Shown here one piece after another: positions 1 to 64,000 of a DNA stretch of 64,000 bases. The position numbers and the translations under genes are program-made. Each line of letters begins with the position of its first letter. Positions within the stretch are counted from its first letter, which is position 1. The notes beneath the pieces are model-generated. The model made no database searches, had not been told where the DNA came from, and saw only the letters and a program-made list of their open reading frames with translations. Location of the stretch: assembly GCA_963971405.1 (NCBI GenBank), contig OZ020489.1:36923047-36987046 (forward strand). Reading direction: 5' to 3'. This DNA is from Psococerastis gibbosa (taxonomy: Eukaryota > Arthropoda > Insecta > Psocodea > Psocidae).

Positions 1-324
1 GGAACTGTTGAAAGATGAGAGCGACAGGAATGAGCGGAGGACTGGAGGTGACCGTTCTCGGGCAACTACCGTTGCTGTCAAACTGGGCGCCAGAGAAAAG
101 AATATCAGCAGCTAGTGATGGAGGGTATAGGGGCCAATACATACGTGGAACTGAAGAGGACGTGCCAGGATCGAGGGGAGTGGAGGCATCTATGCCACAT
201 GTTGCTTCCAACCAACCAGCCGGCTGTAACTTGAAGAGAATGATCCAATGATTCTTCCTTACTTCGATGCAGATACAGATTATCAAAAACAATGAATAGT
301 TTCCCAAATTTGGCCAATAAATTT

Positions 325-400
325 AGGGTTAGCATGAAAACAAGACTTTATAGTCTTATTGTTCGCCTTTTGTTCATTTTCAATGCAATTAAATTTCAAT
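325..400 (+). repeat. Dispersed 3'-tail repeat, copy 1
   Basis: A stretch with the core AAGACTTTATAGTCTTATTG is almost the same as 10936-11015, where it ends in a TTCATTCATTCC run. It looks like the 3' end of a non-LTR element. Positions 1-324 hold no recognisable gene. Confidence 0.5.
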
Positions 401-499
401 AAAATAAATTGTAATTCACTACAGAGGTCAATTCAGTCAGAAAGTCACTCCGATATGGAAAAATTCTGGAACATAAGCTTAAAACGCAACCCATCTACT

Positions 500-715
500 C
501 GATAAATGAATTTTATGAACTAGGTTGTAATTAGCTTCACCGCCATACGTATATATGACTATATGTAATGTTCCAACGAAACCCACGTGGTGATAACCCT
601 TACTATGTGACGAAGCAGTAGAATCCGTGATGATAGTACTTCCGCCGTTCAGAACGACCACGGCCTATCTACTGCTTCGTCACGTAATCCGGCCGTGAAA
701 GCCTTTGTAATTATA
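500..715 (+). repeat. Family D dispersed repeat, rearranged copy
   Basis: Shares TTCAGAACGACCACGGCCTA and GTGAAAGCCTTTGTAATTATA with 32090-32275. An internal inverted repeat (CGAAGCAGTAGA against TCTACTGCTTCG) spans about 609-680. Not recognised. Confidence 0.5.
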
Positions 716-822
716 CTATGTGCTAGTATTTTTTAGTTTTTACTTTAAGTTTTGACGGTTTGAATCCAGCTATATGTTCTGGTATTTAAACGGAAAATTA
801 CTATATTGATTTTACTAAATAC

Positions 823-3233
823 GTACTCGGCAATACTAGTGGGTAAGGGCATATCCTGAAGCTGCCTAGCTATATCCTCATCCTCCTCTCGGTCCTGCGC
901 AGTAACAGGAGGCAGGAACGGCCATAGCGTCTCCTTCCACCAAGCCTCCGCTACACGCCGCTTCCTCGTATCAGAGTGCCAATTCGTTACATAGCGCTTT
1001 GTTACGTCCTTTAGCGTCGAGTTATTATTGCAGGCTAATACGTATGCCACAGGCTGCGTTGCTCTGGCCTGAAACACATACATAAAATTAAGTTACTAGT
1101 GACTTTATGGAATTTATTCATTTTATTCAGCTGCTTCGGTGGCAAGGTGGTAGCTTGCTTGTACTTGCGCTAGTATCTACACACCATGCGGTCGGAGACG
1201 TGTCACGTGTCGTAACTCGACACAAGTACCTAGTAGGTGACTTCGTGAGGCGATTGAAGAGGTTAATCGGATACACTCATTAAATTGTTAGTTTGCGATT
1301 TAACCTTTTTTTTAAAATAAAAAATAATAAGAAACGAACAGTAAATTAGTTTTAGTAAACGACGTTATTAAAACCAGTGTTAGTAAAATCCAAGAAGAAA
1401 CCTACTGATGTACAGGTAAGTAAAAAGAACTGAGAACTGCCATCTGCAGCCTACTAGCACAGTTGCACCTAATCAACGATTTGAGATTTGCTTAACCCGA
1501 AGAGAAGATAGGAATGTTTGTAGATGACCGTTCTGCTTGAAATAAACCAATTGTGAACTTACACATAGCTGACGTGTACAGTGAATCTTTTTCTTAACAA
1601 TGTCGACAGTAATCCATTTCTCCTCAGCTTCAAGAAAAACTTCAACCCAATAATCCAAGCCCTGCCGCTTCGTTGGACTCAAATTGTCATCGTCCGAAGA
1701 CAAAACGCGACGATCCAATTTCTTCTTTGGGCCAGCATTTGGCTTGCGAGATGGTGAAAAATCATCCTCTGAATCTTCGTCCTTAATTTTCTGACATACT
1801 GGCGAAACATTTTTAGATGTCGATGGCTTGACTTCCAATTCATTTTTCTGGGCTTTTATGGGAACTTTCTTCGCAGCTGGTTTTGGAGTTTCTTTAAAAT
1901 ATTTTGAGAATTCCTCTTCATCGTCATCATCATTATCATTGCCTGCTGTTTTCTTCAAAGGTGATTTTCCTTTCGATTCCAATGAAGAGCTAGCGACCTT
2001 TTTAGTGGTGACAACGGTTTTCCCGTTCTTTGTCTGGCGAGTTTCTCTTTTGACAGCTATCTCAGAAGAAGTACAAGGTGGGGAGTCTTTTAAAGACACA
2101 GATGGTTTTTCTTTTTTACCTTTCGTGGACTCTTGTTTAATTGATTTTTCTGCAATTTGTTTTTCAAGCTTGCCCGCTACTTTAGGTGTTAATTCTTTCT
2201 TAGCGGCAACGCCTTTTGGGCCTTTCTTAGGTACAGGTTTTGTATTAGTATTCGGTTTTTCGCTCTCTATCTCTTCGCCATCAATTTCTACTTTTGGTTC
2301 AACTTTCTTCCTTTTATTGAGACTTGATACATCTTTTTCGCCACTTGGTCTGAGTGGCACAACAACAACTGACGTGATTAATCTTGCTTGCAATCCTAGA
2401 GACCTCAAAAACGCGACGAACATAAATATTAAATATTTCTTGGTAAAGGCAGTTTTTGTTTCAAACTGTATTGTTAATTCTTGAAGTGCAGATATAGAAC
2501 TGTCGGAACTATATTTAACTTCCGTAGCTATGACTATAGTTTTGGTAAACCAGTTGACAACTCGTTCCAAATAATCACAATCGGCTCGTTTCGGTGGATA
2601 TAGATTTTTACAGCCAATCATAGAAATAGACATCGCCAGCAATGTCTCATCATTCAACACGGCATTCACAAATTTGATATGAGCAATCCAACAAAGGAGA
2701 TGTACCTTATGCATAAGCTCTTGAATTTCTTTTTGCCTTCGTTTCAACTGTCGGCGAATTTCGTCCTGCATATCATTTGCTTTTTTCTTCCGTTTAAAGC
2801 TTATTATGGGAGCTTCTAAAGTAATATTGACACCTTCCTTTGGGATGACTGGTTCCTTTATTGCCTCACCTACTTCTTCCCAATCGTAACCTTCCGAGTC
2901 AGATGATTCGGACATTCCTTGAGTTTCCATAGACATCACATTGCCTTCGCCGACAGCCAGGAGTTGGGTTACATCCATTTCCGAAACTTCCATTTTTGTA
3001 TGCTCAACTGTAGGGTTCAAGCATCGCTTAGCAGGTACAGCTTTATCAGACTTTACCTTCCTACGTGTTGCTGTCTTCTTTTTGCGGGAAACAGACGTGC
3101 CAATACCTGAATCATTGTGAGGTTCATTAGCTGCGGGCACATTACAAGAAACACGCAATCGTTTCGCGCTACTACCCGACGCGACTGGATCGCTAAGCTT
3201 GTGCTTCAAAGGCTTCTTGACAGACTTTGACAT
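823..3233 (-). CDS. XPC: XPC / Rad4 DNA damage sensor, 5' two coding exons (partial)
   Basis: XPC is the nucleotide-excision-repair protein that recognises helix-distorting lesions and recruits TFIIH. Exon 1 is 3233-1563 and exon 2 is 1068-823, both phase 0 with GT/AG ends; later exons lie beyond the left edge. The start is the ATG at 3233; the codons just upstream are not ATG. Seen: a Lys/Ser-rich basic N-terminus, an acidic patch with DWEEVGE near residue 120 that resembles the TFIIH p62-binding acidic segment of human XPC, and the first half of the Rad4 transglutaminase-like fold near residues 175-285 (HKVHLLCWIAHIKFVNAVL). A charged linker of about 200 residues follows, then DYWVEVFLEAEEKW, which resumes the fold. 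Exon 2 carries PVAYVLACNN, DVTKRY and AEAWWKETL, as in XPC. The beta-hairpin domains are not in the window. Confident from several collinear motifs. Confidence 0.93.
1130..1310 (+). repeat. SINE-like family S4, copy 1
   Basis: Starts CTTCGGTGGCAAGGTGG, then GCTTGTACTTGCGC, then AAGTACCTAGTAGG, and ends near CATTAAATTGTTAG. Related copies lie at 18935, 25826 and (reversed) 52405. A tRNA-like head is possible but not proven. Confidence 0.55.
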
Positions 3234-3593
3234 GACAACCACTTGGAAGACTGCAATCCAGTTAGTTGAGTTGCATTGCGCTTGCTTATAAAGTAATTAC
3301 ACATGCAAATAAATAACGATTATTGAAATTGTTGTTGGAAAATTGAAAAAAAATAACAATGAAAAAGGTAAATAAGCTACTTAGCTACCTGATGGCTCAT
3401 AAACAACGCTACAAGGTAGGCAACTCACATTGGCTAAAATTCCCTTTCATTTCCCCAATCCCCAACTTGTGTACAAGTGTAAACAAAAATACAAAATATT
3501 GAAAATAAAAATATCTAAAATAAATTTCTAGAAGTAATAATTTTAAGTTCTTTTTTTGTTTCTACATCGTTTCTGATTATCTTTAGTTTTAAA
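3234..3593. promoter_or_regulatory. Shared divergent promoter interval, XPC / INO80B
   Basis: About 360 bp separate the XPC ATG (minus) from the INO80B ATG (plus). The stretch is AT-rich, has no obvious TATA box at a useful distance and shows no repeat. By position it must hold both promoters and 5' UTRs. That it acts as one bidirectional promoter is inference. Confidence 0.55.
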
Positions 3594-5776
3594 ATGCATT
3601 CAACGTCTGACGAAGAAGTGGATGTAGGTAAGTGGCTAAGTGCATCATTCATGCTGCGCCAAACTTCAGTGCTTCAGCACGCATTCGCTGTGCTTAATAA
3701 TTTATTTCTGTGCAGAATAATATGAACAATTCTATTCGTAGTGGAGCGTAAGAAGCCAATAGCAGCAAATAGAACCTAGGCGGACTGCCACAATATCAAA
3801 AAGAACTTTTACATTTAGCATACTGATCTCGTTGTTGTAAGAGAGCCTGTTTTTGTTTAGAGTCAACGGTTTCTAAGAGAAAAGGTAGGACCAAAACTCT
3901 AGCAGGGCACAAACGACGGAGGAAAGATGAAAGACGAAGCCAAAAAGCTTCGGAATCTCCGTCACCAGTAGCAAAGAAGGTGGCGCATTCTCCCTCCCCG
4001 GCGTCGTCACCATTGAAAGCAGGCTACAAGGTACCCGACGAGATGGGACTCAAATCAGAAGACGACGATGTGATGGTGTCTTCTGTTCAGAAATATGTTG
4101 CACAGTTAAGCCAGGGTCTAGGATTGGTACCACAAGCGCAGCCTGGCAAAGGCCAGTCGGCAAAGAAGAGAAAACAGAAAAAGGAATCAGAGTCTTCGAG
4201 TGAAGAAGAGCGCTGGCTAGATGCAATACAGTCTGGGAAATTGGAAGAGGTGAGAACTGTAATTGCTATTATATATATATATCAGAGTTGCTGTTTTCAT
4301 TGTTCACTCTCTCAGCCACAACATTATGGTAAAAGGAAAAGATTTAATACATTGTTGTCAAACCTGATTTTTTCTATTAGCGATTTTGAAAGAATTTGGA
4401 GAAGAGTTGTCTAGCCCTAGGAGGCCCTTTTATTTAACAAATGTCCATTGGAGCCTATGTATTAATGTAACAGGTACTGCAGAATGTAAAACGAGGGTAA
4501 GGTCCGCAAAACAAATGTTGAATGATATATGGCAATAAATTGCCTGTATGCTATTCCAACAATTGCCAAATTTTCTCTTTTATCACGACTACAACATTTT
4601 AATTTTAGGTCGATGAAGAGCTAAAGAAAGTCAAACCCAAAGACCCTAAGCTTATGACTGCTAGGCAGAGAGCCATGTTTGAAAGAAAAGGAGATCGGGA
4701 CGCAGGAGAACAGTTGATGTCTCTACCCTCAGGTTTGTGTTTCATTTCAAAGAAAAGGTCTTCATGCACTGATTTTAGTTGCATGACAAATAAAAATGCC
4801 GCAATGATGGTTTCCTTCTAATTATAATCGTAATGCTCGAATGATAAAATAAGCTATGGCATCAAAACTTCGACAAAATCTCTACATAGCTAGTATCTTG
4901 AAACAATTGCCCAATCTGAATAATCAATCTTTGTCCATGGCACACCAAGGTGGGATAGGCGGCATTTTAACACAGCTTACCATAGCGAGAGATGGACTTA
5001 CATACTTATAATTATGTTGTCTATATCTAGTACTATTACTAATATATATATACTAGTAATATTTTCATTTTTTTTTTCAGGTTATAAGGAAGTTGTTATG
5101 ACGGCTGAGGCTATTCAAAGAAAGGCAATAAAATCTCAGAAAAGAAAAGAAAAAGCGGATGAAAAGAGGGAGAAAGATAAAGTAAGTTACCTACCTGTAT
5201 TATTTTCTCAAAAAGCTGCTGATAAAACTGCTAACAGGGGGCTTAGGGGCTTCCCCGGGAATTGGAATAAATAGCCTTTTGTATGCTTAAATTAATTTGT
5301 CAATTATAATTTACGTATTCTATTGATAGTGTTTTATGTTTTAGTTTCAGTTTTGTATAGTAAATAATTCTATCTGCGAAATTGTTCTTGGTTTTCCAGG
5401 AGGGGGGCGTTTCCAATAAGTTGTGTACTGCTAGTACTGTACAGTTTGTGTAATATATTTTCAGAAAAAGACAATGGAGCGGCTATTGAAGAAGCAAGAA
5501 TCTAAGTCCTTAAAGTCAGGACCGAAACGAAGCAATCGGAAGAACTGGCCGCTATTGACATATTGCTCCACCGTCGATGGACCCAAAATACACCTGCCGC
5601 CAGGTTTTCCATACCCAATGACAGCTCAGAAAGCAGCCCCGCCTCCGAAACCTCAACGTTGCGGTGTTAAAGGCTGTAAAAATCGTAAGAAATATTCTTG
5701 TAGCAAAACTGGTGTTTCCCTATGCTCGTTAGAATGTTACAAAAAGAATATTCTTATTTCGGAAGTAGTATCTTAG
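3594..5776 (+). CDS. INO80B: INO80 complex subunit B (Ies2-like, HIT zinc finger)
   Basis: INO80B is a subunit of the INO80 chromatin remodeller; its yeast relative Ies2 stimulates the ATPase. Five exons fit in phase: 3594-3627, 3861-4249, 4609-4732, 5081-5181 and 5465-5776, giving 960 nt or 319 residues, close to the mammalian protein. Exon 1 encodes only 11 codons plus one base, and its acceptor partner was chosen by phase and a polypyrimidine tract. Seen: a Lys/Arg/Ser-rich N-terminus, the PAPA-1 type segment MTARQRAMFERKGDRD (exon 3) continuing through SGYKEVVMTAEAIQRKA (exon 4), the PDGF-like LPPGFPYPM step, and a C-terminal HIT zinc finger in exon 5 with the CGVKGCKNRKKYSC and LCSLECYKK cysteine pairs. 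Transcribed away from XPC. Human INO80B is about 356 residues, so this is slightly short but complete. Confidence 0.93.
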
Positions 5777-5994
5777 GTCTAATGGCTTTTAAACCTCAAT
5801 TTACAGACGAAGCAGACGATAGAGACAAGCCAAAAATGTTTTTGACGAGTTTTTTATTGCTATCCTATCCCTTCCATATGATGCACTGACGAGTGTGCTG
5901 CTGCACCCATTATAATTTGACTTGTTTCGCTGGCTTGTCCAATCGTGAATGGACATTGCGTAATAAGCCTTTTTAGATTTATCAACCGGTGGCC

Positions 5995-6715
5995 AATATT
6001 ATATATAAAACAGTGTTTTTTACGAAATGTCTGTCTGTCGGTCTGTCTGTTCGTCGATTTCCGGGCAAACTACTCGGTGGATTTGAGTGAAATTTGACAT
6101 GTAGGTTCACAAAAATCATACCTCGGGACCATTTTTTTTATTTTGGGCTAACTCAATTTGGGGGGGGGGGGGGTTTATTCTCATAAAAACGTCTAAAAAA
6201 ATTATTTCTCAAAAACGGCTCCAACGATTTCTTTTAAATTCACATATATTCTAGTCGTTCTTAATGTTGATAAAATGCGGGGGGTCGCTTACCCCTTGAT
6301 AGTTAAAAATAACTTAATTTTAATGAAAAATGACTAAAAATTAATATTTCTGCGAAACTTTTCTATCGATGATTTCTACCTTCAGGCATGTTTTAGGTGT
6401 TAAGTTGAGTAACGAAACCGGACAGTTTGCTTTCCCAAAAACCTATTGGCTTTTGCGCAAAAAAATTTTTTTGTTGAAAAAATTCACGCTGAAATGCATT
6501 GCCGGCCCTGCCATTATTACTGTGTTGTAAATATATTGAGGCTCCCTCACCTCCAGTGACGTCAGGTGGACCCTCCGCCCCCGAGATATTCGAAATTTAA
6601 CCATAGGAAAATTATTTACTATGAAATTATTCTTTTTTTCTAACTACTAATTGATAAATTGGAAAGCATGTTCGAGTAAACTCGGACCGGTTCTTTTTAT
6701 TATTGTTAAGTTTCA
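5995..6715 (+). repeat. Family C dispersed repeat, uninterrupted copy
   Basis: About 0.7 kb, non-coding. Landmarks: TTTTACGAAATGTCTGTCTG, GGGCAAACTACTCGGTGGAT, TCTCAAAAACGGCTCCAACG, GTCGCTTACCCCTTGATAGT, and an end at CATGTTCGAGTAAACTCGGA. The same landmarks in the same order occur at 29605-30280 and, reversed, at 42900-46165. This copy has no internal insertion and so serves as the empty-site reference. Element class unknown. Confidence 0.75.
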
Positions 6716-6944
6716 ACTGAGAATCTACTAAGGTAGTGCCCGAAATAGCTTTATCTTATAACAGAACCTGTTGTAGCTTCCACCAGAGAAGTACGATTTA
6801 AAGTGTATGTTATGTTTTTGCGGACCATAATAATCCAGATGGTACTCCCATTAGAAGAGCAGTTCCCAGGAACACTACTAACATTTACTTACACTAGGAA
6901 TGCTACAATTAATGCATTACGAATGCGCGGGCCTACTAGTACAG

Positions 6945-7706
6945 GGGCTGCCCGGAAAGTAATGAGCCTGATTTTTCTAACAAAATTTATTGAGCATACT
7001 ATTGAACTAAAACTTAATATTCATCAAAATAAGACCCTTTCGCTTCAATACTGCCAACGTGATTCCTATGCTGTATAGGCTCCTGGAACTCTACCGGAAT
7101 ACTGTTCAGCATGGTCGTCGTAGGCCAAGTCCCGGTAGGCCAAGACTACGATGGAGAGACCAAGTGCTTGAAGATGTGCACGCTACCGGCACCCGAGACT
7201 GGAAAATAGCGGCGGAAGATCTACCGAGGTGGCGTGGTGTAGTGGCAGCGGCCAAATGTCCATCCGGGCTGGACGCGCCAACCTAAGTCAAGTCATGGTC
7301 GTCTTAGTGGGTTGGACATTCTCCAGGGTGCCCAAACGATGTCCTTTGAGCCCCATTTTCAGCCGAGGAAATAAAAAAAAGTCTCTGGACGGTGGGGTGG
7401 CTGGGGAATCGTTTCGACACCATTCCGAGTCAAGTAGGAGGTGACAACAAAAGTTGTGTTCGACGGCGCATTGCCATGATGCAGTTTCCATGACGCTCGG
7501 ATATCTTTTCGGACACGGGTGATTTTGTGATTCAGCCTTTGAAGCACTTATTTAATTAATTTATTTAATTTTATTAAAATAATAATATATTATTATAATC
7601 AAATATATAAAATTTAGCATTGCCAGTCAGGCCAGGGGGTACAAACTCGTGGTGTACAATCTCATTAACATCAAAATAGGCTCATAACTTTCCGGACAAA
7701 CCCCGT
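6945..7706 (-). mobile_element. Broken mariner-type transposon
   Basis: The ends form an imperfect inverted repeat: GGCTGCCCGGAAAGTAATGA at 6950 against, on the other strand, GGTTTGTCCGGAAAGTTATGA at 7706. Between about 7550 and 7290 the minus strand encodes pieces of a mariner transposase C-terminal half in more than one frame: SWKLHHGNAPSNTTFVV (the catalytic D of the family HDNAP motif is G here), VVTSYLTRNGVETIPQPP, and SRDFFLFPRLKMGLKG. The N-terminal half is not seen. A LINE fragment lies inside at 7048-7280. Clearly inactive. Confidence 0.75.
7048..7280 (+). mobile_element. LINE 3'-end fragment inside the mariner
   Basis: The plus strand encodes GRPRLRWRDQVLEDVHATG, DWKIAAEDLPRWRGVV and a stop shortly after. 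This pattern (GRPRxRWxDxVxxD, then DRxxWR) is the usual C-terminal end of RTE/Jockey-like LINE polyproteins. Only this 3' piece is present. Confidence 0.65.
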
Positions 7707-8021
7707 ATGATATATACATATCGCTACTTCGGAAGAAAAAGGGCACAACCCTAAATCAATTAACAGTATTTGAAGTTTTTTTTTATAATGAATTAGGCTA
7801 CCTGACGGTTCCGACCAAATAGAAAACGACACAACTACCCTGGCGCAGAAAATATCCACATTAAATCAATGCAAAATATATTTTAGCGCTATTAAGTCGA
7901 AATCGACCATTTTTGAGTTGTCCTTTTTCTTCCGAAGTAGCTATATAATTTTTGTGTTGAAATTAAGTTTCATATGTTTTGTTCAGAATGAATTGAGATT
8001 CAGTTACCGTAAAACCTTAAG

Positions 8022-8190
8022 CGGCCCCTACACGGTCATAATAATGACATCATCAGTATGATGGAGCTGTGATCAGAAAATCCGGATCCCTATTATTATT
8101 TTTCGTCATTCCAACTTTGTCCACCTTAAACGATCATTATTACTGTCATTGATAAGGCAATGTCATTATTACTGACCGTGTAGAGGTAAG
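8022..8190. mobile_element. Short MITE with 25-bp inverted ends
   Basis: CCCTACACGGTCATAATAAT at the left matches, reversed, ATTATTACTGACCGTGTAGA at the right. About 165 bp, non-coding. Positions 8190-9690 show no gene that I recognise. Confidence 0.65.
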
Positions 8191-9689
8191 ATGATCATCT
8201 GCCATTCTATTCTAATTGTGTTTCGGTAATTGTTATCGGGGTTCGGTTTGTTATATTTCCTATTGTTTGTCATTGCGAGTATGCACAATAGTATAATGGT
8301 CATTATAATTTCCTATTTAGTAACATTGTATTTTATTAAATAAAATAGTAACATAGTAACAAATTTTGATACTGTCTCGTATTATAGTATTTAATATGCA
8401 GTATAATACACATTTTGTAGAATGTCATCCAGTCAGCTATGAAAATTAACAAAATTAAGAGGCAGCAATGTACGTGTCTAACGTACGTGTCTTTGTAGTC
8501 TGAAACACGAATAAAAATAAATTAACTGGAATGGCAGGGGCCATGATATCCCTTACGGGGCACCTATTAACCATTAGCCAAAAGATTGCAGCCTAGCAGA
8601 ATCAAAACTCGTACTTAGCTTGTGCGAAATTGCGTAGTTATCTTGTGCAGGCCCACTAACCACCGCAATGATAACGGTCTTTCATTCCATTGCCCGAAAA
8701 TTCTATGAATCCTTATTCTGATTGGCCAATGCTTGGTATCAGATTTTAGGACTGAAATGTATATTGGTTGTACATCTTTATAGAGATGTCAGCTATAATG
8801 TTTCCGAGACTAAGCTAATTTTCGTCAAGATTATACCCCTTTTTTGGAAACAATATAGCAAACCGAATATTTGATTATCCGAAGCGATTCGGATAATGGG
8901 AGTGCTACTGTACGTGTAATATCGTCGGTAAAATGACGACGTTTCAGTTTTTCGTTAACTCTATAACATTTCCCAATAATATTCTTAAAAAGCAACCAAT
9001 TGAAATAAATGTTCCACAGAATTTAGCCCACTTGTACCTCATCAACTTAAAAAAAACTATAAATTAATTTAGTTGCTACAATCAAGTTATAATTGATTAA
9101 TAGCTTCAAAAGTGATTTGATTTGTTTAAATGTAGAATACTGGGTACTACCAATAAGGATAACATAGCAGATAAACCATTGTAATTTTAAGAGATCCATC
9201 GATTGCAATAACGTGAGGCAGTGCTAAAGCGTAAACAAACTGTGTAGAAGAAAGACTTATGCTTCGTTGCTGGGTACTGAAGTCTTAATAGATTGAAGGT
9301 CCTTTCCTTCTTGGCAAGCAGGGGTCCAACAAATATCCTCTTCAACTGGAACTGGAACGAAAACAAGGTGTTATTAACTGTAAAGACGACGCAACAATGG
9401 GGAAAAGCCTTATAGATGAAAAATCCAACATCTCGCCAAATATCAATCGTAGAGTCAAAAATATCAGGTCAAACAGCAGAACTTTTACTGAGGATTTCCA
9501 TACATACTATGTACCTCTTTCTAAAATGTTCACGGGAATATCGTAGAGACTTCAAAAGCATCCATTAAATTAGCAGAATGGAGTGGAGGGAATGGAGCAG
9601 TCGCTCCATTCGCTCCACCGGTAGGGCCAGCCCTGGGTGTGTTGGTCTCGAGTTAGGTGTTCGTGAACAGGTGTTAATGAAGGCAACAA

Positions 9690-9830
9690 GTCAAGTCGAA
9701 ATGTAGGGGAACATTTCTGCTAATTTAATGGATACTTATGACGTCTCTACGATAGATATTTCCTGTGAAAATCGACTGTACAAAACACGTGTAATGGAGA
9801 TACTCCAATTTGCACTTAATACAGTTTACG
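9690..9830 (+). repeat. Dispersed repeat, copy 1
   Basis: Contains AAATGTAGGGGAACATTT, CTACGATAGATATTTCCTGT and GAAAATCGACTG, all of which recur in reverse at 55617-55730. Family unknown. Confidence 0.5.
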
Positions 9831-9835
9831 TTCAG

Positions 9836-10164
9836 GCGGCTATTCCACTTGTCAATATTCCGTCATTTATGCATCAATAATAAGTCTCTACCATATTATG
9901 TTGTTGTTTGTTTCTAACGCCTGCTTTCAGCATTTCTGCTTTAAGCAACCTGTCAGCCTGGCGGGGGGAGTGAGTCTGTTTGTTAACTTGAGACACCCTA
10001 AGGGCAGACTCTTTCACCTCGGGGAAAGGAGAGTTGACTGACATATATAACTTAATTTATAATAGGTAAGTTAAGTATCTACATAATAGTCTCCTTAAAA
10101 CAAAAGTCTCATCAATTACTGATGCACAAATGACGGAATATTGACAAGTGGAATAGCCGCTTCA
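9836..10164. mobile_element. Foldback MITE, AGGCGGCTATTCCAC tip
   Basis: Inverted ends of about 42 bp: AGGCGGCTATTCCACTTGTC at the left and GACAAGTGGAATAGCCGCTT at the right, each running on through a CAATATTCCGTCATTT block. About 330 bp, non-coding. The tip resembles those at 19296, 21686 and 63660. Confidence 0.75.
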
Positions 10165-11439
10165 GCAAATCACATTTGTGTATTTTTCCACATATACAGT
10201 AATTAGTCGCCAATAGTATAAATTAATTTGCTATGTTTGACTTCAAACTTATATTATCAGAATACTGCATTACGTTTGAGCTATATTATCTTCTCAAAGT
10301 CACGTGCCAACAATCATGCTGCATGATTTACAATAATATTAACAAATTTTGCTTTTCCCAATCTGACGGTCGTTTTCAGAATAGCACGAATATTCCGTTT
10401 GAGTAATTAGAAACCGCTTTACCTTTTAACCAACTTTTTACGCCAGTTAAGTTTTTTTCAAATTTCAGTGTGAAATAAAATGCTGCTAGTTAAGTGGTGT
10501 ATTTGAGCCTCATTACACTGTGTTCGTTGTATTTTGGTAGGCGTAGGAAATTGGGTGCTCTCAGTGATTTGATGGTCTATACTTCACATGCGGCCCGTTT
10601 CCGCGCCCAAAAACCCAAACCCGTTCTCGACCCCTACCTTTATGGGTGTTTTCAGTTAAATCGGTTTCTGGTTTCCCACTGAGGGCCAAATGACTAGGAC
10701 GGCCAGTCAGATGTGGAAATGTGGCATCACCTGAAAATAAAGAAATTAGTCCTTATTAGTAACCTACATCCAAGCCAAGGCGTTTGATGTGGCTGACTGA
10801 AACAATCCCTACTGACTGTTGACGCACCGAGACTATGTTATGAGCCCATAGAGCGCTAAGTCAAATTTCTCATGAAATATCAGAGCGTAGAGCCATAAAT
10901 GAAGTGTCATAAACGTGAAAAAAATATTCCTCTTATGGTTAACATGAAAAAAAGGCTTTATAGTCTTATTGTACGCCATTTGTATTGCAATAAAGTCGTT
11001 TATTCATTCATTCCTCTCATTTACATTATATAGCAGTCACTAACACCGATCTACCACAGCTACCAAACTTGATTTGTAAACAATAACGGTCACTGAGGAT
11101 GCCATCGAAGGAATTCGAAAACTGTGGTCAATTGATGTTAGCCACTACCCCCATACTAAGTATCAAAATGACGAGAAACATTTCTTCTACTTTGTGACAC
11201 CTCGTTTATGACTAGACGATTGAATTTTATTTGACTTCTTCCTCCGCCTGAGAATTTTATTTGACCTTATGCTAAATACGGAGAATGCGGGGCCGGAGCT
11301 CTGCTGTCGGCCCTGCCTGTTGAATTTTCATTTGATTTTCATTTGCCGCTTTTTTGTTTTTGTTTTTTTGAAACCCTACAAACATTGCCTTTGACCGCCT
11401 TTGTCTATCGGCGTTACGTAGCTTATGGTTAGGTGCTAT
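10165..11439. other. Intergenic, no gene recognised
   Basis: Between the MITE at 9836 and the CEP97 stop codon I see only the tail repeat at 10936-11015 and AT-rich unique-looking DNA. A 62-codon frame at 10494 has no recognisable feature. Confidence 0.5.
10936..11015 (+). repeat. Dispersed 3'-tail repeat, copy 2
   Basis: Second copy of the repeat at 325-400, sharing the TTTATAGTCTTATTG core and the CAATAAA-like run, and ending in tandem ATTC. Probably a retrotransposon 3' end. Confidence 0.5.
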
Positions 11440-14400
11440 CTATTGCAGTTTATTATCGTTGAGCTGACCTTGTGGCGTGTGAACAGCGACAATGTCCGTC
11501 TGTGTTGCGATGGGGACCGCAGGCGGGTGCTGCCCCCCAGCGTGGAGGCCACTAACCAACCCCCGCAGCTCCTCCACCTGTTTGGTCAGGTGCAGACAGG
11601 ACGCGGTCAGACCGTCGACCTCGCTGCTCGACAGCTTCCTCCACATGGCATTGATCGCTTGCATCTGCAAGACTTGCAGCTTTCTATTGCCTTCTAGGGC
11701 AGCTTTCGTAGCTTCCATGTCCGCAGCAACTTTGCTGCAAGAAAATTAGAGGACTAAAATTAACGGGACTTGGTTAAGTCATGCTTATGCCTGTTACATA
11801 TTTTCACTGGTAAGCTTGTCTCAGCTTGTGTATTATGACTTGTAGCTAGTGTAGGGTTACATCGAGGATGTATTCCAGCTTGTCAATGTCCAAAAATTGA
11901 TAGGCTAATAATATCAATGTCCAAAAATCTATGGGATCGCTGGCATTATGCATTGGATTAAGCCTTTCATGGCATTATAATAATTAAGCTAACGAGTCTC
12001 GCGAAAATTTTTGAGTTCGCATGATTTTCTACTGACCAGCGCTCCAAGTTATTAGGGACAATTACAATCCCTATACATAGCCTACCTATGTGAGATAGGG
12101 AAAAGTCAAGAATTGAAAACGAAATAACCAATTACCCCGTAATATTTATATATACAGTATATAAAGCGCAGGACCCATAAAGTAAGTCGTGATTTCTGAT
12201 GTGTATACTTTGTAATGGATGTGTCTGTGCAGTAGCGTAAATAAGTTTAACTGCGCGCCCCCGCAAGACCTTTGGTGCGCCCTACCCTGTCTTACTATTT
12301 CATCTTTGTTATGAGTGATTGCCAATAGTGGAATGCTAGGCCGTAGCCACGATTTTTTTTGGGGGTGGCTGCACTGGCGTAAATTCCCAACATTTCTGTG
12401 GGGGGGAGGCTTTAGGACCCTAAGACCTTGAACCCCCGGAGAAAAAATCTATATTAATGGACCCAAATTAGTGAGGTTTTACGCATATTATACTCTGGAG
12501 GAAAGGGAGCCTGGGGGTCACCCCCCCCCCCTCCCCTCGGAGAAAAAATTGATAATTGGGCCCAAATTAGTGGGGTTTCATCCATATTCTAACCTGGAGA
12601 AAGGGGAACCCGGGGGTCCCCCCGGAGAAAAAAAAATGTATGAATAGACCCAAATTAGGGAGGTTTTACGCATTTTGCAACAGTTGAGATTTTATAGACG
12701 AATAATCAATAAACCTACCACTGAGGGGGGCCCGGGGGTTTCCCCCGAAGAAAAAATATGAAAAAAAAAGTCTGAAATATTGGGGTTTTAAGGATTTTAT
12801 GTAATATATTTTTGTGAAAGTACTTGGTCAATATGTTGCTTTTTTTCTCACCCGGAGGAAAATTTTGATAAGATAGGTCCGAAATAGTGGGATTTTGCGA
12901 TTTTAACAGCAGTAAAGCTTATAATTTACAGAGGAAGACATATTCATGTTACCGTACTATATGCATTTAATTCTAAACTTTTCATTTCAGTGGGGGGGGG
13001 GGGAGGCTGCAGCCCAATAAGCCTCCATTGCCTACGTTCTTTGTGGAATGGGAAGAAAAAATTTTGAATAATAATAATATAATAATAAAATAGTAATGGA
13101 AAACGCACCAGCCGCTGTCTATTTTTGCTGGTACCTAGTGCATTCTGCTGCCACTGGTGAACCGCAGTACTGGCGAGAAAGGAAATTTTTAGTTTTAAAT
13201 GAGATGAAGTTCCTAATTTCATAATTATAGTCAACTTGGAAAACAAATTGATATTTATTATTTTTATTCATTACGTAGATTTCTAAATTTTCTTATTATT
13301 TTTTGGAACCGAAGTGCGCCCCCAGCAATGCTGCGCCACTGTGTCTGTGGTATGGGAAACTGCTATCGGGAGTACTCGGGCAACAGGCAATTGCTTATAT
13401 TGAAACAGTATTTGGTGCGGTATACTGTGACTTTGCTACGGCTATTTGTGGAAACTGGGTAACGTTTTATTTTGTTTTGACAACGTCTAATAAATCGATG
13501 AGCGCTGGCTGGAACATTGGGTGCATGAACGAAAAAGGGTGAAGCCGATGCGTGACGCTCATCTTAGTGTGTTAAACTATCGTCCGTAAACCGACTTTAC
13601 AGACAACCAATTTTTACACAATAATTTAAATTAGAATGTTTAGCATCCACGGAGTTACTGGGGAAACTCTAACCTAGTATGTCTATTGACAAACTCACAT
13701 GATATAATCCTGCATGCGGTTCGCTTGGATGGAGCGACAAATATTCAAAACTTTGGGGTCCAAATTTCGCACCCGATAACCGCGCCATCTGCGCTGGATA
13801 CAGAGCGCTGCGCGCCACACGTCACTTCCGACCGCTAAGTCAGCAGTGTCAAGTTGACGCGAGTTTGTCACTTTGGCTTTCTTCTCGGCTGATGACTTTC
13901 CAATAGCTGCGTGACTCGGGGAAACCTGTTTCTGTGTTTCTTTGTGTCGTTTCTGGGACGCTCGTGCTTGGATGTTGTGAAGTTTCTTGGGCGATAATAT
14001 GTCGAGATCATCGCTGTCGGTAACGTCACTCACGGGTGGATGAGTTTTTCGCGAAGCAACTGTAAAATTTAACAGACTATGAAAACTATGCAAACCATAA
14101 TAATAATAATAATAATGCAGTGAAGGCCTTTGTACACTGGGTGAATTTAGGCCCACTTTTGCAGTAAGATGATGTCTTCCCCCCGCCCCCCTATTTGCCC
14201 ATTTACGAACTATCCTGGAACCGCTTTTCAGCATTACTTCAGGGTAGTCGTGTCTTTTTCTGCGGCTATAGTTGCTACAGCTGCGTCTTCCGAAATTAGA
14301 GGATATGGAAAAAACTGGGCTTGGCGAGATTCGAACCCATGATCTACGCCTAACCGGGGCGTCGTCTTTTTTCCATATCCTCTAATTTCGGTTATAACGA

Positions 14401-17400
14401 GGAGGTTACCTCTTCAACCAAAGTTAATTTAATGTCAGTGTTATATATACCATATAATACTACAATGTAATAGCTGCGTCTTCATTGTAAAGGTCTCTCC
14501 TCTGTCATCTTGAAGAGCAAGATGAGCCCTGCCAACTCCTTCACAGCACACCAAGCCGCCCATGACTGAATCATTTTTCGCGTTTGAATCCTGTTTCCGT
14601 TCATTTTACCTTGGCTTCCATTATCTAATACTTAGTACTCTAATACTTAGGCCGGCGACACACTATCCCTTTTTGTCGTATGCGGCTGAGAGGGATGCAT
14701 TCTGGCGGGATGACACGACGCGGACACACTGTCCGGTGCGATCGATTAAAAATTACTGATTTTAGTATTTTATAGCCTTGATCCGATCAATCTTACTCAA
14801 GTCACAGTGTCGCATGTGTTGAAATGTTATCTTGCCTCATTCAACTGAATGTTTATTTATTTGTCCCGTGCCCTGTTACATTCCCTGCCGCAGCGCTATC
14901 CGGATGACCGCGCTCATTAGGCTCCATGCTTTCATGCCATCCTTTGAAACCTGTCCCTTTTGGCGGGACGGTGAGAAGGGGTAGTGTGTCGTCGGCCTTA
15001 GAACTCAAGTTTTACTTACTTTTAGTGGGAGACGCCTTAGGACTTCCCGCAGGGCTAGGAGCTCGTCGCCCCGGACTTGGGCTTCCAGAAAGCTGAGTGC
15101 GGCGGTACGTTCTGGGCGTAGACTGGGGAGACGACGTTCTGTTTGAGATGGTGAGGGGACTCCGCAGATTACGGTTGGGGGGTGGGACCATGTAAGGGTG
15201 CAGGGGGCGGCAGACGTCGGGAGATATAAGCGACTCTGGCACTGGCACCAGGGTTGTCGCTGTCTGAAGGGGGCTCCCGCTAGTAACTGGAAATAAAGGA
15301 GACGATAAAGTTTTTGTAAATTAGTGTGACTGTTATCTGAATGGAAGGTATGACGTGATATTCGGTATAAATGTAGTTTACAAAATTATATTTTAATGAG
15401 ACTATTGTTGATATGTACAGTTAGGTGTAAGAGAGGCCCTAATCTCGCTGTATCTACATATATATATTTTTTTTTCAATAAAGACTTTAATATTATTATT
15501 CCTGAATCCTTCTTTTCAGAGCCACTAAAGATTGGGAAAAGTGGCGGAGCAGTAGAATCCGGGATGATAGGCCGTGGTCGCTCTGAAAGCGTACTTCCTA
15601 ACGTTTCGTCAACATATGCGGTCGACATCTTCAGTGGAACTGCATAGACTTCTAATATTGTATCTGTATTATTATTTTTTGAACAGGAGTAGGAAATTGT
15701 TGAGGTGTGTATAATAACCAACTAATAAACATAAAAAAGTACTTGACGAGGCAGAAGCAGATAATACACTAGAGATATTTTATCTAATTTTATGTATAGT
15801 TTTCTCTAATTGAGGAGTTGGGTTACAAACGTGGCGAACTCCATTTATTCACAAAATGGGGTTTAGATCCGACCTTGCAGAAAATTTTAATGTCCACCTG
15901 CTCGTTGTAAAATAAAGTGACAAAAGCAGCCAGATTGCGCACAGAAGCGCTGAGAAGTCTAGGGTTAGCTATAAACTTAATGCAATTTTCAACAGAAAAT
16001 CCGCTCTCCTGAAAAATTCTAGAACTTGTTGGCCATGTTTGTAAACAGCCTCCTCAATTACTAAATCAACTCCAGTTGCACGGGTGTGATCTGTGAGCCT
16101 GTTTTGACAAGGGTTACAAAATGCCGCGCGAACCTGTGTAGGTGGGGACTGGCGGAAGACCGGACAACAATAAGACGACGGCCACCTTCTGGTTTGCCCG
16201 AGACTAGGAGAAGCTGTGTCCCAAACAGATCTTTTCGACGCCAATGACAGTGCTATCCAGGCCGCAACGTTTTGGATTAACGTGTCCAAGGCCCGGACCC
16301 GTTACGTAGGTAAGTAGCTAAATTTCACTAATGTAAGCTGTACCCTCAACCAAAACATTCAGCCGATGTTACTTTACCTCCAACTTGTGCTGGAGACCTT
16401 CTTCCAGGAGGTGAGTTCCTCAGCACCGAGCAGTCCAAACTTCGGGTCATAACATCTGGAGAAGCACAAACACTGTCGCGAGTCACAGTATCGTGGTAAC
16501 TGGACACCATGCGCTCAGGCACCCCACCCTTTTGTTTCTTGCTGCCCATGGTACCTGCAACATATTACGTTTGGGAAGAAGAGACAAGGTACGTGTAATT
16601 ATGCCCTGTCTGCATGGAAAATCTGAAAATGTACTGAGAGTGGTACTCGAACCAACGACCTTTCGGGTGAAAGCCGAAAGTCAGTGTCCGTACCACTACA
16701 ATTCAGGATCTTTCGCAGGATTGCCGCTTCTGAGAGATTGGCACTGGGGCCGGGTGGTACGTGCTGATGGACTGCCCAGCTGTCTGGCGAGAACGTCTTT
16801 CCTCGGTCGGTTTCGCTATGGGAAGTCTACAGGCAGGGAAGCAGCATCCCCCAAAGCAATTGGGTAGCCCGATTGAGCAAGATAGGGCGTGTCCTGTGGA
16901 CCTCACCGTCTTCCGGGGCTTTTCCAAATTTACTGTTATTACCACATCATTTCACGTCCTGGCAAACTTTTGCCTTGTCTCATGTAAGCTGATAATTTCC
17001 TCCAATCATGAAGTAAAATGGCTACTGTCATCAAGCCAACGGAATCCACACTGAGTAAAAAAATACACCGAATATTTAGCTCAAATTATTTTAATTGGCT
17101 AGTATCTAGCGGATGGACGGTTTATCGGACTGACTTAGAACGCGCCCCTAATTTATTTATTTTTTGATCACTTATATTAGATCAGGTTATGAACATTATT
17201 AAGCTTTTCGAACTGTCTACTGCACGTGATATGAGATGATATGATACAAAGATATGAGATGCGGAACCTCATTATAACTAAAGAGAACGGTCCAAGACAG
17301 GGAGGTGTGGAGGATGTGGAAAGATTTGCTGCAAACCAATCGTTAGATTGAAACTAAAGATGAACTGTACATCATATAAAATATAAAGTTACCTGTAGCA

Positions 17401-20400
17401 ATTTGCTCCTTCAATTGCTGCTGGTGCTGCTCAGCTTTGCTGAGGATTAACCGCAATTTCTTTTCTTCCTCGCCGTTCATGCTCTTCTCATTCATAGGAC
17501 AAACAGAACTTAGGTAGTCGACTAACGCGGTATGCTCGCCTGGCCGAAACCTTCGACCTCTTCCTTGAGAATACAGCCATTCTGATTTAAGCCTATTACA
17601 AAAAAATACATGTTCCATTCTTCATAATTATCATTATCTGCCATCAGCCTGGGCTTATTATTTAGTCATACATACATTGTATTGTTGTTGTATTGTAAAT
17701 TATGTATCAATGAATCCATATTCTAAATATTGTGTAATTTTTTGGAGGAATATATTTCACTTTACTTTTACTTTACTTACTTATTATTCTCTTCGGATCA
17801 TTCAGCACTTCCTCCGTTTCCATTCTCACACTGCTCTTATTTAACAAAGGGTTAGTTGGACTTTCATTGCCTGCTGCCTTAATAGGGCAGTGGTCGAGTG
17901 GTTAGAGAGCTTGCATTTCAATCGGGAGAACGGTAGTTTGAATCCTCAAGGCATCGGGTTCACTCAATAATTCAGGGTAGAATACAAGAGCAATTAGGAC
18001 TAAACCATCAGTCCTTCTAAGGCCTAAGCCTGATGATGGGCGTAGCACCCATCCACTCCCGAAACGTCACCGTTCCCATGACCACCCTAGGAGACTGTCT
18101 GTAATGGCTATTAACACAGCAGGGAATGCAAGTCCAACTAACCATTACCATGATGGTTGTGTAATAAATGCATATAAACTAAAGCAGAAACATGAAGAAT
18201 AATTTATAGCATTTACCTTACTTTTTTCTGGACCTGGGACTGGGTCTGCCGTGGCGTTTAAAGAATAACTGATGCGGGAATAAGATTCAGTCACGACATA
18301 TAGGACTCCCGACTGTCACCCGATAGGTTGTTGGTTCGAGTCCCACACTTCCTACATTTTCTGGCCATGCTTCGGAGGGCATGCAAAACAGGGGGTCCCG
18401 GGCCTTCCAGTCTAGTGTAAGTGAGGGCTTTATAGCACTAACTCCGCTGGGTTTCGCTTAGTAATAGAACAAAAAGTTATTATTAATTACTCGTAAATTA
18501 TTCTAAATAAACCCTAATAAATGTAACTTTTCTTACGGGAGATGGAATGTAGAATAAATTAATATTACAGGTTAATGGGAGGCACGTAAGGAATATTATG
18601 TCTCCCACCGTTCCAGTTAATATATTTCTATGAATTTAACACTGGTATTAAAATGGTTTAAATTATTCCCGGGGTCAGTTATTCTTTAAATGCAATGATA
18701 GGCCTGCTGACATTTTACTAATCGTTTTTAAATGGAATTAGATGAGCGTCAAAAGATACTTACGACTCTAACGGATCCAAAGCTAGTCCATCGATTACTG
18801 ACAGGTTTAAGCACCAAATTTTGAGGAACGGCCTATAATTGAAGTTACTGAAGAAACGTTGGATAAAGAAAATATGAATAATAGATGCATAGACTTACAG
18901 CTCAAAGTGGCCAAAAAACTAATCAAATTAATCATGCAAAATTCCTTCTGTAGCATAGTTGATAGTTTGCTCGTACTTGTGCGAGTCTCTAAACACCACG
19001 TGATTTGAGAACAGTCTTAACTCAACACAATTATTACCTACAAAGCCGACTGAAGAGGTAATATGGATATATTCATTAAATTCTTTGTATACACTTTTGT
19101 TATTGTTTTTTTTAGGGCGCGAGGCATACTGCGCCATGACTAATTAAGGTTATGCGAGATGGTTGTGAAATAAGGGGTTTCATATTAGGTAGTCATATAA
19201 GTCATTATAATAAAAGTTGGATAAAAAATATTATTTGTATGTAGGGCCTATATGTATTTGTATTGATAACGTGACTTAATGTTTATGACTTGCAATTAGG
19301 CGGGTATTCCACATACGTACATCGTCAATGAAAATAATGAAATTGAAGGACATTTCAAGTTTACTCTATGCCTTTGTTAAAATTGATCAATGATCAATTG
19401 ATCATAGAGCAAAATCACAAACAAACAAGTTAACAAACTAAAATTAAAAAATGGCGTCATGACATGGGATATGTCAAGTGTGTCAAGTACAATTATTTTA
19501 ATTGATTTTTTTTTTAAAAACAGTTTTCATCCATTAAACAGATCGGTGAAGGTCGATCTTACTTCGGATCGGATCTCTTAGGGGGGTATTCCACATACGT
19601 ACAACGTCAATGAAAATTATGAAATTGATGGTGGCAGCAGACATTTTTACATACTAAAAATTCTGCTGCCACCATCAATTTCATAATTTTCATTGACGTT
19701 GTACGTATGTGGAATGGGGGCCTTACTATTATTAGGTTTTATTAAAAAGTATAAGTGAACGAAGAAAACAAATACAAACAAAATTTCAAAAAACAAATGC
19801 AAACAAATTTCAAAAATTTGGCGCATACGTTTCAATAGAAAATTGTCAATTTTTGAAAAAAAAAACATGTGGAATGGCCGCCATCAATGAAAAATTGAAA
19901 TGTCCTTCAATTTCATAATTTTCATTGACGATGCACGTATGTGGAATACCCGCCTTATACTTGTTTTTATTTTAAGTTGTATCTGCTCACTTGAGAATGA
20001 CAATTTGGCGAAACCGGCCGTGACATTATTTTTTATATGTTTTTTGGATAAATTTCTTATCAAGTCAACTTTTATTATAACGTGTTCGAAATATTACCAA
20101 GTTACAAAGGAGACTACTTTATATATTAGGACTTTGAAGTGTTAGTGTACTGGAGAAAGGCTAAAAGTGAGATGGCATTGTTGCTAGTGTCATCTCCCAG
20201 GATTAATGGGAGTGTGGATTTTATAGTGTACATTGTACGGACAGTCTAGTAGGCAGTGATGTGTCTCCGAATAGGCGGACCACGCGTACGCCAAGGGCGG
20301 AACATTTTTGGGATAAATTAATTATCTATTTTTGGTGTAGGCCCCATAAAATTAAAAGTTAAATAAATAATTTTGAGTTATTGAAACGGACACTACGCAG

Positions 20401-23400
20401 CGGCAGCTGGCAGCAGCTGAAAGTCCATATAAGGTACCATTCCACCGACCGGCTAGGGCTATTTACAAAAACAGTGACGTGGTAGCAGGCTTTTAAGACT
20501 TAGGCGGGGTTTCCACCAACCTCGCATTGCAGAATTGATGGAAATGTTTATTTTCCTCTAGGCCATAGTTAAAATTGATCAATGATCATACAGTAAAATC
20601 ACAAACAAACAAACTAAAATTAAAAAATGGCGTCATGGGATATGTTAAGTACAAACATTTTAATAGATTTCTATAAAAAGAAAAATTCTAATTTCCGTCA
20701 ATGTCATTTGCATTCTGCAATGCGAAGTCGGTGGAAACGCCACCAAAGTCTTGAATGTCTGCTACCACGTCACCGTTTTTGTAAATAGCCCTAGCCGGTC
20801 GGTGGAATGGGCGCCTAAGTGCCATTAATGCACAAATCAATCTAGTCATAGAAATAAAGTATATATTGTAGAGTGCGCGTCATGGCGGTTAACTCCCACA
20901 TTGCTTACATCGAAGTTGTTCATCTACCCTCAGAAAGGATGGGGGTTACATAAACTGAATGTCGGTAGAGAGACGGCTCGAACGACCGCAGCCCTGGTTA
21001 CTGGGCATGGTTTGTTCAGAGCCCACATGGCCAAATTGGGTCATGAAGGTCCTACCATCTGCCGGCACTGCAATGAGTCTGACGAAACCGCGGAGCACGT
21101 GGTTGGGCACTATCCAGCCCTGTCGCGGGCGCGGTCGGACTATTTTGGGGCTGCCTACATCGACCAAGTCAATCTGATTGACTTGCCATTGAAGGACATG
21201 GTTGTCTTCGTTAACAAGGTTAAGCTGCTGTTTTTCAACAGCTAATTAATTGGCTAAGGGCATAGTTTGAATGATTGGGATGTGATCCCAATAATTATGC
21301 TGTTCAAAGGGTCCCCAGACCTATGTCAGCTCAACCCTCTAAATAATAATAATAATAATAGAGTGCGCGTCGAACGTGATTGTCGCAGAACTTGTTAAAA
21401 GCAAGAATTAAAAAGATCCATAAGGAGGGGCAAACTTCGCTAGCTATAGGCGGCAGCTATTTAAAAGCGCCCCTACTGTTAGGTCGGGCAATCTGGGAGT
21501 ATGAGTGCACGGTAAGTAGACAAGCACATGGCTTGAATTGGGGCCGTAGGTCTTTGCTAATTAGGCATGAGTGAGTATACGATTTATTGTTATTCATTAA
21601 CAACACATAGTACTGTTGAGACAAATTATAGGCTCATTAGCTAACGGATATGTTTTGAGTTGGAGTGAAGAAAATATTATGGTAGTAAGGCGCCCATTCC
21701 ACCGAGCGGCTAGGGCTATTTACAAAAACGGTGACGTGGTAGCAGACATTCACGACTTAGGTGGCGTTTCCACCGACCTCGCATTGCAGAATGCAAATGA
21801 CATTGACGGAAATTAGAAGTTTTCTTTTTATAGAAATCTATTAAAATGTTTGTTCTTAACATATCCCATGACGCCATTTTTTTAATTTTAGTTTGTTTGT
21901 GATTTTACGGTATGATCATTGATCAATTTTAACTATGGCATAGAGGAAAATAAACATTTCCGTCAATTCTGCAATGCGAGGTCGGTGGAAACCCCGTCTT
22001 GAATGTCTGCTACCACGTCACCGTTTTTGTAAATAGCCCTAGCCGGTCGGTGGAATGGGCGCCTTAATGGACCTAATACTTCTTTTGGACGTGTTCAGTT
22101 TCGGAAACTACGTAACAGTAAGGCTAAGCTGATTTTTCTGATTGTACCAAAATAATAGATGGGCCTATCAGATAAGTCTGAAAAGGATACGGTCTTCCTT
22201 GAGGGCATTCCAAACATGGGTTTCCCAGCATTGTCAATTCTCTCAAATTGGCGAGACTTTCAAGCCGTGAGATTTCGGTAAGATCAGCAATACTGTTATC
22301 ACTGAGAGTAAGCACCTCGAGACTAGTCGGTAAATTTTTTTCGCAATTTCTTAAATGTGACAAGTGGTTCTTATGTAGAAACAATTCCTGAAAAAGAATC
22401 ATAGCCTTACTTACTTACTAGCCAACGCCCACCCTTGGCATGTCGGCCATTTGGTGACGCGCCGACCAGTAGCGACGGGCGAATTATAGCCTAACAATAA
22501 AAACAAATAAGAAAATGACATAGTACGCTATCATGAGTTGTTCAAGAGTAGCCCTTTAATACGTCCAACTTTAAATCAGAATAATAGCGAACATGTTTTC
22601 CTTCCTTTCAATGATTAATTGATTTAAGTTTCATTTAAAAGTTAAACCACTAAAAAACCTCAATGGTTAGTGCCCTTTTTGCCCATGCCGTCATCTGAAG
22701 AGTGCAATGGAATACAGTAGTTGGATTAGGATTAGGGCATTTTTAAGGACCTATGCCTACTTTACTGGGCCACTGAACCTTTCCCTTTTTCGGACTTACT
22801 TTACTTTTACTTTTTCGTGTCCGAGAGATGGAGACTAGGCGAATCTTTGGGTCCAGTGCTGTGCCGTCTTGACGCCAGCTTCAGTGCAATTCCAAAGGTC
22901 GTCCAGTGTACAGTTGGCCGGGCACAGGGTGCACTGCAGCAGGTCATTTTTTCGGACATTATTGGCATTGTGTTTGGCATGAATTTTAATCCCTGGCAAA
23001 CAGGTAGACGTCCCCCCTACAGGCTACAAACGACAATGGACAAGCTGGAACATGCCTACCACTGACACAAAGTAACAACCGTGAGCGTGACTTATTCGGG
23101 TACGAGTCATGAAACATGAAACAACAGAAAGTTTTGAGTCCTCTATACTAGTGTAGGCGGCTCACTTTGAGGTAGAATGAATAAGATATTGAGGATAAAA
23201 TATACGGTATTTCTTTAAATCGTTCCATGACTCACGTTTTAGCTATACAATAAGTATGAGTCTCACCAAGACTCGTATCTGTTCTTGGTTAAGTCATGCT
23301 TAAGCCGGCCGCCTTACCAAGTTGAATCCAGCGGACCAGAGCAGGTTCAAAGATGCTGATAACTTGGTAGTGTGCACAGTGCCGGTAGGGAAACATGGTA

Positions 23401-25329
23401 GGACTTGTCCTGGTCACCTCCGAACTAATCGTGTGACTTCACTGTGTTTCCCAAGCGGCTCGGAATCCACTATAATCAGGAGGTCCCCTGTCCTATGGGC
23501 CCACCCGTGGCCTGGGACTGTGTCCAACCATACTACTACTACTACTACTAAGTCATGCTTTCGCCTGTTTCATTGCGTCAATGGTATGGTAAGATAATCT
23601 CGGCTTTTCCAATATCGCTTGTAGGTTGACATTGACAACGTATACCAGTTTGCCAATGGCCAAAAATGTATATGGAAACAATACAAATAATTTCCGAAAT
23701 CCATAGGGTCGTTGGCATTGGACAAGGGACATATGGGCCACTATAAGTAGGCCTGGGTCCATAAAAGGTTCTTCAAAATAAAAATGGTCATGGGTCTTAA
23801 AAGAGTTTTACATAGCAAGAAATGAAAAATATTACCTTCAAGTTCGTAAGAAAAGACAAATCCGTAACGTGTCCAATAGCATTATCACTGACGTCTAAGT
23901 GTTCGAGTTCCAAATTACTGTTCAAATGATCAATAATTTTGATATAATTTCCAGAAAGATTCAGGTGTTTTAAAAATTTTACATTTTTCAAACCTTCGAT
24001 GCAAACTATTGAATTTTTGGAAAGATCCAGACTGCACAGGTTTGCGAGATGGGGTAAGCTTGACATGCGTCGAATCCGGTTTTTAACAACAGAAAGCTAA
24101 AAATGTAAAACAATGTGATTGCTATGAACACACGTTGGGTTGACTTTAAAGTGCACTCGGAGATTCAAGCAAGCAAGTATTGTCGCCCAATGGATATCGC
24201 CATTTGACAATTAGCCCATCATACTATTACTATTTGTCTAACATGCCTCAAGCACACGCCTAGACAGTTCTTTCAGTATGATATTTATTTTCAGCATTTC
24301 GATACACATACTACAATCAATGCAGGAGCTCGAACGTACCAAGAGCTATAGAAGAAGGGACAAAGAGACCTGGATGATGGTGTGCAGGGCGTTGCTGCTA
24401 ACCAATCGTTGAGATTGTGGCCTCAGAAGCTGCCTGCAATCACCATTCCATCCACGGTTAAGAGTTAGCTTGAATTGCCATTATGGGATATTTCTTTTTT
24501 CCAGTTCTAATTATGTGAGGGTACCGCCGAATCATACTCTACAAAGGCTGAGCTTTATCCAACTTGCCATTTCTTAAAATTATGCTTCGGACGTTAGGTA
24601 CTCAAGACAGCAAGTTGCCCTGTTGCTGCTGCTTGAGAATAAATCTTCAGATAGACTAGGGCTAGGCTATAATTACAACGGTTTTCAAGGTCGAAGTTCT
24701 TTCTTGACAGCTGATGGGTTGTGGTCGATCTGAACTTCAAAATGTTTCGTCAACTGCTATTTAGACATCTTCAATGGCACTTCGTGGTCTTCGAATATTG
24801 TATCTCCCTCTGAGACTCAGTCGCAAAGAGCCTAGTTATGACACTAGGCTTGCTAATACTGTGTAGGTAGGGTGACCACAAACTTTAGCACATTCTTGAA
24901 GAAAATGCTACTTACTAAATGAATTGTCCATTTAAGATGGGAACAACCTTCTTGTAACGTGTGTTTTACATCTGATCTAATTTTTTTAAAGAAATATTGG
25001 GCACAAGTCAACTAATACCTGTACCCGATAGACGTGAACTATTCTCACTTCCACTATATTGTAGGAGCAACATAAAAATATTGACTACATACCGATTTAA
25101 GGGATTGGATGAGGCCAATGCTTTCGAGTCCTGATAGTTCATTCTCATCCAAAATTAATGTTTCAATATCATCGTCATCCCGCCAATTGTGGTCTATTAG
25201 CTTTAACGACTTTCTTGACAGATCAATAGTGTCTAAAAAATATATATTATTAATAAGTTAACTTACATTACGTACGTTTCAAAAATATGGGACTAACCAT
25301 TTTTAATACATACCCAGTGAAGTATTCAT
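11440..25329 (-). CDS. CEP97: CEP97, centriole distal-end capping protein (complete, 10 coding exons)
   Basis: CEP97 recruits CP110 to cap centrioles and restrains cilium formation. Exons in order: 25329-25314, 25232-25093, 24096-23836, 22387-22191, 18847-18764, 17592-17393, 16554-16378, 15286-15020, 14059-13699, 11734-11440. All junctions are GT/AG and in phase; the sum is 1998 nt or 665 residues (human about 865). Seen: leucine-rich repeats over about residues 5-200 (LDLSKNSIVCIEGLKNVKFL; LEVLTLSDNSIADL), the LRR cap YRPFLKIWCLNLSVIDG near 208-225, the family signature LKSEWLYSQGRGRRFRPG near 234-251, a Ser/Pro-rich linker, an IQ calmodulin-binding motif AALCIQRRWRGYRVRN near 530-545, and a helical C-terminus. 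The start codon is in a 16-nt exon supported by phase. Stop at 11440. Confidence 0.93.
11765..11905 (+). repeat. Family E dispersed repeat, copy 1
   Basis: In CEP97 intron 9. TTAAGTCATGCTTATGCCTG, GGTAAGCTTGTCTCAGC and CAATGTCCAAAAAT recur at 23290-23770 and, reversed, at 54318-54480 and 22935-23095. Confidence 0.5.
12380..12900 (+). repeat. Imperfect tandem repeat, about 110-120 bp units
   Basis: In CEP97 intron 9. About four diverged units repeat CCCGGAGAAAAAAT, then ACCCAAATTAGTGAGGTTTT, then CTGGAGAAAGGGG and a G/C run. A related GC-run stretch lies at 42040-42300. Confidence 0.6.
14283..14440. mobile_element. tRNA-derived SINE (S1), head-to-tail inverted pieces
   Basis: The minus strand has a tRNA-like segment, GACGCCCCGGTTAGGCGTAG with B box GGTTCGAATCTC. 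The plus-strand tail TTTTTTCCATATCCTCTAAT follows directly, and its reverse complement opens the feature, so the DNA folds into a hairpin. The tail continues TTATAACGAGGAGGTTACCT. Confidence 0.65.
15544..15665 (-). repeat. Family D dispersed repeat
   Basis: In a CEP97 intron. Read on the minus strand it has CCACTGAAGATG, then GACGAAACGTTAGG, then a CAGAGCGACCACGGCCTATC segment. The same three blocks in the same order occur at 32090-32275. Family unidentified. Confidence 0.6.
15840..16320. other. CEP97 intron 7 segment, not recognised
   Basis: The minus strand is open for 106 codons at 15969-16289, with no motif I can place. It is not part of CEP97, whose exons 7 and 8 join in phase across it. 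It may be an old repeat. Confidence 0.35.
16612..16715 (-). mobile_element. tRNA-derived SINE (S2 relative), head only
   Basis: On the minus strand: TAGTGGTACGGACACTGACT, TTTCACCCGAAAGG, and B box GTTGGTTCGAGTACC. In CEP97 intron 6, opposite in strand to the two S2 copies below. Confidence 0.6.
17880..18150 (+). mobile_element. tRNA-derived SINE (S3)
   Basis: GGCAGTGGTCGAGTGGTTAG (A-box region) and GGTAGTTTGAATCCTC (B box), followed by a body with CTGATGATGGGCG and CCCGAAACGTCACC. In CEP97 intron 5. One copy seen. Confidence 0.6.
18285..18480 (+). mobile_element. tRNA-derived SINE (S2), copy 1
   Basis: In CEP97 intron 5. Head ACTCCCGACTGTCACCCGAT, B box GTTGGTTCGAGTCCC, body CATTTTCTGGCCATGCTTCG, GGGTCCCGGGCCTTCCAGT and GGGCTTTATAGC. 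It matches 55930-56125 along its length. Confidence 0.7.
18935..19120 (+). repeat. SINE-like family S4, copy 2
   Basis: In a CEP97 intron. Shares GCTCGTACTTGTGCGAGTCT, CTGAAGAGGTAAT and ATATTCATTAAATT with the other S4 copies; its head is diverged. Confidence 0.5.
19296..19957. mobile_element. Large foldback element with a smaller foldback inside
   Basis: Outer ends: TTAGGCGGGTATTCCACATA at the left and TATGTGGAATACCCGCCTTA at the right. Inside, 19578-19725 is a separate near-perfect palindrome with its own TTAGGGGGGTATTCCACATA end. The central part shares ACAAACTAAAATTAAAAAAT and ATGGCGTCATG with the MITE family at 20431, 21686 and 41505. In CEP97 intron 4. Confidence 0.8.
20431..20818. mobile_element. 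Composite foldback MITE, family A, copy 1
   Basis: Outer arms: ATTCCACCGACCGGCTAGGG at the left, CCCTAGCCGGTCGGTGGAAT at the right. Inner arms start TTAGGCGGGGTTTCCACC at about 20500. Core TCACAAACAAACAAACTAAA. In CEP97 intron 4; about 388 bp. Confidence 0.8.
20895..21362 (+). mobile_element. LINE 3' end with (TAA)n tail
   Basis: Encodes TAALVTGHGLFRAHMAKLGH, CRHCNESDETAEHVVGHYP and a stop at 21243. This matches the region after RNase H in I/R1-like LINEs, with the Cys/His cluster. A non-coding stretch follows, then an AATAATAATAAT tail. 5' part absent. Confidence 0.7.
21686..22066. mobile_element. Composite foldback MITE, family A, copy 2
   Basis: Ends TAAGGCGCCCATTCCACCG and CGGTGGAATGGGCGCCTTA form a clean inverted repeat. 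The inner pair begins TTAGGTGGCGTTTCCACC at about 21757. The core is in the opposite orientation to copy 1. It lies about 125 bp downstream of CEP97 exon 4. Confidence 0.8.
22404..22485 (-). mobile_element. LINE 3' tip with (TAAG)n tail next to CEP97 exon 4
   Basis: The minus strand encodes RYWSARHQMADMPRVGVG and a stop, then TAAGTAAGTAAGG. It is the same C-terminal ending as the LINE at 43424-45818. The tail ends about 16 bp before the CEP97 exon 4 acceptor. Confidence 0.7.
22935..23095 (-). repeat. Family E dispersed repeat, copy 2
   Basis: In CEP97 intron 3, reversed. Shares the TTGTAGCCTG and TTGGCA/GACAAT blocks with the other copies; diverged. Confidence 0.4.
23285..23770 (+). repeat. 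Family E dispersed repeat split by a SINE
   Basis: The copy begins GGTTAAGTCATGCTT at 23288, is interrupted by the SINE-like element at 23302-23549, and resumes at 23550 with the duplicated AAGTCATGCTT followed by TCGCCTGTTTCATTGCGTCA and TTGCCAATGGCCAAAAATG. Confidence 0.65.
23302..23549 (+). mobile_element. SINE-like element with (ACT)n tail and 11-bp target duplication
   Basis: 248 bp. Starts AAGCCGGCCGCCTTACCAAG, contains GGTAGGACTTGTCCTGGTCA and GGCCTGGGACTGTGTCCAAC, and ends with ACTACTACTACT. AAGTCATGCTT precedes (23291-23301) and follows (23550-23560). The same element is at 60433-60677. No protein frame. Head origin unclear. Confidence 0.85.
24690..24815 (-). repeat. Family D dispersed repeat, diverged copy
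   Basis: On the minus strand it carries CCATTGAAGATG, TTGACGAAACATT and GATCGACCACAACCCAT. It is older and more diverged than the copies at 15544 and 32090. Confidence 0.5.
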
Positions 25330-25646
25330 TGCAATTAGATATGAAAAGATCTCATTATTTTTAAAATAATTATAAAAAATTATATTTGACAGCGAAATGA
25401 GCAGTTTGTTTACTAATAATTGCTATTTTCGGGGGAAATTTCATTTTAAGAGTTGGCGACTTGCGCATTTGCAAGCCACAAAATGGAAACTACTTTGTTG
25501 TTAAACAAAAATTTACTCTTTTAAAAGAAATTGACATTTTACAACGCGTGGATAATTCATTTTGAATTACTTCTGTTCGATTCGTGGTAGAGTGTTTAAC
25601 TAGCTAATTAGCTACTACCTTCTATTACTCTTCTGGCAACATCAAC
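25330..25646. promoter_or_regulatory. Shared divergent promoter interval, CEP97 / POLR3C
   Basis: 317 bp between the two start codons, AT-rich, no repeat seen. It must hold both promoters and 5' UTRs. Coordinated control is inference. Confidence 0.55.
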
Positions 25647-28600
25647 ATGTCCAGCATTTGCGGCAAGCTGTGCTTCAGTATCGTTAAAGAGCATTTTGGC
25701 GAATCAGTTGAGCTTGTTGCAAATGATTTATTTCGTTACGGCCAAAAACCCCTACGTCTTATTTGCTTAGGCACGGAAATAAGCAGAAAATCGGTAAGAA
25801 ATATAAAAATAATTTTAGTATCGGCTTCGGTGGCCAATTAGTGGCGTGCTTGTACTTGTGCGAGTCTCAATACACCTTGCTATCTGAGATATGTCCACTA
25901 ACTGGACAGAAGTACCTCAAGGTTACTTTGTTAGGCGACTGAAGAGTTCAATCGGACATATTCATTAAAGTTTGCATGCGATTAAACTTTTTAGTTAAAC
26001 ATAAAAAATGGGTTATGCTAATTTGGTTTATTTACGCCTGTTATAATGCTGGATCAATGTCTCAGTTTATCCACGGTCCCTTGCAGCCGGTATGGATTGA
26101 CATCGAGGCCGGGTACCTGTATATACCATCGTACAAGTTCAAGTTCAAAACAGGTTAGCCATTGTTAACTGAGATAACATATTATTTCATAATAAATTTC
26201 CTATGCTGTACAATAATGTCTGAAAAATCAATGAGTTCACTGTCACTATGCTTACTATCTGTCAATAATTCAATAATTCTTTTGAATAAGAGATTATCGT
26301 CGTCGAGAACACAAATTAATGATATGTGAAGTGTTTAAGTTTGGACTCAGTGCCTTTTAAACGATGTTATTGTTCAAACACTTTTGCCCCCCATATTTAT
26401 TTATTATAATTGTATTAGGACGCAAGATGACTGTGCTCAATGTCTGATTATTATTGTTATAATAATACGTAACAAAGTTGGGCACATACACTTTGACTGA
26501 TTGCTCTCAGGTTCGACAATCTCTGTGTGTCCTGATACAGCATGGATTCGTAACGTTCTCAGTCGGGAAGTCGCCTGAGTCCGCGGAGTATCGCTTGCAT
26601 CCTGATAGAGTTCTGTTATTGCTTCGTTACCCCAAGTAAGTTTTTACGACTCATAATTAATTAATATCGATAATACTGTCTCCTCGCCAGGCTACACAAA
26701 TCAGTTTAAATCATTCCTGCTAATAAGCTGGCTAACTGTGCATCTGGCAGCCCTATTATGGCGATTTGAATGAACATAATACTGGGGTTTATTCACTTGT
26801 TTTAAAGAAAAGAGTGCAAGATGCGCGGGAAATTCAAATTGATAAACTAATCCTCGGCTAAATTTTTGGTGCGTTTTCAATTTTTTCTCCCTTAGGTGTA
26901 GACACATTAATTAATATTATTTTTATATTTCAAAATTCTAGCAGTACAATACTGTATTTTATTCTTTATTTCCTTCAATTATAAAAAAAAAAATCAACCA
27001 TTCTCTTGTATTCCACTGATTTTTTTTTTCTTCAATTTGAGGCCACTGACAAGATGGTACACGTCATTTTCAGATACTTAATTACTTCACTTAACTTACA
27101 TGGAAAGGAAGCAGAAGTAATGATTGACGAGTTGTTACGCCACGGCAGCTGCTCTCTCTCCGAAGTAATCATCAGAGCTTGCTCCAAATTGAGTGGCAGC
27201 CGGGAGCTTGACAACGCCTTAGTTATTCGACTGCGAGACCTTTTTGAAGTGCTGGTCAATAAGCAGTATATTCAGCGGTGTCCGTCGCCGCCAGAGGAAG
27301 GCCAGCCTGTACCTGTAATGTTTGGTGACCACCTGAACAGGTTTTCTCCGCCTAAATCCGATTTATCGTCCCTATTGGCCTGTGCTACAAATGGAAAGTG
27401 GGACCGGAAAGATCCGGTCGTCTGGGCTGTTAATCACTATCGATTCCAACAAGATATGAGGTAGGCCTGCTAATACACTGTAATACCTGTATTTTTTAAG
27501 TTGCGAATTTCAGGTCAATTATTCGTATAACAGACAACATCCTCTTGGAGCAAGTAAGACTAGCCAAAACTCTGACTGGACCCCAGCAAATGGGACTAAG
27601 ACTATACAATAAATTACCAAGTTCCCTGAAAGGCCAAAATCTCACAGAGTTCTGGAGGTACTGCTCCAGCGGTGTTGTCCTTACTCCGTGAGTGAGTTTA
27701 TGGGGTTTTATTACAATTAAAATATCGTATTTCGGTGAGATATATCGTAGAACGATATAAGTAGATAAAGATATAACGTAGAGGTGGCAACCTTAGTTCT
27801 AGCTCAGAGCCTCACCAATGTTGTTTTGTTTATATTTTGCAACTTAATTATTTTGTCGAGTAGTTTGCTTTATGATGAGGTCGAGCTGCGTCCATGGATT
27901 GCATGGATGGAGATAAAATGACAATACACGATTGATTGATTGATTCAGGCACAATATCCATAACTTTCGGTTTCTTCAGGTTAAGGCCAGATCCCACCAT
28001 CGCTTGGAAATTCCCTGCATCTTCTAATGCTTGGCAGTACCGTGATGTATTACTTACCGAGCGTTTTTAGTGGCACAATGTCTAGTCTCCACAATAACCA
28101 TAAAATATAATATATATATATATATATGTAACTATTGGCTAAGTATTGCCGTAATCGTGTAAGCGTAAATGTAAAAAAAACTTAGCCTAGTTATGTACTT
28201 GCAAACATAAAAAAAGGAAATTATAGATGTATAATGACAAACAAGTGAACAATTCTTCTGGCAGGGCTGACAACAAAATCGCTGGCGCACAAGTTCTGGG
28301 CACTTGACCTTGCAGTCGCTGATTGCCTGCACCGCGGATCTCTCTGGTTTGAGTCTCCATCTTTGTTTTCAGAGACGAACTCCTAGTTAATGCAATGACA
28401 AGACGTATTTCAAAGACTGCTGGCGAAATTCTGTCGCATCTTCTTCGACAAGCCTACTTGATTTCACCACCCAATGCACCTCAGTCAAGTCCTGTTTTAA
28501 TTTCGCAATTTCGGGATCATTGTAAGAAAGCTAAAATGGATGTCAGAAATCTCGATGATAATTTAGCGGTTATGGGTAAGTAATACATTGCTGTATTATA

Positions 28601-31600
28601 TGATATAAATAAAACTGGCGTTAAATTAACTTTAGTTGAAGAAGCAACTTCCTCGTTATAACTGAAGTTATAGGATATGGAAAAAACTTGACTTGGGGGG
28701 ATTTGAACCCACGATCTACGCCATACTGAGGCGTCGTCTTAGCCGCTTACTCGTTGTGGGTAAGTGTTAAGCTAACTCGTTGAGTAGTACACTAATAAAG
28801 CCCGAATTTTCCCCTTTCAAATACGTTGTAATTGTTATGTTATAATATCTTACTAAGGTCTAAAAACCGTTATTAACATAGTTTTACTGTATTTGTATTT
28901 CTCGGACTTATAGTGGATGATGCATGTGGATTTATCAGTCGAGATGACTTCACTAATGGATCATACATAATTCAAATGCAGCACGCTGTGGAGGAACTGA
29001 CGTGGAGTGTGCTGGCCAACGCTGTGGAGGTCAGATATAGTCCTAACGCCGCAAGAATATTTAGGTAGGTGTAGGCCATAGAAATATATTCACTGAAATG
29101 GCGGGAGATATTTAATAGGTTTAATAATAAATATGTTAGTAGGTTAAATTAATTTAATTTTATTGGTGCTCACAATATAGCTCGTGTTCCGTATTTTTGC
29201 TTTCTTATTTATAGTAGGGGAGCCCAAGCGGGGATTTCGGGATTTACTCGAGCGCGTCAGATTAAGGTATGGCAAGTTCATTACATACTAAGTAGTGTAT
29301 ATTTCACTAATCTGACCATTTGAGTGTGACCTAAAGAAACTGGAGGACTTTAAAGATGTGCAGCTGCGTGATGCCTATATTTCTCACTGCCTCCCCACTT
29401 TGAGTTCTGTTGCCATGACGCCATGATATTATTTACAGCGTATTTCCAATTTTTGAAAATCTGATGACGCTTACTCCACCGCTGAAGAAGTATACATTAT
29501 ATAACTTTTTTTCTTTTTATCATCTATGCTTTGCTATCTAGTAGGTCTCTATGACGATCGAGTAAATCCCGATTTAGCATCGCGGGCCCCCCTACTATTA
29601 TAGGTATTAAAAGGAAAGCTTCGTGAAGTCTGAAATTTCAGTGGGTTTACACATTTTTAAATCTTAGGAACCCCAAAAAGTGGGTTTTACGAAATGTCTG
29701 TCTGTTCGTCGATTTGTAGACAAACTACTCGGTTGACCATTTTATTTTTATTTTGGGCTCACTTAAACAGAACAAAACCCAGTAGGTCGTTTGCCTCTAG
29801 ATAGTTAACTTCTGAGGACAAGAAAAAAAAGACTCAATTGTCATGAAAAACTGCTAAAAAATAATTTTCCTGTGGAGCCTTTCTATCGATGCTTTCGAAC
29901 ATCTGCAGCCTGATCGAGGCGATTATAGTACCGGTATTTATTTAATCCCCTGGTAGTAAAAATGTAAACAAGATAATTATATAATGGAAAGTGCTATTCA
30001 AAATTTGTTTGTTTACAGTTATAATCCTAGGGTATTTATTTAACCCCGGTATTATAATCCCCTCGATCAGGCTGCAGGTATGTTTCAGACGTTAAATAGA
30101 GTAACATAACCGATCTGGTAGTTTTCCCAAGCACACTTTAGGTAGGTTTTGAACAAAAAAATTACAAAGTATGTTTAATTCAAGTCTTACCCAATGCATT
30201 GCGTACGGTACCTTACCATTTTTATTGTGTTGCAATATATTGGTCTGGCCGTTCTGAAGTTAAAGAACCGGTACGAGTGTACGTGCTTTCCAATGTATCA
30301 ATTAGTATAGGTACCGAGATAAATAATATGAGTAGTTCCGTGGTAAACAATTGTCCTGGGGTTCGATTTCAGTTGCCTCGTTCGTCCCTATCCCATAGCA
30401 CTGAATGGATGACTCTATTGTCTAGAACAGACATGCCAATATATTACAGCCCAGTAATAATGGCAGGGTATTCAATTTATTGGCGCATGAATTATCCAAA
30501 TTTAAAAAAAATACATACTGTATATATTCAACACCAAAAATCTGCTTCGGAAAGCAACCCATTCGATTTTGTTACATTATTTAACACTGTTTCCTCATCT
30601 CGTATTTCCAGCTATCCGCCTAAGGCCTTTACTTCATCTGTTCTATTCCTATTATTTTCAGATTGATACGAGCACAAGAGTATATAGAACAAGATGAAAT
30701 CCAAAAACGCGCCATGCTGCCGGATAAAGAATGTAAGCGGCTTACGTATTGTCTGATTCAAAATGGCTGGATTCAGCAGCAGGAGCTGAAGAAAGGGGTA
30801 CAGAAAAGTGGGCCGACCAAGACATTTTATTTATTCTGCATTGATTTAAATCAGGTAACCTCGTCTAGAGCTGAAGTTATTTTATAATATATGATGCTGA
30901 ATTTTCGGAATGCGCGTCATTGGCGGTATCCATTAATTTTCACTGTGTCAGCTATGAGTAGTTGTAGATCTACATCTTCAAGTAGGAAATCTGTAGTGAA
31001 CTGAGCTGGTGAATAAGCAGTCCCTGACCATGCAGAGGTTTAATCGGAGGTTGTGGTGGCAACTTGTGGTGCAGGCTTATCTAGAAGACATGCAAGGTAG
31101 CCCGAGGATGGCTATGTGTCGTGGAGAATAGTTGCCGCTACTAAATAAGCTACCACTACTAGGGCACTCTTTTGTCCTGGGGTTGGGTAACTGGCCACGA
31201 AGACGTAAGAACTCACTGAAGAGTCATAGCCATAAGGATGCAGAAAGCAACGGGAAACCACTGCATTACAATTCCCTGGTACAGTCATCATGACTAATTA
31301 CATTCGATTCAACCTATATATACATACTTGAATTCCTTTTGGGGAGTCCGAAGTAGGGTATCTATCTGTTTACAATTGTCATGATGATCGATAGTAAAGG
31401 CATTCAAAGATGAAGAAGAACTGGTAACTTGATGCCCCGGCGAGGCAGAGGTTGTGAGTTCAAAACCCTCCATGTATAGATTTATCTTGATTCTATAATT
31501 TCTGTAAATCGTTAAGTTCACATTGCAAACTGATGTTAGCGTTTATTGTAATTTCGAAAACTAAGTACAGATTTGCTTGTATTTTCTCAAAATGTTGAAA

Positions 31601-32424
31601 TGAGGTTGGAATAAGTGATTATTTACTTTACTTATTTCAGGTAGTACGAATGTATATTGAAGCTTGTTACAAGGGATTGTATAATTGCACTGCCAGAAGA
31701 GACCACGAGTATTCTCAGAACACTACTTTATTGAACAAGAAACATCGGATTGATGCTATTGTCTACCACATGGAACTCAAGAGTGCCCCAAAAGAAGAAA
31801 TTGACGATGTATGATAAAACGCTTAATTATTACAATACTATAGTATAGTATTTAAATTTTAGTAAATATAATTGCACATTAGATTGTAGCTATAAAAATA
31901 TCTCATTCCTAAAGAAAGAATTTTCCTCTACATTTTGTATTAAGAGTTCTCCAAAATAAGAAATTGACGATGAAAGATAATAATTGTATAAAATATTATA
32001 ATACTACAATAGTATTTAAAAGACAATCAGAGAGCACAATCCTTTCTGCTTGGTATACGTATATCAGTGCACATTGCCCAAACCATTGCTGCTGAGCCTC
32101 CGCAATGCAATCTTAAAAGTTTACGCAGTTCCACTGAAGATGACGGCCGCAGATGTTGACGAAACGTTTGTATGTACGCTTTCAGAACGACCACAGCCTA
32201 CCATCACGGCTTCTTACGCTTCCTTTCGTAACTCTAGCCGTGAATGCCTTTGTAATTATATTTATTGCTTCTTTCAGGTAAAAGATTTGTTAACGCCTCC
32301 TGAAGTTGCACTGCTTGATAAAATTCAGGCGACCCTTGACAAACTTCACCAAGCTGAGCTAGAAATTGATAGTACACTATTTGTTCTTCAACTGTACCTC
32401 GAGTTTAAGGGTAAGCCTACATAG
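25647..32424 (+). CDS. POLR3C: RNA polymerase III subunit RPC3 (complete, 8 exons)
   Basis: RPC3 is part of the RPC3-RPC6-RPC7 subcomplex that helps RNA polymerase III open promoters. Exons: 25647-25793, 26511-26635, 27074-27460, 28373-28575, 28914-29064, 30662-30854, 31641-31808, 32278-32424. Phases agree; total 1521 nt, 506 residues (human 534). Seen: the N-terminal winged helix start CFSIVKEHFGESVELVANDL, ALCVL-type helix as RQSLCVLIQHGFVTFSVG, LLLLRYPK, the step to YLITSLNLHGKEAEVMIDEL across a junction set by phase, VQRCP-like YIQRCP, ARIFR, the conserved block IEQDEIQKRAMLPDKE, the TKTFYLFCIDLNQ strand, and a C-terminal coiled coil ending YLEFKGKPT. Repeats occupy introns 1, 3, 4, 5 and 7. 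Very likely functional. Confidence 0.95.
25826..26010 (+). repeat. SINE-like family S4, copy 3
   Basis: In POLR3C intron 1. Begins GCTTCGGTGGCC, has GTGCTTGTACTTGTGCGAGT and ends ATATTCATTAAAGTTTGC. Confidence 0.55.
27540..27960 (+). mobile_element. LINE remnant with (GATT)n tail in POLR3C intron 3
   Basis: Encodes KTLTGPQQMGLRLYNKLPSS, a typical C-terminal piece of RTE/CR1-like reverse transcriptases, then non-coding sequence to a GATTGATTGATTGATT tail. A second tail of the same sort ends at 52768. Confidence 0.6.
28627..28800 (-). mobile_element. tRNA-derived SINE (S1), near-complete copy
   Basis: In POLR3C intron 4. On the minus strand: AAGCGGCTAAGACGACGCCT (A-box side), GTGGGTTCAAATCCCCCCAA (B box), then TTTTTTCCATATCCTATAAC and the tail TTATAACGAGGAAGTTGCTT. 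Confidence 0.7.
29605..30280 (+). repeat. Family C dispersed repeat carrying a nested MITE
   Basis: In POLR3C intron 5. Starts AAGGAAAGCTTCGTGAAGTC, then TTTTACGAAATGTCTGTCTG, and ends near GTGCTTTCCAATGTATC. Compared with 5995-6715, it is interrupted after the TTTCTATCGATG block by the MITE at 29903-30077. Confidence 0.7.
29903..30077. mobile_element. 175-bp MITE, CTGCAGCCTGATCGAGGCG ends, copy 1
   Basis: Ends CTGCAGCCTGATCGAGGCGA and CCTCGATCAGGCTGCAG, then inner GGTATTTATTTAATCCCC paired with the reversed GGGTATTTATTTAACCCC. Nested in family C in POLR3C intron 5. Confidence 0.8.
31020..31310 (+). repeat. Probable dispersed repeat in POLR3C intron 6
   Basis: Contains AAAGCAACGGGAAACCACTG and CCTGGTACAGTCATCATGAC, which look like a conserved repeat end I have seen in arthropod DNA. 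No second copy is present here, so the assignment is weak. Confidence 0.35.
32090..32275 (+). repeat. Family D dispersed repeat
   Basis: In POLR3C intron 7, ending just before the exon 8 acceptor. Blocks in order: GTTCCACTGAAGATGACGGC, GACGAAACGTTTG, CAGAACGACCACAGCCTA and GTGAATGCCTTTGTAATTATA. It is the most complete of the four copies seen. Confidence 0.6.
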
Positions 32425-32569
32425 AATTACTTATTTTAGTAATATTATATAATAATATATTGTTTTTAATTGTTAAAATTCGATTGTCTTTTGCTTTAGC
32501 AGTCCTATCATGATTAAGGGTAGTGGATAATAAAAGTTAATTGTTTATTGCTTTACAATCTATGCGTTA

Positions 32570-32715
32570 GTATACGGAAAGATTTCAACGGAATGGCTAG
32601 TTTTGAGTCCCCAGGACTCTTTACAAGGTTTCTACAAAATGTCTACTCGGTGGATATCGATTAATTTCGGCATGCAAGCTTTGTTCACAAAAATCATGTC
32701 TCGGGACATTTTTCT
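32570..32715 (+). repeat. Family C dispersed repeat, fragment
   Basis: Downstream of POLR3C. Shares GGAAAGATTTCAACGGA, ACTCGGTGGATATCGA and CACAAAAATCATGTCTCGGG with the other family C copies; only the first part is present. Confidence 0.55.
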
Positions 32716-32894
32716 CAAAAAAGTCCAAAAATTATATAATGATTGGAATGCCACAAGGAATGCATGACATAAAGTAATTGCTGTCTATTCATGTTAAAAG
32801 ACGCTACAGTATTTATTATTAGTGCTTATTAATAAATTATTATTACATTATGATAAGCTAAAACACAATATATCCTGCACGGTGGTTTTCTGGT

Positions 32895-33105
32895 AATCGA
32901 CTGGTGTGTTAGAAGACCTATCGGCAGACCGAGGACAACTCTTGAGGAAAGGATTGAACAACTCGCCAGAGCAAGAGGGAAAACAATGGGCGAGCTCAAG
33001 GTGTTAACGTCCGACCGGGGCGAGTTCAGGAAATGGGTTCGAGGTGACCCCCCCCCCCACGCTGCGCACGCGGCACTAACGGGGAAGAAGAAGAAGAAGA
33101 CTGGT
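32895..33105 (+). mobile_element. LINE 3' end with (AAG)n tail
   Basis: Encodes RPIGRPRTTLEERIEQLAR, GKTMGELKVLTSDRGEFRKW, then an AAGAAGAAGAAGAAG tail. The GRPR..W layout is that of LINE C-termini. Between POLR3C and ANK-A. Confidence 0.55.
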
Positions 33106-33269
33106 GTGTCGCCCAAGGCTACCTGTTAGAACGACAGCTACGGCAAAATTACACCGATTGATAAAAAAAAACGCCATGTGTTCCCGAGCTAGAAGTCAAC
33201 AAAGTTACTTACAGTGCATTGTATGTTCATTTAATTTTACAACGTCTCTTTACCTAAACCCAAACAATT

Positions 33270-33951
33270 TTTTCCCTTTCTTGGCGTGAATATTTGAATC
33301 TGATTGTTTCTCATGTAGTAGTTCTAAAAATTCATGGTTATCAGTCCTGGTAGCCACATGCAATGCTGTTTCGCCATCATTATTTTGGGCATTACGATCA
33401 GCTCCAAACACAAGCAATATTTTAGCTGCACATATCATTATATCCATATTTAGCTATTCTTATCAACGGTGTATCTCCTTCTGCATCCTTAGCGTTAATA
33501 TATTCTGAAAAACCTTGTGGGTCTATAACTTTTATGTTTTTTAGTAGAAATGTTACTACTTTCTCATTATTATTAGTGATCACTGCTTTATGTAGTGCAG
33601 TATGGTCGCAGTGCCTCGCAAGGACATCAGCACCATTTTTTACAAGAAATTTTATTACATCCAAATGTTTCCAGTAAGCAGAAGCAGACAGCGGTGTATC
33701 GCCATTTTTGTCCACAGTATTAATGTCAGCTCCTTTTTTAACAAGAGTTATACAGAGTTACGCTGGCCCCAGAGCCCTTCTGCCGCTCCCCCTCACTCTG
33801 CAACACCTGCTGGGAAATGACGAGAAGGTAACCTCTCTCGTCATAAAATTTCTAATGTCAACCTCCCTCTTCGGAACACTCTGAGAAGGGTTGGGTTTGG
33901 CGCGATAACAACATGAGCGCGGAAGCCCAAAACGGGCAGAGCGCCTAGCAT

Positions 33952-33991
<40 letters not shown>

Positions 33992-34307
33992 AACAAGAAA
34001 TTTTACTACATCCAAGTCTCCTCGTCGGGCTGCCAAAAAGACCGGTGTCTCATTAAATGTAGTTTTTGCATTAACATCAGCGCCTATTTCAACAAGAAAC
34101 TTTATTACATCAAATCTTCTATATTGGGCAGCCTGGTGCAGCGGCGCTTCCCCATTCTCATTATTTGCGTTGACATCGACGCCTTTTGCAATAAGGAGTT
34201 TTACGGTATCAAACTCTCTATCAAGTGCAGCCGTGTGCAGAAGTGTCACTTCATGCTCAGTCAATATATTAACATCGGCGCCTTTTTCAATTTTGCTCTC
34301 TATATAC
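33270..34307 (-). pseudogene. ANK-A: truncated, interrupted ankyrin-repeat gene
   Basis: The minus strand encodes ankyrin repeats such as APLHQAAQYRRFDVIKFLVE and ETALHVATRTDNHEFLELLH, in separate frames. The exon start at 34307 follows a TTTTTACAG acceptor like those of ANK-B and ANK-C. A LINE end is inserted at 33747-33989, and the homology to ANK-B stops near 33285, before the C-terminal end that ANK-B has. Flanking DNA at 34560-34800 resembles the ANK-B upstream region. It is a paralogue that has decayed; function unlikely. Confidence 0.75.
33747..33989 (+). mobile_element. LINE 3' end with poly(A), inserted in ANK-A
   Basis: 243 bp ending in about 33 A. Encodes PLPLTLQHLLGNDEKVTSLV, similar in plan to the LINE tip at 38190-38620. 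Flanked by TTAACAAGA at 33738-33746 and 33990-33998, a perfect 9-bp target duplication, and it splits the ankyrin reading frame of ANK-A. Confidence 0.8.
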
Positions 34308-34559
34308 CTGTAAAAACATAACGCAGCTTAAGATATCTTCCGGAAGGCTTACTAGTGTAGTTTTTTGAAATTAAATTAAATACGAAAAGCCCATTGGCTA
34401 ATTAATAGGCTGCTAATTAGTCACTTGTAATCTTATAATGTATGTATATATACAGTATATTACCCACTCAAACTTTAGAATGGAAATAGCTTTTATTCTA
34501 AAACACTGGCCTAAATCCTATAACATTGCTCAAATCATAGCCTAATGGAAAAATAAATA

Positions 34560-34800
34560 CTTACTCTTCGTTGCCTTCTTCAAAAGTTCTTCACAAAACT
34601 CAGATGACAATTAAAACCATCAACTGCGTATTATAGTAAATACATATGCAGGTTGTCTAGATAACTGAGGAGGAAAATGCAATCAAACAGATATGAAACT
34701 GCAAGTGACTTGCCACTTCTGCCATTGCACTTGCCGCAAGTGTTTATTGATTGGCACTATCGACAACGATAGGCCTTTTTGAAAATGATGTCATTGATGT
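34560..34800 (-). promoter_or_regulatory. ANK-A upstream segment, duplicated with the gene
   Basis: Read on the minus strand: TTGTCATCTGAGTTTTGTG, then a GTAAGT donor at about 34563. Farther up lies AACACTTGCGGCAAGTGCAA and a TCGTTGTCGATAGTGCCAAT block. The counterpart at ANK-B has the same TTGTCATCTGAGTTTTG and a related ATCGTTGTTGATAGTACTTA at 41080. Likely promoter and first exon of the ancestral gene. Confidence 0.45.
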
Positions 34801-35307
34801 CTAGTATAAAAAAATCCCTTTCGGCTCTGGCCGATCAGGAGTAGGGAGATTCCGCAGACCCTGCTTTTCCTCTGCGCTACTTAAGCTATGTATTTAATAA
34901 AAAATAAAAAATGCTTCATTATTTTCCCGACCACAACATCAACACACGAAACACTCTTGTGTCCCAAATTTCGAACGTCCATGCCGACTATGATCTTTTA
35001 TTTATCAAATTATTATCACTTTGACTGGATGCCATCTTAAAATGGTTGATTTGTCGTAAAAAGTGGTAATTACCATTATCATAGATAATAATACGGACTT
35101 TCAGTCAGACTTTAATTCATTCCTCTGCGACCAATATTAACTGAGATATGAATTATACAAGGTTTCAATCGGCCGCCATCTTGTAACTAAATTGTGGATG
35201 TAGCTGGTTAACGAACTCGATCAAGACATTTGTATGATCAATTTTTGTGCCAAGTTTCATCAAAATCGGATAATATTTACGAAGTTAGAGTGTTTCCTAA
35301 AATCGAT

Positions 35308-35338
<31 letters not shown>

Positions 35339-35971
35339 CATATTACATTTTGAACGGAGGGTGGTTTTAGGCTGGGGGTCATGAAATGAAAAGCTGTGAA
35401 GAAATTTTCCGAATGTCGAACATTGGTCGCCATCTCAATAGGTAGATGAATCTCCCTAAAGACTGGATATGACATCAATTACATAATTAATCGATTAGGA
35501 GACTGGTGGTCTTGGTTGTTGCTCGATACGGAAGTGGGCTTGTTATATTAATTAATCGTATTGCAAATAAGTACCGGTAGAAACCCTATTTTCATGGGAA
35601 GGAATAATGCTCAGGGCTGCAGGCTTTTCCAGAGAATTCTCGTAGTATTAGCGATGGATTCGGTCCCTAGTTTTGGTCAGGCCAGGAATGGGCTGTAAAG
35701 TTGCACTATGCGAATGTACTTAACAATCGAATGGGCATAAATTCAAATTTATGGTTCACAAACAAATAAGTAATCTGGTCACGTGTTCCAAAATGGCACG
35801 ATCTAAAACCTGCATTAGACCTAAAATCATGTTTTCCCTGCGCTTTCCTATTCATAGCCTTTGATAGTATACGCTGAATGATTTTTAAGAATGATTTATT
35901 TCCAAATCTTATACAATGCATTATAGTAAAATAAAAACATTTTTCCCCATGCCCCGTGGGCTACGCTCTTT

Positions 35972-38900
35972 TTAGGGGGCACTGGATGTAAAGCTGTCTT
36001 TAAAAATTTCCTTGAAGCAACTCCATAATTGTTTTAGGTTCTTATTTTCTGGATCATGGTCCAGCTTCTCTTTAGCTACATCTAGGCATGTTTTTCCATT
36101 GCTGTCTCGTATATTGAAATCTGCTTGTTTGTCTAGTAGTAGTAGTACAAATTCTTGATAAACGCCTTTGGTGGCCCAATGCAATGCTGTTTCGCCATTA
36201 TTATTCTGTGCGTTATAGTCAGCTCCATACCCAAGTAATATTTTAGCTGCACACACCATTCCACCCTCAGCTGCCCACATCAATGGTGTATCTCCTTCTG
36301 TATCCTTCGCGTTAATATGTTCGGAAAAACTTTGTGAATCTTTCTCTTTTATTTTTTCCAATACAAATGTTATTATTTCCTCATCATTACTATGTGCTGC
36401 TCGATGGAGTACAGTATCATGTCTGTTTCTCGCAAGGATATCAGCCCCTATTTTAACAAGGAATTTTACCACATCCAAGTTTCCCCCATAAGCAGACATG
36501 TGGAGTGGAGTGGTGGTTGTCCCATCGGAAGCTTTCGTATCGACATTACCGCCTTTCTCGACAAGGAATTTTACTACATCTAAGTTTCCAGTGTACGCAG
36601 ACATGTTTAATGATGTATGTCCGTGATTGCAAACAGCATTAATATCAGCTCCATTTTCAACGAGGAATTTTACTAAATCTATTTGTTCTCCATAGCAAGC
36701 TATGTGCAGGGGTGTTTCTCCATCCTGATCCCTTATGTTAACATCCGTGCTTTTTTCGAGTAGGAATTTTATTAAATCCATGTTTCCAAGCTTGGCAGCC
36801 ACGTGTAGCGGTGATACTTCATACACATTTTTTATATTGACATCCGCGCCTTTTTCAACGAAGAATTTTACTAAATCAATTTTTTCTCTATAACAAGCTA
36901 TGTACAGGGGTGTTACTCCATCCTTATTCTTAATATTAACATCCATGCTTTTTTCAAGTAGGAATTTTATTAAATCCAAGTCTCCAAACTTGGCAGCCAT
37001 GTGTAGCGGCGTTTCTCCATGCACACACTTTATATTGACATCCGCACCTTTTTCAACGAGAACTTGTACTACATCCAAATTTCCCAACTCAACGGCCGTA
37101 TGTAGCGGCGTTTCTTCATACCAATTTTTTATATTGACATCCGCGCCGCTTTCAACGAGGACTTTTACTACATCCAAATTTCCAATTTGAGCAGCCACGT
37201 ATAGCGGCGCGTTTTCACCCCCATTATTATTCAAATCTGCGCCATTTTTGACGAGGAATTTTACGACGTCTGTGTGTCCATTGCGGGCAGCCATAAGCAG
37301 CGGAGTTTCTTCATCCTTATCCTTTGTATTTACATTCGCACATTTTTCAACAAGGAATATTACCATATCCAAATGTCCGTTGCCAGCAGCCACGAGCAGT
37401 GGTGTCTTTCCATCATCAGTCTCCGTATTTACATCCGCGCATTTGTCAACTAGAAGTTTTACAATATCAAAATGTCCGTTACGAGCTGCCATAACCAGTG
37501 GTGTATTTCCATCGACCAAAGCATTAGCATCAGTACCTTTTTCGTCCAATAAGTATTTTACTATATCCAAATGTCCACTTTCAGCAGCTACGTTCAGTGG
37601 TGTCGATCCATTTTCGTTGATGCCATTAACCTCGGCTCCTTTTGCAACAAGGGATTTCACTTCATCCAAATTTCCTTTCAAAGCAGCTATGTGCATCAGC
37701 ATATCTATTTGGTTTCTAGTTTCTTCAGTCCCTATTTGGCTTTCTATACCTGTAAAAATACAACGATGCTTTAGATATCTTCCAAAAGGATCACTAGTGC
37801 TTAGTGTTTTGTAAGCAAACCTCATAATGGTTGGACTAATTTGAATGATCTTTGATTTGCTGGATTCACCTCTGCCCCCATTATTGCCTATTATACATTA
37901 AAATATCCGAATAATAAATAAAATAAAAAAAATAAATTCAACAAAGAACTGAAACAACGTCAGTCAAACCACCCTTTTCGAACATTTTCCTATTATTTTG
38001 AGTTTGTTTTGGTATAGAGCTCTGAATATACGGGCATTATTACTCCGCCATAATGGTGAGAAATGACTTGAAAAAAAATGCAACCATCATGGGACATATA
38101 AAGTTGGACCTCCTTGCAAATTAACGGCTATTTTTTTCATGAAGTTCTGATTCAATTCGATAAAACAAAGCAACAAATTACGACTATAAAAATCTAATCC
38201 GATCACACATTACCAAGTCATGGCAAGAAAACTGGGCCGATCCAGCAAAAGGCTTAACAAAACTTTTTTATGTTAAGCTGGACCACAGCAGCCCGAAACA
38301 TCCGACACGAGGAAGTTGTCATGGCGCGGCTACGTCTGGGCCACACACGGCTCACACATGGCTTTCTGACTCCCGTCATTATGCCACTGTGGTGCAGAAA
38401 ACACAGTTGCCCACATCCTTGTCGAATGCCAAAACCTCACCCACCACAGAACCTGGCCCCCACAAACATCCCTCTCAACCCTACTACGTGACGACGAAAC
38501 CGCTACTCGAACTATCCTCTCATTTTTGACTACTACGAACCTCATCAACCTCCTATAATATCCAGAAACTGAGAAAAGTAACTTACATGAACGAACCTAA
38601 CCTACCGTACCTAACCAAATAATATACCTGAGCGTGTATATATACGGCATTGCGCCAAAAAAAAAAAAAAAAATCGATAAAACAATGTATAGAGGCATCA
38701 TTCCTTTATAGAATTCAGAAATGAATGCTATGTGCCTATATCATTTTCAGCTAGGTGCGAATTATTGCAATCTCGGATGTCTATATTTGCCGGACTATAC
38801 TCTAAATATAAAGCTGGCCATTCACGAGGGCTCCAAACGGACTCGTGCCAAGTCAAATGGTGCGTCCTGTTCTATTTCACGTTAGCACCATTTAGAGGGG

Positions 38901-39868
38901 TCATCACGACTACGCTGAACCAGTCGCTCCAAATCTTTCAAATTGTACAGTGTGACGATGTGGAAGAGGTACTTTTACCCTGTACAATTTGAAAGATTTG
39001 GAAGGACTGGTTTAGTGTAGTCGTGATGACCCCTCTAAATGGCGCTAACACCAAATGGAACAGGACTTGGCTTGGCGCGAGTCTGTTTGCAGCCCTCGTG
39101 AATGGCCAGCTTTGAAGATATCATTTTTCGGATTCCAATTTTGTTAGTTCTGTTATTGCATATTTTTCTAAGAAAATTTAGCACAGTAGTGCATATTGTT
39201 TTTTACACCATCGGAAAGTAGAGATTTTAACGGACAAAAAGCCCACCAACTTAAAAAAAAAATCTATATTTTGACATGAGATTTTTCGATAGAAATTTTT
39301 ATAAAAATGTTTAGTCAAGAAAAAATAAATATTTTAAATCAAAAAAATTACTGTGTACCGGTATTTAGAATTTAAAAAGGTAAGTTTTCAACCAATTTCG
39401 TGATTTTTTTTTTTTGTAAAAGATATAAAATTTATAAATAAATAACCAAATACTTGGTTTTTTGCATTTTAAATTTTGCGGTTAATACTAAATTTTAAAA
39501 TAATTTATAATTTATAATAATAATTTATAATTATAAATTTTAAGTTAAATACTACAGTTGTAGATCTTATTACCTACATTTTTGCTATTTAGCGTTTTTC
39601 CATAGGACTTGTAGTTTTGCCGGAAATCAAGATACAGTATGCCGTATATCACCCTTAAAAACTCACCCCCACCTACTTCCCGACCTCAGATCGCCCGTAA
39701 TTTTTCTTTCATTTTTATCATATTATCTTCCATTTCCAATGGGTTTCATCCTACTGTAATTTGATGTCACTTCTTACCATTTTTAAAGGGGTCTACCCTG
39801 GACTAGCCTATATGTGACATTGTACTAATCATAGACTAAATGAGAAAAAACTTACTCATCTGTTGCAT
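35972..39868 (-). CDS. ANK-B: intact ankyrin-repeat protein, two-exon model
   Basis: Exon 2 (37749-35972) follows a TATTTTTACAG acceptor and encodes about 17 ankyrin repeats of 33 residues, for example ETPLHTAVELGNLDVVQVLV and GDTPLMWAAEGGMVCAAKIL, ending LDHDPENKNLKQLWSCFKE and a short Ser-rich tail. I propose exon 1 as 39868-39856, ATGCAACAGATGA before a perfect GTAAGT donor. The phase fits and the total is 1791 nt, 596 residues. Without splicing, the frame could also start at the ATG at 37825. No signal peptide, membrane segment or other domain is seen, so a binding scaffold is all that can be said. Intron 1 holds a LINE end and a foldback. Paralogues: ANK-A and ANK-C. Confidence 0.8.
38190..38620 (+). 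mobile_element. LINE 3' end (I-like) in the ANK-B intron
   Basis: Frames encode RHEEVVMARLRLGHTRLTHG, the typical segment after RNase H in I-clade LINEs, and near the end LSTLLRDDETATRTILSFL. A tail of repeated CCTAAC-like units follows. More than one frame is needed, so it is decayed. Confidence 0.65.
38810..39113. mobile_element. Foldback element with about 130-bp arms
   Basis: AAAGCTGGCCATTCACGAGG at the left pairs with CCTCGTGAATGGCCAGCTTT at the right. The arms continue through ATTTAGAGGGGTCATCACGA and CTGTACAATTTGAAAGATTT, meeting near 38965. Non-coding, inside the ANK-B intron. Positions 39114-39830 are very AT-rich with no feature seen. Confidence 0.85.
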
Positions 39869-40284
39869 ATTTCTTATGTATATATACTTCAGCAGCAAAA
39901 CTCAGATGACAATTAACACTGAAAAATTGAGATCTATGGGGCATAATAAATACGGGGGGTGGTCCAGAATTTCTAGCTTAGAAAGTGAATTGAATTGGGC
40001 TTTACTACAGCCGATAGCATTCTACGTCTCTAACGGTAATTTAGGTTCACAGGACCTAAAGAACTACCAAGGCATCACTTACAAGTATTGTGGAGAAAAT
40101 TCATTGCTTACTTCAGTCAACACCTGTCCTTGGCTGATTGGACGCCGTACCGCGTAGTACAGTAATGTCTTTCCCTCCTGCGTTTTAGCTAGATTTTCTG
40201 CGTCCAGACCGCTCCAGGTCAGGAGCCTTTTCCTTCCATATTATTGCAGTATTATATGAAGTATATAACACTGACTTATAAATT

Positions 40285-40530
40285 AACTTTTGGTTGAAGA
40301 GGCAACCTCCACGTTAATTATAACTGAACTTCGGTTGGATAGTTGTGTAGCTGTGCTAACCTGTCTAACATTACGAATCATGTCAAAATACGAGCATATA
40401 AGTAGAGAATATTCATTAGCTGTTCTTGTGCGGGCTTGTGGTCGAGCGGTTAAGACGACGCCCCGGTTTGGCGTAGATCGTGGGTTCTAATCCCGCCAAG
40501 TCTAGTTCTTATTTATCCTCTAATTTCAGC
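40285..40530. mobile_element. tRNA-derived SINE (S1), inverted pair of pieces
   Basis: The plus-strand piece at 40430-40530 has GGTCGAGCGGTTAAGACGAC and GTGGGTTCTAATCCCGCCAA, and stops within the body after TATCCTCTAATTTCAG. A reversed tail piece (GGTTGAAGAGGCAACCTCC) lies at 40292. The cloverleaf is followed by a SINE body, so this is not a tRNA gene. Confidence 0.65.
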
Positions 40531-40959
40531 CTTTTCCTTCTCCTTGGAAGCATAGGGGACATTTCTGCAAGGTGTGGTCTTTCCGTAACAATCATTTCCC
40601 GAAGGCAATATGAGCAGAGCAATTCACGGACCCCTGCAAATTTGGTACGCCAAACTTCTGGGAGCCCCATTGTCTGCCAAACGTGTATTTACAGGTTTGT
40701 CAGGCTGGCATTGTGGAAGATTGCTTTGAAACTATAGTCCTCTGTAATGACTTCGAATAGACCCAAGCCATTATTTAATGCAGCTGCAGTCGAAGAAATC
40801 ACCAGGGAGTAGATTATTTGGGACCTTGAACCTTATTTTATTCGTAGGGGACAGAAAGTTAACATACACAGTTTGTAGCTGAGCCTAGGTGCAATTCAGA
40901 AAGAACGCACTAAAATATAAGGTAAGCTTTATTTTTTAGCAGTTTTCCTTCTGTGCTAA

Positions 40960-41115
40960 GCTATGGAATTATGGACCGCCCCTCGTATATGCAACCTAGA
41001 TAACTGAGCAGGCAAGTACTGTCAGCCCGATAACAAACTGCATTGGTAGAAGTAGCAAGCGTTTATTGATAAGTACTATCAACAACGATTGACCTTTTTG
41101 ACAATGATGTTATTC
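40960..41115 (-). repeat. ANK-B upstream segment shared with ANK-A
   Basis: On the minus strand it has GTTGATAGTACTTATCAATA, CGCTTGCTACTTCTACC and CAGTTATCTAGGTTGC, like 34650-34790 upstream of ANK-A. About 1 kb of other sequence (39910-40960, including SINE pieces) separates it from exon 1, so the ANK-B upstream region has been expanded by insertion. Confidence 0.5.
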
Positions 41116-41127
41116 GTGCATGTTCCT

Positions 41128-41450
41128 TTACTTTACTTTATCCAACGCCCGAACGTGGTAGTTCAACCATTCGTCGCCGAGCTTCCCAATAGCGGTTCAC
41201 CAAGTCATCGTTCGGGTAGGTGAGAGCCGTGCAGTCCCTCAGGTGGTCTTCGTCCATTCTTCCACCGTGACATAGTGGACATGTGTCATCGGCGGCAAGG
41301 CCAATGCGGTGTAGGTGGGCCTGAAGGTTGTCATGGCCGGTATTGAGGCGGAGTCTAGCAACAGCTTCAGCTCTCTCAAGGTTCCTACAGATGGGTCCCA
41401 CTGTAGCAAGATTCTCCCACTTTTTGCCAGTGCATGTTCCAAGTCGTGCC
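41128..41450 (-). mobile_element. LINE 3' end, same family as 43424-45818
   Basis: Encodes ARLRLNTGHDNLQAHLHRIG, CPLCHGGRMDEDHLRDC and YWEARRRMVELPRSGVG, then stop and an AAAGTAAAGTAAAGG tail. 5'-truncated. Confidence 0.8.
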
Positions 41451-41504
41451 GATGATTATAAAAAAGTGAACCTTTTGCTTTTACTGACTATGGTGTCATT
41501 TGCT

Positions 41505-41893
41505 AAGGTGCCCATTCCATTGACCGGCTAGGGCTATTTCCAAAAACAGTGACGTGGTAGCAGACATTCAAGACTTAGGTGGGGTTTCCACCGACCTCGC
41601 ATTGCAGAATTGACGGAAATGTTTATTTTCCTCTATGCCATAATTAAAATTGATCAATGATCATACAGTAAAATCACAAACAAACAAACTAAAATTAAAA
41701 AATGGCGTCATGGGATATGTTAAGTACAAACATTTTAATAGATTTCTATAAAAAGAAAAATTCTAATTTCCGTCAATGTCATTTGCATTCTGCAATGCGA
41801 GATCGGTGTAAACGGAACCTAAGTCTTGAATGTCTGCTACCACGTCACTGTTTTTGGAAATAGCCCTAGCCGGTCAATGGAATGGGCGCCTTA
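41505..41893. mobile_element. Composite foldback MITE, family A, copy 3
   Basis: Ends AAGGTGCCCATTCCATTGAC and GTCAATGGAATGGGCGCCTT, inner pair from TTAGGTGGGGTTTCCACC, same core and orientation as copy 1. It lies between ANK-B and the nested LINE. Confidence 0.8.
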
Positions 41894-41999
41894 TTGATTT
41901 GCAAGTGCGCTATCTAGCTTGATTATTCGAATGAAAGAACAATTTAAACTTTAATAACACTTGTTATGGATGCCATGTATGCTACATGGCCAGTGGCGT

Positions 42000-42420
42000 A
42001 GCCAAGGGAGGAGGGGGTCAGCTGGGTCCATATTTATTTCAAAAAATTCCCCGGTGAGACACCGGTCCCCCTGTTTCCAGTTTTGTTAATAAAGTTATCG
42101 TATGCAAAATTAAAATCTTTTTGCCGGCAAACTTTTTCAGGCCTATCTTTTAAAAAATATTCCCCGGGGTATCCCCCGGGGCCCCCTTGTTAGCTGTAAT
42201 ATTCTTCCCTTGTAAAATATAAACATAACTGCTTTCAAGTTCGTAAATTCCAACTAGACCCCCGGGCCCCCCTTTCTTGAACTAGGTCTACTATTCTTCA
42301 GCTGTAAACCCTAAACATTATTAGAATACGTTACAATAAGACGTATATACATCAAAATGTGTAAAACTCCCCCCCACTTCGACCTCCCGACCCCTCGAGT
42401 GAGGAAATTAAAATCATGAC
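42000..42420. repeat. Low-complexity G/C-run repeat
   Basis: Stretch with TTCCCCGGTGAGAC, TTCCCCGGGGTATCCCCCGG and several C runs. Similar in style to the tandem units at 12380-12900. No gene seen. Confidence 0.4.
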
Positions 42421-42483
42421 CATGGGGGTGGGGGGCGCCAAATGAAACAACACCCCAGTCGAAAACCTATCGTAAGAGGGGAA

Positions 42484-42895
42484 ACTTTATGTATTGATGT
42501 TACATGAAAACTGGGGGAAAAAAATTCTGGCTGTATTTGGCGCTGAGTGTTGGCACGTGCGAAAACTCGAAGAGGAAATGACCCACGTAGCGGAGATGAG
42601 GATGCTGCGGAGGACATGCAGAAACGAGTACATTCGGGAAGAATTGCGAACAACGGACGTGGTGCAAAAACTAAGAGGGAAGAGGCTCAGCTGTGGGGAC
42701 ACGTGCAGAGGAGAGAGGCATCAGTGCTAAGCGCAGAGTGGGAGATGCGATGGTACCTGGACGCTGAGCACGTGGACGCCTAAAGCTCACCATGGAGAGA
42801 AAATTATTAGCGAAATGCAAGAAACCGGGCTCACAAGGGAGGACAAGCAAGACATAACCGTCTGGAAACACCGCAGCTCTGCCGCCGACTCTCCA
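42484..42895 (+). mobile_element. LINE C-terminal remnant, decayed
   Basis: Overlapping frames give EEMTHVAEMRMLRRTCRNEY, ELRTTDVVQKLRGKRLS and WGHVQRREASV. This is the end of an RTE-like reverse transcriptase polyprotein, in more than one frame. It abuts family C at 42900. Confidence 0.55.
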
Positions 42896-42899
42896 CGAG

Positions 42900-45800
42900 G
42901 AAACGGCGCGGAAAAAAGGAAAAGAACCGGTCCGAGTTTACTCGAACATGCTTTCCAATTTATCGATTAGTAGAGAGAGAAAATGATTAATTTCATGGTA
43001 AATAATTTTCCTATGGTTACATTTCGGATATCACGGGGGGGGGGGGGGGGGGGGTCGTCCACCACCTGAAGGTGACTTAAATTCTAGATAGGTCAGGCCT
43101 ACACATTACCACACAGCAATAATGGCAGGTCACGCAATGCATTTGAGCGTGAATTTGCTTTCATTTTTTCAAAAAAAAAATTTTTTTTGCACAAAACCCA
43201 ATAGTTGTTTGGAAACCAAACTATCCGGTTTCATTACTCAATTTAACACCTAAAACATGCTTGAAGTTAGAAATCATCGATAGAAAGGTTTCGCAGAAAA
43301 ATTATTTTTTAGTCATTTTTCATTAAAATTTAGTCATTTTTATTTTTTTACCCCCAGAAGCAAACTATCAAGGGGCAAGCGACCCCCCGCATTTTATCAA
43401 CATTAACAACAACTACAATATATATCTATGATGCATACAACATCTCCGAACTAAAACAAGCTATTTCTGCACTCAAAACCGGCAAAAGCTGCGGCCCAGA
43501 TGACATTTTCCCTGAACTCATAACGCACCTTGGAAACAACGCAATGAAGGTTCTTCTTTCAGCAATAAACCAAACCTGGCAAGCTGGTATCCCCGATATA
43601 TGGAGGAAGGCAGAAATTATACCGATCGCCAAGAAAGGAAAAGACCCCAGCTCCGTGAAAAGCTATCGACCAATTAGTCTCACATCCGTACTATGCAAGG
43701 TGACGGAAAGAATGGTCAACAACCGACTGTTGGAATACCTTGACCGCCATCAAGTGATCGAGCCGGAGCAAGCAGGCTTCCGCAAACACATGTCCACTAC
43801 AGACCAGATCGTCAAACTGACCCAGTACGTTAAAGATGGATTCCACAGAAAAATGACCACACTCACCTGTTTCGTTGATTTTCAAGGGGCGTACGACACT
43901 GTCAACAGAAAAATCCTCATGAACAAAGTTGCTAAATACGGCGTGCGTGGCAACATGCTACGATGGCTCTCCAGCTTTTTATCGCAAAGGCTAGTGAAGG
44001 TCCGATACGGCAGCAAGTCCTCTCGCTACCGCCAACAGAAAAGAGGCCTTCCCCAAGGCGCCGTACTCAGCTGTGCGCTTTTTAATGTGATGATCAATGA
44101 TCTCATCACCGAGCTGAAGAAGATACCTGGCATCCAAGCCCTGTGCTACGCCGACGACCTCACAATATGGGCAACTAGCAGTGACGTACAAGCCCTAGAG
44201 AACGCCATGAACGAAGCACTCCGGCGACTCCACTCGTGGTGCTCTGAAAATGACATGATAGTCAACAAAGACAAAACAACGGCCCAGATCTTCACTATGT
44301 CCACCAAAGACCATAACGTCGAACTTTCTTTTGACGCAGAACCGCTTGAAGTTGTCCAAATGACTAAGTACCTAGGTGTAACCCTAGACAAAAAGTTAAG
44401 CTGGTCCAGTCATATCGAAAGCGTTGCAGAGAAGGCCACGAAGAGGTTATGCATACTCCGAAGGCTTACCGGTACGACCTGGGGAGCTTCCCAAGACGTT
44501 TTGGCGGCCACCTACAAGACGTACATCAGACCCCTACTAGAATATGGCAGTGAAGCCTACTCAACGGCCAGTGAAGCCTCAAAAAAGAAATTGGATTCAG
44601 TTCAAAACAACGCGTTGCGTATTGTGTGCGGAGCAGCGTTCTCAACACCTATCACGGCGCTAGAAACACATACCCTCACCGAACCACTACCGGCCCGCCG
44701 CGACAAAGCCACCCTAAAATTCTTCGAGCGTGCACGAAGAGTCGGGAATTTTTGGGAAATGTACCGCACCGCAAATGCCAGGCTGAAAACCCAAACTACG
44801 CCACTGCAGCAAGCGTTAGAACTTCAGCAAAAGTACCAAATTGACCACGGCGAACGTCAGCCTTTTCTAAGACCCCAAATACCAAAAGTTACACCAGAAA
44901 TACCTGTTAATCTGACTCTTCCTGGTGTCTCAGATCATAAAACGGACGTCCCACAAGCCCTCCTCAAATCAGCAGCGCTGGGTATGCTAGCGACTACTTA
45001 CCCATCCACCGAGTGGACCCACATGTACACTGACGGATCAGCAATGGGAGAAAACAGCGGTGCCGGCTTTCACACTCTCTCACAAGGCTCATTCTCAGTC
45101 GGCCTACGCAGAACGAACTTTGATGGGGAGGTTGCTGCAATATACCACGCGGCGGAGAAAATCCGGGATTACGCAGCCACCAAGAAAGTCGTATTCCTAT
45201 CAGACTCCACCTCGGCAATCCAAGCAATATCATCTGCTGCCGCGCAGGAAAGCGACCTTGTGGCGAAATGCAGGGAGGCGCTGCACTTGCTCCAGGCCAA
45301 CACAGAGCTATGCTTGCAGTGGGTACCAGGACACTGCGACCTGTACGGCAATGAGCGCGCTGACAGACTCGCGAAAGCTGGCTGCGAGCTACCGCAAGAA
45401 ATCTCACCCACCAGCTACCATGCCTCGTGCAACCTAATCACCCAAGCCATCAATAGAGCCGTGAGAACATCCTGGCAAGCAGCTGCTGCTGGTAAAAGAT
45501 GGGAAATGACCATCGGGTCAAACTCCATCCCCAGTGGACTGCCAAGGGACGTCGCGGTCGCTACCTTCAGGATGGCGACCGGCCATGACTACCTCCAGGG
45601 CCACCTGCACAGAATGGGCCTCGCAGAATCTCCAATCTGCCCCCTCTGTAACGAGGCCGAGGGTACGGCCGACCACCTGCCCAACTGCAGTGCTCTGGAC
45701 ATTGATGACGACGACGATGAAGACTCCTCCTTGCAGCAACAGTCAAAACTCTACTGGGCGACACGGCGTCTGATGGCAGAAATGTCAAGGACGGGCGTTG

Positions 45801-46165
45801 GATGAGTAAGAGTAAGAGTACAATATATGTGGATTTAAAAGAAATCGTTGGAGCCGTTTTTGAGAAATAATTTTTTTATACGTTTTTTTGAAGTTTTTTG
45901 AAAATAAAAACCCCCTAAATTGAGTTAGCCCGAAATAAAAGAAATGATCCCGAGGTATGATTTTTGTGAACCTACATGCCAAATTTCATCAAAATCGACC
46001 GAGTAGTTTGCCCGGAAATCGATCGACGCACAGACAGACAGACAGACATTTCGTAAAAACCACTTTTTTGGGTTCCTGGGACCTCAAAACGTGTAAATCC
46101 GTTGAAATCTCGGAATCGAAAATTTCGACCGTCACAAAGCTTTCCTTATACTACGTATAAATTGG
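42900..46165 (-). repeat. Family C dispersed repeat split by a LINE
   Basis: Reverse-strand copy. The 3' part (42930-43413) and the 5' part (45829-46165) match 6715-5995 in order, and the 2.4-kb LINE at 43424-45818 sits between them. A G-run lies near 43040. The two halves rejoin exactly at the duplicated TACAATATAT. Confidence 0.75.
43424..45818 (+). mobile_element. 5'-truncated LINE with open RT-RNase H frame (I/Jockey-like)
   Basis: Open from 43427 to the stop at 45803-45805 (about 790 codons). Reverse transcriptase motifs in order: SYRPISLTSVLCKVTER, FVDFQGAYDTVNR, RGLPQGAVLSCALFNVMIND, CYADDLTIWA (catalytic YADD) and TKYLGVTLDKKLSWSSHI. RNase H follows: MYTDGSAMGENSGAGF, DGEVAAIYHA, FLSDSTSAIQ, GNERADRLAKAG, so its D-E-D-D residues are present. 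Then a Cys/His cluster CPLCNEAEGTADHLPNC and the end YWATRRLMAEMSRTGVG. The endonuclease part is missing. Target duplication TACAATATAT at 43414-43423 and 45819-45828; tail GAGTAAGAGTAAGAG. Confidence 0.9.
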
Positions 46166-46460
46166 AAAGCAAAAAAGAAAGATCACTTGTCATGGACCTG
46201 CCGCCTATGGCTTTATGGGATTATTACAATGCCGGGGTTTATTTTTTAGTACCACATCTGAGCCACAGAATACTATAATGTATAAACTATGGTCGAAACC
46301 TCCTACCCCCCCCCCCCCCCCCCTGATAAATATACCTTATCTTAGTGCATTTTTTTCAATGATAGGTCTCATTTAATAGAACTAATCCATGAATTTACAT
46401 GTTTTATTTCTACTAAGTACTTTTAAAGATTTTTTCCCCTCCACATCTTCATTTCAATAT

Positions 46461-47591
46461 AAATTCACATGAGGCAGCTCAATAATTGTTTTAAGTTCTC
46501 ACTTTCTGGATCATGGTCCAGCTTCTCTTTAGCTTAATCTAGACAAGTTTGTCCATTACTGTCTTGAATATTTGAATTAGCTTGTTTTTCTAGTAGCAGT
46601 TGTTCAAACTCCTACTCGAAAACCATTGTTTATATATGGCAACGGACGATTCTCGCAGTCCCGATTTGCCGCCGTCTTTTAAAATTCTAATGAAGAAACT
46701 CCATAATTGTTTTAGGTCCTCATTTTCTGGATCATGGTCCAGCTTCTCTTTAGCTTAATCTAGACAAGTTTGTCCATTACTGTCTTGAATATTTGAATTA
46801 GCTTGTTTTTCTAGTAGCAGTTGTTCAAACTCCTACTCCAAAACCATTGTTTATATGTGGCAACGGACGATTCTCGCAGTCCCGATTTGCCGCCGTCTTT
46901 TAAAATTCTAATGAAGCAACTCCATAATTGTTTTAGGTCCTCATTTTCTGGATCATGGTCCAGCTTCTCTTTAACTTAATCTAGACAAGTTTGTCCATTA
47001 CTGTCTTGAATATTTGAATTAGCTTGTTTTTCTAGTAGCAGTTGTTCAAACTCCTACTCCAAAACCATTGTTTATATATGGCAATGGACGATTCTCGCAG
47101 TCCCGATTTGCCGCCGTCTTTTAAAATTCTAATGAAGCAACTCCATAATTGTTTTAGGTCCTCATTTTCTGGATCATGGTCCAGCTTCTCTTTAACTTAA
47201 TCTAGACAAGTTTGTCCATTACTGTCTTGAATATTTGAATTAGCTTGTTTTTCTAGTAGCAGTTGTTCAAACTCCTACTCCAAAACCATTGTTTATATGT
47301 GGCAACGGACGATTCTCGCAGTCCCGATTTGCCGCCGTCTTTTAAAATTCTAATGAAGCAACTCCATAATTGTTTTAGGTCCTCATTTTCTGGATCATGG
47401 TCCAGCTTCTCTTTAGCCTAATCTAGACAAGTTTGTCCATTACTGTCTTGAATATTTGAATTAGCTTGTTTTTCTAGTAGCAGTTGTTCAAACTCCTACT
47501 CGAAAACCATTGTTTATATATGGCAATTGCTTTAAGATAAGGCCCAGTACACACGAACTATTCTCGCAGTCCCGATTTGCCGCCGTCTTTT
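46461..47591 (-). repeat. Tandem array: five extra copies of the ANK-C 3' end, 221-bp period
   Basis: The unit beginning AAAATTCTAATGAAGCAACT recurs at 46681, 46902, 47123 and 47344 (spacing exactly 221), with one diverged unit before (46461). The spacing to the gene's own end at 47592 is 248. Each unit carries the codons for LDHDPENEDLKQL and DSNGQTCLD of ANK-C, on the same strand, followed by about 90 bp of other sequence (CAACGGACGATTCTCGCAGT). The units are nearly the same as each other. They have in-frame stops relative to ANK-C, so they are not an added protein domain. Confidence 0.85.
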
Positions 47592-47596
47592 AAAAT

Positions 47597-50437
47597 TCAC
47601 TTGAAACAACTCAATAATTGCTTTAGGTCCTCATTTTCTGGATCATGGTCCAACTTCTCTTTAGCTAAATCTAGACAAGTTTGTCCATTACTGTCTTGAA
47701 TATTGGAATTAGCCTGTTTTTCTAGTAGCAGTTGTACAAATTGTTGATAGCCCGCTTTCGTAGCCCAATGCAATGCTGTTTCGCCATCATTATTTTGTGC
47801 GTTAAGGTCAGCTCCATTCGTAAGTAAAATTTTAGCTGCACATATCTTTCCACTCTCAGCTGCCCACATCAATGGTGTATCTCCTTCTGTATCCTTAGCG
47901 TTAATATGTTCGGAAAGGCATTGCGGATCTTTCTCTTTTATTTTTTCTAATACCAAAGTTATTGCTTCCTCATTATTACTGTATACTGCATGATGGAGTA
48001 CAGTATCATGTCTATTTCTCACAAGGACGTCAGCGCCTTTATCTAAAAGGAATTTTATAACAGCCATGTCTCCTGCTGAAGCAGAAGCAGTCAGCGGTGT
48101 ATAACCATTATTGTCGGTATCATAAATGTCAGCGCCTTTTTCTTCTATAAAGTATTTTACTATACCCAAATTTCCGCCGAGAACAGCCACATAGACATGC
48201 GTCATTCCATGTATAGTTTTAGTATTAACGTCAGCACCATTTTCAACGAGGAATTCTACCATATCCAATTTGCCCGAGAAAGCTGAAGTGGCCAGCAGTG
48301 TAATTCCATCTTTCTCCTTAACATTAATATCAGCGCCTTTTTCAACAAGGAATTTGACTGCATCCAAGTCTCCTCGGAGGGCAGCGACGTAGACGGGTGT
48401 CTTTCCATCTCTAGTTTTAGCATTAACATCAGCACCTCTTTCAATAAGGAATTTTACTATATTCAACTGTCCAAATTGAACAGCCACGTGCAGCGGTGTT
48501 TCTCCATCGTTATTGTTTGTATGAACGTCCGCGCCATTTTCAACTAGGAATTTTACGATACCCAAATGTCCACAGAGAGCAGCAGCATGAAGCGGTGTTA
48601 CTTCATCCCCAGTCTTTATATTAACATCAGCGCCTATTTCGACAAGGAATTTTACTACATTCATGTTTCCCCGGTAAGCAGCCATGTATACAGGTGTCGT
48701 CCCATCTTTCGCCTTGGCATTGGCGTTACCACCTATTTCAACAAGAAATTTTACTACATCCCAGTGTCCTCGATAAGCAGCTTTGTGGAGTGATGTCTCC
48801 CCATCTTTCGTCTTAGCATTGATGTTAGCTCCTTTTTCGGCAAGGTACTCAACCACATCTAATTTACCAGCAGAAGCAGAAGCGATCATCTGAGTATTTC
48901 CATAATCGTCAATAGCATTAATATCGGCACCTCTTTCTTCTATAAAATATTTTACAATATCCATATGGCCACCATAAGCAGCCATACAGGCCTGTGCTGT
49001 TCCATCATTATTCTTAGCATTAATGACATCGCCATTTTCGAGGAGGAATTTTACTATGTCCAATTTCCCAGTGTAAACAGAAGCGGTCAGTGGTGTATTT
49101 CCATCTTAGTCCACTATATTTATGTCGGCGCCTTTTTCAACGAGAAATTTTACTACATCCAAGTTTCCCGAGGAGGTAGCATTGTAGACTGGCGTCTCTT
49201 GGTCTTTGGTCCTTGCATTAACATCAGCGCCACTTTCAACAAGGTATGTGACTAAATCCAATTTTCCAGTGTGAGCTGACGCGGTCAGTGGTGTGTCTCC
49301 ATCTTCATCAATAGCATTAATATCAGCGAAATTCTCAACAAGTAATTTTACTATATCCAAGTTTCCACTGTACGAAGCCTCATGCAGAGGTGTCCATTTA
49401 TCCCCTGTTTTTATATTAACATCCGCGCCTTTTTCAACGAGGAATTTAATCACTTCCAATTTTCCTAACTTTAACGCCACGAGTAGTGGCGTTTCTTCGT
49501 CCTCAATTTCTATATTGACAGCCGCGCCTTTCTCTACGAGGAATTTTACTACATCAAAATTGCCAGTAGAAGCAGCCACGTGCAGTGGCGTCTGATCGTC
49601 CTTAGTTTTAAGATTGACATCGAGGCCTTTTTCAACAAGTAATTTTACTGTATCAAAATGCCCATGCTGCGTAGCCATGTGCAAAATCGTCTGTTCATCC
49701 TCAGTCGTTATGTTAATATCGGCGCATTTTTCAACAAGATATTTCAATATATCCCAATTTTCTCTGTAAGCAGCACAGTGGAATGATGTCCACCCGTCTC
49801 AGTCCTTAGCATTAACATCAACGCCCTTTTCAACAAGGTATTCTACTACGTCCAATTTGCCAGAGAATGCAGAAGCGGCCAGCGGTGTAATTCCATTTTT
49901 GTCCGTAGCATTAATATCAGCACCCTTTTCATCTATAAAGTATTTCACAATATTCAAGTTTCCGTCGCGAGCAGCCAAGTAGACCGGCGTCATTCCATCA
50001 AAAGCCTTAACATTGACATCAGCGCCCTTTTCAACAATGATTTTTACTACATCCAAGTTTTTACCGGCTGCAGCCCAATGTACAGGCATCGTCCCTTCAT
50101 TGTTTTTAGCATTAATATCAGCGCAATTTTTAATTAGGAACTCTACTACATCAAATTTTCCAGCAGAAGCAGCACCTGCCAGTGGTGTATTTCCTGCCCC
50201 TTAACATTAACATCAGTGCCTTTATCTTCCAATAAGTATTTCACTATATCCAAATGTCCACTTTCAGCAGCCACATACAGCGGTGTCGATCCTTCTTCGT
50301 TCATAACATTAACGTCACCACCGTCTTCAGCAAGGGATTTCACTGCGTCCAAGTTTCCACTCAAGACAGCCTGCTGCAACATCGAACCAAATTGGTGTAT
50401 GAACTCGTTCATTTTTTTTTTTTTTTGCTTTTTGTAC
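47597..50437 (-). pseudogene. ANK-C: long ankyrin-repeat gene, interrupted
   Basis: Ankyrin repeats run across four open blocks (50437-50146, 50089-49799, 49747-49106, 49063-47597), the last three in one frame and the first in another. Examples: TPLHVAASTGNFDVVKFLVE and VTPLHAAALCGHLGIVKFLV. The last block alone has about 488 codons and ends LKQLLSCFK. The exon start follows a TATTTCCAG acceptor as in ANK-B. At about 28 repeats it is longer than ANK-B. It is either a recently broken gene or one with sequence errors; the repeats between blocks stay in register, which favours recent loss. Confidence 0.7.
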
Positions 50438-50650
50438 CTGGAAATATGAAATGGAGCTTTAGATATCGACACAACGGATATCTTGCGAGGCTATTTAGTG
50501 TTGTCAAAGAGAGTATGATTCAAAAGCTATAAATCTACCACCTGTCTTGTATAGTCAGGGGGCTTATGAGAAAGTGATTAAATTCAAAATGTTACAATGG
50601 TAACATACACTATCGACACTGTTTATCTATTGTACTACGTATCCCATGTT

Positions 50651-51045
50651 GGGGGCTGTCCATTAATCACGTCAGGTTCGAAAGGGGGGGGGGGAGGGGT
50701 TCGGCAAATATCACAAGGGGGGAGGGGGTATAGTAAGATATCACGTGTATTTATTTTTTCGTCAAACGCGTGATTTCTAAACCGAAAAGGGGTGTGTGAC
50801 TCGCCTCGCGCACATACATTTTTATCATGGTCCTTAATTTTTTAGAATAAAATTCGATTATACTTTATACTTGTATTTAAAAATAATATTATAAAAATTT
50901 TAAGATTCTTTGTAGGTACTCAAAAATACACGTGATTTTTGGTGGGGGGGGGGGGGGTAGCCGTAAACCTTACCACTTATCACCAAGGGGGAGAGAGGGG
51001 TTAAAAATGTTTTAAAAAATATTACGTGTTTAATGGACAGCCCCT
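50651..51045. mobile_element. MITE with GGGGGCTGTCCATTAA ends
   Basis: GGGGGCTGTCCATTAATCACGT at the left is matched by ACGTGTTTAATGGACAGCCCC at the right, with paired ATATCACAAGGGGGG-like runs inside. About 395 bp, non-coding. Similar ends are common in arthropod MITEs as far as I recall. Confidence 0.75.
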
Positions 51046-51299
51046 TGCCTCATATTCCTCATTTTTTGATATTATCTACCATGTCATGGCGATGTGGTAT
51101 TATTATAATACCGGAGGAGGTAACATAACACCATGTCACGTGACGGTATTAATTCAATTTTTTTAAATAAATGAAGTTTCCTTTCACGTTGCACAAGAGT
51201 TCTCGTTAATAAGCATAGCATTATTAAGCGAAACAACCATATTGAAAAATCCTTGCTTGAAAAATCCGGCTTCCTTGCAAACTGCGAATTATCTATGCC

Positions 51300-51760
51300 T
51301 GTAATCCCAATTGAAACTTATTAGTAAAAATCATGGGCTAAATGGAAAAAAATGTCTATCTAGGCTACACTTCAATCAGCCATGCGTTGAATTTTTAAAT
51401 GTTCAAATTTCAGCAAAACTCACGTTATGAGAGCAAGTATTCAACACTGACAAGCAACATCCACCTTCTACATTTTAGCCTGGATAACGGTTATCTCGTC
51501 CATTCAGCTGGTTAGCCCGATCTCAAACTGCTAAACTGAATGGACTACTTTTGAAGGTAGCGTATATCAAAATCCATAGAGAAAGGTCGTCAAATCCCAA
51601 TGTTTTGATTAGTTGGAGTCAGTTGGGCCCGTCATCTGATTGGTTGAGGGAAACCATTTTCCCATACAAAGGGTGTCCATTGTCAAGTGTCTATTGAATT
51701 AGCTGATAGGCGCTATCGACAGCGGAACATTCACAGAATTATGAATGATAATAGTTAATG
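51300..51760 (-). repeat. ANK-C upstream segment, partly shared with ANK-A and ANK-B
   Basis: Holds AGCAAAACTCACGTTATGAG and a CTATCGACAGCGGAAC block like the upstream regions of the other two loci, but the GTAAGT donor is not conserved. Exon 1 of ANK-C could not be placed. Confidence 0.4.
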
Positions 51761-52239
51761 TGTCATATCGCTCCACTATGTGAACAGTGACACATCTGCG
51801 AAGATCGTAGTATAAAATTTTGTTTGGGGTGGGGGGGGGGGGGCAAAACCAGATAGTGTCTAGTTATCAACTTCTTGCCGCGGGCTGAGGCCTGAAACGA
51901 CGCTGGATTCTAGCAATCAAACCTATTTCCTCCATCTGTTCACCCGAGCATCTATTATTGCTGATCTGGCGTATACTAGTAATAATGCTTGACAAGAACA
52001 AGTTTATTTCGCCTTACATTTTCCCATTTCTGGAGGGTGAACGGCCCCTTGCACCCCCCCCCCCCCTATTATGGTCTATTTGATTTGCCCATTTAGGAGG
52101 CTGAATAAAATAAATACACTTATGATTATAATACCTATATATACAATAGGCCTAGTAGAATATAATACACCATAAATTTACCCTAATCTCATCGTTGCTC
52201 TCTCGCTCTTTTTATTTTTTTTTATAAGTGTTAAATCGC

Positions 52240-52405
52240 TTACTAACAATTAAATGAATGTATCCGATTAACCTCTTTAATCACCTCACTAAGTCACCTA
52301 ACAGGTACTTGTCTCGAGTTACGACACTTCTCCGACCGAAAGGTTTGTAGGTACTCGCACAAGTACAAGCAGGCTGCCACCTTGCCACCGAAGTTGCCTA
52401 AATCG
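52240..52405 (-). repeat. SINE-like family S4, copy 4
   Basis: Reverse copy. Read on the minus strand it gives CTTCGGTGGCAAGGTGGCAG, then TGCTTGTACTTGTGCGAGTA, and ends near ATACATTCATTTAATTG. It is the best preserved head of the family. Confidence 0.6.
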
Positions 52406-52639
52406 CCTCCATGGGAATTGACTGATAATTGCTCTCTAAGTCGCTGTTACAAGTCGTTTATCACTGCAGGGAGCCTACCCATCAGTACGGTAGTCTAAAA
52501 GACATCTAACTAGCGCTCTGATTGGCTCATAATGGCGCACAATTTTGACAGCAGGCTATAGGTACACTACCTAGACCTAGCTGTCAAGATTCAATCATTA
52601 TTGTGCAATTTAGGACGATTTTAACTGCATGCATTCATT

Positions 52640-52768
52640 GTATTATACTAGTATTCTAGAATATTGTAAAATTTCCACCCTAAAACGGGCCTAGCCGATA
52701 GGGAAGTGACAAAAAACTGTAAAAATTTTATTTTGGAAATAAATTTTGATTGATTGATTGATTGTCAG
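52640..52768 (+). repeat. Retrotransposon tail with (GATT)n
   Basis: AAATAAATTTTGATTGATTG and further GATT units end an AT-rich stretch. By analogy with 27540-27960 it is a LINE 3' end; no coding part is seen. Confidence 0.4.
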
Positions 52769-54317
52769 CACAGCACCCCAATATACGCCACTGATAGACC
52801 ATGTTAGGACAATTAATTGTTCTAAACAAGAAACATAACAATCATAAAATGCATGTATTTTAAACTGCAACTGTAGATTAAGGGCTCGTAAAAATTAGAT
52901 TGAACTGTTAAAATTATTGTATAAATGGGAAACGGCTACCTATTTATATATTGTTTATGTCCCCTGTGGTAACTTACACTAAACAGGAACACGGCAGTTG
53001 TACATGCGAATAACTAGTTATTGTCTCACACACGAGCATTCTGGGAACAATATTTTAATATTTTCCAAAACTTATTGTACGTATCCCAGCCGTAGCACCA
53101 ACGAAAAAATTGACTTATCCTGTAGTTACTGTATGTGAGATTTCTTATTAATGTAGTACCTGATATAATAATATAATATAATAATAGTAAGTTTAGTTCT
53201 ATTTTTTTTTAGGGCATGGAAGATTGTTATATAGCCTACAGTATATAGGTCTAGGGACCTTACAATTTTATTATTGTGTGTTTCAAGTTCCAATTCACCT
53301 TTACTTACTTACTTAGTAAGTGTAAATTATATAGAGGACCCTCCACTGTTGATCTAAGTTAGTGTTTATCTTTTTCCATGACGATGGCCTAGTGCCCAAA
53401 CCGGTCGTATATTAATATACATATGTATTTGTTTTTATTTTGTGGACTAAGCTAAGTCATTATTTTTATTGTATTTAATTAATTTTAATTTTATGTTTCG
53501 CTTCCACGTAATCACTAGAGAAACCCTAACCTAGAAACATTCGAGTGCATTCGGCTACATTTTTAAAATTGCAGAATTAGTTTTAACGCCGTGTTAGATA
53601 TGGTTTTAAATACCCGCTCAGATATCTCATTCTTTTCGTTCGTGCTAGGGCTGTTGAACAGCTAAAAGGGTCATTTATGGTTCGCCAAGCCCATCCGATT
53701 TACGAGGACATAGTACTAGACATAGGCGCCTCTTATTATTTAATTTCCTGCAGAGCCTGTTACCAAACAACGCTGTAGGTCTAGATACTCCCGACCAGGT
53801 TTCAAATCGTATATCGTTGGATCATGTCATTCAAACATTACTTTGCTTTGCAAAATTGTCAGCTCTAAATGTCATTAAAATTTGGAATTTTCAACTCCTC
53901 CAATTGTAAGAGAACCAACTGTTGTTTGGTTTTCCACCAAAGGCTTAGCCTTTTCACCCCGCGCCTTCTTTAATTATGACTAGATCGATATCGCACCCAG
54001 CGGGGAATGACAGGTCAAGAAAAACCAGACAACAGCAGTTAACTATCTATTAATTTACAAATTACTCGAGATCTTCTTGTTATGACCAATGAGATGAATT
54101 AAAAATTAAAGAAAATGTTAAGATCACTTACTTGGTTAATACAAATTCTTTTTTTTTATATTAATTTACTACAAAAGCTATCAAAAATGTAATAACGCTT
54201 AGCGCCTTAGTTGTAGATCCTTATTTTGTACATTTAATCATATATATTTAAGGAGTGTATTAGTCAACCTTAAATTGAGATATTTTTTTTTAATGACTTT
54301 ATGAACCCAGGCCCCTT

Positions 54318-54480
54318 GTGCCAACGGCCACATGGATTTTGGACATTATTTTTATTGTTTCCGTATGAATTTTTGGCCATTGGCAAACTGTCAACCTACA
54401 CCGGCTACAAGCGATAATGGAAGGGCTGAGACAAGCTTACCATTGACGCAATGAAACAGGCGAAAGCATGACTTACCAAG
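54318..54480 (-). repeat. Family E dispersed repeat, copy 4
   Basis: Reverse copy. On the minus strand: AAGTCATGCTTTCGCCTGTT, TCATTGCGTCAATGGTAAGC and TTTGCCAATGGCCAAAAAT. It is uninterrupted at the site where copy 3 holds the SINE. Confidence 0.6.
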
Positions 54481-54795
54481 TACAGATAAGAGTTTTCGCC
54501 AAATAATTAAACCTTATTGTCCAATGTGGATTCGTTCATATACTTATAGGTCGAGCTGACACCTGTTACAATGCCAGTGGTAAGTGTGTCTTAGGCATCG
54601 AGGAGTGAACCAATGGCTGGAAATTCATTCAGAAACAATACCAATGTCCGAAAACCGATGTGGGTCGTTGGCAGGGCAAAGTTGAATGGGCCACACTACA
54701 AGTAGACCTACATCTATAAAAAACTTAAATAATAATAATGTAAAAAAATATATAGTTGTCAGTGTACAAATTAGGAAAGTAGCACCCAAATTTAA

Positions 54796-55093
54796 TACTT
54801 TTTATTTTTTATTTAATTAACTAAGCATGTTATTAAAGATTTGGCTCATCATTTTTGTTGAAGACTACTTCATGCATAATATAATAAGGTATTTTTAGTT
54901 TTCGAAATTGTAGTTCTTTTAAAAAGTCGATAATACGTGAAAAGTTATTGTTTATAAAATATTTGTATGTTTCTGAAAAAACTACAATTTCGAAAATTAA
55001 AAATATCTTATAATATGATGCATGAAGTAGTCTTCTACAACTTTGATGATCCAAATCTTTAATGACATGCTTAGTTAATTAAATAAAAAATAT
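54796..55093. repeat. Long AT-rich imperfect palindrome
   Basis: TTTATTTAATTAACTAAGCA at the left pairs with TGCTTAGTTAATTAAATAAA at the right, then AAAGATTTGG/CCAAATCTTT, GAAGACTACTTCATGCAT and CGAAATTGTAG. Arms of about 135 bp meet near 54945. No coding sense. It could form a cruciform, or be a foldback element without a clear tip. Confidence 0.8.
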
Positions 55094-55539
55094 TAAATTT
55101 CGGGCTGCCAATTTCCTACGGGCTGTACAATCTTAAGCTTATTACATTTTTGATAACTCAATAAATAAGTCAATAATAAATATAAAAAATTATCAAATTT
55201 TGGAGTGATCTGCCTGCTCATAACATTTCCTCTCAAAAGTATGTAAGGCAGATATTGGCCAGTGTTGAATCACCCCTAATTAAGTCCGCTTTTATTTTTT
55301 ATTTCCTTAACAATGTAATTTATTAAAGACTTAGTCTATACAAGTTCTAGAAGAATATTTCATACATAACTTCATAATTAAGTTTTTGTTGTTTCGACTT
55401 TGCCATTTTTTTATTTTCATAAGACAACATTTTAGTACGTACCCTGTACTATTAAAGAAAAAACACATAAAATTAATAAACGGGACCTTATGATGATCAT
55501 CTTATATAACTTGAATAGATCAAATCTTTAAAAAATTGA

Positions 55540-55800
55540 TTAGAACATTAAATAAAAATTCCCAGATTTTTGACTGTCGATTTTCTACGGTCCATATCCT
55601 CAAAAGAGCGAATCGGAGTACCCCCTTTACACGTTGTTTACTCAGTCGATTTTCACAGGAAATATCTATCGTAGAACCGTAAAAAATAGCCGTTAACTTA
55701 GCATAAAATAATGTTCCTCTACATTTCGATACCGTACATGACATGTTGTGGCCTTCACCAACACTAATCGGCCGCAGTTCTTGAACTACTTCCTCGAGAC
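55540..55800 (-). repeat. Dispersed repeat, copy 2
   Basis: Reverse-strand relative of 9690-9830. It also has a 94-codon open frame on the minus strand whose product I do not recognise. Confidence 0.45.
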
Positions 55801-55929
55801 ACAATCATTTTTAATAATTGTGCCCCATTTGTGTTATAAAGATCGTATCATCAATCAAAATGCTAAGAAAAATTTCTTATGTTTTGCCTGCTATTTTTGA
55901 ATATAGTCTACTTACGATGGACTTACAGG

Positions 55930-56125
55930 ACATGTAGAGTAGTGGTACGGACTCTGACTTTCACCCGAAAGGTTGTTGGTTCGAGTTCTACACTTCCTAC
56001 ATTTTCTGGCCATGCTTCGGAGGGCATGTAAAGCAGGCGGTCCCGGGCCTTCCTAGTTGAGTGTAAGAGAGGGCTTTATAGCCCTAACTCTGCTAGGTTG
56101 GCTTAGTAATAGAACAAGATAGTCT
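55930..56125 (+). mobile_element. tRNA-derived SINE (S2), copy 2
   Basis: AGTAGTGGTACGGACTCTGA, TTTCACCCGAAAGG, GTTGGTTCGAGTTCT, then the same body and end as 18285-18480, finishing CTTAGTAATAGAACAA. Confidence 0.7.
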
Positions 56126-56129
56126 TTAT

Positions 56130-57287
56130 TTATCTATTTACGATTGATATTTCGTGGCATATTCGATATTGACACTTGTAACACTTTTCCCTCCGATTTT
56201 CTCTTAACAGGTACTTATTTAATTTCTATTTATTTGTAACTATTTGTATCAATTTAGCTTGTGAGCCTAAAAATTGGCTCTATGTAATACGGTGTGAACT
56301 GGCATTGAACCGCATTGTACGTATGCGTTCAGGGAAAATATTCACCGAATAAAGGCTGTTAAAGTGTAGTAGGAAAGCAATCTGTAAAAATATATACGCA
56401 TGTTATATTTGCTCTAAAAAACATGGTTAGAATAATTGCCTAGTAAATGTGAGACTTTCAGACGGGTCGGGCAGGGTCGATACGGTAATTCTACTTACCA
56501 CTATACTACAGTAGTCTCTTCCCACTTAATTGCTTGAGTCATTTTTAAATAAACACGTTCAGTATAGGATTTCTTGATTGATGTAGTGTAACGTATAGTA
56601 ATTACTACTGTTCATTAAACTGGATAAAAATAACATGAGATATCTAAGGCATAAAAATTGATACAATAACCCTTAAAAGTATGGTTTCTTGACATGTTTT
56701 GGTTGCGGAATCTAGTTCTGATTGAAAAATACTGACACTGAACAGCAGTTTAAGCGTTAGATAGGCATAGTTGTCATCATACACATTCCATTTGAGTGCT
56801 TTTAATGGTACTAAAAATATTCTGCTATTTGCGCAAAGGAATATGGAGACATTTAAATGTACGTATATGTAAGTCCATTACCAGCTCATACAGTACGTAT
56901 ACTATTGCGATAGTTTATTAATATTCCAACTGTACCGAAATCTAAAGTGGTTTCATCTGCAGAGATATTGCAAATTACATTATCCATTAACAATAAAATT
57001 ATTTACATGGAGTTCTCTGTGTTCCACAAACAGCTCACTATAAAATAATCTCTCGAAGAAACCATGACAAGACTATAAACCTGAAATCCTGTTGATTTCT
57101 GGACTAAGAACTTCAGGCAAAAAATCTTCAGCCAGAGACCACAAATCCGTAGCAAATGAATACAACCTTACTCATTTACTAATTTATCTACTTATAATTT
57201 ATTGCACAGGTCTCTTTCTTGTGCTTCTTCTCATTCAACACCGATTTAACTTTACAGTACATTAATTCAGATATTACCCTACTAGTT
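56130..57287. other. Downstream flank of LGR, no feature seen
   Basis: No gene, and no repeat shared with the rest of the window, in about 1.1 kb. It presumably contains the LGR 3' UTR and polyadenylation site. Confidence 0.4.
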
Positions 57288-60200
57288 CTATCCTGGCGAC
57301 CCTGTCGTGTCGTGGTTTTTGCGAGGTAAAGAGGGGTCCAAAGCTAGTGGGGAGAGGGCAGGCGCGGATCGAGCCGTAGTTAGAATTGGCGGGGAGGGGG
57401 AAGGGGGCGCTGACTCCTGTAGGGGGGAGGTTTCGTCTTCTGCTTGCTGCGTCTCTGTAGCAGAAGGAATTGTTGGGAGGAAGCGGACGGTCAGCCGGCT
57501 GGGCGTTCCCGGCGGTTCCGTATCGTCGGAAATGGCGCTTTGGCGAGTGAGGCGTGGCTTTCCTCGGACTGGTTTCGGGTCCGCGGGCAACTGCAAAAGA
57601 GAAAATAGTGTTCTAAACAAACAAAAATTATAGTTGAAATGGATTCTATTAAAAAAAAGAGGAAACTTTCAAATTTACACTAATGTTCAAACATTTAAAG
57701 TTTATAAAAAATAAATGGTAGCCTATGTTCCCCAAATTGCTTTTTATACCTGTGCTCTAATATCACTGGAAGCACTGGACCGGGACATTCTCCACGTGCT
57801 TGTGCTCTGCGTTGTTGCCGAACCGCTCGAGTCATTCCGGGAGGACGACAAATTGGAATCCTGCGACGTCTTCCGTGTCACCAGCCACGAACTGGCGCGT
57901 CTCTTTGGATCAAGTAGCCGTAAGGGAATCCCGCAGTGATGGTTCTGCCGCCACGAGTCACTTCTGCTGGAGCTGAAGTTCTCGCTGGACGATACCGAAG
58001 ACGTTCTTTTGTGCGTCTTCTGCTGGATTTCCGCGATTTGGTACGCGTATTGATCGGAACGGTTCCGTCGGCTGTCGCCACCGCGTTGAAGGCAAAGCAT
58101 AAACCTTTGCATCTGCAATTTAAAGGATTTATTGTAATTTTCTCCTGGTAGTTTACCAGCAGCCTGATCGAAGCGATTATAACACCGGTATTTATTTAAT
58201 CCCCTGGTATTAAAAATGTAAACGAGATAATTTTATAATGGAAAGTGCTATTCAAAATTTATTTGTTTACAGTTATAATCCTAGGGTATTTATTTAACCC
58301 CGGTATTATAATCGCCTCGCTCAGGCTGCAGTATGGTAAAGTATTTTTTAAATAAATTAAATTAAGTATTATTTAAGGATCATTGCCCCAGGCAAACTTG
58401 ACCAACACAGGCCTATGGCAGTATTCTAAACTAACTCGACTTGGCGGTTAATGAAGGTTATGGCGGAATTTCCTCCATATACAGGGCTGCCAGTGAAGTT
58501 CAAAACCGGACAAGAGCTCAAAAGTCAATTTTTTTTTTTCTGAAAGTCCAATTTGACTGTTTTTGAATTTTCTGTTAAAAAATAAAAATTTAATTTTTTT
58601 AAATTTAGTGACTAAATCTCGAAGTTAATGAAAAATGGAAAAAAAAATATTTTCTATTTTCCGGTATTACCTAATTTAGTAATCATTTTTTTGGGAAATC
58701 CCTAAAAACCGGGCATCTGCAGCCCTGTCCATATTTGGTCCACTGCATAGCTCTCAATACTGCCACCATGTCTAGACAACTAGCCACCATTACTGTAACT
58801 TACTTTATCCGCCAGCCATATTCTTCCAGTACCGTCAGACGAATGGGTTCTCCTCGTATTGCCCGAGCTGCTGTCAGCAATAAGCTTAGCCTGGCAACAG
58901 CAAGGCTGATGTTGATTGTCACGGGAAGAACGGTCGACAAGGCTGTTGGTATTAGCCGGGGTTTGCCTGTTGCTGAAGTTGCTGCTGTGCCGACAGCGGC
59001 CAATACCCCTAGTGACGCGGGACTCTTCGATAGCTTTGCAGATAAGCACACAGTCTTTCTTGAATTGTTTGGTGAGAATGGCGTAGAGGAAGGGGTTGCA
59101 GCAGGAGTTTAAAGGGAGTACGAAAACTGTGAATACCTGAAAATGTCCGAAATGAGACAAAAATGAATTATACTGCAGTGTCTTGATCATTAGGATGGAA
59201 TAGAAGAAAACATTGAAACTTGACTACTAAGGAACGGCCTGATAATCAGCTAGTAATAAATCGTAACTCCCACCAACTGTTGGTTTTCCTTTCCTATATT
59301 ATAAGTGGAATCCAACGGACACTGCAGTCCTCAGATCAACATAATATAAAATATAATGTCTTCCACCGTGCCTTGAAAAATGCAATGAATCCGAAATCTT
59401 TCTTTAGAACGGAGTGTGGTATCTTTCCAATTACTATTATTATAATTACTATTGCAGTTCCTATGGGAAAACCTGCAGTTAATGCCTTAATGGAGCCACC
59501 TTTAGTAAAATACGTCCGTCTCTAGCGGTATATCAATCTGGTAATGCCAGATTAAGTACATAATCGAAACTCTTAGCCGATTGCATTCAGAACCAGAATT
59601 ATGAATCGGAAATACAACCATAAAATCAGAACCACGAATTGTTTCTCCTGGCCTACAATTTTAAGTACAGGGAATCAGCCATACCTTAGCTTGCTCCAAT
59701 GAAATCAACTGGAGTCCAAATGCAGCCGTGAGTGAGAAAAACGCAATAGGTGACCAACAGAGAAAATCTGTAAAAACCAGAAGTGCCATTCGCTTGGCGA
59801 TGCGAGAGTCGTTAGAGTTCCAGGCTTGTGAACCGCGAATGGCACAGTACATTTTCAGGTAGCATCCCATCAATATTAGAAACGCAACTCCATTTATAAC
59901 CTGAGCAAAAGAGAGTTATTGAACATTATTGCTTGATACTGGCATATGACGTGCAAAGGTTGTAGCTTTATGGAGCCGAACTCATCATGTAATTAATGAC
60001 ACCAAGTCAGCTATGAGCTTTCGCCCATGATAATGCACTATATATATATATATAGGGGATTAGTATTGTTTCTGTTTTATTTTAACCCTTTTCATGCAGC
60101 ACATACTGTATGTCTCTGTTGCCTTGCACCTTGGCAATTGCCTGCAATTGGCACAGACACCCGGGATTAGTGAATTCCTGTCAAATTAATAATATTAGGC

Positions 60201-62967
60201 TTGTAATGTTGGCACCTAGTAGTAGTGCATGTAATTGTAGTAGTACTGTTGATGTTTTTGGAATTCCACAAGATGGCTGCTAAGAAGGAAAAAATGAATA
60301 AAATTTATCTTTAGCCTACTTTAATTTGACTTATTAACTTAATTTTGTACTACAAGGCTAATGGCCAGTGTTATTGTATTTCTATGGGATTCGACCTCCA
60401 GGTTCCAGTGCAGAGAATGCTCCCTATACGATAGTAGTAGTAGTAGTAGTATGGTTGGACACAGTCCCAGGCCACGGCGTGGGCCCATAGGACAGGGGAC
60501 CTCCTGATTATAGTGGATTCCGAACCACTTGGGAAACACAGTGAAGTCACACGATTAGTTCGGAGGTGACCAGGACAAGTCCTACCATGTTTCCCTACCG
60601 GCACTGTGCACACGACCAAGTTATCTGCATCTTTGAACCTGCTCTGGTCCGCTAGATTCAACTTGGTAAGACGGCCGGCTCCCTATACGATACCAACAGT
60701 GTTGGGATAACCAGCGTCAAACAGAAGTGGCCTAGCTCTTGTCAGTGTTATACTGGACGGCACGGCACTGACAGGCAGCGGGGCATGGGATTATTAAGTA
60801 ATATTCTTACCATGAGGAAGACAACATAAGTTAGACTGCCCGGAGTTTCCGTCTCGAACGGTAGACAGATGGCGAACTTGCGGTAGTCGGAGACGCCGAG
60901 AAGAGGCAGAAGAGCCATGAGAGCGGCAAAGGCCCACCCGATGGCCATAATGTAACCGGCGTGCTTGAGCGAGAGCCGCTTATTCAAATGCATCGCGTGG
61001 GTGATGGCGTAGTTACGCTCCAGGGTGATGACAGCCAGAGTGTATACGCTGAGCTCTGAACTCAGCACTCCGAGGACTCCGGCCAGGCGGCAGCTGTGGA
61101 TCAGGAGTAAATGATGAAAGGTCAATTCAAATGGTGCCTCATTAGACCAATTGACCTCCTAAGAGTGTCTAAAGCGATGAATTTGCCTTGGCTGACTTGA
61201 GTATTTTTTGTACCCACAAAGAATACTCTTACTTCACTAACAATAACAGGATTGAAATGCCAGACAGCGAGGATGGGCCAATCGACGAATTGCCTCCAGC
61301 TCCCGAAACCCACAACTACAGGCTGATACTGAGAGGCTCGGCGTCAGATCGGATGGCTCAACAGTCAAGGACGGCCAATGGGTAAAGTAAAGAAAATACT
61401 TACCCTGCACTCATCTGCCAGGGTATGGCGAAGACTCGGAATTCGCCGAGGGTGCTCGCATCGACCACGGCCAGCATGCCCAAATACACGCCCATACAGA
61501 AGTCAGCGGCCGCTAAATTGCAGACTAGGAACCTTGGCACATCCATTTTGCTACGGGAAAAGACCAGTACGAAGACTACGGTGCCATTACCGAGCATGGC
61601 GAGGAGGAACACTATCCAGACACCGCAGCGGAGGGTCCACCAGTCGAACAAGTCCTGGCAGGGGAGGAAGGGACCTACAAGACAAATTGAGAATCAGCAG
61701 ACATTATATCAACTATGCCAATCACTTTGTGAATCTAGGTATCCAATTGTTTTTCTCTTTTCTGCTGCCACTTCGCGCCAAAATTCAAACACATTACAAA
61801 GTAAACCTAGCCCCCATGGGCCATGGCGCCCCAGTCTGCGACCACGTGGTATTTATTATGTAAATACCTGGAAGAGGGAGGCACTGAATTCGTCCATGTA
61901 CAGGTTCCAGCCCCGCACGCTCCTGCTCTTCAAAATATTCCTCTACGTAGGCCGGCAAATTTCCCGGATAAGTGAAGTCAGACCCGAAGTTGTCCCACAA
62001 CTCATTAACTTGCGTTCCAAACTTTTTACTTAGGTTCTCTGAAATATAATATTCAATGCATAAAATAAATTTTTAGTAAATTTTAATCATTAAGTAGGTA
62101 TTAAAACATATTGTGTAGAACCAAATTGTATGTACTGTACTGTACTGTACACATTGCTAGTCAAAGGGATGAATAACGGTAAATTTGCACTTAGGAGTAA
62201 ATACCAAAAACAGTTTTCGAGTATTTTGGGAATTTACAAATTCTGTACTACATATATTGTTGTGTAACCACAAGGGACGACCAGAGCGACCTGACCAACC
62301 TGAGTATAAGCTCACAATTGAATGGGACAGTGGTAAACGGCTACGAACATCTGAAAATTTCCGAAGTTTCATGATAACATAAGGATGTCAGACTTACGTA
62401 GCTGTGGCCAAATATCGGTTAGGCTCGAGTTCCAGAGACTCATGTCGAATTCGTTGTCCGACGGGAACAGAACGGCCTCGTGGAGGGGCGGTCGTGGTGT
62501 CTCTTCGGCAGGCACCAGCGGCAAAAACGCGCAGCAGTGGTATGCATACGAAAGCACCTGCGGAAACGTTTAAGTGGAATCTGGGACCAGTGAAATTATC
62601 AAAAAATTCAGAATTACATAAACGAACAAAACATATAGAGGTTAGATACCACTACATATACATAAGGCAGAAACTCAGACAGTGGCGTAAATAACTTCTG
62701 CGTTATAATATTAATACTAAACTATTTTATGCTGGTGAAATAACTTTTACTATTCAGATCAGTGGGCCACACAGCTGAACTGCCTACTCTACGCTAAGAA
62801 ATAACTATAATAAGAAGGGTGATGATAAACTTACCAAAGTTTGAATTCGAGGAAAATAATCAGGCGGTGGGAAATCTCGAAGATTTGGGTTATTGAAAGT
62901 CTTTAAATGAAGAAGACGACTTAGACCAGTCGGTGGCAAGTATGAAAAAATATTCTTACTGAGATTC
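57288..62967 (-). CDS. Leucine-rich-repeat GPCR, glycoprotein hormone receptor type (LGR1-like), 3' nine exons
   Basis: Exons: 62967-62835, 62557-62398, 62038-61868, 61674-61404, 61093-60811, 59900-59685, 59136-58804, 58112-57750, 57590-57288; GT/AG and in phase, about 744 residues visible. In order: the last LRR (RDFPPPDYFPRIQTL), the hinge with LSYAYHCCAFL and DIWPQLQNLSKKFGT, LPGPFLPCQDLFDWWTLRCG, then seven helices: TM1 MLGNGTVVFVLVFS, TM2 FLVCNLAAADFCMGVYLG, TM3 ending LERNYAI (the DRY position), TM4-TM5, TM6 DFLCWSPIAFF, TM7 NSCCNPFLYAIL. A long Ser/Arg-rich tail follows with GIPLRLLDPKRRASSWLV and KTSQDSNLSSSRNDSS. The hinge and tail favour the GPA2/GPB5 receptor LGR1 over the bursicon receptor; this is from memory. 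The N-terminal LRRs lie beyond the right edge. Confidence 0.9.
58158..58331. mobile_element. 175-bp MITE, copy 2
   Basis: Almost the same as 29903-30077 (AATGGAAAGTGCTATTCAAA core, CTCAGGCTGCAG end). It lies in the LGR intron just upstream of the exon at 58112. Confidence 0.8.
60433..60677 (-). mobile_element. SINE-like element, second copy, 14-bp target duplication
   Basis: Reverse copy of 23302-23549, nearly the same along its length, tail AGTAGTAGT on the plus strand. GCTCCCTATACGAT is present at 60419-60432 and again at 60678-60691. It sits in an LGR intron. Confidence 0.85.
61240..61392 (+). mobile_element. LINE 3' tip inside an LGR intron
   Basis: Encodes ASDRMAQQSRTANG followed at once by a stop and GTAAAGTAAAG, like the ends of the LINEs at 22404, 41128 and 43424. 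It is antisense to LGR and ends about 12 bp from the donor of the exon at 61674-61404. Confidence 0.55.
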
Positions 62968-63161
62968 CTGCAATAAGAATTTATAAACCTATTATCACTC
63001 GCATAGGCTATATATAGACATTATGCATACATGAGTTACCCAAGATCTGCTGCAGTGCTGGATTAACCCATTAACCCATGGGCACCCAAAAATACCTAAA
63101 ATTCCGGCCCCCACAAACGATACTTTACAAAGCTTTCAAATTGGCGGGAAATTATACGATT

Positions 63162-63183
63162 TTTTTTTTTTTTTTTTTTTTTT
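63162..63183 (+). repeat. Poly(T) run
   Basis: An uninterrupted T run of over 20 bases, a likely retrotransposon poly(A) tail on the minus strand. No coding part recognised beside it. Confidence 0.5.
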
Positions 63184-63656
63184 GCTGTAATGTTGATAGT
63201 GTTCACCCACGGCTCTCACATATCTTGTACCCACCCACCCACGGCCCCCACAGTGATTAATCCGGCACTGATCTACTGAGGAAGTGCTGACTACAAGAGG
63301 AGACTAAAAGGTGTTTTCTAACTCCACCTCAAGCTACACTTAGGTAAAATGAGCCTTAATTTAAAAATTAATTTATCCGGCAAGCATGACAAAGGTTTTC
63401 CATTTCCCCTATTTTGTACCAACAGTTTAACTTGTTGCTATCGACAAAACTATGTTTGATCGGGTCGTAGACTCTACGAAGAAGTGTTGGCTACATGAGG
63501 AGCTTCACGGAAGTTTTCGAAATATATTTGTAGAATTGTTGCTGCATAAATAGGCTGTCGTTAAAAGCTAATTTTATACAACAGCTGAGGATGTTTACAC
63601 ATGCCAAGTTGAAAAATATTCAGTTAGGCTACATATATATTATCAGACCTTTTTAT

Positions 63657-63811
63657 GAAAGGCGGGGTTTCCATGTACGTCAATCGTCAATGAGAAATAT
63701 GGTTTTGACGTGGTAGCAGAATTTTTAGTAGGTCTATGTCTTTAATGTCTGCTAAACCTTCAATTTCATATTTCTCATTGACGAGTGACGTATGTGGAAA
63801 CCCCGCCAAAA
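63657..63811. mobile_element. Short foldback MITE, AAGGCGGGGTTTCCA tip
   Basis: GGCGGGGTTTCCATGTACGT at the left matches ACGTATGTGGAAACCCCGCC at the right. Inner ATCGTCAATGAGAAATATG pairs with CATATTTCTCATTGACGA. About 150 bp. It lies in the LGR intron at the window edge. The tip and inner TCAATGA block resemble the foldback at 19296-19957. Confidence 0.8.
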
Positions 63812-64000
63812 CACATGGTACAAGTGTAAATTTAATTGAATCAAAGATAAATAAATAATTATAAGTTGCACTGTAGGTAGGTACTGCACGGTATATACTG
63901 ACAGGTAGAAAGCTGTGAAAAGTAGTTTTGTTTAAAGTTCCTAAACTGAAAGTAATCGCGCGTAATATAAGTTAAGAAAATTTTCGTTTAAAGAAAGAAC

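Follow-up and report, generated by a model that had tools for sequence, protein, structure and literature searches.

The window analyzed here, a 64,000-nucleotide stretch of DNA from Psococerastis gibbosa, contains three composite elements of ~380 bp, in each of which, as read directly, an inner inverted pair lies at one shared place within an outer inverted pair. The composites and two related elements are as follows.

20433-20815, + strand: composite copy 1, class A; flanks TAA (20430-20432) and TAA (20816-20818)
20433-20502, + strand: left outer arm of copy 1
20503-20744, + strand: inner element of copy 1
20745-20815, - strand: right outer arm of copy 1
21689-22063, - strand: composite copy 2, class A, in the opposite direction; flanks TAA/TTA
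21760 to ~21996, - strand: inner element of copy 2 (end approximate: small deletion at the right inner junction)
41507-41890, + strand: composite copy 3, class A; flanks TAA/TTA
41578-41819, + strand: inner element of copy 3
19299-19954, + strand: single-TIR relative of the inner element, with the core in common; flanks TTA/TTA; interrupted by the short foldback at 19581-19722
19581-19722, + strand: short foldback, solo relative of the outer element, with GTGGCAGCAGACATT arm; flanks TTA/TTA

Within each composite, two complementary outer arms of ~70 bp enclose an inner element of ~240 bp that has its own tips. Copies 1 and 3 match as direct repeats, at 95% over 300 nt. Copy 2 lies in the opposite orientation, and the range 20431-22066 comprises copies 1 and 2 plus the ~870 bp separating them. 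No open reading frame of at least 130 aa overlaps any of the three copies, which have the features of MITEs, i.e., they are short and noncoding, with inverted ends, many copies, and a target duplication. Foldback (FB) elements have long inverted repeats composed of many internal subrepeats; the arms here measure ~70 bp and carry one extra tip each. The reverse nesting is present at 19299-19954, where an outer-type foldback lies inside a relative of the inner element; the 40 best-scored copies of this foldback (window copy included) are 99-100% identical, so that it looks very recent. Elsewhere in the window, we noted by eye three related clusters of 99-nt units reading as ankyrin-type repeats (33267-50487) and a 753-aa open frame resembling a LINE reverse transcriptase with RNase H (43544-45805), as well as a tandem array of 221-bp units (46461-47644), in which 4 of the 5 listed copies are at least 96% alike.

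Pattern counts across the 409-Mb genome allowed up to 3 mismatches, with the reversed sequence as the control. The outer 20-mer gave 23,473 matches (control, 6), the inner 28-mer 29,085 (control, 0), and the outer/inner junction 23,615 (control, 0). Set against these controls, the nesting is far beyond chance, and the three copies with one inverted pair inside another that the sequence-only reading had described are real, by direct reading as well as genome-wide. Halving the junction count gives an estimate of ~11,800 composites, near 1% of the genome. The 40 scored best among 1,162 candidate matches of copy 3 are 97-100% identical to it, the 100% being copy 3 itself. We rejected the idea that the excess of inner over outer tips (29,085 versus 23,473) represents thousands of inner-only elements: 28 loci with an exact inner tip (8 plus 20, a nonrandom sample, since 7 of the 20 had been chosen for having no exact junction listed) yielded no clean inner-only element and one element with a single outer arm (L060), the others being truncated or altered. 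The excess probably comes mostly from degenerate arms together with the tolerance of the pattern.

Agreement between the flanks was measured in 121 elements (131 found, 10 flanked by arms dropped) against 400 shuffles, over 36 position pairs out to 6 bases. It exceeded that of the shuffles at -3/+1, -2/+2, and -1/+3 (z 5.4, 5.3, and 2.9, respectively); the remaining 33 pairs ranged from -2.9 (-2/+5) to 2.8 (-4/+5), which places the weakest member of this 3-bp diagonal near noise. TWA was present on both sides in 85 of the 121 elements, being identical in 56 and differing in the middle base in 29. These 29 comprise 21 with TAA on the left and TTA on the right, and 8 with the reverse. As for a target preference beyond the 3 bp, the raw flank counts may be slightly skewed toward T and C at -6 (50 and 36 of 121, respectively) and toward A at +6 (51 of 121). 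The Mutator superfamily makes target duplications of about 9 bp. The long (~9 bp) duplication of tandem-TIR MULEs was not found here, where the duplication is 3 bp and pairs up to 6 bases out were examined, nor was the TA duplication of Tc1/mariner elements with IR/DR ends, 2-bp pairs showing no excess (z -1.8 and 0.8). The 3-bp TWA duplication is that of PIF/Harbinger (Tourist-like) MITEs; a length of 3 bp is typical of this superfamily (PMC2213677; PMC2836001). Together with the ends starting in GG, it points to PIF/Harbinger and suggests that the composite is an element of this type. Tourist-like PIF/Harbinger MITEs such as mPing are likewise short and noncoding with a 3-bp TAA/TTA duplication (PMC2836001), whereas the composite has doubled tips and a middle base that often differs between the two sides.

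The outer subterminal sequence has changed in both arms together, giving classes C, C', B1, B, and A, an order that we infer. The median divergence of the inner elements (A, 0.041; B, 0.059; B1, 0.060; C, 0.070) agrees with class A being the youngest, the remaining classes not being firmly ordered by it; the mean for B1 (0.101) is inflated by a single row, L111, taken in a second orientation. In the older-looking classes the outer tip reads TTAGGCGGGGTTTCCACCGACC and resembles the inner tip; in class A, i.e., that of the window, the outer tip is GGCGCCCATTCCACC, and the inner tips retain the older form or close variants of it. Two class-A copies (L057 and L066) have in common an extra GGTTCCACT-like stretch on one inner tip. 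The solo outer element and the inner element begin with an identical sequence of 49 bp (e.g., L128 versus the inner element of L133), making host and guest sister MITEs. The outer-arm core, matched exactly and followed by a loop of 8-38 bases, occurs as short foldbacks at 1,442 places in the genome. Eighteen of these were read. Both ends are visible in 15, which are short foldbacks whose ends resemble GG(N6)TTCCAC and whose subterminal sequence varies; the remaining three are without the right tip (L074), without the left tip (L078), or cut by the boundary of the sequence read (L084). Tip bases 3 to 8 are strongly variable in L074-L093 (GG, six variable bases, TTCCAC), and in some elements the two ends differ from each other in these bases.

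The perfect empty palindrome of the window-type outer element had no match in the genome with up to 3 mismatches, and the pre-insertion form was therefore sought in related classes. The class-C arm pattern has 4,136 matches in the genome (up to 3 mismatches), and 20 loci with an exact class-C arm were read (the first ten listed and ten from further down, including variant and tandem cases). Eight of the 20 are without an inner element (L114, L115, L118, L119, L121, L122, L128, and L132). These solo outer elements are 140-bp foldbacks with the loop CATTAATAAGTCTTG, which reads CATTAATAAGTCTTGAATGTC in the eight. The other 12 carry an inner element or its remnant at the same point of the loop (in L125 a second arm comes first). 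Full class-C copies read CATTAATAA(A)-GGCGGGG...CCCCGCC-TAAGTCTTG, i.e., the insertion is bounded by TAA on each side; the left junction of most filled copies has one A beyond a plain 3-bp TAA duplication, the fit being exact only in L116 among those read. The left loop half of class-C composites, CAGATATCATTAATAA, is absent from all class A or B copies parsed. Two loci have further rearrangements: in L129 the start of one class-C composite lies within another, and in L125 the left outer arm occurs twice in tandem, giving three tips in a row.

The comparison of empty and filled loops shows that an inner MITE of ~253 bp inserted in the loop of a 140-bp foldback MITE with the same first 49 bp, leaving TAA on each side. 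The composite was then copied as a unit, as its copy number shows, presumably by a transposase pairing both outer tips. In class C, the ATTAATAA half lies on one constant side of the core in all ten copies with distinguishable arms (L099, L112, L116, L120, L123, L124, L126, L127, L133, and L173); L130 has this half on both sides and is uninformative. One site and one core orientation in these ten copies argue for a single insertion. The proposal that the inner element inserted once in an ancestor and that the composite then spread is thus supported by the empty versus filled loop, the single site, and the single orientation. The solitary outer elements with an empty inner site that were predicted along with it exist in the older-looking sister class with the asymmetric loop (8 of 20 loci). 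No clean solo outer element with a class-A or class-B subterminal sequence was found with the empty-palindrome pattern or among outer pairs with a gap of 65-95 bases. Such pairs occur at 7 places, 5 of which (L009-L012 and L015) have inner-tip remnants or a GGGCG centre. In the other two (L013 and L014) the centre is altered and holds no remnant; excision or deletion could explain them, and they were not counted as empty sites.

The solo outer elements might instead be excision products of composites, which would make nesting the older state, and this reading needed testing, since excision of PIF/Harbinger MITEs is usually precise (PMC2836001). A subterminal marker separates the two groups, however: GCAAATGACATTGACG stands beside the arm core in all 8 solos, whereas all 15 composites compared (12 of the 20 class-C-arm loci plus L099, L112, and L173) are nearer to GCACATACGTTGACG. 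These solos are therefore not excision products of such composites, and we regard that origin as highly improbable. A further alternative is that the outer and inner pairs were never separate elements: in one complex element, replication slippage or recombination would have duplicated the terminal repeats in place and given IR/DR-like ends. It would account for the near identity of outer and inner tips in the older classes, tandem duplication of an arm does occur (L125), and slippage was considered for tandem-TIR MULEs (PMC3310237). Yet in solo outer elements the loop is unbroken precisely where composites carry the inner element, which has TAA on each side there, and inner-only elements exist (L097, L103, and L143); duplication in place is largely refuted by the empty loop and is, in our judgment, very unlikely. 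Neither inverted pair is confined to the company of the other, solo outer and inner-only elements having both been found.

Copies 1 and 2 have opposite cores, for which the sequence-only reading had offered either a flipping core or movement of whole elements in both directions. The second part holds: whole elements are inserted in either direction (21 plus and 19 minus among the best 40 of the 1,162 candidate matches of copy 3), so that the opposite cores need no flip. A core that flips within fixed arms would leave no visible trace in classes A and B; the ten copies with distinguishable arms are all of one orientation, and we give such flipping hardly any credence. The two loop halves are reverse complements of each other in classes B1, B, and A, and also in L063 and L144, whose tips are class-C-like; the left one is CATTCAAGACTTA and the right one TAAGTCTTGAATG. 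L130 has a right half complementary to its left, as if overwritten in the other direction. Either arm can thus apparently be rewritten from the other. We propose that the reverse complement of one arm replaced the loop half of the other arm and so made the arms of the later classes palindromic, with gene conversion or hairpin-crossing copying during transposition as candidate routes. The palindromic centre of the window class was not found without an inner element (0 matches, and only the 7 altered cases), as expected if overwriting followed insertion. Overwriting as a continuing process in settled copies was rejected, the identity between a copy's own arms not being above that between copies: in class A (n = 20), own left-right identity is 0.894, and between copies left-left is 0.901 and left-right 0.891; in class B (n = 14), the corresponding values are 0.918, 0.924, and 0.912.

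Exact inner tips beside TWA and not beside the arm GAC have 53 matches in the genome. Twenty of these have AGA ahead of TWA, and the 7 that were read are all composites with a shortened junction. The other 33 were all read and comprise 23 hemi elements, with an inner tip at one end and the opposite outer tip at the other, 3 inner-only elements (L097, L103, and L143), 5 composites in which the junction is altered or the matching tip is the outer one (L099, L100, L134, L135, and L136), and 2 without clear assignment (L095 and L096). The solitary inner elements that had been predicted alongside the solitary outer ones are thus present, at 3 of the 33 candidate tips. Seven tips of the GGYGGCG variant gave 3 further hemi elements (L170 and L172 with class-A arms, L173 with a class-C arm), 3 composites, and 1 fragment. 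With L060, L126, L127, and L133, the hemi elements examined number 30. Most measure 316-328 bp, and the inner-only elements 253 bp. The outer arms of hemi elements come from classes A, B, B1, and C, and in B and B1 the missing arm can be either one. Since L170 and L172 are hemi elements of class A, we abandoned the idea that outer tips of this class have lost pairing with inner ones.

Of these 33 elements (30 hemi, 3 inner-only), 25 have TWA at both flanks, and in 17 of them the two flanks match, an agreement that is weak by itself, since the search pattern had preselected TWA at the inner end for most of them. Among the 20 class-C-arm loci, where right ends were unselected, 3 of the 9 composites with a resolved right end (L125, L129, and L131 excluded) are hemi elements, two of them flanked by TAA on both sides. 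Random truncation or recombination, rather than use of the inner tips, could also generate hemi and inner-only elements, and would be compatible with a flank match in only 17 of 25 in a set preselected for TWA; however, the elements end exactly at the inner tip, and the set with unselected right ends gives the proportions just stated. We consider this origin unlikely. The signs are, rather, that inner tips still work as ends: the four tips would be alternative ends, with an inner tip occasionally paired with the opposite outer tip, yielding the three-tip hemi element, or with the other inner tip. Two points were absent from the sequence-only reading: outer and inner tips are ends of the same type, and inner tips apparently remain in use. 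In a tree of inner elements, hemi labels are scattered (e.g., 7 changes for 7 rows), and several independent hemi events are likely, although the strong branches force just one or two; support is low (6 of 82 inner branches strong). The tree holds 85 of 111 rows; a limit placed on L024-L053 removed 22 of the 30 loci nearly identical to copy 3, along with a few others. Its labels for L020 (in fact full) and for L094 and L108 (in fact hemi) were wrong and were set right by reading the sequences.

The composite is very probably, on this evidence, two sister MITEs, one nested in the other, which then spread, with overwriting of arms and with four tips that serve as alternative ends. Tc1/mariner transposons with IR/DR ends, e.g., Sleeping Beauty, have two direct copies of the end motif in each inverted repeat. 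Unlike these, the composite has a 3-bp rather than a TA duplication, and its inner motifs came with a separate element and seem still to act as ends. The closest published kind is the tandem-TIR MULEs of plants (Ferguson and Jiang 2012, PMC3310237), which have an external and an internal TIR in tandem at both ends and are copied as a unit; the same study reports three-TIR derivatives, with pairing of one external and one internal TIR suggested, 61 elements in tomato with at most 29 copies of one kind, and no duplication flanking the internal TIR, the origin being left open. Doubled end repeats copied as a unit and three-tip derivatives are thus shared features; differences are the thousands of copies, the 3-bp duplication, and the presence here of a pre-insertion relative's empty loop. 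The composite P-MITE AgaP2-P12 of Anopheles gambiae is built from two related families, one end from each, and is alike in this two-family makeup, but it is a hybrid and not one element inside another (PMC1562414). One program counted 20 of 17,651 rice MITEs as nested in larger elements (PMC6171319). Among the papers searched on nested MITEs and doubled TIRs, we found one close case, the tandem-TIR MULEs (PMC3310237).

The composite therefore belongs to a known kind (nested MITE, tandem TIR), and the record of how it arose is unusually full, with signs that all four tips are usable as ends. Among the papers searched on composite and nested MITEs and on nested, tandem, or additional TIRs, which do not take in the older plant work on nested MITEs, we found no report of an empty ancestor of a doubled-end element. 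Nesting of sister MITEs is very probably one way in which doubled-end transposons arise. The one close study found does not settle how DNA transposons gain doubled terminal repeats (PMC3310237). This genome offers (i) a pre-insertion relative; (ii) a TAA-bounded insertion point; (iii) asymmetric and overwritten arm intermediates; and (iv) natural inner-tip products. The question of doubled-end origin thereby becomes testable, with thousands of natural variants for mapping which ends the transposase pairs. Tentatively, and with more doubt than confidence, we raise the possibility that end doubling by nesting was a fitness step, in which four recognised tips, together with arms able to serve as each other's template, gave the composite greater mobility than its two parents had, and the outer tips diverged from the inner ones until outer-outer pairing prevailed. 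If this is true, the genome records the whole path, from the pre-insertion relative through a single insertion and the overwriting of arms to the switch of outer ends, with inner ends used from time to time.

A search for the PIF/Harbinger DDE domain (PF13359) gave 220 candidates in the genome, 150 of which were scored. This search, with 12 loci of one family read (L154-L165), did not find an autonomous partner transposon with the ends described here, and no ends of that family's own were seen in the stretches read. In the 12 loci, these tips are present just as a passenger MITE: a short MITE of this superfamily lies ~0.57 kb after the domain, at the same place in all 12, between TTA and TTA. 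The host is apparently an autonomous element carrying a nonautonomous passenger MITE.
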